A stretch of DNA of 64,000 bases from an uncultured Allomuricauda sp. (lineage in GTDB: Bacteria; Bacteroidota; Bacteroidia; Flavobacteriales; Flavobacteriaceae). Positions 1-64,000 of the stretch are shown here, piece by piece; the first letter of the stretch is position 1; every line of letters starts with the position of its first letter. The DNA is taken from assembly GCF_937884665.1 (NCBI RefSeq), contig NZ_CAKZYF010000190.1:1-64000 (forward strand), given 5' to 3'. The notes beneath the pieces are model-generated. The model was not told the DNA's origin and did no database searches. It worked only from the letters and a program-made list of their open reading frames with translations. Made by a program: the position numbers and the translations under genes.

Positions 1-21
1 GTTCGAGCCCCAGTCAGGTCA
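1..21 (+). tRNA. 3' end of a tRNA cut by the window edge
   Basis: The first 21 bases read as the T-loop (TTCGAGC), the 3' half of the T-stem, a 7-nt acceptor strand and discriminator A at 21. CCA is not encoded. The anticodon lies outside the window, so the amino acid cannot be told. A terminator follows directly and tRNA-Leu lies 53 nt downstream. Confidence 0.75.
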
Positions 22-24
22 CGA

Positions 25-51
25 AAGTTAAGCAGTTGCTTAACTTTTTTT
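25..51 (+). terminator. Intrinsic terminator after the partial tRNA
   Basis: A perfect 10-bp stem (25-34 paired with 37-46) with a 2-nt gap at its tip is followed by a T-run to 51. It ends the transcript of the partial tRNA before tRNA-Leu starts at 75. Confidence 0.85.
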
Positions 52-74
52 GTTTACCTTATCAATGAACTTGA

Positions 75-158
75 GCCCACGTGGTGGAATTGGTAGACAC
101 GCTACCTTGAGGGGGTAGTGTCTTTATAGACGTGCTGGTTCGACTCCAGTCGTGGGCA
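75..158 (+). tRNA. tRNA-Leu (anticodon GAG)
   Basis: An 84-nt class II tRNA. The acceptor strands GCCCACG (75-81) and CGTGGGC (151-157) pair fully and the discriminator A is at 158. The D-arm contains TTGGTAGAC, and the anticodon stem CTACC/GGTAG holds the loop TTGAGGG, giving anticodon GAG at 109-111. A long variable arm is present, as expected for leucine, and the T-loop is TTCGACT. CCA is not encoded. Confidence 0.95.
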
Positions 159-161
159 CAA

Positions 162-187
162 AACCGCAGAAATTGCGGTTTTTTTTT
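162..187 (+). terminator. Intrinsic terminator after tRNA-Leu
   Basis: Stem AACCGCA (162-168) with TGCGGTT (174-180), 5-nt loop, then seven further T residues. It lies 4 nt after the mature tRNA-Leu. Confidence 0.85.
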
Positions 188-270
188 GCCTTTTCATCAA
201 CGGCGCCACTAAAAATCTAGAGAATTTTCAAATTTTAAGACTTCATATTAGGTCAAGCGAAGATTAATTG

Positions 271-278
271 TAACTTTG
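271..278 (+). promoter_or_regulatory. Bacteroidota -7 promoter box of the carotenoid operon
   Basis: TAACTTTG matches the Bacteroidota -7 consensus TAnnTTTG exactly. It lies 30 nt before the ATG at 301, so the leader would be short. No convincing -33 TTG is seen at the right distance. If the regulator downstream acts like CarH, its operator should overlap this box. Confidence 0.55.
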
Positions 279-300
279 TTTAACGATTATATTGAAAAGG

Positions 301-1200
301 ATGAACAATGTAAAGAAGTCTTTCAGCATTCGGGACATGGAAAATTTATCCGGAATCAAGGCACACACCATTCGAATTTGGGAAAAACGATATAATCTGT
401 TCTCGCCAGAACGCACCAGTACAAACATCAGGTTTTACAGTTTAGCCAGCCTTCAGAAGCTGCTCAACGTAACGCTCCTGTACAACAACGGTTACAAGAT
501 TTCAAAAATAGCCAAGTTGGATGAAACACACATCCCAATCATAGTAAGAGAAATTGTAGCGAACAACAGTGAAAAAAATCATGCCATCAATGCGTTTAAG
601 TTGGCCATGATAAATTTTGATCAAACCTTATTTCTAAACACTTACAACAGTTTGTTGACCGAACGTTCTTTTCGGGATATTTTTAATGAGGTTTTTATTC
701 CGCTTTTAAATGAACTTGGTCTACTCTGGCAGACAGACACCATCAGTCCCTCACATGAGCATTTTATCACGCATTTGATAAAACAGAAGATATACATCAA
801 CACGGAAAAACTTCAAATGGTCGAACCCACCAAACGGGATAAAGTTTTCGCCCTCTTTTTGCCGGAGAACGAAATTCATGAAATAGGTTTACTTTACTTA
901 AACTACGAGATTACGCTTCGCGGGTACAAATCCATCTATTTAGGTCAGACCATGCCCATAGATAGTTTAGTGGATTTATTAAAATACTACGATAATATCC
1001 ATTTTGTATCTTACTTCACCGTCTCACCGACCAAAGATGAACTACACGCCTATTTCGACAAATTTTCAAAAACACTTAATATCTCAGGTAATTCTAAATT
1101 ATGGGTGTTAGGACATCAAATACAATACATTTCTGAGAGCCAGTTGCCCATGTCGGTAAAAGCTTTTAACTCCGTCGAACACGTAATATCAATTATTTAG
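301..1200 (+). CDS. MerR-family regulator with cobalamin-binding domain (CarH/LitR-like)
   Basis: An N-terminal MerR winged helix (about residues 9-75) is followed by a four-helix B12-binding cap and a C-terminal B12-binding Rossmann domain. Numbered from the TTG at 292, the cap has W146, then E156-H157, which is the W-x9-EH signature of CarH photoreceptors; H157 would be the upper axial ligand. The motif E194-x-H196-x-x-G199 supplies the lower axial His, followed by GQTMP. In CarH the dark, AdoCbl-bound tetramer represses carotenoid genes and light releases it. The gene heads the crt operon, which fits that role. ATG 301 is preferred to TTG 292, because 292 is within about 15 nt of the expected transcription start. 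Light control is inferred. Confidence 0.85.
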   Translation: MNNVKKSFSIRDMENLSGIKAHTIRIWEKRYNLFSPERTSTNIRFYSLASLQKLLNVTLLYNNGYKISKIAKLDETHIPIIVREIVANNSEKNHAINAFKLAMINFDQTLFLNTYNSLLTERSFRDIFNEVFIPLLNELGLLWQTDTISPSHEHFITHLIKQKIYINTEKLQMVEPTKRDKVFALFLPENEIHEIGLLYLNYEITLRGYKSIYLGQTMPIDSLVDLLKYYDNIHFVSYFTVSPTKDELHAYFDKFSKTLNISGNSKLWVLGHQIQYISESQLPMSVKAFNSVEHVISII

Positions 1201-1210
1201 ATGTTATTTC

Positions 1211-2665
1211 ATGAAAAAAATTGCCATAATCGGTTCGGGTTTTTCATCGCTTTCGGCATCCTGTTATCTTGCTAAAGCAGGATATGAAATCAATGTTTTC
1301 GAAAAAAATGATACCGTTGGTGGCAGAGCGCGTCAACTTATAAAAGACGGTTTTACCTTCGATATTGGACCGAGTTGGTATTGGATGCCGGATATTTTTG
1401 AAAAATTTTTCAAAGACTTTGGAAAAAAGACCACAGACTACTATCAACTGGATAAACTAGACCCTGCTTATAAAATTTTTTTTAAGGACGATATAATTAC
1501 CATTGGTGATTGTATGGAAAAAATTTGTGAAGAATTCGAGCGTATCGAAACCGGCAGCAGTAGTCATTTAAAACGATTCATCGGTAAGGCACAAGAAAAT
1601 TATGATATTGCCATCAACAAGGTGGTATTGCGACCAGGGCTCTCACCAACCGAATTGGTTACAAAAGAAACAGTACTTCGGGTTGACCAATTCTTTAAGA
1701 GCATCAGTTATGAAGTAAGGAAGCGCTTCAAAAATCCAAAATTAATATCCACACTTGAATTTCCGGTACTTTTTCTGGGTGCCAAGCCCAGTAAAACCCC
1801 TTCTTTCTATAGTTTTATGAATTTTGCCGATTTTGGATTGGGTACTTGGCATCCCAGAGGGGGGATGTACGAAATTATCAAGGCCATGAAAAATTTGGCT
1901 GAGGAACTCGGTGTTACATTTCATACCCAAAGTCCGGTTGAGCGCATTCTCGTAGAAAAAGGCAACATCTCTGGGATTCGGACCAAAGGAACATTCCATC
2001 CTGCAGACGTGGTTATAAGTGGGGCGGATTACCATCATTCGGAAACCCTTTTGGAAAAACAATATCGCCAGTATTCCGAGGTATATTGGAAAAATAAGAC
2101 CTACGCGCCCTCCTCGCTCCTGTTTTATGTAGGATTCGATAAAAAACTGGAGAATGTAGAGCACCATAATTTATTCTTCGATACGAATTTTGAATTGCAT
2201 GCCGAGGAAATTTACGACCACCCACAATGGCCAAGTGAACCGCTTTTCTATGTTAATTTTCCTTCGGTGACCGACGCTTCAATGGCACCAAAGGGATGTG
2301 AAACGGGTTTTTTCCTGGTTCCTATTGCACCCGGTTTAGAAGATACTCCCGAAGTGAGACAACAGTATTTCGATATTGTTATCGATAGATTTGAGAAAAG
2401 AACTGGACAAAATGTTAAAAAATCAGTACTTTTTAAGGAAAGTTTCTGTGTGAATGATTTTATAGAACAGTATAATTCGTACAAAGGAAATGCCTATGGC
2501 ATGGCAAATACTTTGAAACAGACCGCTTTTTTACGTCCAAATTTAAAAAGTAAGAAAGTAAAAAATTTGTATTTTACAGGACAGCTGACCGTTCCAGGCC
2601 CTGGAGTACCTCCATCCTTGATATCCGGAAAACTGGTATCCGACCTCATTTTAAAAAAAGTCTAG
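1211..2665 (+). CDS. crtI: Phytoene desaturase CrtI
   Basis: A 484-aa FAD-dependent desaturase that would convert phytoene to lycopene at the membrane. The N-terminal dinucleotide fold GSGFSSLSA (residues 8-16) and the following E-K...GGR(A) and FDIGPSWYWMP segments are those of CrtI. The C-terminus has the family pattern GxGVPPSLISGKLVSD that closes the FAD site. It is separated by 10 nt from the regulator upstream and by 4 nt from crtB downstream. It is assigned as the phytoene desaturase, rather than the second desaturase at 3959, because its N-terminal GPSWYWMPD...DPAYKIFF region resembles classical CrtI; the division of work between the two is an inference. Confidence 0.9.
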   Translation: MKKIAIIGSGFSSLSASCYLAKAGYEINVFEKNDTVGGRARQLIKDGFTFDIGPSWYWMPDIFEKFFKDFGKKTTDYYQLDKLDPAYKIFFKDDIITIGDCMEKICEEFERIETGSSSHLKRFIGKAQENYDIAINKVVLRPGLSPTELVTKETVLRVDQFFKSISYEVRKRFKNPKLISTLEFPVLFLGAKPSKTPSFYSFMNFADFGLGTWHPRGGMYEIIKAMKNLAEELGVTFHTQSPVERILVEKGNISGIRTKGTFHPADVVISGADYHHSETLLEKQYRQYSEVYWKNKTYAPSSLLFYVGFDKKLENVEHHNLFFDTNFELHAEEIYDHPQWPSEPLFYVNFPSVTDASMAPKGCETGFFLVPIAPGLEDTPEVRQQYFDIVIDRFEKRTGQNVKKSVLFKESFCVNDFIEQYNSYKGNAYGMANTLKQTAFLRPNLKSKKVKNLYFTGQLTVPGPGVPPSLISGKLVSDLILKKV

Positions 2666-2669
2666 TACC

Positions 2670-3509
2670 ATGAAAACAATTTTTGATAACGTATCCTATA
2701 GTTGCAGTAAGATTGTGACCCAATCCTACAGTACTTCCTTCGCTTTGGCCACAAAAATGTTGGACAACACCATACGTGCCGACATTTACAACATTTATGG
2801 CTTTGTCCGGTTCGCCGATGAGATTGTGGATACGTTTCATGACTACGACAAAAAACAGCTTTTTGAAAAATTCGAAGTTGCACTGGAAGATGCTTTAAAA
2901 AACAAAATAAGTCTAAATCCCATCCTGAACGCGTTCCAGCATACATACCACACCTATGATATCCCTAAACATTTGGTGGATTCTTTTATGAAGAGCATGC
3001 GTATGGACCTTTCCAAGAAGAAATACACCACAACCGCGGAATATAAAGAATACATTTACGGCTCAGCCGATGTGGTGGGTTTGATGTGCCTCTGTGTTTT
3101 TGTGAACGGCGATAAAGAAAAGTATGAAGATTTAAGGGAATCCGCTATGGCCCTTGGCTCTGCTTTTCAAAAAGTAAACTTTTTGCGGGATTTAAAGGCA
3201 GATTTTGAACAACTCGAACGAACGTACTTCCCGAACACCAATCTCATGGAGTTGGATGAGGCTTCAAAACGAAGAATCGTAAATGAAATCAAGTCTGATT
3301 TTGAACTGGGTTATTCAGGCATCGTGAAACTTCCTGAGGAAGCGAAGTTTGGCGTATATACGGCCTACAAATATTATTACAAATTGCTTCGGAAACTACA
3401 AAGTACCCCTCCTCTTGAAATAAAAAATACGCGAATCCGCGTTCCAAATTATCAAAAATTCGGACTTTTGGCACAGTCTTATGTCAATTACAAATTACAG
3501 CTGGTCTAA
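2670..3509 (+). CDS. crtB: Phytoene synthase CrtB
   Basis: A 279-aa squalene/phytoene synthase family protein that would condense two geranylgeranyl diphosphates to phytoene. The first aspartate-rich motif DEIVD is at residues 50-54. The second region is NFLRD (170-174) followed by D178, ending in ERTYFP. The substrate-binding start YSTSFALATKM near residue 20 is also typical. It sits 4 nt after crtI and is followed directly by crtZ. Confidence 0.95.
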   Translation: MKTIFDNVSYSCSKIVTQSYSTSFALATKMLDNTIRADIYNIYGFVRFADEIVDTFHDYDKKQLFEKFEVALEDALKNKISLNPILNAFQHTYHTYDIPKHLVDSFMKSMRMDLSKKKYTTTAEYKEYIYGSADVVGLMCLCVFVNGDKEKYEDLRESAMALGSAFQKVNFLRDLKADFEQLERTYFPNTNLMELDEASKRRIVNEIKSDFELGYSGIVKLPEEAKFGVYTAYKYYYKLLRKLQSTPPLEIKNTRIRVPNYQKFGLLAQSYVNYKLQLV

Positions 3510-6039
<2,530 letters not shown>

Positions 6040-6054
<15 letters not shown>

Positions 6055-6750
6055 ATCGGGCAGTGGATTTTTTCCATTCCATGTTCCTTGTGAACGATAT
6101 GGTTGAAATCTAGAGAACAGCTCCTCTTTATACCAATCCAAGGTTCGTGTATTTCTAATGGCCCCAACATGAGGTTTGTTCTGGTAAGCAAATTGGTCCA
6201 AGGATCCTTTATCCCTCCAAACACTGAAAGTAGCCATTTGCTTTATGGGTACTTCGCCAAAACCCTTGGTGTAAATAAGTCCTTTATTGGTACCGAGGTT
6301 TCCCTGCGAATGGGGAACATATTTCCAAAACCGGTACAACAGCCGAAATTTAATGGTCGCCCGGGTAATCGCCACGATAAAGGGATTCTCGGCATCCAAA
6401 TCGGTGCTTTTTCGAAAAGGATTACTACCCGACCAAGCACCCCGGCTTATGATACTCTTCAAATAGAGTGTCCAGTGTTCTTCTGTACGCCGATGATATA
6501 TTGAAAACAGTTCCGAAGAAGAAAAAAAAGCCCGGGCACTTTCTTCCTTGTCCCAAATTTGCAGGAGCGCATATACGCTCCAATCTGGCAAAGGGTTGAA
6601 GTTCTCCTTTCCACTTCCCCATAATTTGTAGAATTGCAATCCATCCACCTTTTTCAACGGGCTGTGGGCGAACTGCATCATACCAAAGGCCCAAATCTTG
6701 CTCCAGAATCCACGGTATTTGAAAAGTGTAATGGTCGTGATTTGAGACAT
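6040..6750 (-). CDS. CrtA-like carotenoid 2-hydroxylase (spheroidene monooxygenase family)
   Basis: A 236-aa soluble protein with the CrtA signature: FGMMQFA near residue 22, GLQFYKLWGSG near 37, DWSVYALLQIWD near 56, and HWTLYLKSIISRGAWSGSNPF near 91. CrtA of purple bacteria oxidises C-2 of acyclic carotenoid ends. A crtA-related enzyme of a myxol-producing Flavobacterium has been reported as a carotenoid 2-hydroxylase. With crtZ, crtD and cruF next to it, 2-hydroxylation of a 1-hydroxy-3,4-didehydro end is the likely reaction. It is last in a three-gene minus-strand operon, 3 nt after a TlpA-like gene. Confidence 0.82.
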
Positions 6751-6753
6751 ATT

Positions 6754-7320
6754 CTACTCTGATAAAAGTGTGTCCAATAAATTACGGGTCGTATTGGCAT
6801 TCCAGTTGGCGGCCCCCTTTTCTGCTACGTTGATCGTTCCAGATTTACCAATAATGAACGTCGTGGGAATACTTTTTGATTCAAGCATCTCAGGTGTTTG
6901 CGAGATTTCGAAATAAACCGGTAGATCATAGCCCCTTTTTCCAAGGAAAGAGGTCACTTTTTTGGTGTCGTCTTTGGCTACAAAAAGAAAGGCGACCTTA
7001 TCTTGATAGTCTTCGTAAAGACTTACAAAACTTGGCATCTCAGCGACACAAGGTGGGCACCACGTAGCCCAAAAGTTCACTACCACCACCTTATTCTGCA
7101 AGGTGTCAAAATCAAATGCCCGTTGCTCCAAATCCACAAGGCGCCATTGGTAGGTATCCAGTGTTTTTCGGTCTTCAATACCTAGGATATCGGCCTCAAA
7201 AGCAAAGATACGTCCTGCCAAAACCCTTGCATGAAAACCTACAGGAGTAAAAAGAAGCAAGAGGATGATTATTATCCATATTAAGTTGCCTATATGTTTT
7301 TTGGAGCGCTTGACCACCAT
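6754..7320 (-). CDS. TlpA/ResA-like membrane-anchored thioredoxin
   Basis: A 188-aa protein with one N-terminal membrane anchor (about 12-30) and a thioredoxin-like domain on the periplasmic side. The redox motif WCPPC is at residues 87-91 within VNFWATWCPPC, and the cis-proline segment IPTTFI comes later. Proteins of this type reduce disulfides, for example in cytochrome maturation or stress defence; the client cannot be told. It lies between a degenerate paralog (3-nt gap upstream) and the crtA-like gene (3-nt gap downstream). Confidence 0.88.
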   Translation of the reverse strand: MVVKRSKKHIGNLIWIIIILLLLFTPVGFHARVLAGRIFAFEADILGIEDRKTLDTYQWRLVDLEQRAFDFDTLQNKVVVVNFWATWCPPCVAEMPSFVSLYEDYQDKVAFLFVAKDDTKKVTSFLGKRGYDLPVYFEISQTPEMLESKSIPTTFIIGKSGTINVAEKGAANWNANTTRNLLDTLLSE

Positions 7321-7323
7321 TTT

Positions 7324-7884
7324 TTATTCTGCTATCAGACCTTCCAACAGCTTGTATACTTTCTCGGTACTCCATTCTGCTATTTTCTTTTTATAGACCA
7401 CGATATTCCCTGATTTGTCAATCACATAGGAAGAAGGTACTTCGCTTGGATCGATGGGCATTTTTTCACCGATTATCAAATAAGTCACTGGGAATGTGAA
7501 CTCATGTTTCTTCATAAATGCTTCCACAGGAGGTCTATTTTCGTTGGTTATTATGTAGAAATCCATTTTTGACCCAAATTTGTCATAAAGCTCCTGAACA
7601 CTCGACAACTCCGCCTCAGAAGGAAGCTTCCATGACGCCCAAAGATTGATGAAAACAACCCGCCCTCTCGATTTTTCAAAATTGAAAAAATCCCAATTTG
7701 CGTCCTTTAACTTCCAGTCATAATCCATAATTTTTTCTCTCTTGGAAACTTCTATGACAGGAGGTGAAAAGGAGAAGACCCTATTCAAGAGAATTTTTCC
7801 ATAATGCCCTAAAGGAGTAACAAAAAAGGAGAGAACAAAGAGCATAAGTGCAATATTCAGAATGGTCTTTTTGTTGATTTTCAT
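7324..7884 (-). CDS. TlpA-like paralog without the redox cysteines
   Basis: A 186-aa paralog of the protein at 6754-7320, with the same N-terminal anchor (about 8-26), the PLG(x)4ILLNRVFSF region and thioredoxin fold. Where the neighbour has WCPPC this one has WKLPS (85-89), so both active cysteines are gone, while the cis-Pro region (EVPSSYVI) is kept. It cannot do thiol-disulfide exchange in the usual way and may be a structural or chaperone partner of its neighbour. It is first in the operon that ends with the crtA-like gene. Confidence 0.85.
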   Translation of the reverse strand: MKINKKTILNIALMLFVLSFFVTPLGHYGKILLNRVFSFSPPVIEVSKREKIMDYDWKLKDANWDFFNFEKSRGRVVFINLWASWKLPSEAELSSVQELYDKFGSKMDFYIITNENRPPVEAFMKKHEFTFPVTYLIIGEKMPIDPSEVPSSYVIDKSGNIVVYKKKIAEWSTEKVYKLLEGLIAE

Positions 7885-7900
7885 CGATTCTATTTTCGTT

Positions 7901-7942
7901 CAAAAAACAAAGAACTCCTGAGGTCATACCATCAGGAGTTCT
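7901..7942 (-). terminator. Intrinsic terminator after aconitase
   Basis: An 11-bp perfect stem (7911-7921 with 7932-7942) is followed on the minus strand by a T-rich stretch (7901-7910). It lies 21 nt after the aconitase stop. The next minus-strand gene begins at 7884, so leakage could feed the TlpA/crtA operon. Confidence 0.85.
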
Positions 7943-7962
7943 GTTTTATCTAAACTATAAAA

Positions 7963-10233
7963 TTATGCATTTTGTTTTTTAATAAGGTTCAGTGCCGATC
8001 CTTCCCGAAACCATTCAATTTGTTGGGCGTTATAGGAATGGTTGACGATGATTATATCTTTTGTACCATCTGTGTGTACAACCTCTAAAGTTAAGGGTTT
8101 ACCAGGAGCAAAATCTGTGATATCCAAAAAATTAAAGGTGTCATCTTCTTGTATCAGGTCGTAGTCGTTTTCATCTGCAAATGTAAGTGCCAACATGCCC
8201 TGTTTTTTAAGATTTGTTTCGTGTATACGAGCAAAAGATTTAACCAATACCGCTGCAACGCCCAGGTGTCGTGGTTGCATGGCCGCATGTTCCCGGGAGG
8301 AGCCTTCACCATAATTATGGTCGCCAACGACAATCGTCTTAATTCCCTCCTTTTTGTAGGCCCGTTGTGTGGCAGGGACAGCACCGTATTCTTCGGACAA
8401 CTGACTTTTTACAAAATTTGTTTGCTTATTGTACGCATTTACGGCACCAATAAGCGTATTATTGGCAATATTGTCCAAATGTCCTCGATAACGCAACCAT
8501 GGACCAGCCATTGAAATATGGTCCGTAGTACATTTCCCGAATGCTTTTATCAACAATTTAACCCCTTGCAAACTTGAAGGTGATATAGGTACAAAAGGTT
8601 CTAACAATTGGAGTCTTTCTGAACTCGGGGAAACAACCACTTCCACTCCGCTTCCATCCTCCTCTGGTGCAATATAACCTGCGTCTTCAACGGCGAAACC
8701 TTCCGGCGGCAACTCATACCCCCTGGGTTCATCAAGCATAACCTCTTCACCTTCTTCGTTAATTAATTTATCGGTTATGGGATTAAAATCCAATCTTCCT
8801 GAAATAGCGATGGCCGTTACCAATTCAGGAGACCCTACAAAGGCAAGCGTGTTTGGGTTTCCATCCGCTCTTTTGGCAAAATTTCGGTTAAAAGAATGCA
8901 CTATGGTATTTCTTGGTCCATCGGCCGCCTTGTCCCCATAACGATCCCACATACCTATACAAGGTCCACAGGCGTTGGCAAAGACGGTAGCACCGATGTT
9001 GTTGAAAGTTTTGATAAATCCATCGCGTTCAATCGTATATCTTACTTGTTCCGAGCCAGGTGTTATGGTAAATTTCGATTTGGTCTTTAAATTCTTTTCT
9101 GCAACCTGTTTCGCCAATGATGCGGCGCGCGAAATATCTTCATAAGAAGAATTGGTGCAGGAGCCGATCAATCCCACTTCAACATTCAGAGGCCAATCAT
9201 TCACTTTGGCCGCTTCACTCATCTTCGAAATCGGAGTGGCCAAATCCGGGGTAAACGGACCGTTGAGATGGGGTTCCAAAGTACTTAAATCGATTTCTAT
9301 CAACTGGTCAAAGTACTTTTCAGGATTTTGATAAACTTCCAAGTCCGCTGTCAAATTTTCTTTGACCTCGATTGCCGCATCTGCCACATCTGCCCTACCG
9401 GTTGCTCTTAAATAACGATCCATTGATGCATCATAACCAAAGGTTGAAGTCGTCGCACCAACTTCCGCACCCATATTGCAAATCGTGCCTTTACCGGTAC
9501 AAGACATGGCAGTGGCTCCTTCGCCAAAATACTCAATAATAGCTCCGGTTCCTCCTTTTACCGTTAGGATATCCGCCACTTTCAAAATAATATCTTTAGG
9601 GGCTGTCCAACCCGAGAGTTTTCCTTTCAGTTTAACCCCGATCAATTTTGGAAACTTCAATTCCCACGCCATACCGGCCATTACATCTACGGCATCTGCA
9701 CCACCTACCCCGATAGCTATCATACCCAGTCCCCCGGCATTTACCGTGTGCGAGTCCGTCCCTATCATCATTCCACCGGGAAAGGCATAATTCTCGAGTA
9801 CCACTTGATGGATAATTCCGGCCCCTGGCTTCCAAAATCCAATACCATACTTGTTGGATACCGATTCTAGGAAATCAAATACCTCATTACTGGTCTGATT
9901 GGCCCTTTTCAAATCTGCTGCGGCACCTACCTTTGCTTGGATAAGATGATCACAGTGAACTGTGGTGGGCACAGCAACTTTGGGCTTGCCCGCATGCATA
10001 AATTGCAATAGGGCCATTTGGGCCGTGGCATCTTGACAAGCTACCCTATCAGGCGCAAAATCAACATAATCCTTTCCCCGTTGAAATGGTTGATTGGGTA
10101 AACCGTCCCACAGATGTGCGTACAAAATTTTTTCTGATAAGGTTAAAGGTCCACCTACGAGTTCACGGGCCTTAGCAATCCGTTTGCCCATAGAAGCGTA
10201 GACACCGCGTACCATGTCAATGTCAAATGCCAT
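7963..10233 (-). CDS. acn: Aconitate hydratase, mitochondrial type
   Basis: A 756-aa aconitase of the TCA cycle (citrate to isocitrate), whose length and sequence fit the mitochondrial ACO2-like type rather than bacterial AcnA (about 890 aa) or AcnB. The [4Fe-4S] ligands are in IGSCTNSS and in ACGPCIG. The substrate-binding segments TDSHT and [14 protein letters not shown], with [10 protein letters not shown], are present. It is a single-gene unit: a 104-nt gap separates it from moxR upstream and a strong terminator follows. Confidence 0.95.
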
Positions 10234-10337
10234 TATAGAATTGGGTTTTTAAGATTTTCGTAATTCCGTAAAATTACTAAAATACCGAGGATTTAAGACT
10301 TAGAACAATCCTAAATAAGGAGGTACCTCACCCCTAT

Positions 10338-11291
10338 TTACAGTAACTCGGAGATAATCCGTTCTTCGGATATGCTCTCGGCTTCCGCCTTGTAATTTTT
10401 TAAAATACGATGCCGCAAAATACCTGTGGCCACCGCACGTATGTCCTCTATGTCCGGTGAAAACTTACCGTTCACCGCGGCATGGGCCTTAGCTCCCAAC
10501 ACTAGATTTTGGGAAGCACGGGGGCCGGCACCCCAGTCGATAAAGTTGTTCACAAAATCTGAAGCCCCATTGATACCTGGTCTGGTCTTATGGACCAATC
10601 GAACGGCATAATCGATTACATTATCAGGGACGGGAATACGGCGCACTAAATGTTGAATCGCTATAATCTCCTCAGCGTTAAAAAGGGTATTCACTTCAAT
10701 TTCATCATCGTTCGTGGTGGATTTTACCACTTGGATTTCCTCATCAACTGAAGGATACTTCAACTCAATGGCGAACATAAAACGGTCTAACTGGGCTTCT
10801 GGAAGCGGATAGGTCCCCTCTTGCTCAATTGGATTCTGGGTGGCCAGCACGAAATAAGGCAAATCCAATTTAAACTGATGGCCCGCAATGGTCACCGCTC
10901 TTTCCTGCATCGCTTCCAACAAGGCAGCTTGGGTCTTGGGCGGTGTTCGATTGATTTCATCCGCCAAAATTATATTTCCAAATACTGGGCCTTTCACGAA
11001 TTTAAAATTTCGATTCTGGTCGAGTATCTCACTTCCCAAAATATCACTCGGCATTAAATCCGGCGTAAACTGGATGCGCTTAAAATCAAGACCCAGTGTT
11101 TTCGCGATGGTATTTACCATAAGTGTTTTGGCCAATCCTGGCACCCCGACCAATAAGGAGTGACCGCCTGTATAAATGGATAGTAGGATTTGTTCTATAA
11201 CGCTTTCCTGACCAACGATTACCTTGGCAATTTCTTTTTTTAGGTCTTGATGTTTTTTTACGAGCTTTTCAACTGCTCCAACGTCTGACAT
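10338..11291 (-). CDS. MoxR-family AAA+ ATPase
   Basis: A 317-aa MoxR ATPase. Walker A GVPGLAKT is at residues 49-56 and Walker B ILADEINR ends at 115, followed by PKTQAALLEAMQE. Sensor 1 is in LATQNPIEQEG. MoxR proteins act as chaperones for assembly of metal centres or envelope complexes, often with a VWA-domain partner, but none is adjacent here. It starts 4 nt after the SurA-like gene, so it belongs to that operon. Confidence 0.92.
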   Translation of the reverse strand: MSDVGAVEKLVKKHQDLKKEIAKVIVGQESVIEQILLSIYTGGHSLLVGVPGLAKTLMVNTIAKTLGLDFKRIQFTPDLMPSDILGSEILDQNRNFKFVKGPVFGNIILADEINRTPPKTQAALLEAMQERAVTIAGHQFKLDLPYFVLATQNPIEQEGTYPLPEAQLDRFMFAIELKYPSVDEEIQVVKSTTNDDEIEVNTLFNAEEIIAIQHLVRRIPVPDNVIDYAVRLVHKTRPGINGASDFVNNFIDWGAGPRASQNLVLGAKAHAAVNGKFSPDIEDIRAVATGILRHRILKNYKAEAESISEERIISELL

Positions 11292-11295
11292 GTAT

Positions 11296-12702
11296 TTATT
11301 CCTTTACCCAGTTGTTTGCAAAAGTACAGCTCCTATTGTCTTCATCAACGTGGATGTAAGCATCCTCAATATGTTCATTCATCCACTTTTTGATTGCATT
11401 AAACTGTTTTTCCCGCAACGCCAACTCCTGGATTTTTAAATAGTCTTTCGCAAAATCAGCTTTATGTTCATCAAAACGATTGGTTATCTGCATTATTTTG
11501 AATTTTGGGGCCCCTCCCCGGGGATCATCTTCCTTCAACGGTCTACAGATTTCATTATCTTTTAGATTCCGGACTTGATTATAAAGGGCAGGGTCCATTT
11601 TGGTAAGTTCAAACCTCGAATCAAAATTGATCGGGTTTCGGAGTAAACCGCCATCAAACTTGGTCTCTTTCTCATCAGAGAAATTCAAAGCGGCCTCTGC
11701 AAAGGTGTATTTACCATCTAGAATATGCTGTCGAATGCTGTCCAACTCCTTCACTGCCGTCTCCATGGCGCTTTGCGGTATTTCAGGTATCAACAGGATG
11801 TGTCGAAGGTCAACTTCCTGGCCCCTAATTTTTTCGACAAGAATAATGTGGTACCCAAATGTGGTTTCAAATGGTTCAGAGATTTCACCTTCTTGCAAAC
11901 TGAAGGCCACATCCTTAAATTCTTTGACGAATGGGGTTTCCCGGGTCATGCTGTAAAATCCCCCTTTGGACTTAGATCCCGGATCCTGGGAGTAAAGTAT
12001 GGCCTTTACGTTAAAGCTGGCATCATTTTCTTCCACATCTTGCTTAATCTGTTTGAGACGATTGATGGCTTTTTGCTTTTCCTCTTCCGGTGCGGTGGGT
12101 TGTTTTACAATTTGGGCGATTTCCAACTCCGCGCCAAATATCGGACGTTCTTCTTCGGGTATCTTGTTGAAGAACTGACGTACCTCTTCGGGGGTCACTT
12201 CAAGTTCCTCCACTATTTTGGCCTGCATTTTTTCAGAGAGCATCCGTAACTTATTGATGTCGAAAAGTTCCTTTCGAAAACTTTCGATATCCGGTTTTTT
12301 ATAGAATTTCAATACTTTTTCCATGGAGCCCACTTGTGCCACCAATTGTTGGATTTGACGATCGCTCTGGGCATTCACTTGCTCATCGGACACCAACAGA
12401 CTGTCCTGTACGGCCTGATGGGCATACAAGCGGTCTTCCATCAATTTTCCCAAAAGACTGCAATGGGTGATGTCCTGTGTTGAGGCACCCTGACTTTTCA
12501 AGTCGATCAATGTTTTTTCGATGTCGGAATCCAGAATGACATAATCGCCTACCACGGCGGCAATTCCATCTAATTTGACCTTTTCGGTTGAAGTAACCGA
12601 ATCATTCACCGCTTGAAGGTTTTCTTCTGCCATCTGTCCATTTACCAAGGTAATCGCGCTCAAAAAAAGCAGGAACGCAACATATCTACTTTGTATTTTC
12701 AT
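11296..12702 (-). CDS. SurA-like periplasmic peptidylprolyl isomerase
   Basis: A protein of 468 aa with a signal peptide, beginning MKIQSRYVAFLL and probably cleaved after VNGQ. An N-terminal SurA-like helical region is followed by two parvulin domains; the second includes VDLRHILLIP and the first FKDVAFSLQEGEISEPFETTFGYHII. It would help outer membrane proteins fold. The ATG at 12702 is chosen over one 36 nt upstream, because it gives a clean signal peptide and a 17-nt overlap with the upstream gene. It is the second gene of a foldase operon ending with moxR. Confidence 0.88.
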   Translation of the reverse strand: MKIQSRYVAFLLFLSAITLVNGQMAEENLQAVNDSVTSTEKVKLDGIAAVVGDYVILDSDIEKTLIDLKSQGASTQDITHCSLLGKLMEDRLYAHQAVQDSLLVSDEQVNAQSDRQIQQLVAQVGSMEKVLKFYKKPDIESFRKELFDINKLRMLSEKMQAKIVEELEVTPEEVRQFFNKIPEEERPIFGAELEIAQIVKQPTAPEEEKQKAINRLKQIKQDVEENDASFNVKAILYSQDPGSKSKGGFYSMTRETPFVKEFKDVAFSLQEGEISEPFETTFGYHIILVEKIRGQEVDLRHILLIPEIPQSAMETAVKELDSIRQHILDGKYTFAEAALNFSDEKETKFDGGLLRNPINFDSRFELTKMDPALYNQVRNLKDNEICRPLKEDDPRGGAPKFKIMQITNRFDEHKADFAKDYLKIQELALREKQFNAIKKWMNEHIEDAYIHVDEDNRSCTFANNWVKE

Positions 12703-13567
12703 AAATCTCAAATTCATTTTTTTGGATAGCTTCATCAATTATTTCCGTTTTAAGCTTTTTTACATAATCCAATCTTCGTCTATTGATTATAAGCTGTTTT
12801 ATTTCTGGAAGGATATATTCGAAAGGGGCGACATCGTTAACATTTAAGACGTTTGTGACCTTGCCCAAATATACTTCCAAGGAATCTTGTAATTCAAAAA
12901 ATTGTGATTTTTTTAAGTACTCTTCTTCGTTAAGGGAAGTCAATGGGGGTATTTCTTCCATAAGTCGGGAGGCGCTGACCCAAACGGAATCATTAAAATG
13001 AATCTTGTTAAATTGAACCGCTATCGAATCCAAGTACTGTTTGTCCGAAGGTGTCCAATTTTGTATCCGTTCTTTTACCCCATCTTTATTTAAAAATTGC
13101 CTTGGGATTTCTACAAAATGAAGTTGTACCAATTTTTCACTCAACCTAAAATTTTCCCTTTCCTGGTCGTAATAGGTTCTCAGCTGATTGTTTGAGATTG
13201 AGGTATCCTGATCTTTGAATACCAATGCTTCGATGTAAGCACGTGTGTACAGGTCAGACCTGTAATCATCCACAAGCCTATCAAATTCTGAAAGTTTTTC
13301 TTCGGGCAGGTTCAATTTGGATTTGGAGAGCAACAGTTGTTTCGACGCCCAATTGTTAATGTAGTTGGTCACAAAAACCGTACTGTCCTGTACGGACATA
13401 TCATCGTCCAGCAAGGCGGAAATGTCTTCCTTGTACAAAAAAACGTCATCTACCCTGGCCAGGGGTTCTTTTTCTTTATCCTTTTTAAAGAAGGAACTAC
13501 AAGAACTAAATAGGGCGAGTATAATAAAGACCAACGGCCCATACTTTATTTGTTGATGGCGAAGCAT
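12686..13567 (-). CDS. PpiC-like lipoprotein foldase
   Basis: A 293-aa lipoprotein (lipobox around LFSSCSS, Cys near residue 23) with the N-terminal chaperone helices of SurA-type proteins: VDDVFLYKEDIS, then a long alpha-helical part. A clear parvulin catalytic domain is not seen, so it may act as a chaperone without isomerase activity. It is the first gene of the operon with the SurA-like protein (17-nt overlap) and moxR. Confidence 0.75.
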   Translation of the reverse strand: MLRHQQIKYGPLVFIILALFSSCSSFFKKDKEKEPLARVDDVFLYKEDISALLDDDMSVQDSTVFVTNYINNWASKQLLLSKSKLNLPEEKLSEFDRLVDDYRSDLYTRAYIEALVFKDQDTSISNNQLRTYYDQERENFRLSEKLVQLHFVEIPRQFLNKDGVKERIQNWTPSDKQYLDSIAVQFNKIHFNDSVWVSASRLMEEIPPLTSLNEEEYLKKSQFFELQDSLEVYLGKVTNVLNVNDVAPFEYILPEIKQLIINRRRLDYVKKLKTEIIDEAIQKNEFEIYENTK

Positions 13568-13739
13568 TCTGCAAAAATAAGAATTACGATTATCCGTACA
13601 AATGGCTTTACGTTGGGCAAGAAATTTTCATAGTGCATTCAATCCCAATATTTTAGTACTTTCGTAAGACCAACCAACCCGGAATTCTTCCCTTTAGTAA
13701 GGAATCTTCTGGCTTCGTTTCATTTACCAAACTAACACT

Positions 13740-13997
13740 ATGACAAATATTTTGGATCGAAAAATCAAGTTCATTTGGGACTTTAGGGGACCCGGAGCGT
13801 CAAAAACTGCGGAACATTATGAAAAACATCTCGCAGAATTTATTGTTCTGGAAGAATTGAAGTATGATATCACTGGTGTCCAACATCTTTCGGATACCCA
13901 TAGCATCACATATTTAGTAGTTGCTGAGTTCGAAATGAAGGAAATACGGGACGTATTGAAACCCCACAGAGGTGAAATTTATGAAGATATTGCGTAA
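13740..13997 (+). CDS. Small conserved protein of unknown function
   Basis: An 85-aa protein with no signal peptide, rich in charged residues, including WDFRGPGASKTAEHYEKHL and YLVVAEFEMKEIRDVLKPHRGEIYEDIA. I do not recognise a named family. Its stop overlaps the next ATG by one base, so it is translated together with the beta-lactamase-like lipoprotein. A possible promoter (TACTTTCG, 13657-13664) lies 76 nt upstream. Confidence 0.75.
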   Translation: MTNILDRKIKFIWDFRGPGASKTAEHYEKHLAEFIVLEELKYDITGVQHLSDTHSITYLVVAEFEMKEIRDVLKPHRGEIYEDIA

Positions 13998-15157
13998 TGT
14001 CCCAGTTTAAGGCTACCTTCAGAATCACTTTATCCATCTTTGGTCTCTTTACGATTCTAGGAATAAGCTCATGCCCTGCACCTGATAATACAAATCCATT
14101 GCTACTGGCACTTTCTTCGGAAAACTCGAAAATAAAGCAGGTAATGGATAGTTTGGACCAATACGAGATACAAATACGCTACACGCGCATAGACCGTAAA
14201 AACGATAGCGTTTTTTTTACAGACTATGATTTTCAAGTGGATGAAAATCAGTATTTCTATCCTGCAAGTACCGTAAAGTTCCCAGCGGCCATCGTTACCC
14301 TGGAAAAGCTCAATACCATCGATACCCTTGACATGGATAGTCGTTTTTATGTGGAAGGTGATTCGGTGGAAACCACCTTTGCCAAGGCTTTATCTGAAAT
14401 TTTTTCTGTATCTGACAACGCCGCCAACAACCGGCTTATCGAATTTTTGGGCCAGGATGAGCTCAATAAGAGAATAATGGAGAAAAAGGTCGGTAAAATA
14501 CGAGTGGCGCACAGATTGTCCACTTCCAACGCAGATGATGTTACCACAAAACCCCTCGTTATTTATTTGGATGATTCAACCACGGTTAGCAGCACATCTA
14601 TCATAAACACCCCACCCAAGGCCTTGATGTTGGACGGTATTAAAAAAGGGAGTGGCTTTTATGCCGGAGATTCACTTTTTCAAGAGCCTTTCGATTTTTC
14701 ATTTAAAAACTATTACCCAATAGCTACCCAGCATAATGTTTTGAAGCGTATTATTTTTCCGGACGCTTTTCCAGAGGAAGAACGCTTTGACTTAACCAAC
14801 CGACAATTACTGGTATTAAAAGAAGCCATGAGTTCCCTACCTGGACAACTTGGCTATGATGAAGAGGAGTTTTATGACAGCTACGTAAAGTTTTTGCTAT
14901 TTGGCGATACCACCGAACCTATCCCTGATTATTTTAAAATTTTCAACAAAGTTGGGTACGCCTATGGAACGCTCACCGATTGCGCTTACATACAGGATTC
15001 CAAGAACAATGTGGACTTTATGGTAACAGCGACCATTTTAGTGAACAAAGACGGTATTTTTAACGATGATGCCTATGAATATGATGAAATAGGCATTCCC
15101 TTTTTGGCCGAATTAGGTAGGGCGCTCTATGCAATTGAATTGAAAAGGACCCAATAA
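13997..15157 (+). CDS. Class A beta-lactamase-like lipoprotein
   Basis: A 386-aa lipoprotein (lipobox LGISSC, Cys26). The serine-hydrolase motifs are in order: STVK (91-94), SDN (139-141) and KVG in place of KTG near residue 320. This is the PF13354-type beta-lactamase2 fold. The spacing is larger than in true class A enzymes and the KVG is unusual, so a peptidoglycan or esterase role is as likely as drug resistance. It ends in a terminator and is coupled to the 85-aa gene upstream. Confidence 0.78.
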   Translation: MSQFKATFRITLSIFGLFTILGISSCPAPDNTNPLLLALSSENSKIKQVMDSLDQYEIQIRYTRIDRKNDSVFFTDYDFQVDENQYFYPASTVKFPAAIVTLEKLNTIDTLDMDSRFYVEGDSVETTFAKALSEIFSVSDNAANNRLIEFLGQDELNKRIMEKKVGKIRVAHRLSTSNADDVTTKPLVIYLDDSTTVSSTSIINTPPKALMLDGIKKGSGFYAGDSLFQEPFDFSFKNYYPIATQHNVLKRIIFPDAFPEEERFDLTNRQLLVLKEAMSSLPGQLGYDEEEFYDSYVKFLLFGDTTEPIPDYFKIFNKVGYAYGTLTDCAYIQDSKNNVDFMVTATILVNKDGIFNDDAYEYDEIGIPFLAELGRALYAIELKRTQ

Positions 15158-15160
15158 AAA

Positions 15161-15181
15161 AAGCACCGCAGTGCGGTGCTT
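15161..15181. terminator. Terminator between lipoprotein gene and fasciclin gene
   Basis: Stem AAGCACCGC (15161-15169) with GCGGTGCTT (15173-15181), 3-nt loop, flanked by A-rich sequence before and TTGATC after. It can serve the plus-strand gene ending at 15157 and, with the A-run at 15155-15162 read as T on the minus strand, the fasciclin gene whose family stop is at 15200. Confidence 0.75.
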
Positions 15182-15199
15182 TGATCAAAACAAAAAAAC

Positions 15200-15718
15200 T
15201 TAGTTGGGCATCACTACATCTTCAATCACATGAATCACTCCATTGGATGCAACTACGTCTGATTAGGCTATCTTGCTCATATTACCATTGGCAGCTTTCA
15301 ACTAAATACCTCCGTCTTTACTCATAGCAGTTAATTTCCCTCCATTTAAAGTGGTCAATTCCACTGTTCCTTTTCCTTTTTTCAAAGCAGCGGCAACATC
15401 AGAAGCCATTAGTTTTCCAGATACCACATGATAAGTCAAAATAGCAGATAGTTTTTCTTTGTTGGCTGGCTCCAACAAAGCGTTCAATGTTTTGGAATCA
15501 ATTTTGGCGAATCCTGAATTCACGGGTGCAAAAACAGTAAGTGGTCCGTCCCCTTTTAAAGCTCCTACCAAATCTGCAGCCTTCACCGCGGTCACCAATG
15601 TGGAAAAATCTTCAACGGATGCCGCTACATCTACAATATCTTGGGATTTTTGTGCACTCGTTTGTTGGAAAAACAGGAAAAGTCCTAGGGTTGAAATAAT
15701 AAAGATTACTTTTTTCAT
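15200..15718 (-). pseudogene. Secreted fasciclin (FAS1) domain protein broken by two in-frame stops
   Basis: The signal peptide (MKKVIFIISTLGLFLF...QKSQ) and most of one FAS1 domain are readable: TVFAPVNSGFAKID (H1 box) and LTYHVVSGKLMASDV. The frame then meets TAG at 15304-15302, directly after ...SKDGGI. Without a frameshift it continues as LKAANGNMSKIA, a TAA at 15265-15263, then SDVVASNGVIHVIEDVVMPN and a TAA at 15202-15200. The last part is the conserved H2 box and end of FAS1, so the normal gene is 172 codons and the first 138 remain open. It is divergent from an ECF sigma/anti-sigma pair, as fasciclins controlled by SigK/RskA are. Confidence 0.82.
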
Positions 15719-15833
15719 TTTTAATTTGATTTACTTGTTAATGATTTTTTTGCGCGCTTTACATTTCTATGTACACGCGCTTGGACGCATTGGATGAAGA
15801 CCGTTTATTTTTATCATATCTTTAACACTGTCA

Positions 15834-16397
15834 ATGAAAACGGACTTTGGTGACATACAGCTCATAAATCGATTATCCGAAGGGGACAAGAGCGCTTTGT
15901 ACCAACTTTATGATAAATATTCGGGGGCACTGTACGGCGTGATCCTTCGTATGTGCAGAAATAAAACAGACGCCCAAGATTTGCTGCAAGAGACCTTTGT
16001 CAAGATATGGTTGAAGATTGATTCGTATGACGCTTCCAAGGGAAGATTTTATACATGGGCTTATCGTATTGCAAGAAACACCACCTTAAATTCGTTACGT
16101 AACCGTAGTGAACTCATCCAAAATGAAGATTTAAGTGTATATGATACAAAAGCTGAGATTAAAACCGGACAGGAAAATGTTCTGCTAAAAGGTTCGTTAA
16201 AAAAACTGGAGCCCCACCATCAAAAAGCGATTGCCTTGGTCTATTACCGGGGGTACACCCATAAAGAAGCGCATGAAGTGATGGGGGTACCGTTGGGAAC
16301 GTTCAAGTCCTATATCAGACAGGCATTGATTCAGTTAAGAAAAAGCTATGCCAATGAAATGCTTTGGCTGTGGTGTATTTTTGAAATAATGGTATGA
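15834..16397 (+). CDS. ECF sigma factor (SigK-like)
   Basis: A 187-aa sigma-70 family factor. Region 2 contains DKYSGALYGVILRMCRNKTDAQDLLQETFVKIW and FYTWAYRIARN; region 4 contains HQKAIALVYYRGYTHKEAHEVMGVPLGTFKSYIRQAL. It overlaps the anti-sigma gene by 4 nt (ATGA), the standard coupling of an ECF factor with its inhibitor. The divergent fasciclin gene is its most likely target by analogy with SigK of mycobacteria. Confidence 0.92.
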   Translation: MKTDFGDIQLINRLSEGDKSALYQLYDKYSGALYGVILRMCRNKTDAQDLLQETFVKIWLKIDSYDASKGRFYTWAYRIARNTTLNSLRNRSELIQNEDLSVYDTKAEIKTGQENVLLKGSLKKLEPHHQKAIALVYYRGYTHKEAHEVMGVPLGTFKSYIRQALIQLRKSYANEMLWLWCIFEIMV

Positions 16398-17149
16398 TGG
16401 AAAAGAAAAGGATATTGGAAGAAGGACTTTTGGAGCAGTACCTCAGTGGGGAACTGTCTCCTGAACTCCATAGGATAGTGGAAGAGGCATTGCACCAAAA
16501 TTCAGAAGTAAGGGAGCATTTTGACCTCTTGGAAGCAGATTTTGAACGTATGGGCATGGAACAAGCTGTGGTACCTCCTGCACAGATCAAAAAAGCACTT
16601 GTAAAGAGCCTGGAAAAAAAGTCCATGGTCCGGATAGACCGAACTCCCTTATGGATTGCCGCCAGTATAGCCATTCTTTTTGGTATTGCTACCCTTTGGA
16701 TGTTTACGAAATGGCAAAATGCAGCAGGAAATCTAAAAGTTTTACAAGAACAGACGGCAGAACTCCAGGAACGGATGTACACGATTGAAAACAACTATTT
16801 GCAAACCTCATTGCAGTTAAGGAACATCAATAATGCGAATGTGGTGCCACTCGTGCTATATGGGAATCAAAAATCACCAAATGCCAAAGTTGTGGCCTAT
16901 ATGGACCACAAACGAAAAGCGGTCATTGTAAATCCTCAGGGCTTGCCTGTTCTGCCTACGACAAAAACCTACCAGATGTGGAGTGATGTTGACGGAGAAA
17001 TGATAGACATGGGCATTTTATCTCCTGACGAGGAACTCGTCACCTTGAAATATATTGATAAAGCGGAATCCCTTAACATTACCATTGAACCTGCTGGTGG
17101 CAACGACCACCCTACGGTTGAAGAACTGATTTCCTTTGTTCTGCTATAA
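16394..17149 (+). CDS. RskA-like membrane anti-sigma factor
   Basis: A 251-aa protein: an N-terminal anti-sigma helix bundle (about 1-75), one TM helix (about 86-106), a coiled-coil linker, and a C-terminal periplasmic RskA domain (GLPVLPTTKTYQMWSDVDGE..IDMGIL). It would hold the ECF factor at the membrane until regulated proteolysis releases it. It is coupled to the sigma gene. Its last 38 nt overlap the end of rimO on the other strand. Confidence 0.9.
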   Translation: MMEKKRILEEGLLEQYLSGELSPELHRIVEEALHQNSEVREHFDLLEADFERMGMEQAVVPPAQIKKALVKSLEKKSMVRIDRTPLWIAASIAILFGIATLWMFTKWQNAAGNLKVLQEQTAELQERMYTIENNYLQTSLQLRNINNANVVPLVLYGNQKSPNAKVVAYMDHKRKAVIVNPQGLPVLPTTKTYQMWSDVDGEMIDMGILSPDEELVTLKYIDKAESLNITIEPAGGNDHPTVEELISFVLL

Positions 17150-18449
17150 GACAGGGCACACCGTACAGATCAAAATCAGAGGCTTCCGAAATGGTCAGAT
17201 TTACAAAATCCCCAATTTTCACGTAGTGTTCGGTAGCATCTATCAATACTTCATTATCTACATCAGGTGAATCGAATTCCGTACGTCCTACAAAGTAGTT
17301 CCCTTCTTTTCTATCGATAATGCATCGAAACGTTTTTCCGATTTTTTCTTGGTTCAACTCCCAAGAAATTTGGGATTGTATTTCCATAATCTGATTGGCA
17401 CGGTCTTGTTTGGTCGCCTCAGGAACGTTATCTTCTAAAAGATAGGCGCGGGTATTTTCTTCATGACTGTACGTAAAACAGCCCAAACGTTCAAAACGCA
17501 TTTCCTGGACCCAAGCCTTTAACACCTCAAAGTCTTCTTCTGTTTCACCAGGATACCCAACAATAAGGGTAGTCCTTATCGCCATGTCTGGAACAGCGGC
17601 CCTAAATTCCTCGAGCAATCGGGTAGTTTTCGCTTTAGTTGTACCCCGACGCATACTTTTTAAAATAGGATCAGCAATATGCTGAAGAGGAATATCTATA
17701 TAATTACAGACTTTGGGTTCATTTTTCATCACTTCCAATACCTCCATGGGGAATCCACTTGGGAAGGCGTAATGCAGTCGTATCCATTCAATGCCATCAA
17801 CCTTTACCAAACACCGGAGCAACTCTGCCAAATTTCTTTTCCTGTAGAGATCTAATCCATAATACGTAAGGTCTTGTGCAATCAGAATGAGTTCTTTGAC
17901 TCCTTTTGCTGCCAGTTTTTCAGTCTCGGCAACCAACGCTTCGATGGGTTTGCTGCGGTGCTTGCCACGCATCAAAGGAATAGCACAAAAAGAACAAGGA
18001 CGGTCACAACCCTCCGCGATTTTTAAGTAGGCATAGTTTTTAGGGGTAGTGGTTAGACGTTCCCCAATGAGTTCATGCCTATAATCGGCCCCCAAAGCTT
18101 TCAGTAAATTGGGTAAATCACTGGTCCCAAAATACTGGTCCACATCAGGTATTTCCCTTTCAAGATCTGGCTTATATCGTTCACTTAAGCATCCGGTCAC
18201 AAATACTTTGTCCACTTCACCCACTTCCTTTTTCTGGACATACTCCAAGATGGTATTTACACTTTCTTCCTTGGCATTGGCTATAAATCCGCAGGTATTG
18301 ATCACCACAACATTCCCTTCTTCTTCATGTGCCACCGTTTTGTTGTTGGCCCGGAGTTGGCCCATAAGAACCTCCGAGTCGTAAACATTTTTGCTACAAC
18401 CCAAGGTCACCACATTTATCTTGTTCTTTTTACGAGATTTTGTCCGCAT
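17112..18449 (-). CDS. rimO: Ribosomal protein S12 methylthiotransferase RimO
   Basis: A radical-SAM methylthiotransferase of 445 aa that modifies an aspartate of ribosomal protein S12. The N-terminal UPF0004 domain has the cluster-binding cysteines (TLGCSKNVYDSE, NTCGF, VTGCLSERY), the radical-SAM motif is CDRPCSFC, and a TRAM domain closes the C-terminus. TLGCSKN and the DVDQYFGT region favour RimO over MiaB. The start MRTKSRKKNK at 18449 is chosen; a longer reading from 18518 adds 23 residues that do not look like the family. Confidence 0.92.
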   Translation of the reverse strand: MRTKSRKKNKINVVTLGCSKNVYDSEVLMGQLRANNKTVAHEEEGNVVVINTCGFIANAKEESVNTILEYVQKKEVGEVDKVFVTGCLSERYKPDLEREIPDVDQYFGTSDLPNLLKALGADYRHELIGERLTTTPKNYAYLKIAEGCDRPCSFCAIPLMRGKHRSKPIEALVAETEKLAAKGVKELILIAQDLTYYGLDLYRKRNLAELLRCLVKVDGIEWIRLHYAFPSGFPMEVLEVMKNEPKVCNYIDIPLQHIADPILKSMRRGTTKAKTTRLLEEFRAAVPDMAIRTTLIVGYPGETEEDFEVLKAWVQEMRFERLGCFTYSHEENTRAYLLEDNVPEATKQDRANQIMEIQSQISWELNQEKIGKTFRCIIDRKEGNYFVGRTEFDSPDVDNEVLIDATEHYVKIGDFVNLTISEASDFDLYGVPCLIAEQRKSVLQP

Positions 18450-18571
18450 ACCGTTTTTCGTGGATTGCAAAAATACAATTTGCTGCGCATTACATCGATT
18501 TGCCTGAATATTTTTCAATTCCCAACGTTAAACTTTTTAAATACGCAGCAGTCCAAACTGAAAACCCAATC

Positions 18572-19666
18572 ATGAAAAACTACTTTTCCTTATTGTTTCT
18601 TATTGGTATAGTGGGCCTATCCTGTTCGTCAGATTCGGATACCATGGATACACCACTTACGGAAATTCCAGTGCCCACCAATCTATACTTTCCCCCTGCT
18701 CAATCTGCCGATTGGGAAACCGTTTCACCATCACAATTGGACTGGAATACGGACACTGAAAGTAATCTAAGGAACTTTCTGGATGAAAAGAACACAAAGG
18801 CCTTCATCATTGTAAAAAATGGTAGGATAGCCGTGGAATGGTATTTTGATGACCACACCCAAAATACAAGTTGGTATTGGGCGTCCGCAGGGAAAACACT
18901 TACTGCATTTACTGTGGGAATCGCGCAGGAAGAGAACTTTTTGGATATAAACGACAAAACCTCGGACTATTTGGGCCAAGGTTGGACGTCAACCCCGGCC
19001 GAAAAAGAAAATCTTATCACAGTTTGGCACCAACTGACCATGACCAGTGGTATGAACGATTCGCAATTCGATTGTGTGACCCCTGAATGCCTCACGTATG
19101 TGGCGGATGCCGGCAGTAGATGGGCGTATCATAACGGTCCCTATACCCTGCTACAAAAGGTGGTTTCCAATGCCACCGAAATGGAATGGAACGAGTATTT
19201 CAATGCCAAAATCCGGGATAAAATCGGAATGGACGGCTTTTGGTTGTCCACCAATAACTTAAACAACGTGTATTTCAGTACTGCCAGACGCCTGGCGCGC
19301 GCCGGCATCTTCAACCTCAACCATGGGGCTTGGAATGGGCAGCCCCTTTTGGCGGACGCCGTCTTCACGAACCGTATGAGAAACACTTCCCAATCACTGA
19401 ATGAAGCATACGGGTATCTTTGGTGGCTCAATGGTAAGGATAGTTATCGCGTTCCGGCTTTTCAGACCGAGTTTCAGGGGAATTTGGTGCCCAATGCACC
19501 TTCGGACGCCTTTTTTGGACTTGGGCGGGATGACCAAAAGTTATATGTTGTACCCAGTTTGGAATTGGTCATCGTCCGCATGGGCGAGGATTCCGGCGAA
19601 GCCCTTTTAGGTCCGTCAAGTTTTGACAACGAGCTTTGGGAGTTTTTGAACAATTACATGCAGTAA
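18572..19666 (+). CDS. Serine hydrolase lipoprotein, class C beta-lactamase family
   Basis: A 364-aa lipoprotein (lipobox GIVGLSC, Cys18). The beta-lactamase/transpeptidase motifs are SAGK (105-108), YHN (186-188) and a C-terminal FFGLGRDDQKLYVVPSLELVIVRMG segment. Such proteins are usually esterases or D-amino-acid peptidases rather than drug-resistance enzymes. The ATG at 18572 is chosen because it opens the signal peptide; upstream in-frame sequence reaches back over the rimO start. The end converges with the amidase, leaving one base between them. Confidence 0.85.
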   Translation: MKNYFSLLFLIGIVGLSCSSDSDTMDTPLTEIPVPTNLYFPPAQSADWETVSPSQLDWNTDTESNLRNFLDEKNTKAFIIVKNGRIAVEWYFDDHTQNTSWYWASAGKTLTAFTVGIAQEENFLDINDKTSDYLGQGWTSTPAEKENLITVWHQLTMTSGMNDSQFDCVTPECLTYVADAGSRWAYHNGPYTLLQKVVSNATEMEWNEYFNAKIRDKIGMDGFWLSTNNLNNVYFSTARRLARAGIFNLNHGAWNGQPLLADAVFTNRMRNTSQSLNEAYGYLWWLNGKDSYRVPAFQTEFQGNLVPNAPSDAFFGLGRDDQKLYVVPSLELVIVRMGEDSGEALLGPSSFDNELWEFLNNYMQ

Positions 19667-19667
19667 A

Positions 19668-21365
19668 TCAATCCTGATAGGCTTCGGGGATTCTGCGCAT
19701 CTGGGTGAAATTTTCATAAGCCCTTCCCAAATCATATAGTTTTGCTTCTTGGAACTGTTTCGCGATAAAAGTCAAGCTTATGGGTTCTCCGGAGGGCTTA
19801 TAGCCCATAGGTATGGTCAAGGCTGGATATTTTGCAACAGCCGCAAATCCCGCGTGGTAATTGTTAATTGACAAAATAGCATCTAGTTTATGGGCATCCA
19901 TCGCTTCATTGAAGTACCTTCTTCCATTTTGTTGAAGTACTTTTTTGATTTCTGAAAGACCTTCGGCTGAAGTTGAATCGGACAATATGCCATCCAAACG
20001 TGTTTGACCGTATGGAATTCGTACTAAAGTGTCCTTTTGGTTGAAAGCAACCACATCGGCCACATCCTTGATTACGACCATTTGGGTGTCCTTGACCTGG
20101 GTTTGGATGTATTTTGGGAGGTCGTTTTTCATATCGATGTTCAGAATACTCAAAAATCCATCCATTTCCACCTCTGGTGGTTCAAATTCAATAATGACCG
20201 CCCCCTCCGATCGGAGTGTTTCAACAGTAGCTTTATAAATGGAATCCTGTTCCATCAGTGTTTTAAAAACGCCCAACCGTTTTTCCATAAGCGTAGGTTC
20301 TTCAAAAGTATCGTACCATTGTTCTTCCCAGCCCGTCAATACGGAAGCATCGTCCATTTTATCATATCCCATAAGGGCATCCAATAAAATGGCATTATCC
20401 ACCACATTTTTGGTCATGGGACCAGGGGTGTCCAAAGTGCTGGAAATTGGAACAATTCCTGTTCTGCTCAAAAGTCCTATCGTAGGTTTTAGTCCCACCA
20501 CGGAATTTTGGCTTGAGGGCGATAAAATTGAACCGGAAGTCTCCGTACCTACCGCTGCCACGGCATAATTTGCTGCGACCGAAGTACCACTCCCGGAACT
20601 GGAGCCACCAGACTCAAATATCCGACGTCCGTAGGGATTCAGAGTTTGCCCCCAAAGCGCACTGTAGCCAACTGGACAACCGTCACACAGAAAATAGGCC
20701 CATTCACTGAGACTTACCTTCCCTAGAATTAAAGCCCCTTTTTCCTTTAGTTTTTCTACTATAAATGCATCATTGGCAGAATTATGTTCCAGAGCGATCG
20801 CACCAGCTGTTGTATTCATACCGTTGGTACCAATATTGTCCTTCAATAGAATGGGCATTCCATAAATGAGATGATGCCCCTCGGAATTGGCGTCCAGTTT
20901 TCTTGCGTCATCCAGAACCTCTCTATTCAGGGCGACTATGGTATTGAGGGTCGTACCATTATCTATTTCATATTTATAAATTCGGTATAAGTAAAACAAG
21001 ACCAACTCTTCGTAGGATAGTTTTCCTTTTGACACATGTTCTTGAATCGTTGGAATGTTCTGTTCCAAAATCAAAGGCTTCAATTTCGAATAGGTCATGC
21101 TATCCATTTTGGATACTTCCCCGTGCAACGGTAAAAAAACATCATTTTTATCCCATACCTTGGATTGAATCAATTTGTAGCGCATCCGTTCAATCTCATG
21201 CTCGGCATTTTCCGCCACTTCGACAGAATCATTGTAGGATTTCCACAAAACCAGTTCTTCTTTTGCTTCTTTGGAATTCAAATCTTTTTTACAAGCAACC
21301 AGTCCTACTACAAGAGCTGCTACAAGAAGAAATGGATTTATTGGCTTTTTAGTAAGTCGCCCCAT
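19668..21365 (-). CDS. Amidase-signature lipoprotein
   Basis: A 565-aa lipoprotein (lipobox LVVGLVAC). The amidase signature is complete: the catalytic Lys in ILLKDNIGT, the motif GGSSSGSG with the cis-Ser, and the nucleophile region TETSGSILSPS, then NSVVGLKPTIGLLSRTG. It would hydrolyse amides outside the cytoplasm; the substrate is unknown. Its start overlaps the end of the DUF2911 gene by 28 nt, and no closer ATG exists, so the two are likely translated together in the ftsY operon. Confidence 0.88.
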   Translation of the reverse strand: MGRLTKKPINPFLLVAALVVGLVACKKDLNSKEAKEELVLWKSYNDSVEVAENAEHEIERMRYKLIQSKVWDKNDVFLPLHGEVSKMDSMTYSKLKPLILEQNIPTIQEHVSKGKLSYEELVLFYLYRIYKYEIDNGTTLNTIVALNREVLDDARKLDANSEGHHLIYGMPILLKDNIGTNGMNTTAGAIALEHNSANDAFIVEKLKEKGALILGKVSLSEWAYFLCDGCPVGYSALWGQTLNPYGRRIFESGGSSSGSGTSVAANYAVAAVGTETSGSILSPSSQNSVVGLKPTIGLLSRTGIVPISSTLDTPGPMTKNVVDNAILLDALMGYDKMDDASVLTGWEEQWYDTFEEPTLMEKRLGVFKTLMEQDSIYKATVETLRSEGAVIIEFEPPEVEMDGFLSILNIDMKNDLPKYIQTQVKDTQMVVIKDVADVVAFNQKDTLVRIPYGQTRLDGILSDSTSAEGLSEIKKVLQQNGRRYFNEAMDAHKLDAILSINNYHAGFAAVAKYPALTIPMGYKPSGEPISLTFIAKQFQEAKLYDLGRAYENFTQMRRIPEAYQD

Positions 21366-22225
21366 AATTTGATGTTCTTTTGGTTCATTCGGACAAACTC
21401 GTCCTTATTTTGTGCTTTGGCCAGTTCCAACGATTTTTCAGCAGCTGCTATGGCATTTTCGTATTTACCCAAGTGCGCAAGTACTACGCTTTTTACGCGA
21501 TGGAAATAATAGGTATCTCCACCTATTTGTAAGGCTTTATCCAGAAAAACCAATGCCCGCTCGAAATCTTTTCCTTGTTCTTGGAGATAACGGGCCGCTT
21601 CGTAATAGGTTTGCGCTGTTGGGTTTTCCCGTATTTGTCTTGCAATTTCCAGCTCCATTTGGGCATCGGTATCCACTCGCAAAGGGATGGATACCTTGGT
21701 GTTGGCCCAGATTACATCCATCACAGCCGCGTTGTGGGATATGGAATCGAAAGCGATCAATAAATTCTCTTGATGATATGGAATGGTTTGGGGTTCGATC
21801 TCAATGCGAAAGACATCATCATCCGGGTTGTACGCCTCCCGGCCATCCCCCCAATGCCCTGTATTGGCATGAAGAACTATTTCCCAAACCTCTTGATTTG
21901 GAAAGGCGTACAGGGCAAATGTACCTTTTGGAAGTAAATTTCCCCCGATTTCCATAGCTGGATTTACAGAAATTTTTGTGGATGCATTGGCACCCACGCG
22001 CCAGATACGTCCATAAGGTACCAATCCCTTTTGACCATCAGGTTGGGGACCAAACACATGACGGCCTCGAACGGACGGTCTGGAATACTCCACGGTTATT
22101 TTTGAAAGGCCAATTTGCTGTTCTACTTTGGAAAGTGGACTGGCCTTTGGGTGTTTTATTTGGGAAAAGCACGAAACGGAAATGAAAAAAACAATTATTC
22201 GCACAAAACCCAAATTCGTTCCCAT
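21338..22225 (-). CDS. Secreted DUF2911 protein with TPR-like tail
   Basis: A 295-aa protein with a short signal peptide (ends near SCFSQ). The DUF2911 domain covers about residues 25-170 with the marks EYSRPSVRGR, PYGRIWRVGANASTKI, LPKGTFALYAFPN and WGDGREAYNPDDDVF. The last 100 residues form helical TPR-like repeats (YYEAARYLQEQGKDFERAL and YENAIAAAEKSLELA). Function of the family is unknown. It follows ftsY after one base and overlaps the amidase gene. Confidence 0.85.
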   Translation of the reverse strand: MGTNLGFVRIIVFFISVSCFSQIKHPKASPLSKVEQQIGLSKITVEYSRPSVRGRHVFGPQPDGQKGLVPYGRIWRVGANASTKISVNPAMEIGGNLLPKGTFALYAFPNQEVWEIVLHANTGHWGDGREAYNPDDDVFRIEIEPQTIPYHQENLLIAFDSISHNAAVMDVIWANTKVSIPLRVDTDAQMELEIARQIRENPTAQTYYEAARYLQEQGKDFERALVFLDKALQIGGDTYYFHRVKSVVLAHLGKYENAIAAAEKSLELAKAQNKDEFVRMNQKNIKLWGDLLKSQ

Positions 22226-22226
22226 A

Positions 22227-23183
22227 TCAAATCTTAAAAAAAGAATCTACAAATTCATACTTATCAAATACCTGAAGGTCTTCTATGCCCTCACCCACTC
22301 CAATAAATTTAACAGGAATTTGAAACTGGTCCGAAATACCAATGACCACCCCTCCCTTAGCGGTACCATCCAGTTTCGTTACCGCCAAACTGGTTACTTC
22401 AGTGGCTTTTGTAAACTGCTTGGCCTGTTCAAAGGCGTTTTGGCCCGTGGAACCGTCCAATACCAGTAAAACTTCATGTGGCGCGTTAGGGACTACTTTT
22501 TGCATTACCCGTTTCACCTTGGAAAGCTCATTCATCAAGTTAATTTTGTTGTGCAACCTGCCGGCGGTGTCCACCAGAACGATATCGGCCCCTTCCGCTG
22601 TGGCAGAATTCAAAGTATCAAAAGCGACGGAGGCCGGGTCACTTCCCATTTTTTGCTTGACTATGGGGACGTCCACTCTATCAGCCCAAACCTGCAATTG
22701 GTCAATCGCAGCGGCGCGAAAGGTATCTGCAGCTCCAAGGACCACCTTTAATCCTTGATTTTTAAATTGATGCGCCAATTTTCCTATAGTAGTGGTCTTG
22801 CCCACTCCATTTACACCAACTACCATGATAACATGGGGTACCTCACGCTTTATGGTTTCCAAGCCTTCATCTTTGTTCCCTTGGGTCTCTGATAGCAAAC
22901 TGGCAATTTCTTCACGAAGAATTGTTTGGAGTTCGTCCGTGCCCATGTACTTTTCCTTGGCCACGCGCTGCTCAATACGTTCAATGATCTTAAGTGTGGT
23001 ATCTACCCCAACATCCGAAGTGACCAAAACTTCTTCCAAGTTGTCCAAAACTTCATCGTCTACCTTGGATTTTCCTGCGACCGCCTTACTTAACTTACCA
23101 AAAAAACTGGTTTTGGATTTTTCCAAACCCTTATCCAGACTGTCTTTTTTTTCTTTTGAAAAGATGTTTTTGAACAAACTCAT
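22227..23183 (-). CDS. ftsY: Signal recognition particle receptor FtsY
   Basis: A 318-aa SRP GTPase: N domain, then G domain with G1 GVNGVGKT, DTAGRLHNK (G3) and TKLDGTAKGG (G4 region). It docks ribosome-SRP complexes at the membrane for co-translational insertion. The acidic A domain of the enterobacterial protein is absent, as is common in this phylum. It opens a three-gene unit with DUF2911 and the amidase and lies 147 nt downstream of the ribosomal protein operon, which ends in its own terminator. Confidence 0.95.
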   Translation of the reverse strand: MSLFKNIFSKEKKDSLDKGLEKSKTSFFGKLSKAVAGKSKVDDEVLDNLEEVLVTSDVGVDTTLKIIERIEQRVAKEKYMGTDELQTILREEIASLLSETQGNKDEGLETIKREVPHVIMVVGVNGVGKTTTIGKLAHQFKNQGLKVVLGAADTFRAAAIDQLQVWADRVDVPIVKQKMGSDPASVAFDTLNSATAEGADIVLVDTAGRLHNKINLMNELSKVKRVMQKVVPNAPHEVLLVLDGSTGQNAFEQAKQFTKATEVTSLAVTKLDGTAKGGVVIGISDQFQIPVKFIGVGEGIEDLQVFDKYEFVDSFFKI

Positions 23184-23281
23184 AAGACTTTTTATACTCC
23201 TCTCAAATATAGGAAAGTAAGGGGAGTTTTGTTAAAATTAAAGTCGATATACGGTTATCTTTTTTTCAAACCAATCAAAAA

Positions 23282-23308
23282 ACAAAAAAAGCCGCGTAAA
23301 GCGGCTTT
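23282..23308 (-). terminator. Terminator of the rpmB-rpmG-DUF4295 operon
   Basis: Stem AAAGCCGC (23288-23295) with GCGGCTTT (23301-23308), loop of 5 nt, followed on the minus strand by a T-rich run down to 23282. It lies 22 nt after the DUF4295 stop and before ftsY. Confidence 0.85.
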
Positions 23309-23330
23309 CTTCTCTTAAAAATGTGTCTTG

Positions 23331-23483
23331 TTATTTTTTAGTCAACCATTCATTGACAAATTCCGGTGCCATAACTGATTCTACAAAGGTATACGCTCCT
23401 GTTTTTGGAGACTTCACCATTTTTATGGCTTTCGTCAATCTTTTAGAAGATGATTGAAGGGTCGCTACTGTTTTCTTTGCCAT
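23331..23483 (-). CDS. DUF4295 small protein
   Basis: A 50-aa basic protein, MAKKTVATLQSSSKRL to EFVNEWLTKK. It matches the DUF4295 family, which is found in Bacteroidota directly after L28 and L33. The position and charge suggest a ribosome-associated role, not proven. It begins 7 nt after rpmG and ends before a terminator. Confidence 0.85.
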   Translation of the reverse strand: MAKKTVATLQSSSKRLTKAIKMVKSPKTGAYTFVESVMAPEFVNEWLTKK

Positions 23484-23490
23484 GGCTTAC

Positions 23491-23673
23491 TTATTTGATT
23501 TCTTTATGAACCGTCATACGTTTTAAAATGGGATTGAATTTTTTAATCTCCATTCTATCTGGTGTGTTCTTTTTGTTTTTGGTGGTGATATATCGAGATG
23601 TACCAGGCATACCGGAGTTTTTGTGCTCCGTACACTCCAAAATAACCTGAACTCTATTTCCTTTCTTTGCCAT
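23491..23673 (-). CDS. rpmG: 50S ribosomal protein L33
   Basis: A 60-aa basic protein with the L33 marks [17 protein letters not shown] and [22 protein letters not shown]. Only one cysteine is present, so the zinc-ribbon ligands are lost and this is the zinc-free form. It is the middle gene of rpmB-rpmG-DUF4295. Confidence 0.95.
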
Positions 23674-23699
23674 TATCTCTGAATTATAAGCTTATCTGA

Positions 23700-23927
23700 C
23701 TATTTTTTGGAATTGATTTCCTTTAGTACCGCTGAAATCCCTTTTTTATTGATAATCTTCAAACCTCTGGAAGATACGTTCAAAGTAACCCAACGATTTT
23801 CTTCCGGGATGTAAAACCTTTTTTTGGAAATGTTTACATCGAATCTCCTCTTGGTTTTATTGATAGCGAAGGAAACGTTGTTTCCAAACATTACCTTTTT
23901 TCCTGTTACTTCACAAACTTTGGACAT
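23700..23927 (-). CDS. rpmB: 50S ribosomal protein L28
   Basis: A 75-aa ribosomal protein beginning MSKVCEVTGKKVMFGNNVS, with the L28 core NKTKRRFDVNI and LNVSSRGLKIINKKG. It has one cysteine, so it is also a zinc-free form. It is first in the operon, 26 nt before rpmG. Confidence 0.95.
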   Translation of the reverse strand: MSKVCEVTGKKVMFGNNVSFAINKTKRRFDVNISKKRFYIPEENRWVTLNVSSRGLKIINKKGISAVLKEINSKK

Positions 23928-24000
23928 CTGGCTAAACTTTAGCGTGATTTTATTGAGGCTGCAAATTTATGGCATTTTAATGTGATGGACAAAAACTTTT

Positions 24001-25248
24001 TTAGAATTTTAAAATTTCCTTCCATAATAGTTCAAAGGCCTTGTTCACTGATTTTTTTACCACACGCTCGCGGTGATTTCCCATAGTGAACTTTTCCGCG
24101 AAAGTACGTTCAGGGGTACTTATTGCAATGTAGACCGTTCCTATCTCGGCTTCGGAATCACCTTTGCTGGGACCCGCATTTCCTGTTGTTGCCACGGCAA
24201 AATCGGTTTTTAAAAGATTTTTGGTGTTTTCCGCCATTGCCTTAGCGACCGGTTCACTGACCACTGAGTATTTATCAATAAGCGAAGTAGGGATTTTCAA
24301 GACATCAATCTTGACTTCTGTGGCATAACTTACCACCGTTCCTTTAAAATAAGCGGATGCACCCGGAATGGAAGTCAAGGCTTCGGCGATTCTGCCTCCA
24401 GTAAAACTTTCTGCCGTGGACAAGGTCATCCCTTTCTCGGTCATCAATCTACCTACTTGTTCTTCAATGGCCCCATCTCCTTCAATTCCATAAAAAATAT
24501 CACGAATAAACGGGATCAATTTTTCCACTTCGGTTTCAACACCTTCTTTCAACTCGTCAAGATTCGTTCCTTTCGCCGTCAACCGCAAACGGACCCTTCC
24601 CAGATTGGGCAGATAGGCAAACTTTATAAATTCTGGCAGGTTGTTTTCCCATTCTTCGATTCGCTGCGCTATGGCACTTTCCCCAAGTCCATAGGTCAAA
24701 AGCGTTTTATGGATGATATGTGGGCGCGAATAGGTCTCCACTATTTTTGGTAATACCTGTTCCCGTAGTAGGTTTTTCATTTCGAAAGGTACTCCAGGAA
24801 GTGAGATAAACACGGTGCCCGACTTTTCCATCCAAAGACCTGGGGCCGTACCGTAGGCATTGTGAAGAACCTCGGCATTTGAAGGAATCAAGGCTTGCTG
24901 ACGGTTTAAGTCTGAGATTGGAGTAGAGATATATTTGGCGAAAAGTGCTTCAATATGCGCCAACACCTGCTCATCTTTTATCAGTTTGTCCTGAAAATAG
25001 GTGCAGAGCGTATTTTTGGTAATATCGTCTTTTGTAGGCCCCAAACCTCCTGTCAGGATAACTACTGAAGACCGGTCTTCGGCTTGGTGCAATGCATCAA
25101 GAATATGTTCTCTATCATCTTGGACTGAAGTGATTTGGTATATTGTTACCCCAATTTTATTGAATTCCTTAGCGATGAACGCGGAGTTGGAGTCCACAAT
25201 TTGGCCAATGAGGATTTCGTCCCCAATGGTAATTATCTCCGCCTGCAT
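24001..25248 (-). CDS. cinA: CinA family protein (damage/competence-inducible; NMN deamidase domain)
   Basis: A 415-aa protein with an N-terminal molybdopterin-binding-like domain (IITIGDEILIGQIVDSNS at the start, LTGGLGPTKDD near 70) and a C-terminal CinA domain with STAESFTGGRIAEALTSIPGAS and TGNAGPSKGD. The C-terminal domain hydrolyses nicotinamide mononucleotide in characterised members, a salvage step. It starts on the base before the stop of the Hpt gene upstream, and it is the last gene of a long co-directional group from about 29.2 kb. Confidence 0.93.
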   Translation of the reverse strand: MQAEIITIGDEILIGQIVDSNSAFIAKEFNKIGVTIYQITSVQDDREHILDALHQAEDRSSVVILTGGLGPTKDDITKNTLCTYFQDKLIKDEQVLAHIEALFAKYISTPISDLNRQQALIPSNAEVLHNAYGTAPGLWMEKSGTVFISLPGVPFEMKNLLREQVLPKIVETYSRPHIIHKTLLTYGLGESAIAQRIEEWENNLPEFIKFAYLPNLGRVRLRLTAKGTNLDELKEGVETEVEKLIPFIRDIFYGIEGDGAIEEQVGRLMTEKGMTLSTAESFTGGRIAEALTSIPGASAYFKGTVVSYATEVKIDVLKIPTSLIDKYSVVSEPVAKAMAENTKNLLKTDFAVATTGNAGPSKGDSEAEIGTVYIAISTPERTFAEKFTMGNHRERVVKKSVNKAFELLWKEILKF

Positions 25249-25587
25249 TTATAAATCGAAGTCTTTTTTGAGCTCGGAAATCACTTGAAGGACATCTTTT
25301 TTCAATAATGGAAATTTTGATTCAACTTCTGATATATTTCCCGAATTCTTTCCCAAGGTTTCAATCTCCAATGCAGTGGCCCGGGTCTGTTCCATCCCCA
25401 AAAGATCTACATTTGGTTTGATTTTATGGGCCAACTTGTATACATTTTCGTAATCCTTGGCTTTAATGGCTACTTCTAGTCCTTCTAAATCTGTTGGAAC
25501 TTCATCCAAGAAAACAGAAATAACCGAAGTCACAAAGTCCTGGTCGCCTTCCGCCATTTCATTTATCTTGTCGAGGTTGTATATCAT
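25249..25587 (-). CDS. Orphan histidine phosphotransfer (Hpt) protein
   Basis: A 112-aa all-helical Hpt domain. The phosphorylatable His is in the motif YKLAHKIKPNVDLLG, near residue 53, with the usual helix after it. No histidine kinase or receiver domain lies within this window, so its partners are elsewhere. It overlaps the FAH gene by 1 nt and abuts cinA. Confidence 0.85.
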   Translation of the reverse strand: MIYNLDKINEMAEGDQDFVTSVISVFLDEVPTDLEGLEVAIKAKDYENVYKLAHKIKPNVDLLGMEQTRATALEIETLGKNSGNISEVESKFPLLKKDVLQVISELKKDFDL

Positions 25588-26198
25588 TATTTTATGTTTA
25601 TAGCGAACATTTTTTCGCCTTCAAGAGTACCAGAAAGGTAATCATTTGGACTTACTTTACCAACCCCGGCCGGAGTACCGGTAAACAAAATATCTCCTTT
25701 TTTCAGCATAAAGTAGGTGGATACATATGAAATGAGTTCGTCTATCTTCCACAGCATCAGTGAGGTATCGCCATTTTGCACATTTTCCCCATTTTTTAAC
25801 AACGAAAACTTTAGTTTGTCCAGATTTTCGTACATGTCTTTTGATATCCACTTACCGATGACCGCAGCACCGTCAAATCCCTTCGCCTTTTCCCAAGGCA
25901 GCCCTTTGGATTTTAAATCCGCCTGCAAATCTCTTGCCGTGAAATCGATTCCCAATCCAATTTCGTCATAATAGGTAGGCGCAAACTTTTTGGAAATATG
26001 CTTTCCAACTTTTTTGATCTTGACCAAAACTTCTACTTCATAATGCACGTTTTTGGAAAACTCCGGAATGTAAAAATCCTGACCCTTAGGCAATATTGAG
26101 GAATCTGGTTTTATGAATATTATAGGTTCTCGGGGTCTTTCATTCTGCAGTTCATCGATATGTTCCGCATAATTCCTACCAATGCAAATCAATTTCAT
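25587..26198 (-). CDS. Fumarylacetoacetate hydrolase family protein
   Basis: A 203-aa single-domain FAH-fold enzyme. It begins MKLICIGRNYAEHI and has IIFIKPDSS, the metal-binding glutamates in HYEVEVLV and the FTARDLQ and GFDGAAVIG segments. Small members act as acylpyruvases or oxaloacetate decarboxylases (FAHD1-like). The exact substrate is not readable. It overlaps Hpt by 1 nt and follows the exonuclease gene after 12 nt. Confidence 0.88.
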   Translation of the reverse strand: MKLICIGRNYAEHIDELQNERPREPIIFIKPDSSILPKGQDFYIPEFSKNVHYEVEVLVKIKKVGKHISKKFAPTYYDEIGLGIDFTARDLQADLKSKGLPWEKAKGFDGAAVIGKWISKDMYENLDKLKFSLLKNGENVQNGDTSLMLWKIDELISYVSTYFMLKKGDILFTGTPAGVGKVSPNDYLSGTLEGEKMFAINIK

Positions 26199-26210
26199 TT
26201 TTAGGTGATT

Positions 26211-26987
26211 TCAGGAAAGCTTGTTGTTTAGCTTACTTAGTTTAATCTGGGTAAGTACCTTTTTGGTGTACAAGGGGAAATCTGCATTTAATATCCACCC
26301 AAAGTAACCTGGTTCATCGGCAAGGACATCGTCCACGGTTTTTCCCTTGTGCTTACCAAAAGTGAAAATGGGTTCTTTTTTGCTATTTATCCCAATAAAT
26401 CCTGCAAAATCCAAAGCTTGTTTCCGCGTTGTGAACTCTGCCAATTTTTTTACATTGTTTTCCAATTCGGGATAATGCTCCAATTGTGCTTTGAGCACCT
26501 CATACGTCGCTTGGGTATCTGCTGCAGCACTATGGGCATCGGTCAGTTCCTTGTCGCAATAAAACTTATAAGCCGCGCCCAAAGTTCTTTTTTCCATCTT
26601 GTGAAAAATAGTTTGGACATCTACTGAAACCATATTTTTCATATCGAAATCCACATCGGCACGAAGCATTTCCTCTGCCAGTAAAGGAATATCGAACCGA
26701 TCGGAGTTAAAACCAGCCAAATCACTGTCCTTGATCATGTTGTAAATCTCCTTCGAAAGTTGTTTGAAGGTAGGTTCGTTGGCTACCTTTTCGTCGGAGA
26801 TACCGTGTACTGCAATAACCTCAGGGGGAATGGGCATCTCTGGGTTGACCAACCAGGTCTTACTTTCTTTGTTTCCGTTAGGAAATAATTTTAGGATGGA
26901 AATCTCGACGATTCTGTCTGAAGCTACATTGGTACCTGTAGTCTCTAAATCAAAAAAGCACAGGGGTTTGGAAAGTTCTAATTCCAT
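26211..26987 (-). CDS. 3'-5' exonuclease, DnaQ/DEDDh family
   Basis: A 258-aa nuclease. Exo I is FFDLETTGT near residue 12, Exo II is in LAGFNSDRFDIPLL, and Exo III is HSAAADTQATY, with the catalytic His of the DEDDh type. A C-terminal extension of about 70 residues (FTFGKHKGKTVDDVLADEPGYFGWILN) resembles the small domain attached to many such exonucleases in Bacteroidota. It may proofread or process nucleic acid ends; it is not the polymerase III epsilon subunit for certain. Confidence 0.88.
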   Translation of the reverse strand: MELELSKPLCFFDLETTGTNVASDRIVEISILKLFPNGNKESKTWLVNPEMPIPPEVIAVHGISDEKVANEPTFKQLSKEIYNMIKDSDLAGFNSDRFDIPLLAEEMLRADVDFDMKNMVSVDVQTIFHKMEKRTLGAAYKFYCDKELTDAHSAAADTQATYEVLKAQLEHYPELENNVKKLAEFTTRKQALDFAGFIGINSKKEPIFTFGKHKGKTVDDVLADEPGYFGWILNADFPLYTKKVLTQIKLSKLNNKLS

Positions 26988-26996
26988 AATTCGGTT

Positions 26997-27779
26997 TTAA
27001 CGTGATTTGGAAAACAACCAGGGCAGTAAATCCGGTTCTTCAAAGGCGTTGTCCCAGCTATTATGACCCACACCTTCATAAACCGAATACTTAACGGTAA
27101 TGCCTTCGGATTTCATGGCCTTCACCATATTGGCGGAGTACTTTTCAAGGACAACCTCATCCGCATCTCCATGGAACACCCACCAATGGGGTCCCCTCAG
27201 TTTCTTACTTATTTTAGGGTTGGCGCCCCCACAAATGGGAAAGGCAGCGGCGAACATCTTCGGGTTTCTTCGAACCAGTTCGAAAGTTCCCATTCCCCCC
27301 ATTGACAAGCCCCCAACGTACATCCTGTCTCTATCAATTTTATAGTCCTTTTTCAATTGTTTCAACAATCCTTCCAACAAATCCATGTCAGGGGTTGCCT
27401 CAACGTCTTCAAAAAAAATCATTTCCCTATTTGGAAAATCGCCCGTGATATCAATTGTGGACCATGAGCTTTCGGCGCTACACTGCGGAAAAACCACAAT
27501 GGCAGGAAATTGGTCGCGCGTTTCTTCCTTTGAAAAAAGGGAGGCCCCATGAACCAGTTGTGCTTCGTTATCATTTCCCCGTTCACCGGAACCATGTAAA
27601 AAAAGTACTAAGGGGTATCGCGTTTTGGCATCAAAGTTTTTGGGCAATAACAGACGGTAGGGCAGAATTTGGCCCTTCTTTTCAAAAGTCTCTTTGCTGT
27701 AGACCAAAGTATCCTGAGCCATCGCGCTAAAAGAAAAAAACAGAAGAACGCTACATAATCCCAAAAAGGAAGATTTCAT
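26997..27779 (-). CDS. Secreted alpha/beta-hydrolase, esterase or peptidase-like
   Basis: A 260-aa protein with a signal peptide (MKSSFLGLCSVLLFFSFSAMAQ). The alpha/beta-hydrolase marks are LFLHGSGERG (oxyanion), the nucleophile elbow GGLSMGGMGTFE, the acid in HGDADEVV and the His in GVGHNSW. This is the PHB-depolymerase/LpqC-like family of secreted esterases. The start at 27779 is chosen because the 28 residues upstream in frame overlap the previous gene and do not fit. Confidence 0.85.
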   Translation of the reverse strand: MKSSFLGLCSVLLFFSFSAMAQDTLVYSKETFEKKGQILPYRLLLPKNFDAKTRYPLVLFLHGSGERGNDNEAQLVHGASLFSKEETRDQFPAIVVFPQCSAESSWSTIDITGDFPNREMIFFEDVEATPDMDLLEGLLKQLKKDYKIDRDRMYVGGLSMGGMGTFELVRRNPKMFAAAFPICGGANPKISKKLRGPHWWVFHGDADEVVLEKYSANMVKAMKSEGITVKYSVYEGVGHNSWDNAFEEPDLLPWLFSKSR

Positions 27780-27838
27780 GATTGATGCGTATTTGACCTC
27801 TAAGTTATAAAAGTACCTGTAAATCGTGGATTTTTCGT

Positions 27839-29215
27839 TTAGATTTCTCGGTTGATATCCCATGACTCGAGATAATCTGCCACGGTTTTCACAAACATCC
27901 CTCCCAACGCTCCATTCACGACCCGATGGTCGTAACTGTGGGAAAGGAACATTTTACTTCGAATGCCAATATACTCCCCTTGATCTGTCTCGATTACCGC
28001 GGGTAATTTCCGAATAGCCCCCAGTGCCAAAATACCCACTTGGGGCTGGTTGATGATGGGGGTCCCAAAAACACTGCCAAACGTACCCACGTTGGTGACC
28101 GTGTAGGTACCGTCCTTGATTTCATCCGGTTTTAATTGATTGTTTCTCGCCCGGTTGGCCAAATCATTGACCGTCTTGGCCATGCCCACCAAGTTCAGTT
28201 GATCTGCATTTTTGATAACGGGAACAATGAGATTACCATCGGCCAAGGCGGCGGCCATTCCCAAATTGATATTTTTTTTCTTGATGATATTATCCCCTTC
28301 CAAGGAAATATTCATTAGGGGATACTTTTTCAATGCCATGGCGACAGCCTCCATAAAAATGGGGGTAAACGTAAGTTTTTCCCCTTCTCTTGCCTCAAAT
28401 TCTTTTTTGACCTTATTTCTCCAATTCACCACGTGGGTAACATCTACTTCCACAAAACTCTGTACATGGGCAGAGGTTGTCACACTTTCCGTCATATGTT
28501 TGGCGATAAGTTTTCCCATGCGGGATAGAGGTATCATTTCGTCTCCGGCAGAAACTGTTGTTTGAGGTGCCTCCGATTGGACCTGCGATTTGGTCTTTGG
28601 AGGGATTTCCGGGGCAGGTGCTACTTTAACTTCAGGTTCCTTTATCAATTTTTCCTCAACACCCTTAGATTCCGTACTTCCGTTAGAGGAACGGTTTTCC
28701 AGAAATGCCTTTATGTCATTTTTGGTTACCCTACCCGACTTACCCGTGCCCACAATGGCTTCCAGCTCTTGCATGGATATACCTTCTTCTTTGGCTATAT
28801 TTTTGACCAATGGGGAATAGAATCTGTCCAATGTTGCGAAATCAGGTGTTGGTACAACAACGCTTTCCTGGATTTCACTGATTTGCTTTTCTAAAACTTG
28901 TGATGGTTGCGAGGCGGGCATCTCTTGGGAAGCCTGTTCTTCTTCTTGACTTTTAGCCTCTACCGGTGCTGCACCATTGGTCTGTATGACCGCGACCACT
29001 TCTCCCACTTTAATAATTTGATCCACGTCAAAACGTTTTTCCAGTAAAACACCTTCCACCTCACTTGGCACCTCTGAGTCTACCTTGTCCGTAGCAATTT
29101 CAAAAACGGCTTCATCCATTTCGATGGTATCGCCCACCTCTTTCAACCAGGTTGTCAATGTGGCCTCGGCAACACTTTCACCCATCTGCGGTAATTTTAA
29201 CTCAAATTTTGACAT
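27839..29215 (-). CDS. Dihydrolipoamide acyltransferase (E2) of a 2-oxo acid dehydrogenase
   Basis: A 458-aa E2: an N-terminal lipoyl domain with the lipoylated Lys44 in ATDKVDSE, an Ala/Pro/Glu-rich linker, a subunit-binding domain around 132-175 (YSPLVKNIAKEEGI...VTKNDI), and the catalytic core. The catalytic motif is HRVVNG (His430) where the usual form is HxxxDG, so the Asp is Asn434. It most resembles branched-chain or pyruvate E2. No E1 or E3 gene is adjacent. Confidence 0.9.
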   Translation of the reverse strand: MSKFELKLPQMGESVAEATLTTWLKEVGDTIEMDEAVFEIATDKVDSEVPSEVEGVLLEKRFDVDQIIKVGEVVAVIQTNGAAPVEAKSQEEEQASQEMPASQPSQVLEKQISEIQESVVVPTPDFATLDRFYSPLVKNIAKEEGISMQELEAIVGTGKSGRVTKNDIKAFLENRSSNGSTESKGVEEKLIKEPEVKVAPAPEIPPKTKSQVQSEAPQTTVSAGDEMIPLSRMGKLIAKHMTESVTTSAHVQSFVEVDVTHVVNWRNKVKKEFEAREGEKLTFTPIFMEAVAMALKKYPLMNISLEGDNIIKKKNINLGMAAALADGNLIVPVIKNADQLNLVGMAKTVNDLANRARNNQLKPDEIKDGTYTVTNVGTFGSVFGTPIINQPQVGILALGAIRKLPAVIETDQGEYIGIRSKMFLSHSYDHRVVNGALGGMFVKTVADYLESWDINREI

Positions 29216-29308
29216 ACTTGCTTAACGAACTAAAACTGATTTCTATTTTGCAAAAATACTAAAGAAACTGACTTTTTTTTAAACTAAATATATTTATTGG
29301 TCCATTAA

Positions 29309-29929
29309 CTACTCTGCTTTTATCGAATTTTCAAAAGGAACTCGATTTAAAATACTCCGACCCAGTGTGACCTCATCCGCATATTCCAGTTCATCCCCAA
29401 CCGAAATCCCTCTTGCGATCGTTGAAGTGACCACATCGAATCTTTCCAGCTGTTTATAAATATAAAAATTAGTGGTATCTCCTTCCATTGTGGTACTCAA
29501 CGCAAAAATAAGCTCTTTGATGTCTCCGTTCTCCACTCTTTTTATCAAGGGATGTATGTTCAAATCTTGTGGCCCCACACCTTCCATCGGTGATATTTTA
29601 CCGCCCAACACATGATACAGACCTTGGTACTGCGATGTATTTTCTATGGCCATCACGTCCCGTACGTCCTCCACTACGCAGACCAAGCTGCTGTCCCGTT
29701 TGGGATTGGCACAGATTTCACAGAGTTCGGTATCTGAAATATTATGACATTTCTTACAAAAATTCACCTCATCCTTTAGTTTGAGCAAGGCATAGGAGAG
29801 GTTATGGGTACGTTCCTCCGGTTGTTTCAAGAGATGCAATACCAATCGCAAAGCCGTTCGTTTTCCAATACCTGGCAATTGCGACATCTCGTATACCGCA
29901 TTTTCCAATAGTTTTGATGAAAATTCCAT
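29309..29929 (-). CDS. recR: Recombination protein RecR
   Basis: A 206-aa protein with the helix-hairpin-helix [12 protein letters not shown], the zinc finger [16 protein letters not shown], a Toprim domain opening [14 protein letters not shown], and the C-terminal Walker-like region. It acts with RecO/RecF to load RecA at gaps. It stands alone and is divergent from the SSS transporter. Confidence 0.95.
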
Positions 29930-29975
29930 ACCTCCGGTTTAATGTGGCAAAATTACGATTTTAGGTTTACCAATA

Positions 29976-29983
29976 TACTTTTG
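29976..29983 (+). promoter_or_regulatory. Promoter -7 box of the SSS transporter
   Basis: TACTTTTG is an exact TAnnTTTG match 25 nt before the ATG at 30008. A near-copy follows a few bases later. It predicts a short leader. Confidence 0.55.
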
Positions 29984-30007
29984 TACTTTGCATTGTAAAC
30001 GAGATGC

Positions 30008-31483
30008 ATGTCAGCAATCCAAATTCTATTTCTCATTGGTGCCTACTTCTTGGTATTGATGATTATCTCCTATTTTACGGGCAAAAATGATTCCAATACA
30101 GATTTTTTTAAAGCAGGCAAGCAATCTCCATGGTATGTAGTTGCATTTGGAATGGTCGGGGCTTCGCTATCCGGTGTCACTTTTATATCTGTTCCCGGAT
30201 GGGTGGAGGCCTCTCAATTTAGCTATATGCAAGTGGTCTTGGGCTATCTTGCCGGTTATTTTGTGGTTGCTTATGTTTTGTTGCCCCTGTATTACAAAAA
30301 GAATCTTACCTCAATTTATGAGTATTTGCTGGAACGCTTCGGCACCGTGAGCCATAAAACCGGGGCCTTTTTCTTTTTTATCTCCCGCGTTTTGGGGGCT
30401 TCTTTCCGTTTGTTCCTAGTGGCCATAGTACTGCAACAATTTGTTTTTGATGCTATCGGCGTACCCTTTGAGCTCACGGTAGTATTATCTATTTTGCTCA
30501 TTTGGGTATATACCAATCGTGGAGGCATCAAAACCATTGTTTGGACCGATACCTTACAGACCCTGTTCATGCTTTTGGCCGTTGGTCTTTCTATCTTTTT
30601 TATCAATAACGAACTGAACTGGAGCTTTGGGGATTTTTTGGTCTCGCAAGAACTAAAAAAGTACAGTCAATTTATTTTTGTCGATAATTTCTTGGATCGC
30701 AACCATTTGGTAAAGTCGTTTGTAGGAGGAATGTTCGTAACGATTTGCATGACCGGTCTGGACCAAGATATGATGCAAAAAAACCTCACTTGCAAAACGT
30801 TGAAGGATGCGCAGAAAAACATGGTTTCTTTCAGTTTTGTCCTAGTGGTCGCAACCTTTCTTTTTATGCTTTTAGGAGCTTTGTTGTTTATTTATGCCGA
30901 AACAAGGGATATCTCCATTCCTTTGATGGATGGCAAACCAAAATCTGATCTGCTTTTCCCTGAAATTGCCTTGAACAGTAGTCTGGGCCCCACGTTGGCC
31001 ATTACCTTTATGTTAGGGCTCATAGCAGCCGCCTATAGTAGCGCAGATAGCGCATTGACATCACTCACCACCTCGTTCTGCGTAGACTTTTTGGATATCG
31101 AAAAACGAAAGGAAGAACAGCAAAAGCAATTGAGAAAAAGGGTACACATAGGAATGAGCATACTGCTGGTAGCGGTCATTATATCCTTTAAATATATTTT
31201 GAGCCGCAACGTAATTGACAGTCTATTAATTGTGGCCGGTTACACCTATGGACCGCTTTTGGGCTTGTTCGCCTTTGGGATTCTAACCAAAAATCAAATC
31301 AACGATCGCTATGTTTGGATCGTTTGTGGTCTTTCGGTAGTCCTTATTGCCATTCTAGGTAATGTTGACGAAGAATATCTCGGGGGCTATGTTATCGGAT
31401 ATGAGCTTCTCCCTTTCAACGGACTACTTACTTTTTTGGGGCTATTCTTGTTGAGGAAAAAATCTAGGAATACTGACCTGTAG
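30008..31483 (+). CDS. Sodium:solute symporter family transporter
   Basis: A 491-aa integral membrane protein with about 13 hydrophobic helices and the SSS marks: [16 protein letters not shown] near residue 52, [14 protein letters not shown] near 128, and the [22 protein letters not shown] region near 345. It uses the sodium gradient to import a small solute; the substrate cannot be told. Its last 20 nt overlap the end of the convergent CoA-binding protein gene. Confidence 0.92.
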
Positions 31484-31826
31484 TCAACAAAACTAGAGTA
31501 CAGGCAACTTCAACTTCAATTGCGGCTTTTTCCAAAATTTCTTGGAATTCAGGATTTTCAGTGCCTGGATTAAAGATGACCCGCCTAGGTCTTAAATCCA
31601 GAATAGACTGATAATACTTTTTCTGATTTTGCGGGTTAAGGTATAAGGTAACCGTATCAATATTTTGAAAATCATCAAGCTTATCCTTTATTTGTACATC
31701 GGAAACAAGACCTGACCTTAGACCAAACGCTTCTGTTTCAATTCGATTGCGGACCAGACGGTGGATTGCCATATTACTGTATCTATCCGGATTTAGCGAT
31801 GCGCCGAAAACAAGTGTCTTAACCAT
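31464..31826 (-). CDS. CoA-binding domain protein (YccU-like)
   Basis: A 120-aa single Rossmann domain. It begins [24 protein letters not shown], then [33 protein letters not shown], typical of the CoA_binding_2 family. Nucleotide binding is expected but no catalytic activity is known. The promoter should lie in the 345-nt gap to the right. Confidence 0.9.
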
Positions 31827-32170
31827 TTGTTAATTTATATGTTAAACTAAACTAATAGATGCAACTTTTCAAAAAAAACTCGTCTATTTAAGCATAGTAT
31901 CAATCATTGGTAAGACTGTATTTTTTATAGTTAATGGTTAGTGTTTAGTATAGCTTATCAATGTATAAGCCCTGGTAGGCCACCTTCTGGCGACCAGGGT
32001 TTTCTTTTGTGACTTCTTATACCTCCCCGTTCATTTCTGCATCTGAAACAACTGTGTGATGCATTTCTGGTTAAAAACTGTTAAAATGCTAATTCGTTGT
32101 AACAACTCCATGCCAGAATCGTCTGGTAAATAACATCAATCAACAATCAAATCAAAAAACGAACTAACTC
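31827..32170. other. 344-nt intergenic region before the TonB-dependent receptor
   Basis: It contains the hairpin at 31970-32009 and A+T-rich flanks, and no ORF of note. It should hold the minus-strand promoter of the CoA-binding protein and the plus-strand promoter of the receptor. No exact TAnnTTTG box was found on a read-through. Confidence 0.5.
31970..32009 (+). terminator. Strong terminator-like hairpin with no plus-strand gene before it
   Basis: CCCTGGT (31970-31976) pairs with ACCAGGG (31993-31999); GCCA and TGGC pair inside; a T-rich run (TTTTCTTTTG) follows. The only gene upstream on the plus strand ends at 31483, beyond an antisense gene. It may end a small RNA or a leader of the TonB receptor gene at 32171. 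Confidence 0.6.
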
Positions 32171-34627
32171 ATGAAAAGAAGTTCTTTTCTTTTTATGCTG
32201 TTCCTGTGCAGCATATTTCACAATTACTTTATCCGGGCAAATGGACATACGGATACAAAAAATGGCTCGATAACAGGTATGGTAATCGACGGAACCCAGA
32301 GATTGCCCGTTGCCTTCGCAACTGTGGTTCTTAAGTCTACCGAAGATGGCAAAATCCTTACCGGTAGTATTACCGACGAAGCTGGAAAATTTGAAATCCA
32401 AAAAATACCGGAAGGGTCCTTTCTCATGGAAATACAATTTATCGGTTATGAGACCTATACCCAAACCTTTGAGATTACCAAAGTGAACAAAAAAATAGAC
32501 CTGGGAACCATTATTTTGATAGAAAACACCCAAGAACTGGAAGAAGTTGAAGTAGTGGCGGAACGTACCACCATTGAACAACGCGTGGACCGAAAAGTAA
32601 TCAACGTTGGCAAAGACCTTACTACGGCGGGGGCCACGGCTTCTGATATCATGAACAACATACCATCCGTGAACGTAGATGCCCAGACAGGGGATATCTC
32701 TTTACGGGGAAACTCCAATGTACGGGTCATGGTTGATGGTAAATTATCGAACGTACCGGTAGCGCAATTGCTCCGGCAAATTCCTTCTTCGTCCATCAAA
32801 TCAATTGAGTTGATTACCAATCCCTCTGCCAAATATAATCCAGAGGGTATGAGCGGTATCATCAACATTGTATTGCACAAAAATGCAAACCTGGGTTTCA
32901 ACGGAAACATAAATCTGGGATATACCCAAGGTATCCGGCCGAAATACAATGCCTCATTGGACCTTAATTACAAAGTGGGCAAGTTTAACTTTTATGGAAA
33001 CTATGGAACCAATATTGGGGATTACTTCAACGATGGTTTCATATTTCGGGACGATGAGAATTCACTTCAAGATTTTAATTTTTTTAACGATAATGAATCC
33101 CATTTGTACAAAGTTGGGGTTGATTTTTATATCAACGAAAAAAATACGCTATCCTTTTTTACCAATCAAAACCACTTTGATGGCGCTGGATTGGGCATAA
33201 CTGATATTACCTATGACACAGAATCCGACCGGGATTTGATACAATTTTTTAACAATACCAACGACAACCTGAGCCAACAGTATAATTTTGACTACAAGTT
33301 GGACTTTGCCAAAGAAGGGCACAATATTGAATTGGAGGTTGACCATAATCATTTTGAGGATGATGAAGATGCGGAATTTGCTTCCTCAGGTGCTACCTTG
33401 TTCCCAGATTATATGGATTTTGTGGACACAGAACGGAATCAGACGTTCGTTAATTTGGATTATGTAAATCCCTTGGATTCCATCTCTAAACTTGAAATTG
33501 GCCTGGAAGCCCGTTTTTTTGAGACGGATGTGGACTATACATCCACGGGGCTTTCGTTCAATTCCAATGGGGATCTGGTTCCCACGCCCTCTACCGAATT
33601 CATTTACCAAATGGACATTTATTCAGGATATGTGACTTTTTCCCAACGGTACAAAAAATGGTCGTATCAGGTCGGGGCGAGACTGGAAGATGTACAGGTG
33701 GTTGCCGACACGAACCAGGTGAGGGCCTTTACGGATAATTATACCCAAATTTATCCCTCGGCATTTCTAACGTACAATCTAAATGAAAAAGATCAGCTGC
33801 AAACAAGTTTTAGTCGTCGGGTGGATAGGCCTGGTTTACAGCAGGTGAATCCGATACGGGAATTTGCAACACCTTTGATTTCTTCTTTTGGTAACCCAAG
33901 TTTGGTCCCGCAATTCACGAATTCTTTCGAGTTGAACTATACCAAACGGCTGAAAAAGGGAAGTTTTACCGCAGGTGTTTTTTATCGCGCTATTGAAGAC
34001 GAGATCAATAGAGCTGTTTTTGTGGACCGTTTGGATTTCAACAAATTGATTTTGACCTATGCGAATTTTAATGACACATCGGCGTACGGCATTGAAATCT
34101 CAACGAACTACAAACCCACAAAGTGGTGGAGCATCAATGGAAGTTTTGATATGTTCAGTCAAACCCAACGTGGTATAACGGAGCGTTTAGAGGGCGAACC
34201 TGGCATGGCGACGGAAGATGATATTGTTGTTGAAAATGTTGAGGTGGAAAATACTGCATGGAACCTAAGAATGAACAATAGTTTTACTCTAAACAAAAAA
34301 CTCACCCTACAACTTTTTGGATTCTACCGGGGACAAAACCAAAATATTCAATTTGCGGTGGAACCCTTGTATTTTTTGAATTTTGGTGGCCGTTACAGTT
34401 TTGCAAAGGGCAAAGGAACGCTTAGCGTCAACTTTAATGATGTGTTCAATACCATGCGATTTCAATTCAATGGGCAACGTCCATACATCCAAAATGGAGA
34501 GTTCAATTGGGAAAGTCAAACCCTTTACTCAGGAATCTCTTATAGATTTGGTAGTGGTAAAAATCGCGCCAAAGGCAGAAAACAAAGGGACAGCAATACC
34601 AAAAAATCCAGTGGCGGCATCCTTTGA
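32171..34627 (+). CDS. TonB-dependent receptor, outer membrane beta-barrel family
   Basis: An 818-aa outer membrane receptor. A signal peptide (to about 24) is followed by a carboxypeptidase-regulatory-like domain (about 31-105, GSITGMVIDGTQRLPVAFATV...), a plug domain (about 125-235, with SVNVDAQTGDISLRGNSNVRVMVDGK and NPSAKYNPEGMSGIINIVL) and a long beta-barrel with alternating aromatic strands. It ends in a basic tail rich in Lys and Arg. No SusD partner is adjacent, so the substrate class is unknown. Confidence 0.92.
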   Translation: MKRSSFLFMLFLCSIFHNYFIRANGHTDTKNGSITGMVIDGTQRLPVAFATVVLKSTEDGKILTGSITDEAGKFEIQKIPEGSFLMEIQFIGYETYTQTFEITKVNKKIDLGTIILIENTQELEEVEVVAERTTIEQRVDRKVINVGKDLTTAGATASDIMNNIPSVNVDAQTGDISLRGNSNVRVMVDGKLSNVPVAQLLRQIPSSSIKSIELITNPSAKYNPEGMSGIINIVLHKNANLGFNGNINLGYTQGIRPKYNASLDLNYKVGKFNFYGNYGTNIGDYFNDGFIFRDDENSLQDFNFFNDNESHLYKVGVDFYINEKNTLSFFTNQNHFDGAGLGITDITYDTESDRDLIQFFNNTNDNLSQQYNFDYKLDFAKEGHNIELEVDHNHFEDDEDAEFASSGATLFPDYMDFVDTERNQTFVNLDYVNPLDSISKLEIGLEARFFETDVDYTSTGLSFNSNGDLVPTPSTEFIYQMDIYSGYVTFSQRYKKWSYQVGARLEDVQVVADTNQVRAFTDNYTQIYPSAFLTYNLNEKDQLQTSFSRRVDRPGLQQVNPIREFATPLISSFGNPSLVPQFTNSFELNYTKRLKKGSFTAGVFYRAIEDEINRAVFVDRLDFNKLILTYANFNDTSAYGIEISTNYKPTKWWSINGSFDMFSQTQRGITERLEGEPGMATEDDIVVENVEVENTAWNLRMNNSFTLNKKLTLQLFGFYRGQNQNIQFAVEPLYFLNFGGRYSFAKGKGTLSVNFNDVFNTMRFQFNGQRPYIQNGEFNWESQTLYSGISYRFGSGKNRAKGRKQRDSNTKKSSGGIL

Positions 34628-34683
34628 AAAAGACCGATATTCCTTGTTTGTGTTGGTTGGTGCTTCAATCAAGGTTTATCAAA

Positions 34684-34718
34684 GAACCCCGATCTAAACC
34701 AAAATTTGGACGGGGTTC
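34684..34718. terminator. Bidirectional terminator between the receptor and FMN-binding protein genes
   Basis: GAACCCCG (34684-34691) pairs with CGGGGTTC (34711-34718), with a 19-nt loop containing a smaller CCAAAATTTGG hairpin. Both flanks are A/T-rich, and it lies between two convergent genes. Confidence 0.7.
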
Positions 34719-34721
34719 ATT

Positions 34722-35261
34722 TTAATCAAAAGTATCGGGATGACCATCTATGCTTTTGGAGTTTTTCCGTTTCCAGTATTTTTCGAGTCCTTTTTCACCT
34801 TGCTTTTCGGCCCAATCTATCAGAGACTGCCTTTCTTCCTTGAACTCCATCAACGGTACGCCCATACCGCATGAAATTTGGACCTTCTCTATATCCACAT
34901 CAACCAATTGCCGGCTGCCTGCAATATTTGGAAAAAGAGAAATATTCTTTTGCCAGAACTCCGTGCCTTTTTTATGGCTTATTGCCCTTCCATAAAGCCT
35001 TAAAATCATAGGGTCTCCTTCAAAGGCGCAAAACATCAAGGTTATTCTATTTGTATTTTGGAGATGAATGGCAGTTTCATTGCCGCTGCCCGTAAGATTT
35101 AGCCACAGCACACTACGTTTGTCGACCACGCGAAGGGAATCCAATCCTTTTGGAGAAAGATTTACGCGCCCTTCTTCCATGGCTGTAGCGACAAAAAAGA
35201 TTTTCTGGTTCTGAATAAAACGGATCAGCCTCGAATTTAACTGTATTACTTGTCGACCCAT
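34722..35261 (-). CDS. Pyridoxamine 5'-phosphate oxidase-like FMN-binding protein
   Basis: A 179-aa split-barrel protein. It begins with a short helix and then IFFVATAMEEGRVNLSPKG, with VLWLNLTGSGNETAIHL and ITLMFCAFEGDPMILRLYGRA, typical of the PNPOx-like superfamily. It probably binds FMN or a related cofactor; the substrate is unknown. It follows fabH by 15 nt on the minus strand. Confidence 0.85.
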   Translation of the reverse strand: MGRQVIQLNSRLIRFIQNQKIFFVATAMEEGRVNLSPKGLDSLRVVDKRSVLWLNLTGSGNETAIHLQNTNRITLMFCAFEGDPMILRLYGRAISHKKGTEFWQKNISLFPNIAGSRQLVDVDIEKVQISCGMGVPLMEFKEERQSLIDWAEKQGEKGLEKYWKRKNSKSIDGHPDTFD

Positions 35262-35276
35262 GGTCCCTTGATTAGC

Positions 35277-36284
35277 TTACCATCTGATAATAATACTGCC
35301 CCAGGTAAAACCACTGCCAAAAGCGGCTAGAACCACCAAATCCCCAGCTTTTACCTTGCCCGCTTCCCATGCCTCGGTCAAGGCAATAGGTATAGAAGCA
35401 GCGGTGGTATTACCGTAACTCATAATGTTGTTGAATACTTGATCGTCCGAGAGACCAAACTTTTTTTGTACAAACTGGGAAATCCGTAAGTTGGCCTGAT
35501 GGGGAATCAACATGTCGATGTCCCCCGGGGTCAATTCATTCTTTTGTAATCCCTCCATAATCACCTCACTGAACCGGACCACCGCATTTTTGAATACGAA
35601 TTGTCCGTTCATGTAGGGAAAATAGGAGACATCTTCTGAATCTTTTTCATCCAAAATGTCGGTAACCCAGCGTTTCCCCATTCCAGGGGCTATTAAGGAA
35701 AGTTCCTCGGCATGCTGACCTTCCGAATGTAAGTGGGAGGACAAAACCCCTTTTGACGTATCGTCTTCTCGCGTAAGAACTGCTGCGCCCGCACCGTCGC
35801 CAAAAATTACGGAAACCGCCCTTCCCCTTGTGGTCATATCCAAACCATGGGAATGGAGTTCCGAACCGATCACCAAAACATTTTTATACATCCCACTTTT
35901 AATGTACTGGTCCGCCACGGAAACAGCATATACAAATCCAGAACACTGATTTCTCACATCCAGGGCCCCCACGGTCTTAATTCCCAACTCCCGCTGCACC
36001 AGTACACCCGGTCCAGGAAAGTAGTAATCCGGGCTTAATGTGGCAAAAACTATAAAATCAATGTCATCCTTGTCTATTTCAGCGCGTTCCAAGGCAATTT
36101 TAGCAGCTTTTACGCCCATGGAAGTTGTAGTATCCGTGCCTCGGACCACATGCCTTCGTTCTTTAATGCCCGTCCGCTCTTGAATCCATTCATCATTGGT
36201 GTCCATAAGTTTGGACAAATCATCATTGGTCACCACATTGTCCGGAACATAATAACCCAGTCCCTTTATTTTAGAGTTGTACAT
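35277..36284 (-). CDS. fabH: 3-oxoacyl-ACP synthase III (FabH) family
   Basis: A 335-aa thiolase-fold enzyme. The catalytic triad residues are Cys114 in RNQCSGF, His in LIPHQANLRI and Asn in SYGNTTAASIP. The start MYNSKIKGLGYYVPDNVVTNDDL and DEWIQERTGIKERR are typical of FabH-like synthases. It would start fatty acid synthesis by condensing acyl-CoA with malonyl-ACP. No other fab gene is nearby, so a role in a side pathway cannot be excluded. Confidence 0.88.
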   Translation of the reverse strand: MYNSKIKGLGYYVPDNVVTNDDLSKLMDTNDEWIQERTGIKERRHVVRGTDTTTSMGVKAAKIALERAEIDKDDIDFIVFATLSPDYYFPGPGVLVQRELGIKTVGALDVRNQCSGFVYAVSVADQYIKSGMYKNVLVIGSELHSHGLDMTTRGRAVSVIFGDGAGAAVLTREDDTSKGVLSSHLHSEGQHAEELSLIAPGMGKRWVTDILDEKDSEDVSYFPYMNGQFVFKNAVVRFSEVIMEGLQKNELTPGDIDMLIPHQANLRISQFVQKKFGLSDDQVFNNIMSYGNTTAASIPIALTEAWEAGKVKAGDLVVLAAFGSGFTWGSIIIRW

Positions 36285-36515
36285 AGCTTGCTCGCTTTAT
36301 TATATCGCAATTCTGGTTCAATAGTATTGATTAAAGGGGAAAATAACTAATATTCCTTGCAGATTCGCAAAAAAACCGAAAAACAATTTTCAAATCCATA
36401 ATACGCTATCGCTGTCATCGAAAATAGGTTGCGCAATAAAACAAAAAATAGCCATTGCAAAGAGGGATTTATTGTATTTTTAAGGGTAATCTACCACCTA
36501 TCTTAACACTAAAAA

Positions 36516-38975
36516 ATGACCCTGATGAAAAATATTGGACTGTTACTGTTTTTTTTGATTGGTACCGTTGGTTTTTCTCAAGAGAAACTCAACTATCAAA
36601 GGCCCTCAGAAGAAATTCTGGAACTTGTGGATGCCCCTTTGGCCCCCTCAGTGCGAATTACCGATAATGGAAAATACATGGTTTTGCTCTATCGGGATTA
36701 TTACAAGAGTATTGAGGAACTCTCTGAAAAAGAATTGCGTTTGGCAGGCCTCCGGATTAATCCAAAGACAAATATTGGCAGCAGGACCAATTATTACAAC
36801 AACATCAAAATCCAGGAAATCGGCGGTGAGGACATCGTAGAAGTAAAAAACCTCCCCGAAAATCCACGTTTGGCCAATTTTAATTGGTCTCCCGATCAAT
36901 CCATGATGGCGGTTACCAATACCACTCCCAAAGGAGTGGAGGTTTGGGTTTTGGATTTAAAAAAAGCCGAGGTTACCCAACTGACCGATGCCAATGTAAA
37001 TGCCAATATGAGGGATGTCATCAATTGGTTTAAAGATGGAAAGTCCGTATTGGTCAAAATGTTACCCCAAGACCGTAAAGAATTGATCAATGTAGCTGAA
37101 GCTGTTCCCAACGGGCCCACTATTTCTTCAAATGACGGAAAAAAGGCACAGAATCGAACCTATCAAGATTTACTGAAAAATCCCAGTGATGAATTCAATT
37201 TTGAACAATTGGCCCGGTCTGAACTCTTCAAGGTCGGACTCGATGGAAGCATGACGCGATGGAAGGAGGCTGCCATGTACAGTAACATCAGTTTTTCGCC
37301 AGATGGGAATTACGTAATGGCCACAAGTGTGGAAAAACCATTTTCCTATTTGGTTCCGTACTATCGCATCCCTTCCAAAACCATCATCTACAATACAGAC
37401 GGCACCTTGGTATCCAAACTGTTGGAGGTCCCCTTGATTGAAGATCTGCCCAAAGGATTTATGGCGGTTCGTATGGGCAAACGTTCTGTTTCATGGCGCG
37501 CGGATAAAGCCGCTTCTTTAATCTATGTACAAGCCCTGGATGAAGGTAACCCAGAGAAAGAAGTTGCATATCGGGACGAAGTATTTCAACTGGAGGCTCC
37601 TTTTAACAACAAGGCCAAAAGCCTTATCAAACTAAAGAACAGGTACTATAAGATTGAGTGGGGAAATGATATGGGGGCAATAGCCTATGACTATTGGTGG
37701 AACACAAGAAACCTAAAAGGATATCTTTTTGACCCATCAAATGCTTCTGAACCACCTCAAGTTATTGAGGATAGAAATTATCAAGATGTTTACAGTGATC
37801 CAGGTTCTTTTGCGACCAAACGCACCAAATATGGCACCAATGTTCTAGCCATGGACGGGAACAACGTCTTTTTACTTGGAGATGGTTTTACCCAAGAAGG
37901 TCAATTTCCCTTTGTAGATAAAATGAATCTTTCCTCTTTGGAAAAAACCCGGTTGTACACTTCAAAACTGGAGGGCAAAAAGGAAAACCTGTTGGACTAC
38001 AATGTTGAGAAAGATGAACTACTGGTGCGAATTGAATCGTCCAATGAATATCCCAATTATTACTACAAAAGCCTGATTAAGCGAAAAGGGGCCGTTCAGT
38101 TGACCAATTTTGAAAACCCCTTTAAAAGTTTGCAAGATGTCCATAAGGAAGTGATTACCTACAAAAGGGATGATGGACTGGAATTGAACGGCACGCTCTA
38201 TTTGCCGGTTGGATACGATAGGACATCCAAAGAAAAAGCTCCAATGATCCTATGGGCTTACCCAAGGGAGTACAAGGACAAGAACAGTGCCTCCCAAAAT
38301 ACCCAGAACCCCAATGAATTTACCTATCCGTATTGGGGGTCGCCTATTTATTGGGTCACTAAGGGCTATGTGGTTTTAGATGATGCTGCTTTTCCTATTA
38401 TTGGTGAAGGCGAGGAGCAACCCAACGATACTTTTCGAAACCAATTGGTGGCCAATGCCAAAGCGGCGATCGATGCTGTGGATGAAATGGGGTATATCGA
38501 CCGAAATCGTGTTGCAGTTGGCGGACATAGCTATGGAGCCTTTATGGTGGCCAATTTGCTTTCCCATTCCGATTTATTTGCAGCTGGCATTGCCCGGAGT
38601 GGTGCTTATAACAGAACTTTGACACCTTTTGGTTTCCAGAGTGAGGAACGTAATTATTGGGAAGCTCCAGAGGTGTATTATACCATGTCGCCGTTCATGC
38701 ACGCCGATAAAATGAAAACACCCCTACTTTTAGTACATGGCGAAGCTGACAATAATTCTGGTACTTATCCCATGCAGAGCGAACGCTATTTTAATGCTCT
38801 TAAGGGGCTTGGCGCAACGGTCAGACTTGTAATGTTGCCCAAGGAAAGTCATGGTTATAGGGCCAAAGAAAGTATTCTTCACTTGCTCTGGGAACAGGAC
38901 CAATGGCTGGAAAAATACGTGAAGCAAAAAAATGAAAATCCTATAGTGCCCAACCAACCGATGGGCAAGGACTAA
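36516..38975 (+). CDS. Secreted S9 family prolyl-oligopeptidase-like peptidase
   Basis: An 819-aa protein with a signal peptide (GLLLFFLIGTVGFSQ). The N-terminal half is a beta-propeller; the C-terminal alpha/beta hydrolase has the nucleophile elbow GGHSYGAFMVANL, the acid in VHGEADNNSGTYP and His in KESHGYRAKES. The pattern is that of glutamyl-endopeptidase-like S9D members of Bacteroidota. ATG 36525 is an equally good start. It converges with the AarF gene. Confidence 0.88.
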   Translation: MTLMKNIGLLLFFLIGTVGFSQEKLNYQRPSEEILELVDAPLAPSVRITDNGKYMVLLYRDYYKSIEELSEKELRLAGLRINPKTNIGSRTNYYNNIKIQEIGGEDIVEVKNLPENPRLANFNWSPDQSMMAVTNTTPKGVEVWVLDLKKAEVTQLTDANVNANMRDVINWFKDGKSVLVKMLPQDRKELINVAEAVPNGPTISSNDGKKAQNRTYQDLLKNPSDEFNFEQLARSELFKVGLDGSMTRWKEAAMYSNISFSPDGNYVMATSVEKPFSYLVPYYRIPSKTIIYNTDGTLVSKLLEVPLIEDLPKGFMAVRMGKRSVSWRADKAASLIYVQALDEGNPEKEVAYRDEVFQLEAPFNNKAKSLIKLKNRYYKIEWGNDMGAIAYDYWWNTRNLKGYLFDPSNASEPPQVIEDRNYQDVYSDPGSFATKRTKYGTNVLAMDGNNVFLLGDGFTQEGQFPFVDKMNLSSLEKTRLYTSKLEGKKENLLDYNVEKDELLVRIESSNEYPNYYYKSLIKRKGAVQLTNFENPFKSLQDVHKEVITYKRDDGLELNGTLYLPVGYDRTSKEKAPMILWAYPREYKDKNSASQNTQNPNEFTYPYWGSPIYWVTKGYVVLDDAAFPIIGEGEEQPNDTFRNQLVANAKAAIDAVDEMGYIDRNRVAVGGHSYGAFMVANLLSHSDLFAAGIARSGAYNRTLTPFGFQSEERNYWEAPEVYYTMSPFMHADKMKTPLLLVHGEADNNSGTYPMQSERYFNALKGLGATVRLVMLPKESHGYRAKESILHLLWEQDQWLEKYVKQKNENPIVPNQPMGKD

Positions 38976-38981
38976 TAAGCT

Positions 38982-40292
38982 TCAGGATAAATACTTTTGG
39001 AAGTTATTGACCTTCACCACGGCCCGTAAATCGTGGAGTAGATTGTACAGTCCGAAAAAAGTACGGTTCATGTACAAAAAGTGTTTAGAACCCCTGTTCC
39101 CGTTCATCTTTCGGATTTGTTCGTCCTTGGAATACCGCTCGCTCAAGTCCGCTATTTGGCTCCAAAAGTTATCCGACCCAAAATCGAATTCTTCTCCATT
39201 AAATGGAGAAGTAAAAAGCGTAAGCATTTCTTTGAACAGCGCCTTAAAAAACTTCAACTCTTTTTCAGAATCTGTAGGTGTCAATATCTCCAGTTCATAG
39301 AGTTTGTCCATGAAAACCGCATCATTATTGATGTTTTCCTCCTGAGCCAATTCGAAATAGGGAATATAGAACTCGTCAGGTATTTCCTTGATACAACCAA
39401 AATCGATGGCAATCAAGCTATTGTCGGGACTTACCAAAAAATTACCAGGATGCGGGTCAGCATGTACTTTTCGCAGTTTATGGATTTGGAACATATAAAA
39501 ATCCCAAAGTGCCTGCCCCAAATGGTTGCCCAAAGCCGGGTCAAAATCTGTTGTTGCAAACTCACTTAAATGCTTCCCCTTCATCCAATCCATGGTCAAG
39601 ATACGTTCACTGGACAGGGACTCATAATACTTTGGAAAGTGGATATTCGGTATGTTGGCACATGCCTGGGTGATTTCTTCGCTTTGCTTGAGTTCCAAAA
39701 TATAATTGGTCTCTTCGACCAACTTATTCTCTACCTCCTTAAAATACTTTTCCGAATCCTTACCCTTTAGATTGAACATTCGCGTGGCAATGGGTTTCAC
39801 CAATGCCAAATCGCTACTTATGCTCTGGGCTACTCCAGGATATTGAATCTTGACCGCCAATTGTCTACCATCTTTTGTGGCCTTGTGTACTTGACCGATA
39901 CTTGCAGCATTTATCGAATCCTTATCAAAGGTGTCAAAAATCTCTTCAGGATACTGGCCCAAATATTTCTTGAATGTCTTTCGAACCAGAGGGGCGGATA
40001 AGGGAGGTACGGAAAACTGGGATAGGGAAAACTTCTCAACGTAAGCCCTGGGCAGCAGGTTTTTTTCCATGCTGAGCATCTGGGCCACTTTTAAGGCGCT
40101 TCCCTTTAAACTCTTTAAACCGTCATAGATGTCCTCGGCATTATTCTCATTGAGTTCTTCTTTGGTAACTTCTGGATTTACAAGTTTTTTGCCATAGTAT
40201 TTGACGTAGTTTCCCCCTATCTTGACCCCGGTCTTCACCAATTTGCCTGCACGTTCAATCTTGCTGGTGGGAATGCTGTCTAAGGTTTTCAT
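38982..40292 (-). CDS. AarF/ABC1/UbiB family atypical kinase
   Basis: A 436-aa protein of the ABC1 kinase family. The Ala-rich loop AASIGQVHKA, the Lys in AVKIQYPGV, ADPHPGNFLV and the DFG-like IDFGCIKEI are present. The N-terminal signature reads LKGSALKVAQMLS, a variant of the KxGQ motif. Members regulate lipid or quinone metabolism (COQ8/UbiB). It lies 3 nt after a TetR-fold gene. Bacteroidota use menaquinone, so a ubiquinone role is not expected. Confidence 0.9.
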   Translation of the reverse strand: MKTLDSIPTSKIERAGKLVKTGVKIGGNYVKYYGKKLVNPEVTKEELNENNAEDIYDGLKSLKGSALKVAQMLSMEKNLLPRAYVEKFSLSQFSVPPLSAPLVRKTFKKYLGQYPEEIFDTFDKDSINAASIGQVHKATKDGRQLAVKIQYPGVAQSISSDLALVKPIATRMFNLKGKDSEKYFKEVENKLVEETNYILELKQSEEITQACANIPNIHFPKYYESLSSERILTMDWMKGKHLSEFATTDFDPALGNHLGQALWDFYMFQIHKLRKVHADPHPGNFLVSPDNSLIAIDFGCIKEIPDEFYIPYFELAQEENINNDAVFMDKLYELEILTPTDSEKELKFFKALFKEMLTLFTSPFNGEEFDFGSDNFWSQIADLSERYSKDEQIRKMNGNRGSKHFLYMNRTFFGLYNLLHDLRAVVKVNNFQKYLS

Positions 40293-40295
40293 AGG

Positions 40296-40952
40296 CTAGG
40301 CAAAATTTTCTTTGTAGAGGAATTTTCCAAAGTCAAGAATCTTTTCTAAGGAGTTATTGTCAAAAACCTTGAAAATGGTCGTTACCGATTTTTCTATGGC
40401 GATATCCGTTTTTTCAAAATCAGCAGAGGAATCATCCATCCAGAATTTCAACAAAAACAGAAATTGTATCCAAGCCCCCTCGGAAAACAACTGGGGACTT
40501 TGTTTTAAAACCTTTAGACTTTTCTCGCTATTGCCGTCATCAATAAGTCCAGTGGCAAAAGCCTTAATATTCTTTCGAAGACCTTTTAACTGTGTCATGT
40601 TGTCCAAGGAGTTGCTATGGTGTTTCAAAACAAAAAGCACATAACTCCTGTTCAAGGTAAGATTCTCAAAAAAGGTGAAGAAAAAAGTCAGCATTTTTTC
40701 TTCATTGGTCATGGCACCATACTTTTCGTTCTTTTCCATGAGTGCCAGGGTATTGGCAAAAAACTTTTCCCAAATGCTTTGTTGTAAACCTTCAAAAGAA
40801 CCAAAAAACTTATAAAAATCTTCTTCCTTTATCTTACGGTCCTTACAAAATTTATAGATTGATTTTGGTAGCTTTTCCTGTTCTAGGACGGTATCCATGA
40901 ACCAAGCTATCAGTTTATCTTCACTAAGTTTATTTGCTGTTGCGCTAGCCAT
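40296..40952 (-). CDS. TetR-fold protein paired with the AarF kinase
   Basis: A 218-aa all-helical protein. The N-terminal 60 residues follow the TetR helix-turn-helix pattern, ending in EEDFYKFFGSFEGLQQSIWEKFF, and the rest is a ligand-binding-like helical domain. The tight 3-nt spacing to the AarF gene suggests a partner. COQ9, the partner of COQ8, is also TetR-fold, so it may bind lipid rather than DNA. This last idea is inference. Confidence 0.78.
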   Translation of the reverse strand: MASATANKLSEDKLIAWFMDTVLEQEKLPKSIYKFCKDRKIKEEDFYKFFGSFEGLQQSIWEKFFANTLALMEKNEKYGAMTNEEKMLTFFFTFFENLTLNRSYVLFVLKHHSNSLDNMTQLKGLRKNIKAFATGLIDDGNSEKSLKVLKQSPQLFSEGAWIQFLFLLKFWMDDSSADFEKTDIAIEKSVTTIFKVFDNNSLEKILDFGKFLYKENFA

Positions 40953-41009
40953 ACTATACCTAATTTATGTTTAATCAAAAATACAATTAATCCAACAGAT
41001 AAATCTTTG

Positions 41010-41048
41010 TTTTAGAAAAGAAAACGCACTTCCGGGCGAAAGTGCGTT
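41010..41048 (-). terminator. Terminator-like hairpin facing away from htpG
   Basis: AACGCACTT (41023-41031) pairs with AAGTGCGTT (41040-41048) around an 8-nt loop. Read on the minus strand it is followed by TTCTTTTC. No minus-strand gene is seen to the right (htpG is plus), so it may end a small RNA; alternatively it belongs to the leader of the TetR/AarF transcript. Confidence 0.5.
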
Positions 41049-41209
41049 CTCAACAACCTAACCAATAAATAAACAAACTCGTTATAGTTTTACTAATTCA
41101 TAGCAATTTTCTACAACTCTACAAATATAAGTATTTGTTTAGCTTTTCCAAATAAACGATAAACAAAATGTTGTTAAATTTTAAAAAAAGGGGTGCAAGC
41201 CCACTATTC

Positions 41210-41222
41210 TGTCAGTTTGTCA
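41210..41222 (+). promoter_or_regulatory. Direct repeat TGTCAgttTGTCA upstream of htpG
   Basis: Two TGTCA copies separated by GTT lie 58 nt before the htpG ATG. It is the only obvious repeat in this intergenic region and may be a promoter or regulator site for heat-shock induction; that role is inferred. Confidence 0.35.
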
Positions 41223-41280
41223 TATACCTGGGTGTGGTATTTTTTTTGACGTGATGGTAGCAAATTAAACAGTAAATACA

Positions 41281-43167
41281 ATGGCAACAGGCAAAATAAA
41301 TGTTTCCGTAGAAAACATTTTTCCCTTAATCAAAAAATTTCTTTACAGCGACCATGAAATTTTTCTCAGGGAACTGATTTCAAATGCTACGGACGCAACC
41401 TTAAAGTTAAAACACCTCACCTCCATAGGGGAAGCGAAGGTCGAGTACGGAAATCCCCTAATAGAAGTTAAGGTAGATAAAGACCAGAAACGTATCCACA
41501 TTACCGATCAGGGTATCGGAATGACAGAAGAAGAGGTCAAAAAATACATCAATGAAGTGGCTTTTTCCGGTGCTGAGGAATTCTTGGATAAATACAAGGA
41601 TGCCGAAAAAGATTCTGGGATCATTGGACACTTTGGACTCGGTTTTTATTCCGCTTTTATGGTTGCTGACAAAGTGGAAATCTTCTCAAAAAGTTTTAAA
41701 GATGAACCAGCGGTTCATTGGTCCTGCGACGGTTCTCCCGAGTTTACCCTTCAAGAAGCTGACAAAACCGACCGAGGAACTGAAATCATCCTTCACATAG
41801 CAGAAGACTCCACTGAATTCTTGGAGGAGTCCAAAATCCGCGAATTGTTGAAGAAGTACAATAAATTTATGCCCATTCCCATCAAGTTTGGGACAAAGAC
41901 CGAGACCTTACCGAAACCCGAGGGAGCAAAAGAGGAGGACCCTGCACCGACTCAGGAGGTAGACGATATTGTGAACAATCCCACTCCGGCATGGACCAAA
42001 CCACCAAAGGATTTGAAGGATGAAGATTACAAATCCTTTTATCGGGAATTGTATCCCATGCAGTTTGAAGAGCCCTTGTTCAACATTCATTTAAATGTGG
42101 ACTATCCTTTCAATCTGACCGGGATTTTATATTTCCCCAAATTGACCAACGACCTCAGCATTCAGAAGGATAGGATTCAACTTTATCAAAATCAGGTATT
42201 TGTAACAGATAACGTAGAAGGGATCGTTCCGGAATTCTTGACCATGTTGCGCGGGGTCATCGATTCACCGGACATTCCGCTCAACGTATCGCGCTCTTAC
42301 CTGCAAGCGGATGGTGCCGTTAAGAAAATTGCTTCCTACATCACACGAAAAGTCGCGGACAAATTGAACTCTTTGTTCAAAAACGACAGGGAAGACTTTG
42401 AAAAAAAGTGGAACGATATCAAAGTCGTCATTGAATATGGAATGCTATCCGAAGAAAAATTCTATGAAAAAGCAGAAAAGTTCGCCCTATATCCCACGGT
42501 AGACGGAGCATACTTCACTTTTGAGGAGCTGGAAAGCAAAATTAAGGACAACCAGACCGATAAAGACGATAAATTGGTAATACTTTACGCCTCAGATAAG
42601 GAAGCACAGCATAGTTACATCGAAGCAGCAAAAACCAAAGGTTATGAAGTTCTACTTCTTGATTCGCCCATTATATCGCATTTGATGCAAAAGATGGAGA
42701 CCTCCAAGGAAAAATTATCTTTTGCCAGAGTAGATGCGGACCATGTTGACAATCTTATCAAAAAGGAAGATACTGCCATTTCCAAACTTTCGGACGAAGA
42801 AAAGGACAAATTGAAAGAAGAGTTGGAAAAAGTTATTTCGGATAAGGGGTATACCATCCAGATGGAGGCGATGGACAGTTCTGCTTCCCCTTTTATCGTA
42901 ACAGAACCCGAGTTTATGAGAAGAATGAAGGAAATGCAACAATCTGGCGGGGGCGGTATGTTCGGTATGGGCAATATGCCCGAAATGTTCAACCTTATCG
43001 TGAACACCAACCATGAACTGGTCGGCGAAATCCTGAATACAAAAACGGCCAAGAAACGTGAGCGTCTAATCAATCAATCTTTGGATTTGGCCAGATTGTC
43101 AAAGGGACTGCTCAGAGGAGAAGAACTTACCAATTTCATTTCTAGGAGTTACGAAATGATAAAATAA
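41281..43167 (+). CDS. htpG: Molecular chaperone HtpG (Hsp90)
   Basis: A 628-aa Hsp90. The ATP-binding N-domain has ELISNATDATLK, ITDQGIGMT and GHFGLGFYSAFMV. The middle domain has PFNLTGILYFP, and NVSRSYLQAD is near residue 340. The C-terminal dimerisation domain carries a Gly/Met-rich stretch (GGGGMFGMGNMPEMF). It is single-gene and has its own terminator. Confidence 0.96.
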   Translation: MATGKINVSVENIFPLIKKFLYSDHEIFLRELISNATDATLKLKHLTSIGEAKVEYGNPLIEVKVDKDQKRIHITDQGIGMTEEEVKKYINEVAFSGAEEFLDKYKDAEKDSGIIGHFGLGFYSAFMVADKVEIFSKSFKDEPAVHWSCDGSPEFTLQEADKTDRGTEIILHIAEDSTEFLEESKIRELLKKYNKFMPIPIKFGTKTETLPKPEGAKEEDPAPTQEVDDIVNNPTPAWTKPPKDLKDEDYKSFYRELYPMQFEEPLFNIHLNVDYPFNLTGILYFPKLTNDLSIQKDRIQLYQNQVFVTDNVEGIVPEFLTMLRGVIDSPDIPLNVSRSYLQADGAVKKIASYITRKVADKLNSLFKNDREDFEKKWNDIKVVIEYGMLSEEKFYEKAEKFALYPTVDGAYFTFEELESKIKDNQTDKDDKLVILYASDKEAQHSYIEAAKTKGYEVLLLDSPIISHLMQKMETSKEKLSFARVDADHVDNLIKKEDTAISKLSDEEKDKLKEELEKVISDKGYTIQMEAMDSSASPFIVTEPEFMRRMKEMQQSGGGGMFGMGNMPEMFNLIVNTNHELVGEILNTKTAKKRERLINQSLDLARLSKGLLRGEELTNFISRSYEMIK

Positions 43168-43201
43168 GTTTAGTGTTCCTTCTGGAATTTTACAAAAAGT
43201 A

Positions 43202-43248
43202 AAACCGCCCTTTCTTAAAAAAAACTTAAAATGAAGGGCGGTTTTTTT
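43202..43248 (+). terminator. Terminator of htpG
   Basis: AAACCGCCCTT (43202-43212) pairs with AAGGGCGGTTT (43234-43244), A-rich loop, followed by a T-run. It starts 35 nt after the htpG stop. Confidence 0.88.
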
Positions 43249-43292
43249 GTGCAATTCCATGGGAAAATTTATTTTCAGGAAATTTATCACCG

Positions 43293-44636
43293 ATGTCGAA
43301 CGATGAGCGGAAACTAAACTTCAAAAAATGGTTGGATTTACTTCAACAGGAAACGTGGCAGTTGGAGTTACTCATTTCTGGATTTGCGATTTTTGGGCTT
43401 GTTCAATCCTTTGAGCCCATCGAATTGGCACACCTTAAGGCAATTGCCAATGAAAAATTGATCAACCAGCGTCTTTTTAGTCTCCTACAGGGCTGCGTCA
43501 GCATTTTAACCATGGTGCTCATACTACACGTCATTTTAAGGGGCGTATGGATTGGAGCTGTGGGACTTCGATATGTTTCTGGTGATATAGATTTTGACGA
43601 TTTGAAGTATAGCCAGAAGTTCACTTCTTTTCTGGAGAAGAAAGTAGGCCCGTTTGACCGGTATATCGAAAGACTCGAGAACATCTGCAGTAGTCTTTTT
43701 GCATTGGCTTTTCTGATGCTGTTTTTTTACCTTTCCATCTTTATATTCTCCTTTATTTACATTGCCGCCCTGAATATTCTTTATTCTATCGATTCCATAC
43801 CAAATGATAAAAAAATAATTATCAATGCGGTCGTACAACTATTCTTGGGGATTTTTACGATCATCTATTTTATTGATTTTATCACCGGTGGTATTTTAAA
43901 AAAGAATCGTCTGGTCGCTAAGGTATATTTTCCGATATATCGATTTTTCGGATTTCTCACACTGGCCTTTTTGTATAGGCCATTGCTGTACAATTTTCTC
44001 GACCAAAAGCGCGGTAAATGGATCGCACTGTTCACACTGCCCGTTCTTCTTATCTTTTCTGTGTTCGTCGGGACGTTCGAAAAGCCAAAATCAAATTACA
44101 TTTTGGAGAACCAGTCCACATCATCGGTATATGCCAATAAACTGAACTATGAAGATCAAATGTTAAAGGATACCGACATGGTAGATTACGCTTCTATTTC
44201 TTCCATGGTTATCGATAAACCATACGTATCGTTATTTATCGCGTATAACAATTTTAAGGAAGACGCGGTTTTCTGGTACGATAGTATCTTGGCTCCGAAA
44301 CAGGATAAACGGAAATTCTCTTTTAATCTATCCAAATTTGCATCAGCCAACCCGCTACAAACCTTGGAACCAGATAGCGTGACGCTCTCAAAACAAGTCA
44401 ACTATTTAAAGGTGCTCAACGAATTGTATGAAATACGTATCGACAGTACGGCCTATGGACATGAATTTGTTTTTACCACGAATAAAAACGATAGATTGGG
44501 TTTTAAGACCATTTTAGACTTGAAGTATCTAGAAAGAGGAAAACACGCATTACATATTGTGGGACCTCAGATGGAAGAAAACCAATTCATGATCGATACT
44601 ACCAGAACAATCCCTTTTTGGTATTTTCCTGATTGA
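43293..44636 (+). CDS. Six-TM membrane protein of unknown function, copy 1
   Basis: A 447-aa protein without a recognised family. Residues 1-30 contain the conserved LLQQETWQLELLISGFAIFGL. About six hydrophobic helices lie between 22 and 265, with conserved LRGVWIGAVGLRYVSGDIDFDDLKYSQKF between TM2 and TM3 and FLTLAFLYRPLLYNFLDQ around TM5. A soluble domain of about 180 residues follows, with SS(x)2YANKLNY and a final TIPFW. A paralog at 49061-50398 shares all of these. It converges with the propeller-like gene at 44654, 17 nt away. Function unknown; a sensory or channel-like role is only a guess. Confidence 0.8.
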   Translation: MSNDERKLNFKKWLDLLQQETWQLELLISGFAIFGLVQSFEPIELAHLKAIANEKLINQRLFSLLQGCVSILTMVLILHVILRGVWIGAVGLRYVSGDIDFDDLKYSQKFTSFLEKKVGPFDRYIERLENICSSLFALAFLMLFFYLSIFIFSFIYIAALNILYSIDSIPNDKKIIINAVVQLFLGIFTIIYFIDFITGGILKKNRLVAKVYFPIYRFFGFLTLAFLYRPLLYNFLDQKRGKWIALFTLPVLLIFSVFVGTFEKPKSNYILENQSTSSVYANKLNYEDQMLKDTDMVDYASISSMVIDKPYVSLFIAYNNFKEDAVFWYDSILAPKQDKRKFSFNLSKFASANPLQTLEPDSVTLSKQVNYLKVLNELYEIRIDSTAYGHEFVFTTNKNDRLGFKTILDLKYLERGKHALHIVGPQMEENQFMIDTTRTIPFWYFPD

Positions 44637-44653
44637 CATTTCTTTATGTTCCG

Positions 44654-46135
44654 TCATTTTTCCAATTTGACCAGCGAGGCGCCACCCGCATAATAAAGGT
44701 TCCCCTCTTCGTCAATTATCTGCTGACAACCCCCGTCATCCCATGGATTGTTCAACCATTTGCACGCTTTTCCCAAATGCTTGCGGAATACCAGCTCCCC
44801 AGTGTCCCAATCCAAACCATAGTAGTAATAATTACAGCCCGCTTCCCTTCCGCTGCCGTAAACCATATTGGAACCCTTACTGTACGTTAACACGCCATTC
44901 ATGTTAATTTCAGTATTGACCCATTGTATCTCAAACCTATCCGTGTCCACGTTCCAACGCACCTTTTGAACACCTTTCATCGGTTTTTTCCCCTGTCCCA
45001 AGAACCCATTGAACTGCGCTATGGCAACATCATAACCATACACCGTTGGTGAGTTCTCAATAGATTGGAACTTTTCACTGAATCGCTTGGCTGCTGGAAG
45101 CTGTATTTTTCCAGCCAAACGCATATCCTCACCCGGAAGACCGTTCCAAGTTTTTGGAATTTCTCTCCAAAAGGCCAAAAGATTGTTTTTTTGATGGCCA
45201 TCGGCGACAATAATCAACTTATCGGCTCCTTGACGGAAACCCATAAGGGTAGGTGTGGTGCCACTACCCTCGGCAAACCTTCCCTTGGGACCATCCTTTA
45301 CAAAGTCGTACCAAGCCTCAAATCCTTTGGTAAGTGCTACGCCATCCCAATTTATTTGGATCAACCGATGGGTCGTGACGACATACATCGCGTTGTCCTC
45401 ATCAATTGGAAAAGCATTATGGCCAAAAATTTCATTCGGAACGGGCTTTATCAACAGTGTGTCCAATAATGAGAAATTTGGGGCAATTATTCCAAAAACT
45501 GCATCATTTCCTTTTTTATTATCACCGGAGTAAAATGCTATTTGTCCACTGTAATTGATGGCAAAATGCTGGACCTTATCCTTTGCAATGTCTTTAAAAC
45601 TAAAGGTATCCTGGACAACCAGTTTGGAGTAGATATTATCTGGTTGAGCATCGGCTATTTTGAACAATCGAGTATATTCTCCCTTTTTGGGATTATACTT
45701 CGGGTCATAGGTATACCAAACATTTCCCTTGGTCTGAAGAAAGTTCCATCCAAAGGATTTTAACCAATCCGAGTCGATTTTCACTTTGGATACTATGCGG
45801 ATTCCCTGTTTGTCATCCACCATTTTATAAAAATGGGTGGCGTTCGATTGCAAGATGGCCCGTTTTCCATTAGGATATTTCTCGGAAAAATACGTCCAAG
45901 GTGAAGTACCACCTTTGATACCCTTTAGAACTTTAACCGTTGCCTTTTCCGAATCTAGGGGTCCGGCAAAATCCGAGTAAGACTGCCGGTAACTATTTCC
46001 ATGGTAAGTGGGCCATGGAGAGTCTGCCAAAAAAGGATTTCTTGGTACCGTTTCACTAGGATTTATTTGAGCTTGTCCAAACAAGGGGCCAAAAAAGAGG
46101 CCGAGCAAAAGAATCCGTTTAAAATAGGTTTTCAT
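44654..46135 (-). CDS. Secreted beta-propeller-like (PQQ-repeat-like) protein, copy 1
   Basis: A 493-aa protein with a signal peptide (MKTYFKRILLLGLFFGPLFGQAQ). The mature start has NPFLADSPWPTYHGNSYRQS; the body is a series of beta-rich repeats with Trp and Gly-Asp turns resembling PQQ or BamB-like propellers; it ends GGCQQIIDEEGNLYYAGGASL. It shares the N-terminal motif and the EIPK-W-LPG-RxAGxI block with the gene upstream. The ATG at 46135 is chosen because it opens the signal peptide; it lies 26 nt after the upstream stop. Function unknown. Confidence 0.78.
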   Translation of the reverse strand: MKTYFKRILLLGLFFGPLFGQAQINPSETVPRNPFLADSPWPTYHGNSYRQSYSDFAGPLDSEKATVKVLKGIKGGTSPWTYFSEKYPNGKRAILQSNATHFYKMVDDKQGIRIVSKVKIDSDWLKSFGWNFLQTKGNVWYTYDPKYNPKKGEYTRLFKIADAQPDNIYSKLVVQDTFSFKDIAKDKVQHFAINYSGQIAFYSGDNKKGNDAVFGIIAPNFSLLDTLLIKPVPNEIFGHNAFPIDEDNAMYVVTTHRLIQINWDGVALTKGFEAWYDFVKDGPKGRFAEGSGTTPTLMGFRQGADKLIIVADGHQKNNLLAFWREIPKTWNGLPGEDMRLAGKIQLPAAKRFSEKFQSIENSPTVYGYDVAIAQFNGFLGQGKKPMKGVQKVRWNVDTDRFEIQWVNTEINMNGVLTYSKGSNMVYGSGREAGCNYYYYGLDWDTGELVFRKHLGKACKWLNNPWDDGGCQQIIDEEGNLYYAGGASLVKLEK

Positions 46136-46161
46136 GGTCAATAATTGATTGTGATGGGTTG

Positions 46162-47571
46162 TCAATTTGTTGGGTTAGACGTTTGGTAAAGCCGGAAAGC
46201 TGCCTTTGGGGTCATAAATACAATATCACCGTTCCAACCTATTTGGATACCGCTTCCCGTGGCATTATTCATTTTTTCGGTACCCAATGGAAGATAAAAT
46301 GAGGAAATTCCTGTTCGCCAATCAATGGCCTCAAAAGTCCATAAGCGCTTTTTTCCGGGCAACTTCCTTCTCCCCACCGCATATACCAATCCGGTTTGGG
46401 TACTTAAAGCCTGCATGCTGTTTGGAAGTGCAATTTCGGTATTTATCCATTCCTTTTCAAAACGGTTCCTTTCAGAATCCCAAAAGTATTTTGAAAGACC
46501 TGGATTGTCCTTCTTGCCATAAGGCCACAGTCCTGTCCAATTTGCAACCAACACCTTATTATTGTGCACCAAGACGGAATTTTTGGAAGGTTTTGGTTTA
46601 TTTTTTCCGTAGTCTATTTTAATTTCACCGGCAATCCTTCTTACTTTTCCAGGCAAAGCCTTCCATTCTTTTGGTATTTCTTGGCGCCAGAGTGCAAAAA
46701 GAACCAAGGGATCGCTTTCATTGGTCACTACCAGCAATTTATCTTCTCCAGCATTCATTAAACTTAGAGTGCTTCCACTTTTCTCCGTTTTGGCAAACCA
46801 ATTTTGCTTGATGCCATTTTGCCCAACTTGAAACTGATACGTTCCTCTGTTACTGTTGATGTAGACAAAATCCCCCTCCTCCACGGCCATGTTATTCTGG
46901 ATCTTTTCTTCCAGATTTAGAATCTGAACAATTTTCCTGCTATCTGTATCGAACAACGCTATTTTACCTTTTCGCGTTGTAATTACGATTTGCCCATTGT
47001 ACAAAAGCTTCATACCTATCATGAAATCAAGTCCAGGTCCTTTGGTCTTCAATTCTGGAGTCGGTATTTTGGCGAGCAGTTCGATTTCGGAATAGGGGTC
47101 CTCTAAATCTTTGTCCCTAAGAATGTATAAAGTCCAGTCGGACATAAAATAACAGAGCTTATTCTTGGCCATTACCCAATAGCCGCTCACTAATTTATGG
47201 CCTAGTTTGGCTTTGTCAGCGAAAATCACTTGAGTCTTATCGTTTTCAATAATGAGTTTATAAATCTTTTTGGCATTAGTGCCCCAACATACATAAGCAC
47301 CGTTCGGGTATCGCTCCGAAACTATTGTCCCTGAAGGAGACCATCCGTCATTTGCCGTGCCAAAGGGGATACGGTCCAATTTCAGGTTTCCCAAGGATGC
47401 TAAGGATGCCTCATCCGTACTTTGTTGGCAATAGGTGCCATGCCCTTCGGGCCAGGGAGAATCTGGGGCAAACGGATTTCTTGTTTGTGCCAAACAAAGG
47501 GTTGTAAAAAGAAAAACGATAAAGAATGTAATTCTCACGGCATATATATTGAGGACATCTACTTTTCCCAT
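46162..47571 (-). CDS. Secreted beta-propeller-like (PQQ-repeat-like) protein, copy 2
   Basis: A 469-aa paralog of the previous gene, with an N-terminal signal peptide (FFIVFLFTTLCLAQ) and mature start NPFAPDSPWPEGHGTYCQQS. It shares QEIPKEWKALPGKVRRIAGEI with its neighbour. No PQQ enzyme active-site residues were recognised, so it may be a structural or binding protein. It is the first gene of this two-gene unit, 55 nt after the small secreted protein gene ends. Confidence 0.78.
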   Translation of the reverse strand: MGKVDVLNIYAVRITFFIVFLFTTLCLAQTRNPFAPDSPWPEGHGTYCQQSTDEASLASLGNLKLDRIPFGTANDGWSPSGTIVSERYPNGAYVCWGTNAKKIYKLIIENDKTQVIFADKAKLGHKLVSGYWVMAKNKLCYFMSDWTLYILRDKDLEDPYSEIELLAKIPTPELKTKGPGLDFMIGMKLLYNGQIVITTRKGKIALFDTDSRKIVQILNLEEKIQNNMAVEEGDFVYINSNRGTYQFQVGQNGIKQNWFAKTEKSGSTLSLMNAGEDKLLVVTNESDPLVLFALWRQEIPKEWKALPGKVRRIAGEIKIDYGKNKPKPSKNSVLVHNNKVLVANWTGLWPYGKKDNPGLSKYFWDSERNRFEKEWINTEIALPNSMQALSTQTGLVYAVGRRKLPGKKRLWTFEAIDWRTGISSFYLPLGTEKMNNATGSGIQIGWNGDIVFMTPKAAFRLYQTSNPTN

Positions 47572-47623
47572 TAAAATCGAATTGGTAGATTACCTAAGTC
47601 ACACAATTTTCCAACACATAAAA

Positions 47624-48136
47624 CTAAAACTCAGCATCTTTGGGCAATTTATTTCTATCTATTTGATTTCCAAGTTTATCATAAAAAACGTAGGTAATGG
47701 TACTTCCTTTTTTGAGTCGAACCCGATAGTATTCCTTTTGGGTCTGATACAGCTTGATATGGGTCCCGCCTGTAATTCGATATCCCGGGAAACCCGATTC
47801 TAAATCGGGAAGTAAAAAACCTGGTATGGTCTTCGGACCATAGTACTCCGCGTAGTAAATCAATACGCCACTAGGTGTATACCGGGCATTGCTCAACGGA
47901 CGTTTGCCTTCCTTCATGACCGATATATAACGTGTAAAGCTGTTACCTTGCCTCCCGGTAGACTCTTGACTTTTCCATCGCACAACTTTTTTCCCTTCAA
48001 AATTAGCGTTCTGTGCAGTGATCACTTCAGAAGGAACCTCACCAACAGAGATAATCGTTCCCTTAAATGTTGTGCTTTGGCCAAACAAATCGCATAGAAA
48101 AAAAAGGGCAGCGCCTAAAAGATAAATGGGTTTCAT
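47624..48136 (-). CDS. Small secreted protein, PepSY-like fold suggested
   Basis: A 170-aa protein with a signal peptide (MKPIYLLGAALFFLCDLFGQS). The mature part has a VP(x)2V(x)2A(x)2ANFEGKKVVRW pattern and a following strand ARYTPSGVLIYYAEYYG, reminiscent of PepSY-like or BLIP-like small domains of Bacteroidota. The start at 48136 gives the signal peptide; in-frame sequence upstream does not. It is divergent from the LytTR gene (96-nt gap) and upstream of the propeller pair. Confidence 0.65.
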   Translation of the reverse strand: MKPIYLLGAALFFLCDLFGQSTTFKGTIISVGEVPSEVITAQNANFEGKKVVRWKSQESTGRQGNSFTRYISVMKEGKRPLSNARYTPSGVLIYYAEYYGPKTIPGFLLPDLESGFPGYRITGGTHIKLYQTQKEYYRVRLKKGSTITYVFYDKLGNQIDRNKLPKDAEF

Positions 48137-48232
48137 ATAAAAAGCTTTAAAGGTTAAACTATTATTAATACATTTCTTTTCACAAGGAACTGCATAATAC
48201 ATGCCCTTAGTACCCAATTGAAGGACTTTTCA

Positions 48233-49021
48233 ATGAATTCAGGCAAATTTTCAACCAAATGGCAACAAATGATTTCCACGAGAAGGGCAACCTACCTATC
48301 GATTGCATTTCTTCTGTTGGTATTGGCCGCATGGAATTATTATCGGGAGTTTTTTAGACTGGACCAAGCCCTATCTTTGGGGTTTCTCTTAGCGCTTGAA
48401 ACATTTGGAATGTTGGCGGTAGGCTATTTCTGGCTAAGTAAATCGCCTAAGTTTCCCAGGGTCTCATTTTGGATTTGGACTTTGATATTTACCTTATTGC
48501 GGTGGCTCGTCGTTTTCTTCATACTTCAACACCATTTACCCAATTGGACCGTGTTCCATTACCCGGACCGGGCTGTTGTTTATCTGTTATCCACATCTGC
48601 CACACTTATTTTTCTGGGCTACAGCTACTCAATCTACGAATGGGGGCTGGCCGCCAGAATGGAATATATATCCAAAACAAAAAATACCTTTGGAAATTTC
48701 CAAAGTCCAATACAAATACGAAGTGAAGGAAAAACCATTCGCCTGCTACCCCATGAGATATTTTATTTGGAAGCTAAAGGAGAGTATGTGAACTACATAA
48801 CCCGAAATGCAAACTATATGTGTTTTCAAAGAATGAAAGTGGCAGAAAGCAAGTTGGGGGAGTACGGATTTCTTAGGGCCCATAGATCCTTTATAATAAA
48901 TCCTATGGCTGTCAAATCATTTTCATCCCATAAGCTAGAAATGGAGGACCACAAGGAAATACCTATTGGCAATACCTACAAAACAGGACTCATCAATGTT
49001 TTGAGAGTACATGAAAAGTAA
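48233..49021 (+). CDS. Membrane-anchored LytTR regulator
   Basis: A 262-aa protein with four N-terminal TM helices (about 20-135) and a C-terminal LytTR DNA-binding domain (about 165-258: RLLPHEIFYLEAKGEYVNYI, FLRAHRSFIINPMAV, IPIGNTYK). It lacks a receiver domain, so it probably senses a membrane or periplasmic signal directly. ATG 48233 is preferred to TTG 48218. It is followed after 39 nt by the six-TM copy 2. Confidence 0.87.
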   Translation: MNSGKFSTKWQQMISTRRATYLSIAFLLLVLAAWNYYREFFRLDQALSLGFLLALETFGMLAVGYFWLSKSPKFPRVSFWIWTLIFTLLRWLVVFFILQHHLPNWTVFHYPDRAVVYLLSTSATLIFLGYSYSIYEWGLAARMEYISKTKNTFGNFQSPIQIRSEGKTIRLLPHEIFYLEAKGEYVNYITRNANYMCFQRMKVAESKLGEYGFLRAHRSFIINPMAVKSFSSHKLEMEDHKEIPIGNTYKTGLINVLRVHEK

Positions 49022-49060
49022 GAACGTTTGTGATCAACCAATTTATACAACCAACATACC

Positions 49061-50398
49061 ATGAGCACCGATTATAAAAGCCCGTCATTTAAAAAACTGC
49101 TGGATTCTCTTCAACAACAAAGTTGGGAACTTGAACTTATTATTTCGGGGTTTGCCATTTTTGGACTTTTTACAGCGTACGAGCCGATAAAAACCTCTAT
49201 GTTGAATGCCCAGAACGGAGATCAGATATACAGCTTTATCGTTTTCTTCATTGCCTTGATGGTTTGCTCCATCTTATTGTTCAACTTACTGCTCCACGTT
49301 GTTCTGCGTGGACTATGGATCGGTGCTTTGGGCTTGCGATATGTCTCTGGCGACATAGAATTTGATCAATTGAAGTACGCTGAGAAATTCAAAAAGTATC
49401 TGCGGAAAAAAATTGTCTCCTTTGATAGATATATCGCCAATTTGGAAAACTATTGCAGTGTACTTTTTGCAATTTCGTTTCTTCTCGTGTTCTATGTCCT
49501 GGCCATTGCCTGCGTTAATATTTCCATCGTATTGGTGGCCAACTTCATTATTCAAAATGATGCCCTCCCCGGATGGCTGTCCTATGGATTGGGCACTGTC
49601 TTGATGCTATTTTTAGGGATAGGAATGTTTTTGACCTTCTTTGATTTTATTACCCAAGGTCTTCTCAAAAGAAATAAATGGATTGCCAGAATCTACTTTC
49701 CCTTTTACTGGGTCTTTAGCTTTATTACCTTATCCTTTCTCTACAGACCCCTGGTGTACAACTTTTTGGACCATCGTTTTGGAAAACGTTTGATTCTACT
49801 TTTGACGCCCATTTATCTTTTGATTCTTTTTCTGACCTCATTGGAAAACAGAAACTCCAATTTTTGGGATGAAGATGCAAGTTCATCCGAAATCTTCGCG
49901 AACAAAGACAATTACGCCGATATGCAGACCAAGGAAGATGATTATCCAGGAAATGTTGTCATTCCCTCAAAGGTTGTCACTGATGATTATTTACAGATAT
50001 TCTTACCGTTCTCAGGAAAAATAGAAGATAGGATTTTTGAATTTGACGAATCCTTACGGCCGGAGAACGACCGTAGAGGGCTGAGATCAAAAATTGAGTT
50101 CAGCTCCAATGGCGGCGATAGATTGACCCGTCGAAAGCGGAAGGACAGCATCCGCAAAAAGTATATCGATGTATTCAATGTCATGTATTCATTTAAAATT
50201 GACAGTTTGGATTTTGACAGCGAATTTATATTGACAAAAGATAAGGGAGACCATCTCGGATTTGAAACCTATCTGAATTTGGATAGCCTTTCTGAAGGCA
50301 AGCACAATTTAAAACTGATACAAAGAAAAATATCCACGGAAGGAGATACTGCAAAACTTACCATGCGCACTGTCCCGTTTTGGCATTACAAAAAATGA
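49061..50398 (+). CDS. Six-TM membrane protein of unknown function, copy 2
   Basis: A 445-aa paralog of the protein at 43293: SLQQQSWELELIISGFAIFGL at the start, LRGLWIGALGLRYVSGDIEFDQLKYAEKF, SFITLSFLYRPLVYNFLDH, SS-EIFANK-DNYAD, and a final TVPFW. The C-terminal soluble half is more divergent than the membrane half. It lies 39 nt after the LytTR gene and 124 nt before the AraC gene. Function unknown. Confidence 0.8.
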   Translation: MSTDYKSPSFKKLLDSLQQQSWELELIISGFAIFGLFTAYEPIKTSMLNAQNGDQIYSFIVFFIALMVCSILLFNLLLHVVLRGLWIGALGLRYVSGDIEFDQLKYAEKFKKYLRKKIVSFDRYIANLENYCSVLFAISFLLVFYVLAIACVNISIVLVANFIIQNDALPGWLSYGLGTVLMLFLGIGMFLTFFDFITQGLLKRNKWIARIYFPFYWVFSFITLSFLYRPLVYNFLDHRFGKRLILLLTPIYLLILFLTSLENRNSNFWDEDASSSEIFANKDNYADMQTKEDDYPGNVVIPSKVVTDDYLQIFLPFSGKIEDRIFEFDESLRPENDRRGLRSKIEFSSNGGDRLTRRKRKDSIRKKYIDVFNVMYSFKIDSLDFDSEFILTKDKGDHLGFETYLNLDSLSEGKHNLKLIQRKISTEGDTAKLTMRTVPFWHYKK

Positions 50399-50522
50399 AA
50401 CGTAGATTCCCGATCAGGGAAATCGAACTACTGCAAATGCAGCTGATGTGCTAAAATTAGTACTTTGACCATAGTGATAATCTGCCCATAATTCACTAAC
50501 TTTTCCTTAAACAGTTGATGAA

Positions 50523-51638
50523 ATGGAAATCAATTACAATATTATTTCCACCATCCATATTTTTGGTTTTCTTCAAGGTCTGATTCTTGGTTCCATTCTT
50601 TTGGTTATAAGTAGAAAAAAGGACAGGTCCACCTTTTTTTTGGCCCTCTTCGTCTTGACCTATACCTATTGCTTTATCCCCATAGTGCTAGAAGACATGC
50701 ATATTCTGAGGTATTTCCCTGAACTCCAGGTTCTACCAAGACCTGGAGAATGGTTGTTGGCCGCACTGTTTTTTATCTATATCCAGCGAATTTCCATCCT
50801 CACTAACGAAACCATACATTATTGGTGGTTGTACCCAGGGGCCGTCATTGTAGTGCTACAGATCATTCTGTTTTTTTTTCCCATAAGCATAAAAACAGGG
50901 ATTGCCCAGGCCTTCTGGTATAAACCAATTTTTTTATTGGGGCATGTATATTCCACTGCGATTTTGATTTACGGTATACGTGTGCTTAACAGACATGTCA
51001 GGGAAGTAGGAAATCAATATTCCAATTTGGATTCCAAAAACCTTATCTGGGTAAGACGCTTTTTAATGTTTGCGGTAGTACTGTTTGCCATGCATTTTAT
51101 AGCCTATTTTACGTACGAATCCACCTTAATCCGTGTTCTCTATGCCAGTATGAATGTCTTTATGCTGTATTGGGCCTCGATTCACGGGGTGATACAACCC
51201 AACATTACTTCCGTAATCTCCGAAAATCCTAGTTCGGATATCCCCAAAGGGAACGATAAAAATCCAAAGGAAATCAATATTATTCCTGTTTCTGAAATGC
51301 GACTGATCGTGGACAAGGTAGAAGAGTATATCACAAATACCGAAGTTTTTATGGATAAAAACCTGACCATTACCAACGTCGCTGAGGCAATGCATGTACA
51401 TCCTAAAAGAATTTCGATGTCCATAAATAAAGTATGCCAGGAAAACTTTAATACCTACATCAATCGACATCGAATTGAAAAAGCGGAAAAAATGCTTTTG
51501 GACAAGCATTCACAAAACTTCAGTATTGAAGGAATTGGTACTGAAGTCGGATTTCAAAGCAAAAGCGCCTTCTACACCGCTTTTAAGAGAATTACAGGAA
51601 CCACCCCATTTCGATACAAAGAAAAACTGGCCTCTTGA
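50523..51638 (+). CDS. Membrane-anchored AraC-family regulator
   Basis: A 371-aa protein with about seven N-terminal hydrophobic helices (to about residue 225) and a C-terminal AraC/XylS domain of two helix-turn-helices (about 275-368; LTITNVAEAMHVHPKRISMSINKV and FSIEGIGTEVGFQSKSAFYTAFKRITG). Such one-component membrane regulators are common in Flavobacteriia. It follows the six-TM copy 2. Confidence 0.87.
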   Translation: MEINYNIISTIHIFGFLQGLILGSILLVISRKKDRSTFFLALFVLTYTYCFIPIVLEDMHILRYFPELQVLPRPGEWLLAALFFIYIQRISILTNETIHYWWLYPGAVIVVLQIILFFFPISIKTGIAQAFWYKPIFLLGHVYSTAILIYGIRVLNRHVREVGNQYSNLDSKNLIWVRRFLMFAVVLFAMHFIAYFTYESTLIRVLYASMNVFMLYWASIHGVIQPNITSVISENPSSDIPKGNDKNPKEINIIPVSEMRLIVDKVEEYITNTEVFMDKNLTITNVAEAMHVHPKRISMSINKVCQENFNTYINRHRIEKAEKMLLDKHSQNFSIEGIGTEVGFQSKSAFYTAFKRITGTTPFRYKEKLAS

Positions 51639-51908
51639 AGCGCATGCCCACTTTCAGATTTGCCGATGAACTTGCAAAAATTCAAAAACATGCAAAACGA
51701 TATCGTGTATAGGAAATGTTGTGTTTTGGACCGTAACATTGTCTAAAAAAGATAGTACCTAACACTGCCAGTTAAACAACATGTCTATCGTCCATTCGAA
51801 GTAAAAAATGGAAAATAGTTCGCATGTCTGCATTCCGAACTCAATCCAAACCGCATTTCTTTCCCATGTCAGGCCAAAAATGAATATTTGCCGCCTCAAT
51901 AAATTAGC

Positions 51909-52097
51909 ATGGATTTATCGAAGTATGTCAGTTGGTTATGTTTGGCCATTATTTGGGTCTGTTTTGTTCTGTGGGAGATTCAAATTCAATCCTGGTTACA
52001 AATCAATCCGTCCTTTGTGGTGCGGTATGATTTGATGTTATTGCCCCTACTCATGGTTGTTTCGTTTTACGTAGTGTACGTAACACTCAAAAAGTAA
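51909..52097 (+). CDS. Small two-TM protein
   Basis: A 62-aa very hydrophobic protein with two predicted TM helices (LCLAIIWVCFVLWEI and LMLLPLLMVVSFYVVYVTL). It is 4 nt before the cupin-like gene and in the same direction, which supports it as a real gene. No family is recognised. Confidence 0.55.
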   Translation: MDLSKYVSWLCLAIIWVCFVLWEIQIQSWLQINPSFVVRYDLMLLPLLMVVSFYVVYVTLKK

Positions 52098-52101
52098 GGC
52101 T

Positions 52102-52503
52102 ATGAAATGTGTACAATTGAATCCCGAAGGCAATTTTGATTTGTGGGATGTGGAGAAAATCAAAGAACTGAAGGACGAGGAAAGCATTCGGGATTCTCTT
52201 GGACAAAAATTATTGTATGAAAATGGTTCTTCGCGTCTTTGGGATATCACCCTATGGCCCAACCAGCGTATTCCATTTCGGAGACATCGATTTCCCTGTA
52301 GTTTTGTCTGCATAACTTCTGGTCTTTCCATTTCAAGATACGGAAACGGAAAAATCAAGTTGATCCAGTTTGAAAAAGGGGATACCGAATACTTGGAACC
52401 AGACCAAGAAAATTACATTCACGATATGGAAAACATAGGGGATTCCGTATTAAAAATGTATGTCCTTGAATTTCGGTACGAAGAAAACGTAAAAAACAGT
52501 TGA
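52102..52503 (+). CDS. Small cupin-like protein
   Basis: A 133-aa cytoplasmic protein. RLWDITLWPNQRIPFRRHRFP, GNGKIKLIQFEKGDTEYLEPDQ and VLKMYVLEFRYEE give the alternating beta-strand pattern of a single cupin or RmlC-like barrel. Metal-binding histidines are few, so catalytic activity is doubtful. Paired with the small TM protein upstream. Confidence 0.6.
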   Translation: MKCVQLNPEGNFDLWDVEKIKELKDEESIRDSLGQKLLYENGSSRLWDITLWPNQRIPFRRHRFPCSFVCITSGLSISRYGNGKIKLIQFEKGDTEYLEPDQENYIHDMENIGDSVLKMYVLEFRYEENVKNS

Positions 52504-52558
52504 TCTAATTCCCTTGTTCAACAAGTGAACTTTCCTGACGGTTTCTTACCTTCATGGA

Positions 52559-53209
52559 GTGAAAGTCATCAGTACAAATCTAGGCAAGCCCGTTTTTTTT
52601 GAATGGAATGGGGAAAAACAGGCAACGGGAATTTATAAATATCCTGTTGATGGCCCACTGCTCTTGAAAGAAGAAGATGTAGCCGGAGATACCGTCTCCG
52701 ACCGCAGAGTGCACGGGGGTATTTTTAAAGCGTGCTATCTCTTTTCTTCTGATTTTTATCCATACTGGAAAGAAAAGTATCCAGATTTGAAATGGAATTG
52801 GGGAATGTTCGGTGAAAATCTGACCGTGGCCGGTTTGGATGAATCAGAACTAATGATAGGGAATATTTACCAGTTGGGAACCGCATTGGTACAAATAACC
52901 GAACCGAGAGAGCCCTGCTACAAACTGGGCATCCGTTTTGGGACCCAAGATATTTTGAAACAGTTCATTGACCATGGCCACCCGGGAACCTATATTCGAA
53001 TTCTGAAAACAGGCCAAGTCCAGATAGGTGATGAACTCCAACTCGTGGAACAAGCCAAAAGATCGCTTAGCACAAAACAGTTATATGAACAGCTCTTCGC
53101 CCGGAAAAAAAATCCAAACCTTCTACAACTGGCCGTTGAAAACGAAGCACTGCCCATTCGGAAGAGAGAAAAATTAAAAAAACTGCTAGAAAGAGGAAAA
53201 GCCCCATAA
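52559..53209 (+). CDS. MOSC domain protein (YiiM-like)
   Basis: A 216-aa protein with the MOSC motif: VSDRRVHGGIFKACYLFSSDFYPYWKE, GMFGENLTVAGLDE, and the Cys in REPCYKLGIRFG. MOSC proteins handle molybdenum-cofactor sulfur or N-hydroxylated bases. The start is a GTG at 52559, because the in-frame ATG context upstream meets TGA. C-terminal part is basic and helical. Confidence 0.88.
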   Translation: MKVISTNLGKPVFFEWNGEKQATGIYKYPVDGPLLLKEEDVAGDTVSDRRVHGGIFKACYLFSSDFYPYWKEKYPDLKWNWGMFGENLTVAGLDESELMIGNIYQLGTALVQITEPREPCYKLGIRFGTQDILKQFIDHGHPGTYIRILKTGQVQIGDELQLVEQAKRSLSTKQLYEQLFARKKNPNLLQLAVENEALPIRKREKLKKLLERGKAP

Positions 53210-53244
53210 AGAGGCCCTTCCTTAACTGAAATTAACTAAACAAC

Positions 53245-53625
53245 TTATCTTATTCGCATGGTCTCCGTATAAGTACCCAACTTATCGACCACCACAACGG
53301 TATACTCATCTTCAAAAGCCTTTTCAAAATTGAATGCTTTTTCTACTACAATTTCGCCTTCGATGGTCTCGCTGTACACCATACGATCTTCAGAATCGTA
53401 TACTTTGAGCAATACGGTTCCCTGTGTTAAGTTCAATAAGTTCAAAAGAAGTTTATCCCCCTTTTTGATAAACACAGGTTCCAATGTAACCGCGATCAAG
53501 TTTTTTTCTACTTCTGCTTTTGCTACACCTTTTTTGTTAAGGTGCACTGCGGCTTTGTTGGCCATTCCCAATCCTGATACCAACAAAAGTCCGGCTACTG
53601 TAATTGATTTAAACACTGATTTCAT
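53245..53625 (-). CDS. Small secreted beta-rich protein
   Basis: A 126-aa protein with a signal peptide (MKSVFKSITVAGLLLVSGLGMANK). The mature part has beta-strands like an Ig-like or DUF3244-type domain (VLLKVYDSEDRMVYSETIEGE, EYTVVVVDKLGTYTETMRI). The start at 53625 is chosen because it opens the signal peptide. Its promoter box is at 53654-53661. Function unknown. Confidence 0.7.
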   Translation of the reverse strand: MKSVFKSITVAGLLLVSGLGMANKAAVHLNKKGVAKAEVEKNLIAVTLEPVFIKKGDKLLLNLLNLTQGTVLLKVYDSEDRMVYSETIEGEIVVEKAFNFEKAFEDEYTVVVVDKLGTYTETMRIR

Positions 53626-53653
53626 AACGTTTTCGTTTTTTAAGATTACAAAG

Positions 53654-53661
53654 CAAAAGTA
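53654..53661 (-). promoter_or_regulatory. Promoter -7 box of the small secreted protein
   Basis: On the minus strand TACTTTTG matches TAnnTTTG exactly, 28 nt before the ATG at 53625. Confidence 0.55.
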
Positions 53662-53710
53662 TCTGGGAATTGTACATAAAAACACGACCATTTTTTCCAA
53701 TATCTGTGGG

Positions 53711-53777
53711 ATTTTACCATCTCTAGTATGTTAAATTGGTATTAAAGGTAATTTACCATAGTTTTTTGGTAATTTTG
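53711..53777 (+). promoter_or_regulatory. Promoter and TTACCAT repeats of the AraC gene
   Basis: TAATTTTG at 53770-53777 is an exact TAnnTTTG box 38 nt before the ATG. Upstream lie two near-identical copies of ATTTTACCAT/AATTTACCAT (53711-53720 and 53750-53759) and the small palindrome GGTAATTTACC (53747-53757). The repeats may be binding sites of the AraC protein itself. Confidence 0.45.
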
Positions 53778-53815
53778 CATAGATTCCATGTTGGGGCAAC
53801 GTATACCTTTATTAT

Positions 53816-54706
53816 ATGAAAGGAAAAATGGGTATGATTTTACAAAAACCTGCTTTTGAGGCAATTGCGCCGAACTTTGGACATTCATTTACCTATCAAA
53901 AGTTCAATGCGAACAAGGAAAATAAAAATAATGGTTGGCATTATCATCCTGAGTTAGAACTTGTTTACATTAATGGAGGGTCCGGAAAACGCCAAATTGG
54001 AAGCCATGTATCCTATTTTAGGGATGGCGACCTTATTTTAATTGGCTCTAATCTGCCCCATTGTGGATTTACCGATAAACTGACCGGGAATAAAAGTGAG
54101 ACCATCATACAGATGAAATACGATTTCTTGGGAAGCGATTTTTTCAATATCCCGGAAATGAAGAATATCCAAAACCTTTTTGAAGTGGCCAAGGGCGGTA
54201 TCGCATTTTCCGGCAAGACAAAAATGAAGGTTGGGGAAAAGATGGAGATTTTGGAGTATCAGACAGATTTCCAGCGCCTGCTGTCCATATTGAACATTTT
54301 AAACGTTCTCGCTACCTCAGATGATATCAAAGTTTTGAACGCTGAAGGTTTTTCCATTGAAACAGAGGTAAAGGACAACGACCGAATCAATATTGTATTC
54401 AATCATGTAAAGGCACATTTTAAAGAAGATATTACCTTAGAGGAAATTGCAAATAAGGTCAGTATGACGGTCCCCTCCTTCTGTCGCTATTTTAAGAAAA
54501 TCACAAATAAAACCTTTACGCAGTTCGTCAATGAATATCGTTTGGTCCATGCGTCCAAATTGTTGGCAGAACAGCCCATGAGCATAACCCAGGTATGTTA
54601 TGAAAGTGGATTTAACAATTTCTCCCATTTCAATAAGTCGTTCAAAGCCTTTACAGGTCAAAATCCATCGGAATATAGAAACCAGCTAAAGACCATACTT
54701 CAATAA
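53816..54706 (+). CDS. AraC-family transcriptional regulator with cupin sensor
   Basis: A 296-aa regulator: an N-terminal cupin (about 30-130; GWHYHPELELVYINGGSGKRQIG) and two C-terminal helix-turn-helices (ITLEEIANKVSMTVPSFCRYFKKITNKTFTQFVN and SITQVCYESGFNNFSHFNKSFKAFTG). It likely responds to a small metabolite. Its stop is 2 nt before the AlkB-like gene, which is probably in the same transcript. Confidence 0.9.
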   Translation: MKGKMGMILQKPAFEAIAPNFGHSFTYQKFNANKENKNNGWHYHPELELVYINGGSGKRQIGSHVSYFRDGDLILIGSNLPHCGFTDKLTGNKSETIIQMKYDFLGSDFFNIPEMKNIQNLFEVAKGGIAFSGKTKMKVGEKMEILEYQTDFQRLLSILNILNVLATSDDIKVLNAEGFSIETEVKDNDRINIVFNHVKAHFKEDITLEEIANKVSMTVPSFCRYFKKITNKTFTQFVNEYRLVHASKLLAEQPMSITQVCYESGFNNFSHFNKSFKAFTGQNPSEYRNQLKTILQ

Positions 54707-54708
54707 GG

Positions 54709-55305
54709 ATGCAATTATTTAGCGAAAAACGGTACCTAGAGTTGCCAGATAGCGATATTTGGTACTACCCCGGTTTTTTAGCCAAGCAAGAAGCTGACCG
54801 GTATTTCCATTTACTCAAGAATAAAACACCCTGGCGCCAAGATAATATCAAACTATTTGGAAAGGTATATGCCCAACCTAGATTGACCGCTTTGTATGCC
54901 AATAATGACAAGAGTTATTCGTATTCCAACATTACAATGTACCCCCAGCGGTTCAATGAGGAGTTACTCTCGCTTAAAAAACGCATCGACACTGAGGCAA
55001 ATATCGAGTTTACCACCTGTTTGCTCAATCTGTACAGAGATGGAAAAGACAGCAATGGATGGCATTCAGATGATGAAAAGGAACTAGGTCAAAACCCGGT
55101 TATCGCTTCGGTTACCTTAGGCACCGAACGTTTTTTCCATTTGCGGCATAAGTCCAACAAAGCCCTAAAGCACAAAATTTTACTCGAACACGGCAGTTTG
55201 CTATTGATGAAGGGACAGACCCAACATTTTTGGCAACACCAAATTGCCAAGACTTCTAAAAAAATTGGTGAACGAATAAATTTGACCTTTCGGGTAATTC
55301 AGTAA
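54709..55305 (+). CDS. AlkB-family 2-oxoglutarate-dependent dioxygenase
   Basis: A 198-aa Fe(II)/2OG oxygenase. The metal ligands are in GWHSDDEKELG (HxD) and in FWQHQIAKT (His); the 2OG-binding Arg is in RINLTFRVI. It would repair alkylated bases by oxidative demethylation, like E. coli AlkB or human ALKBH2/3. It is 2 nt after an AraC regulator and 18 nt before the TIGR03643 gene. Confidence 0.9.
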   Translation: MQLFSEKRYLELPDSDIWYYPGFLAKQEADRYFHLLKNKTPWRQDNIKLFGKVYAQPRLTALYANNDKSYSYSNITMYPQRFNEELLSLKKRIDTEANIEFTTCLLNLYRDGKDSNGWHSDDEKELGQNPVIASVTLGTERFFHLRHKSNKALKHKILLEHGSLLLMKGQTQHFWQHQIAKTSKKIGERINLTFRVIQ

Positions 55306-55323
55306 AGTTTACCTTTGCAAAGC

Positions 55324-55602
55324 ATGAAAAAGAATTTTACCGAACGCGAAATTGATCGTATTATAGAAATGGCTTGGGAAGATCGCACTCCTTTTGAAGC
55401 CATAACGTACCAATTCGGAATTTCAGAGCAAGAGACCATAGAACTTATGCGCCGTGAAATGAAACGAAGCAGTTTTAAAATGTGGAGAAAACGCGTTCAG
55501 GGAAGGAGCACCAAACATGCAAAACTCCGGACTACTAATATTGACCGATTTAAATGTTCCAGACAACGGCAAATTACGGGAAACAAAATCGCGAAAAGAT
55601 AG
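55324..55602 (+). CDS. TIGR03643/DUF2805 family small protein
   Basis: A 92-aa protein beginning MKKNFTEREIDRIIEMAWEDRTPFEAI, with FGISEQETIELMRREMKRSSFKMWRKRVQGR. This is the TIGR03643 pattern, a helix-turn-helix-like family of unknown function. ATG 55324 is preferred to TTG 55315. Probably in the same transcript as the AlkB-like gene. Confidence 0.87.
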   Translation: MKKNFTEREIDRIIEMAWEDRTPFEAITYQFGISEQETIELMRREMKRSSFKMWRKRVQGRSTKHAKLRTTNIDRFKCSRQRQITGNKIAKR

Positions 55603-55605
55603 ACT

Positions 55606-56373
55606 TTATCTAAAAAGTTCATTGAGCACCTTGGCCATACGCAGACCGCCTCGCTTCTATTGCTGAAAAAGGAGGGTGTTGTTATCGTAGGCGTATTTAT
55701 ATCCCAACTTATCACCAGAACTGGCAGAATTATAAACGGTCACCGCGAGCTCGTGGGTTTCATGTATCCAATCGTAAATGGTACCCATCTGGATTTGCTT
55801 TCGCTCTTTTCGAGACACACGGTTCAGCTCATCAGCTAATTCAGTATAGGTCATCCCGTAAGAAACAATCAAATTTTTGTCCCACAATCGATGGAGATTG
55901 GTTGCTTCCCCAAACCATTGCAATCGTATATCATTCCCGCCACGATCCTCTCCCCTGCTTGCGTGCATGGGTTGGTGCATATCACCTATCAAGTGAACCA
56001 ACATTTTTAAATAGAAAATACGGTCCTCTCTCGGACTGTTTTTATCTTTAACAATACGTATACACGTTTCCATACCCACCATTAAATCGCCATACGGACT
56101 TTTCTCCGAATCCTCATAACGCATTCCCAAAGGATAATTCACATAATGCCAAGGGGAAAACCTGGCATTTTTCCTATCTGCTTTTATTTCATCTGCAAAG
56201 GTTGTGGCAAAGGCCAAGCTATGTCCCCCCAATAAATCCTTTAAGGCCCTCTTGGTTTTGGCTGTCAAATGGTGCTCAGCAATTTTTCCTGTTATTCGAT
56301 GTCCTGTTTTGCCCCAGTAATTTCCGAAACCAAATAAAGGCATCAGACTTAGTAGAAGAATAAAATGTTTCAT
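55606..56373 (-). pseudogene. S1/P1-type nuclease gene with one in-frame TAG before its conserved end
   Basis: A secreted zinc nuclease. The signal peptide ends near GFGN, and the metal ligands are in the mature start WGKTGHRITG, LVHLIGDMHQPMHAS, NDIRLQ and NLHRLWD. The open frame stops at TAG 55659-55657 after LLFQQ (238 aa). The same frame continues with KRGGLRMAKVLNELFR and a TAA at 55608-55606. That stretch matches the usual C-terminal helix (GG(I/L)RLA..LN) of the family. The catalytic residues are all upstream, so a shortened enzyme might still fold. Promoter region upstream not resolved. Confidence 0.8.
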
Positions 56374-56504
56374 GATTGATGTAGTTGATGTTCAAAAGTA
56401 AAAACTAGTGGCGATACCCCTGCCATAAACTAGAGAGGATTTCCAGGATATATTAAAATCAAGAGTTCAAAAACATTTGGGATTTTTTTAACTAAGCTTC
56501 CCCT

Positions 56505-56512
56505 TAAATTTG
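56505..56512 (+). promoter_or_regulatory. Promoter -7 box of the DUF5916 gene
   Basis: TAAATTTG matches TAnnTTTG exactly, 22 nt before the ATG at 56535. The leader would be very short. Confidence 0.55.
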
Positions 56513-56534
56513 CCCGACTAATTCAAACTAACAC

Positions 56535-58733
56535 ATGTCAAATATCCGTTTGATATTTCTTACGGGAGTTCTACCCGTTTTCCTATTTGCTCAAAATCCC
56601 TCCAAAACCTTTGTTGTAAAGTATATTGACCAAGCTATTAAAATCGATGCGATCTTGGATGAACCAATATGGGAAACGGCCGAGAGCGCCCATGATTTTC
56701 AGCAATATTTCCCCTCAGATTCCATTTTGGCGGAGCAGCAAACGGATATAAAAATGCTTTACAGTGCGACCACCCTGTATATTGGCATAAAAGTAAATAC
56801 AGAGGGAAGCGATTATGTGATTCCATCCCTTCAGCGTGATTTTCGCGCCGGGGGAAATGATAACATCAGTCTCCTTTTCGACACCTTTAATGATGGTACC
56901 AACGCTTTTTTGTTCGGAATGAATCCATACGGGGTCCGTAGGGAAGCGCTTATCTCCAATGGAGGTACTTCTTTGAGCGGTTTCACTACCTCATGGGACG
57001 TAAAATGGCGAGGCGAATCTAAAATCTATGACGGTTATTACGTTTGTGAAATGGCCATTCCCCTTACTTCGTTTAAATTCAAGCAGGGAGAGACCAAATG
57101 GCGATTCAATAGTTATCGCTTCGATATGCAGACCAATGAGACCAGTACCTGGGCCGAAATACCACAAAATCAGTTCGTCTTCAATCTGGCTTTTATGGGC
57201 GATATGGTATTTGAAAAGCCCTTGGGGAAATCAAGAACCCCACTTGCCCTGATTCCCTATATTAATGGAATTTCATTGAAGGATTTTGAAAATGATGAAA
57301 GTACCAACGAATTTAATTTTGGGGGCGATGCAAAAGTGGCCATAGGAAACGGGATGAATCTTGATATTACCGTGAATCCTGACTTTTCCAATGTAGAAGT
57401 GGACAATTTTTTCACAAACCTAACCCGCTTTGAAGTAAATCTTCCAGAACGAAGACAGTTTTTTATCGATAATGTGGACCTTTTCGGGACATTTGGAAAC
57501 GAGCGCGATTCCAACCCTTTCTTTTCACGAAGAATAGGCATTGCAGAGGATATTAACGACGAAACCATTGAAAACGGTATCATCGGGGGTATTCGGCTGA
57601 GCGGTAAACTCAATGAAGATTGGCGGCTTGGACTTTTGAACATACAAACGGAAGAAGATATACCCAACGAAATACCCAGCAATAACAATACGGTCTTCGC
57701 CCTTCAAAAAAAGATTTTTTCCCGCTCTAATCTGAGTTTCATTTTCGTGAACAGACAGACCTTTAATGATTATGATTTTTTGGATGAGAATGATCGCTAT
57801 AATCGTGTTGTGGGACTCGATTATAACCTTGCGTCATCAGACAATACTTGGGTGGGTAAATTTTTCTTCCACAAGTCATTTGCCCGGGACATAGGGGACG
57901 ATGATAGCGCCGGAGGCGTTGATTTGCAATACAATTCAAGACATGTGAATTTTGGACTTCGCGGAAATTTTGTTGGGGAAGACTACCGTGCAGACCTTGG
58001 TTTTGTGAGAAGACAGGATATTGTGGCCGCTAGACCTTTTTTCGAATATAATTTTTGGCCCAAAAAAGGAAAAATCAATTCGCACGGTTTTCGGGTTGGT
58101 CCAAATGCGATTTGGAGACCCAATCTAGACTTTCAAAACACGGATTACAATATTTTTTTACGATGGGAAGCGCAATTCAAGACCCAAGAGGAAATAGCGG
58201 CAAGGGTTTTCAATAGGTTCACTTTTTTAACAGACCCCTTTGACCCGACAGGAACTGACGGCGCTGTTGAACTGCCCGCAGACCAAGGATATTATTACAC
58301 CAGCTATGAAGTAGAATTTCAAAGTGATAGGCGTAAAGTGTTCTCCTATGCCCTACAACCTGGGTATGGAGATTTTTTCAATGGAAATCGCTTTTCTTTC
58401 GAGGGCAATATGAGTTTGCGTTTGCAACCCAAGGTATTTCTTTCCTTGGACTTGGTCTATGACAATATTACGCTTCCTGACCCTTTTCCGAGCGCTGACA
58501 TTTGGTTGGTCAGTCCACGGGTCAATATTACCTTCAGTAAGTCTATATTTTGGTCCAACCTCATACAGTATAGTAATCAAAGGGACAACCTCGGCTTTAA
58601 TTCTAGATTACAGTGGCGCTTCGCCCCCTTGTCCGACCTATTTGTGGTGTACAATGACAATTATTTTGTAAATAACTTTATGCCCCGTAGCAGGTCTATC
58701 AACCTTAAGCTCACTTATTGGTTGAATATCTAA
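56535..58733 (+). CDS. DUF5916 outer-membrane-type protein with CBM9-like N-terminus
   Basis: A 732-aa secreted protein. A signal peptide (to about residue 20) is followed by a CBM9-like beta-sandwich (about 30-230; DAILDEPIWETAESAHDF, DNISLLFDTFNDGTNAFLFGMNPYGVR), then the DUF5916 barrel-like region with NLTRFEVNLPERRQFFIDN and long amphipathic strands to a C-terminal aromatic end. Function unknown; such proteins sit near peptide or sugar metabolism in this group. Confidence 0.87.
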   Translation: MSNIRLIFLTGVLPVFLFAQNPSKTFVVKYIDQAIKIDAILDEPIWETAESAHDFQQYFPSDSILAEQQTDIKMLYSATTLYIGIKVNTEGSDYVIPSLQRDFRAGGNDNISLLFDTFNDGTNAFLFGMNPYGVRREALISNGGTSLSGFTTSWDVKWRGESKIYDGYYVCEMAIPLTSFKFKQGETKWRFNSYRFDMQTNETSTWAEIPQNQFVFNLAFMGDMVFEKPLGKSRTPLALIPYINGISLKDFENDESTNEFNFGGDAKVAIGNGMNLDITVNPDFSNVEVDNFFTNLTRFEVNLPERRQFFIDNVDLFGTFGNERDSNPFFSRRIGIAEDINDETIENGIIGGIRLSGKLNEDWRLGLLNIQTEEDIPNEIPSNNNTVFALQKKIFSRSNLSFIFVNRQTFNDYDFLDENDRYNRVVGLDYNLASSDNTWVGKFFFHKSFARDIGDDDSAGGVDLQYNSRHVNFGLRGNFVGEDYRADLGFVRRQDIVAARPFFEYNFWPKKGKINSHGFRVGPNAIWRPNLDFQNTDYNIFLRWEAQFKTQEEIAARVFNRFTFLTDPFDPTGTDGAVELPADQGYYYTSYEVEFQSDRRKVFSYALQPGYGDFFNGNRFSFEGNMSLRLQPKVFLSLDLVYDNITLPDPFPSADIWLVSPRVNITFSKSIFWSNLIQYSNQRDNLGFNSRLQWRFAPLSDLFVVYNDNYFVNNFMPRSRSINLKLTYWLNI

Positions 58734-58762
58734 GCCTGAATATTATACGCCTCAGTTTTTTC

Positions 58763-58770
58763 TATATTTG
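58763..58770 (+). promoter_or_regulatory. Promoter -7 box of the DUF819 gene
   Basis: TATATTTG is an exact TAnnTTTG match, 21 nt before the ATG at 58792. A TTG that could be read as a start (58768) lies inside the box, which argues for the ATG. Confidence 0.55.
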
Positions 58771-58791
58771 GTCGCAAGACTTGAAAGTACC

Positions 58792-60054
58792 ATGGACCAA
58801 CTACCTTTTACCGAAGACACAGTAATATTTGGACTTCTCTGTTTAAGCCTGGGATTTGTTTTTTACACTTCCTCCATTAAAACGGTTTTTTGGAAAAGAT
58901 TTTATTCTATTGTACCCACAGTACTTATGTGCTATTTACTGCCCGCCATTATGGCCAGTACAGGTTTAATAAATGAAGAAGCCTCAAACACCTACTATAT
59001 TGCCAGTAGATATCTTTTGCCCGCTGCACTCATTTTGATGACCCTGAGTATTGATCTCAAGGCCATTTTTAACTTAGGTCCAAAAGCACTGATCATGTTT
59101 TTGACAGGAACGGTCGGAATTATCATTGGGGGACCGCTGGCCATTTTAATTGTTTCCATTTTCTCTCCTGAAACGGTTGGAGGAGCTGGTTTTGATGCGG
59201 TTTGGCGCGGCCTTGCCACAATTGCGGGAAGTTGGATCGGGGGAGGCGCCAACCAAGCGGCAATGCTTGAGGTCTTTCAATTCAACCAGGAAAAATATGG
59301 TGGAATGGTACTCATCGATATTGTTATGGCCAATGTATGGATGGCCATAATCCTTTTTGGGATAGGAAGGTCCAATAAAATCGATGCTTGGCTTAAAGCC
59401 GATAATTCATCTATAGAAGAGTTAAAGGAAAAAGTTACCGCCCACACCAAAAAAATTGCTAGGGTCACTAGCTTGCCCGACTTTATTATGCTTCTTTTTT
59501 ATGCCTTTGCCGGAGCCGGTATCGCACATTTTGTCGGTCATTACATTTCCGAATTTCTGGAAGCAAATTTCGAGGTTATCCGAAATAAGGAAAAGATGCT
59601 TTCTTCACTCGGGTCCAAATTTTTATGGATGGTGGTGGTAGCAACTTTCATCGGTATTGCACTTTCCTTTACCAAGGCCAAAAACTATGAGGGGGCGGGA
59701 GCCAGCAAAATCGGAGGTGTTTTTATTTATATTTTGGTGGCGACCATAGGAATGAAAATGGATTTGGGCAGGGTTCTGGAAAATCCAGGTCTTATCCTTA
59801 TTGGACTTATTTGGATAAGCATCCATGCGCTACTATTGATCTTGGTGGCCAAATTGATACGTGCACCCTATTTTTTCCTGGCCGTTGGCAGCCAAGCCAA
59901 TGTTGGAGGCGCTGCATCTGCTCCTGTAGTAGCCGCGGAGTTTCATCCTTCCCTGACTTCCGTGGGAATTCTGTTGGCCGTTTTTGGCTATGTGGTCGGA
60001 ACTGCTGGGGCATATATTTGTGCTTTGCTCATGGAGGTGGCTTCCCAGATGTAA
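58792..60054 (+). CDS. DUF819 family membrane protein
   Basis: A 420-aa integral membrane protein with about 12 hydrophobic helices; marks include ASRYLLPAALILMTLSIDLKAIF, GSWIGGGANQAAMLEVF and VGSQANVGGAASAPVVAAEF. DUF819 (YjcL-like) proteins resemble carboxylate or ion transporters, no substrate is known. The start is set by the promoter overlap with the alternative TTG. Confidence 0.87.
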   Translation: MDQLPFTEDTVIFGLLCLSLGFVFYTSSIKTVFWKRFYSIVPTVLMCYLLPAIMASTGLINEEASNTYYIASRYLLPAALILMTLSIDLKAIFNLGPKALIMFLTGTVGIIIGGPLAILIVSIFSPETVGGAGFDAVWRGLATIAGSWIGGGANQAAMLEVFQFNQEKYGGMVLIDIVMANVWMAIILFGIGRSNKIDAWLKADNSSIEELKEKVTAHTKKIARVTSLPDFIMLLFYAFAGAGIAHFVGHYISEFLEANFEVIRNKEKMLSSLGSKFLWMVVVATFIGIALSFTKAKNYEGAGASKIGGVFIYILVATIGMKMDLGRVLENPGLILIGLIWISIHALLLILVAKLIRAPYFFLAVGSQANVGGAASAPVVAAEFHPSLTSVGILLAVFGYVVGTAGAYICALLMEVASQM

Positions 60055-60117
60055 ACTTCTGTAGAATTTCCAAAAATTCAGGAATATTATGCATATTTGC
60101 CCCGCAAAATGGAGTTT

Positions 60118-60810
60118 ATGAAACAAATCTTGTCAATTTTCCTTCTGGGGATGCTCGTGTTTTCATGTGGTGAGGACCATCAATTCAATATGACCGTTTC
60201 CGGTAATATTGATGGTCTTAAAAAGGGAATGCTCTATTTTCAGCAGTTCAAGGATTCCTCTTTGGTAAATCTGGATTCTTTGGAAATTAAAGGGGATGGG
60301 GGCTTTACGTTCTATCATAATTTGGACAGTCCTGAAGTGCTCTATCTCTATCTTAAAAAAGAGGATAACAATGATATCAACGACCGAATCACCTTTTTTG
60401 GAGAACCAGGAGAAATCCGTATCAACACCTCATGGAAAACTTTTGATGTAAATCCAAAGATCAGCGGTTCTAAAAGTCATGAAAAATTGGAAGAGTTCAA
60501 CGAGATGATTTCACAGTTCAACATACGCGAACTGGAACTTTCCCAAAAAATGGTTTCTCCCGAAATTCAAGAGGACTCTTTGGCAATGGACTCCATACAA
60601 CAGCTGGTACAACGAAATGTAATACGTCGGTATCGCTATGCGATAAATTTTGGATTCAACAATCCAGACTCTTATGCAACACCCTACTTAATGTTAACAG
60701 AAGCCAGTGAAGCAAATCCGAGATATCTCGATTCTATTTATAACCAGTTGTCCCCCGAAATAGTGGCTTCAAAATATGGAAAGGAATTCAAGGAATTCTT
60801 GGGGCAATAA
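60118..60810 (+). CDS. DUF4369-like lipoprotein
   Basis: A 230-aa lipoprotein (MKQILSIFLLGMLVFSCGED, lipobox Cys17). The N-terminal half has the DUF4369 pattern seen before thiol-disulfide oxidoreductases (VSGNIDGLKKGMLYFQQF, DSLEIKGDGGFTF, FFGEPGEIRINTSW), but the thioredoxin domain is missing and a helical tail follows. ATG 60109 is also possible. It converges with the 90-aa gene, 4 nt between them. Confidence 0.8.
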   Translation: MKQILSIFLLGMLVFSCGEDHQFNMTVSGNIDGLKKGMLYFQQFKDSSLVNLDSLEIKGDGGFTFYHNLDSPEVLYLYLKKEDNNDINDRITFFGEPGEIRINTSWKTFDVNPKISGSKSHEKLEEFNEMISQFNIRELELSQKMVSPEIQEDSLAMDSIQQLVQRNVIRRYRYAINFGFNNPDSYATPYLMLTEASEANPRYLDSIYNQLSPEIVASKYGKEFKEFLGQ

Positions 60811-60814
60811 GGGT

Positions 60815-61087
60815 TTAATCCGCCAGTTTATTAAGTTCTTCGACCAATTCCGTCGCCTTTTGTTCTAGCTGGGCACGAATGTCCTTGAAATGAATTTTTT
60901 TATCGTCAACTTCTTTTTGATGGATTTTTGACATGATATCATCAAAGACCATAATCGCTTTATCGATGATAACACTACCTTCGTTCGAATTTTTATTGTT
61001 TGAACCCGATTCCCAGATATAAACGGCATCTATTATATCGCCCAACACAAAATTGAAATCTTTCTTTAAATCGCGAATACTGGCCAT
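60815..61087 (-). CDS. Small helical cytoplasmic protein
   Basis: A 90-aa charged, all-helical protein (MASIRDLKKDFNFVLGDIID to AQLEQKATELVEELNKLAD). The family has no known function that I recognise. It is last in the co-directional group idi, PTPS-type gene, manA, with a 24-nt gap. Confidence 0.75.
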   Translation of the reverse strand: MASIRDLKKDFNFVLGDIIDAVYIWESGSNNKNSNEGSVIIDKAIMVFDDIMSKIHQKEVDDKKIHFKDIRAQLEQKATELVEELNKLAD

Positions 61088-61111
61088 AACACCATTTTTT
61101 CAAATGTACTA

Positions 61112-62077
61112 TTAAATGCTAACTTCTAAAAGTTTGACATTTTCTGTCCCTATATCTACGAATTTACTCGCCGCAGGGATTAGAAGAGTTTCCCCTTTCT
61201 CTAGAGAAGCACTCCCTTGATCATTGGTTACAAGCGCCCTTCCCCCAACACACATATATATTGTGAAGGAATCCCGTTCTGTCAAAAATATTTTCTGGTT
61301 ACGGTCCAATTGGATAAAATTCGTTTTAAAATAGGGGCAATCCACCATACTATTGGATTGGTTTAGTGCATTGGCATACGCTACCTTAAAGTCATCCTTT
61401 TTCTCATAATCCATGGCATCCAGCGCCAGTTCCGTATGAAGTTCCCTTAAATTGCCATCTTTATCTTTTCTATTAAAATCGAACACGCGGTAGGTTACGT
61501 CTGAAGTTTGTTGGATTTCGGCCAATAAAACTCCGGCACCAATAGCATGAATCTTACCAGTATTGATAAAAAAAGTATCTCCCTCGCCAACTTCTTCATA
61601 ATGCAATAAATCTAACAAGGTGCCTTCTTCAAGATTACGTACGTATTCATCTTTTTGTACCGTTTTGTTAAACCCTACGATGAGTTTAGCCCCAGGGTCA
61701 GCATCCATGATATACCACATCTCCGTCTTTCCGAAGGAATTGTGGCGCTCTTTCGCTAAACCATCATTGGGGTGCAACTGAATGGACAAATCTTTTTTGG
61801 CATCAATAAACTTTATCAAAATGGGGAATTCCGAACCAAATCTTTCAACAACGCTTGAACCGAGCAGATTTTTACCATGATCTCGAATGAGCTCATTCAA
61901 AGAAGTTCCTTTAAGCGACCCGTTGGCCACTTTCGAAATTGCCCCATCCACTCCGGAAAGCTCCCAGCTTTCGCCGGTAATTTTGCTTGTTATCGGTTTC
62001 CCCAAAACATCCTTTAACTTGGTACCTCCCCACAGTCTTTCTTTAAGGATGGGTGTAAACTTTAGCGGGTACAACAT
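61112..62077 (-). CDS. manA: Class I mannose-6-phosphate isomerase
   Basis: A 321-aa cupin-type enzyme that interconverts mannose-6-phosphate and fructose-6-phosphate. Zinc ligands are in LSIQLHPND and KTEMWYIMD and the His in GKIHAIGAG. The start LKFTPILKERLWGGTKLKD is typical of the short form of Firmicutes and Bacteroidota. It follows the PTPS-type gene after 1 nt. Confidence 0.93.
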   Translation of the reverse strand: MLYPLKFTPILKERLWGGTKLKDVLGKPITSKITGESWELSGVDGAISKVANGSLKGTSLNELIRDHGKNLLGSSVVERFGSEFPILIKFIDAKKDLSIQLHPNDGLAKERHNSFGKTEMWYIMDADPGAKLIVGFNKTVQKDEYVRNLEEGTLLDLLHYEEVGEGDTFFINTGKIHAIGAGVLLAEIQQTSDVTYRVFDFNRKDKDGNLRELHTELALDAMDYEKKDDFKVAYANALNQSNSMVDCPYFKTNFIQLDRNQKIFLTERDSFTIYMCVGGRALVTNDQGSASLEKGETLLIPAASKFVDIGTENVKLLEVSI

Positions 62078-62078
62078 C

Positions 62079-62486
62079 TTATCCGGTATAGGTTACAAAG
62101 TTTCGGGGCGTTTCATAGAGGACGACCTCCAACTTTTTACTTTCATCAATCTGGGACCTCAATTTGTTCCAAATAACCACAGCAATGTTCTCAGCGGTCG
62201 GATTAAGGCCCTTAAAATCTGCTACGTCTTCATTCAGGTTTTTATGATCAAATGCGTCTTCCACATGAGCTTTTATCAAATCTTTGAGCACCTTCATGTC
62301 CATGACATACCCCGTTTCAGGATCAATTTCCCCTTCCACACTTACAATTAAATCATAGTTGTGCCCATGATATCTTGGATTATTGCATTTCCCAAAAACA
62401 GCTTCGTTTTTCTCAAAGCTCCAATCTGGGCGATATAACCTGTGGGCCGCATTAAAGTGCGCTTTTCTACTGACCTTTACTTTCAT
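62079..62486 (-). CDS. 6-pyruvoyl-tetrahydropterin synthase family (QueD-like)
   Basis: A 135-aa enzyme. Zinc ligands are the His in KAHFNAAHRL and the two in RYHGHNY; the catalytic Cys is in FGKCNNP, and DHKNLNE and NPTAENIAVVIW complete the site. It would act in queuosine (6-carboxy-tetrahydropterin synthase) or biopterin-type synthesis. Its ATG overlaps the idi stop by 4 nt. Confidence 0.9.
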   Translation of the reverse strand: MKVKVSRKAHFNAAHRLYRPDWSFEKNEAVFGKCNNPRYHGHNYDLIVSVEGEIDPETGYVMDMKVLKDLIKAHVEDAFDHKNLNEDVADFKGLNPTAENIAVVIWNKLRSQIDESKKLEVVLYETPRNFVTYTG

Positions 62487-63016
62487 GATTGTTCTTGATT
62501 TTCAATAAGATAATCGTAAAACCGTTCAAAAATAATTTTGAACCATGCCGTGTAATTATCTGGATTTTTAAGGATATCTGAATGGATTTGGGTAGGATGC
62601 ATCCACTTCCAATCTGCTACTTCTTCTTTATTTATTTTTGGGAGTCCGTTATAACGGCCTATCAGTACATGATCAAGTTCGTGTTCCGTAAGGCCATTGT
62701 CAAAAGGAGCCTTATAAATAAATGAAAACAACTCCTTGAGTTCCACAGAGAAACCCATTTCTTCCCGTAAACGACGTTTTCCTGCTTCAATATTGCCCTC
62801 TCCGTCGCGTTGATGGCTACAACATGTGTTGGTCCACAATAGTGGGGAATGGTATTTATCCGCCGCACGTTGCTGAAGCATTATTTCTCCAGAGTCATTT
62901 AGTACAAATACGGAAAACGCGCGGTGTAAAAGCGCCTTTTCGTGGGCTTCCATTTTGGGCATCAGTCCAATGGGTTGGTCATCCTCATTGACCAATATCA
63001 CATTTTCTTCTTTCAT
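62483..63016 (-). CDS. idi: Isopentenyl-diphosphate delta-isomerase type I
   Basis: A 177-aa Nudix-fold isomerase that interconverts IPP and DMAPP. The catalytic Cys is in WTNTCCSHQR, metal ligands in RRLREEMGF and the Glu in TEHELDH. It supplies precursors for the carotenoid genes at 1-6 kb. It overlaps the PTPS-type gene by 4 nt, so both are translated together. Confidence 0.94.
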   Translation of the reverse strand: MKEENVILVNEDDQPIGLMPKMEAHEKALLHRAFSVFVLNDSGEIMLQQRAADKYHSPLLWTNTCCSHQRDGEGNIEAGKRRLREEMGFSVELKELFSFIYKAPFDNGLTEHELDHVLIGRYNGLPKINKEEVADWKWMHPTQIHSDILKNPDNYTAWFKIIFERFYDYLIENQEQS

Positions 63017-63088
63017 TGGGTAAAAATAGGGCGTTTGGCGGAAATTGTTCCCACCAAGTTTTCTAAAATGTTCTTAAGGCGATGTTTG

Positions 63089-64000
63089 TTAGAAGAATCG
63101 GGGAGACTTCAAGTTACCCACGTTGCGAATGAAATCGTATCGAATGAGGACTTCAAAGGAGCCATCATTGAACCTAGTACCGCCTAAGTCCGTGATTTCC
63201 CGATCATAAGCTAGACCGATAAGTATCTCATCCGAAATACGAAATCCAAAAAGGCCGCTAAAGGCAGCATCCCAGCGATATGCCACGCCACCAATAAACT
63301 TTTCGTTATACATGAAATTGGCCGAAAGGTCTACCTGCAAAGGAGCACCTTGGGTCAATTTGGTCAACAAAGTCGGTTTGAATTTTAAAAACGGATTGAT
63401 ATCATAAACGTAACCGGTTATCAAATACCAATTGATTTGTTCCCTGGCAGTGGAAATGGCCGATTCATCAAAATGCGTGGTTTCTAAAATCCGTGGAGCG
63501 GACAAACCGGCGTAAAATCGGTCAGTGTGATAGTAAACCCCTGCGCCTATGTTGGGAGAGAAACGATTTCTAATGTCTTGTTGCGCCTGCAGCTGGGGAT
63601 CTATCTCAAACTCATCCAGTTCCGAGTAACGGATATCCAACATATGGGCACTTGCTTTTAATCCAAAACTTAATTTTCCATTAAAAGAAGTTTGAATACT
63701 ATAGGAAAAATCGGCATCAAAATAGGTCTCGGAAGTAGGTCCAATTTTATCGTTCACTATAGAAATGCCAAAACCCACTCCCCGATAACCTAGAGGGGTA
63801 TGGAGATTGAGCGTTTGTGTTTCCGGTGCTCCATCCAAACCTACCCACTGGTTGCGATATAGGGCCGCAATACTCAAATGCCCCCGTGAACCGGCGTATC
63901 CCGGGTTCACACTTACGGTATTGTACATGTATTGGGTATATTGTGCATCCTGTTGGCCAAATACAGAAGTGACCACGGTAAAAAAACAACCCAAAAACGC
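63089..64000 (-). CDS. PorP/SprF family type IX secretion protein (5' end outside the window)
   Basis: A 301-aa open frame running to the window edge. It has the PorP/SprF start QDAQYTQYMYNTVSVNPGYAGSRG after a signal peptide, then beta-strands YRGVGFGISIVNDKIGPT and GGVAYRWDAAFSGLFGFRI. The apparent start at 63994 is a TTG; the true ATG should be just past the right edge. These outer membrane proteins anchor the type IX system or a gliding/adhesin partner; a companion gene may lie upstream. Confidence 0.87.
   Translation of the reverse strand, partial: AFLGCFFTVVTSVFGQQDAQYTQYMYNTVSVNPGYAGSRGHLSIAALYRNQWVGLDGAPETQTLNLHTPLGYRGVGFGISIVNDKIGPTSETYFDADFSYSIQTSFNGKLSFGLKASAHMLDIRYSELDEFEIDPQLQAQQDIRNRFSPNIGAGVYYHTDRFYAGLSAPRILETTHFDESAISTAREQINWYLITGYVYDINPFLKFKPTLLTKLTQGAPLQVDLSANFMYNEKFIGGVAYRWDAAFSGLFGFRISDEILIGLAYDREITDLGGTRFNDGSFEVLIRYDFIRNVGNLKSPRFF

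Follow-up and report, generated by a model that had tools for sequence, protein, structure and literature searches.

A small exported protein and a LytTR gene beside conserved membrane-protein genes in Allomuricauda: a locus best read as a composite of two units

We analysed a window of 64,000 nt from an Allomuricauda sp. (contig NZ_CAKZYF010000190.1, assembly GCF_937884665.1), in which positions 43293–51638 hold seven genes within 8.3 kb, all at the coordinates given in an earlier note on this DNA. Two membrane-protein genes on the plus strand, tmA (43293–44636) and tmB (49061–50398), enclose four others. Three of these are on the minus strand: propA (44654–46135; the listed reading frame spans 44654–46165, but the ATG at 46135 is likelier), propB (46162–47571) and the gene for a small exported protein (47624–48136; listed as 47624–48217, with the ATG at 48136 likelier). 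The fourth is a divergent LytTR gene on the plus strand (48233–49021; listed as 48218–49021, with the ATG at 48233 likelier), and between it and the small gene lies a conserved intergenic element (48183–48206, plus strand). A membrane AraC-type regulator (50523–51638, plus strand; HTH_18 E 2e-16) follows tmB, as had been proposed. For tmA, tmB, propA, propB and the small protein no match reaches a Pfam or NCBIfam cut-off, and an Rfam scan of 41000–55000 gave no match at gathering score. The cassette genes have a GC content of 40–43%, close to the 41% of the window, so composition gives no sign of recent transfer.

The two membrane proteins are indeed paralogues, with 41% identity (184 of 446 columns, E 3e-119), and the duplication is old: tmA clusters with second copies from seven other genomes (100/99). 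The six TM helices first assigned to them are better taken as an approximate count. That these are membrane proteins holds, but hydropathy and charge fit five crossings and a sixth segment that is re-entrant or amphipathic, an arrangement that would place the C-terminal domain in the periplasm; we keep the name six-TM for convenience. A Foldseek comparison of the predicted tmB model with solved structures returned nothing at E <= 0.001. In a second structural comparison, residues about 297–445 of the model align to Ig/FnIII-like sandwiches with a middling best match (6tn6, Z 6.6, rmsd 3.0, 87 residues), suggesting a beta-sandwich-like domain, while the helical part has a best match of Z 7.4 and rmsd 5.8 and none that is telling. 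These results do not amount to a new fold. A family profile against the sequences of solved structures found none at E <= 1. In an even sample of 199 genomes of the family, six-TM matches occurred in 49 at E <= 0.001 and in 34 at E <= 1e-8. The weak matches in the remaining 15 genomes were dropped; 14 of them (all but G113) were re-scored with the family profile and reached E 0.025 at best, and those listed with E under 0.1 resemble NqrB.

The earlier note had read all seven genes as one envelope-sensing system and proposed checking whether LytTR, AraC or propeller genes always accompany the six-TM family. They do not. Among 80 kept six-TM loci, the propeller, small and LytTR genes are found near the six-TM gene in 2, and a membrane AraC gene within two genes of it in 5. 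At 20 more distant six-TM loci we found one weak LytTR match and no propA-type, small, ECF, anti-sigma-like or DUF6249 match. A neighbourhood that is not conserved in other genomes had been named beforehand as evidence against a single system, and this is what the six-TM and AraC genes display. The genes do lie together within 8.3 kb of the window, but their parts separate elsewhere and the complete set occurs at none of the 80 kept loci. We therefore reject one conserved sensing system as highly improbable.

What does accompany the six-TM gene in most kept relatives is an ECF sigma/anti-sigma-like/DUF6249 cassette. Anti-sigma-like and DUF6249 genes lie near it at 61 kept loci out of 80, and 59 of these add an ECF sigma gene, although much of this count is shared descent among close relatives; the anti-sigma label is itself inferred, because that gene has no Pfam match. 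The cassette occurs in both orders, downstream of the six-TM gene in 45 cases and upstream in 16, and in the 199-genome sample 14 genera have a DUF6249 gene no more than about 2.3 kb from the six-TM gene. The six-TM protein could thus be a part or target of an ECF-type stress response, control of which the AraC regulator took over in the clade of the window. Consistent with such a takeover, the cassette is missing from the window locus, where an AraC and a cupin-like gene occupy its place; nothing in the window genome matches DUF6249 at E <= 1e-8, and none of its ECF genes exceeds 32% identity to that of the relatives' cassette. On the other hand, the cassette is absent from the DNA available at 19 of the 80 kept loci (at 3 the sequence stops within 250 bp downstream, at 5 AraC stands in its place, and 11 are others, including one short contig), it left no match at the 20 more distant loci, and 11 of the 25 genomes with both six-TM and DUF6249 genes keep them apart or on different contigs. 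We consider this link possible, at odds well below even. For a family that falls below every Pfam and NCBIfam cut-off, the frequent ECF neighbour gives a first lead on its role.

Turning to the exported proteins, propA and propB are paralogues (27% identity, E 3e-33), and the propeller-like nature attributed to both is borne out for propA by its predicted model (pLDDT 69, pTM 0.74). The model aligns to YxaL (7eq5_B; Z 30.1, rmsd 2.8, 341 residues) and to BamB (8orr; Z 27.4, rmsd 2.8, 320 residues), so that propA is, by predicted fold, a BamB/YxaL-type beta propeller; propB, as its homologue, is assumed to be a propeller too. The likeness to BamB/YxaL/PQQ-type propellers is one of fold only, whereas at the level of families propA reaches no Pfam propeller family. 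A propA profile against the sequences of solved structures gave two matches at chance level (best E 0.07). A signal peptide is visible in the propA sequence.

The LytTR protein carries a clear LytTR domain (Pfam E 2.4e-16) behind a hydrophobic N-terminal half, which would anchor it in the membrane. Of the four TM helices described for it, two segments exceed the threshold of the scan and two more are seen by eye only. Its gene forms a divergent pair with the small gene at five places: in the window, at two further propeller-bearing loci (L034 and L067) and in G505 and G544, two genomes from the same genus as the window, where the pair sits at a different locus. The window small protein is 64–65% identical to the L034 and L067 copies and 62–67% identical to those of G505 and G544. 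Around the pair in these two genomes, no six-TM or propeller gene occurs in the 14.0 and 11.2 kb read, and a genome-wide search with the propA profile gave no match; behind the small gene lie DUF1800-type genes (both genomes) and DUF1501-type genes (the one tested). What travels together is the divergent small/LytTR pair. The proposal that secreted proteins work with membrane-anchored transcription factors is accordingly retained for this pair, which recurs at a second locus, and dropped for the six-TM and AraC proteins. The small gene is the constant companion of the LytTR gene, but the reverse does not hold: in seven other genera the small protein has relatives whose surroundings, as far as they were read, lack a LytTR gene. 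A PepSY_like (PF11396) identity of the small protein, plausible by eye, was rejected: the window protein has no match, and three of five relatives scanned reach E 0.013–0.054, under the family cut-off. Against the sequences of solved structures, the small-protein profile gave three matches, likewise at chance level (best E 0.28).

Between the two divergent genes, the element at 48183–48206 has 13 of 24 aligned columns invariant across the five pairs, against 6 at most in 100 shuffles, which ignore kinship; part of this conservation may come from shared descent, because the five known pairs are all from close relatives. No other stretch of the window fits the derived pattern with 3 mismatches or fewer, and we regard the element as a candidate for an operator or a part of the promoter. 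Scans for promoters and terminators stayed at chance level. LytTR-type direct repeats (9–11 bp, 11–13 bp apart) did not rise above chance in the window, L034 and L067, the best being reached by 200, 119 and 132 of 200 shuffles, respectively. A short reading frame upstream of lytTR, examined by eye, was discarded because it is broken in the window copy.

Two known arrangements resemble the window cassette. HigX of Caulobacter is a four-TM LytTR factor whose membrane part is needed for regulation; its LytTR domain follows N-terminal helices with no obvious domain in the periplasm, a build that the window protein probably shares (PMC13384398). Its gene adjoins higBA, whereas the neighbours of the window LytTR gene are the divergent gene of the small exported protein and those of the exported outputs. 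In Bacteroides LRS-like operons a LytTR regulator is likewise encoded beside a membrane protein and has several TM segments ahead of its DNA-binding domain, as the window protein probably does, and in LRS operons the regulator lies upstream (PMC6193735). A further mark of an LRS is that the regulator activates its own gene once the membrane protein is lost. However, two LRS features, DUF3021/DUF2154 and the direct repeats, are missing here.

Could the LytTR factor and the adjacent six-TM protein be an LRS-like pair in one operon, in which the six-TM protein restrains LytTR as long as no envelope signal comes in, and for which the propellers and the small protein serve as targets or ligands? 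At all three propeller-bearing loci (window, L034 and L067) the LytTR gene lies 34–44 bp before a same-strand six-TM gene, as would be expected of an operon, which counts against a two-unit locus; an insertion just upstream of the six-TM gene would also produce the adjacency. Yet the six-TM gene concerned varies (tmB in two loci, tmA in one), while the constant partner is on the opposite strand. Moreover, a LytTR neighbour is missing at 78 of the 80 six-TM loci, the G505 and G544 pairs have no six-TM neighbour, no direct repeats rise above chance, and tmA and tmB match neither DUF3021 nor DUF2154 in a Pfam scan to E 1. We therefore judge an LRS-like pair unlikely.

The reading that we prefer, with a probability of about 55%, is that the locus is a composite, in which a movable LytTR/small/exported-output cassette sits beside an older, separately conserved six-TM locus. 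We favour it because six-TM genes occur without the cassette at 78 of the 80 kept loci and at all 20 distant ones (propA and small genes), because the small/LytTR pair recurs in G505 and G544 away from six-TM and propeller genes in the stretches read, and because the intergenic block is preserved in every one of the five pairs. HigX, which depends on its membrane part for regulation, provides a precedent for such a LytTR factor (PMC13384398). The first unit would be a long-standing flavobacterial tmB locus, joined in some genomes by the paralogue tmA and in most close relatives by the ECF-type cassette. The second would be an accessory regulator cassette, made of a LytTR factor anchored by its N-terminal helices and the divergent small exported protein, followed by exported outputs. 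The analysis establishes the gene content, the propA fold, the joint travel of the small/LytTR pair and the conserved element; from these we infer how regulation within the locus might work. The membrane part of LytTR could respond to the small exported protein or to the condition of the inner membrane; its LytTR domain would act at the shared divergent region, probably by binding the element, and would switch on the small and output genes together with its own. The outputs appear interchangeable (propellers in the window, DUF1800-/DUF1501-type proteins elsewhere), and any effect on tmB might come through read-through.

More speculatively, the composite could reflect a flavobacterial "plug-in" envelope switch. 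It would combine a LytTR factor held in the membrane, a small exported protein as its sensor partner, one conserved divergent operator and swappable exported outputs (propellers, DUF1800 and DUF1501 types), and could capture a resident membrane-protein gene by landing just upstream of it. We hold this generalization tentatively, and think it rather less probable than the composite itself. Membrane-anchored transcription factors are reported to be widespread, but for few of them are the inputs and targets known. The discussion of the HigX paper agrees with this view (PMC13384398). Here, the recurring exported partner, the conserved element and the two alternative sets of outputs of one LytTR factor offer a direct route to what such factors sense.

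Within the older unit, the AraC gene appears to reflect an event of its own, because in the window's clade it and the cupin-like gene sit where most close relatives have the ECF cassette. The cupin-like gene (52102–52503, plus strand; Cupin_2 E 0.15, sub-threshold) is found together with the AraC gene at all five such loci.

The seven genes at 43293-51638 are all present in the layout described by the earlier note, and the relationships claimed for them were borne out. The six-TM proteins tmA (43293-44636, forward strand) and tmB (49061-50398, forward) are paralogues with 41% identity, the propeller-like proteins propA and propB (both reverse) are paralogues with 27% identity, and the LytTR (48233-49021, forward) and AraC (50523-51638, forward) domains are both clear. 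tmA, tmB, propA, propB and the small exported protein (47624-48136, reverse; hereafter small) did not reach the cut-offs of Pfam and NCBIfam. The window genome holds two six-TM matches, both in this cluster. The genes had been read as a single undescribed system; the cluster is real and was correctly seen, yet it is most likely not one system. Its points of interest are a small/LytTR cassette with exchangeable outputs, and an unnamed six-TM family with a frequent ECF sigma neighbour.

The earlier note asked whether the six-TM family has constant LytTR/AraC or propeller neighbours, which was not what we found. Scanning named genomes yielded 110 confirmed six-TM relatives; our counts rest on the best 80 of these, which are skewed to close kin (mostly Muricauda, Allomuricauda, Flagellimonas and Croceivirga types), are in some cases cut by contig ends and are not independent events. 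LytTR, small and propA lay within three genes of the six-TM gene in two of these best 80 loci (L034 and L067), a membrane AraC (within two genes) together with a cupin (within three) in five (L033, L035, L037, L063 and L091), and six-TM genes stood in direct tandem in nine. Genes for an anti-sigma-like protein and DUF6249 occurred within five genes in 61 of the 80, 59 of which also carry an ECF sigma gene. Scored by the nearest of the anti-sigma-like and DUF6249 genes, this ECF cassette lies downstream of the six-TM gene with one DoxX-like gene between in 38 of the 61 loci, directly downstream in 7, directly upstream in 15 and upstream with one gene between in 1. Cassette genes were named from Pfam, except for the anti-sigma-like gene, which has no Pfam match and is therefore putatively labelled from the layout. 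The cassette is absent from 19 of the best 80 loci: three (L044, L076 and L112) end less than 250 bases downstream, five carry AraC instead, and 11 show no ECF cassette within the available sequence, L095 and L109 being short stretches. At 50398-52559 of the window, AraC and a cupin-like gene (52102-52503, forward) occupy the place of the DoxX-like, anti-sigma-like, ECF and DUF6249 genes of most close relatives; DUF6249 had no match in the window genome at E <= 1e-8.

In an even sample of the family, 34 of 199 genomes have a six-TM gene at E <= 1e-8. At that threshold, and ignoring kinship, DUF6249 was found in 25 of these 34 versus 59 of the 165 others, and 14 of the 25 genomes holding both have them no more than about 2.3 kb apart (kinship again ignored). 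At E <= 1e-6 the six-TM family is present in 18 of 296 genomes across the phylum; 15 of the 18 fall outside the family label of Flavobacteriaceae (f1). Twenty further loci (5-11.3 kb each, six in the same family) gave no ECF, anti-sigma-like or DUF6249 profile matches, and the ECF link is therefore a feature of nearer relatives. Likewise, these 20 loci gave no propA or small matches, and one weak LytTR match (L193).

In a 42-row tree, tmA clusters with second copies from seven other genomes (100/99), separate from the main copies; because its branch is long (1.04), its precise position is uncertain. Closest to tmB are the tmB copies of L033 and L091 (100/99), which have the AraC-cupin genes and neither tmA nor the LytTR cassette. 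The small/LytTR cassette lies between tmA and tmB in the window, before tmA in L067 and before the single six-TM gene of L034. This history fits early presence followed by many losses as well as recurrent gain at a single site. L075 has a tandem of three six-TM genes (7241-11335), whose first copy is very divergent in the same tree (branch 2.31-2.54). Tenacibaculum and Polaribacter (L083 and L096) hold a second lineage of six-TM genes there (100/86), its L083 copy several genes away from the main one.

Of 199 family genomes, 9 matched the small-protein profile, counting that of the window. We read the gene's surroundings in seven of the other eight: in six it adjoins an ~800-codon gene and what looks to us like an asparagine synthetase gene (with an intervening gene in L208), and no LytTR match lies near small in any of the seven. 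These small relatives with such neighbours (L204-L209, near position 5100) span six genera, without a LytTR gene. The LytTR-protein profile, with at most 22 candidates scored per genome, matched 3 of 118 relatives at E <= 1e-30, namely the window's own and two of the same genus (G505 and G544). Their LytTR proteins are 52-54% and their small proteins 62-67% identical to those of the window, with the two genes divergent in both. The stretches around these pairs (14.0 and 11.2 kb) contain no six-TM or propA match, and propA had no match in either genome; the pair can therefore exist apart from both, with different genes behind it. Beyond small, both genomes carry genes of two further kinds: DUF1800, matched at E 3e-112 and 2e-112, and DUF1501 type, matched at E 8e-36 in L211 and assigned by similarity in L212. 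DUF1800 and DUF1501 genes are reported to be paired next to bacterial chitin synthase genes, and the DUF1501 protein of that pair to have a twin-arginine motif (PMC5122149), in keeping with exported outputs here.

Aligning the five divergent small/LytTR regions gave a best block in which 13 of 24 columns are invariant; 100 shuffled sets, which ignore common descent, reached at most 6. The window copy of this intergenic element lies at 48183-48206, the only site in the window within three mismatches of the derived pattern (0.16 expected by chance). LytTR-type direct repeats did not exceed chance in the three regions scanned. A one-component membrane switch is the best-supported reading: the LytTR protein would sit in the inner membrane, react to the membrane or to small, and act on both lytTR and the small/output genes from the divergent region that they share. 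Two parallels to such a membrane-held LytTR protein are known: LRS-like operons of Bacteroides contain TM-LytTR proteins (PMC6193735), and HigX, a four-TM LytTR factor of Caulobacter, requires its membrane part for regulation (PMC13384398). In Firmicutes, LytTR domains reportedly also occur in operons with envelope-stress Toastrack/LiaI-LiaF proteins (PMC11237479). We do not claim membership of the LytTR Regulatory System (LRS), because two of its defining features were looked for and neither was found.

The propeller guess is right for propA: a structure model built from four sequences (pLDDT 69, pTM 0.74) gave 475 Foldseek matches at E <= 0.001 and aligns to YxaL (Z 30.1, rmsd 2.8, 341 residues) and BamB (8orr, Z 27.4). 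Relatives of propA are scarce. The window genome itself supplied the one match among 71 genus genomes and one of the four among 296 phylum genomes, the other three being short or broken. Of 199 family genomes, two matched: that of the window and G145, whose relative has 31% identity over part of its length and a different gene setting. At this distant locus (L134, 1402-3069), one neighbour's end looks sulfatase-like and another neighbour seems to carry MORN-like repeats, both judged by eye.
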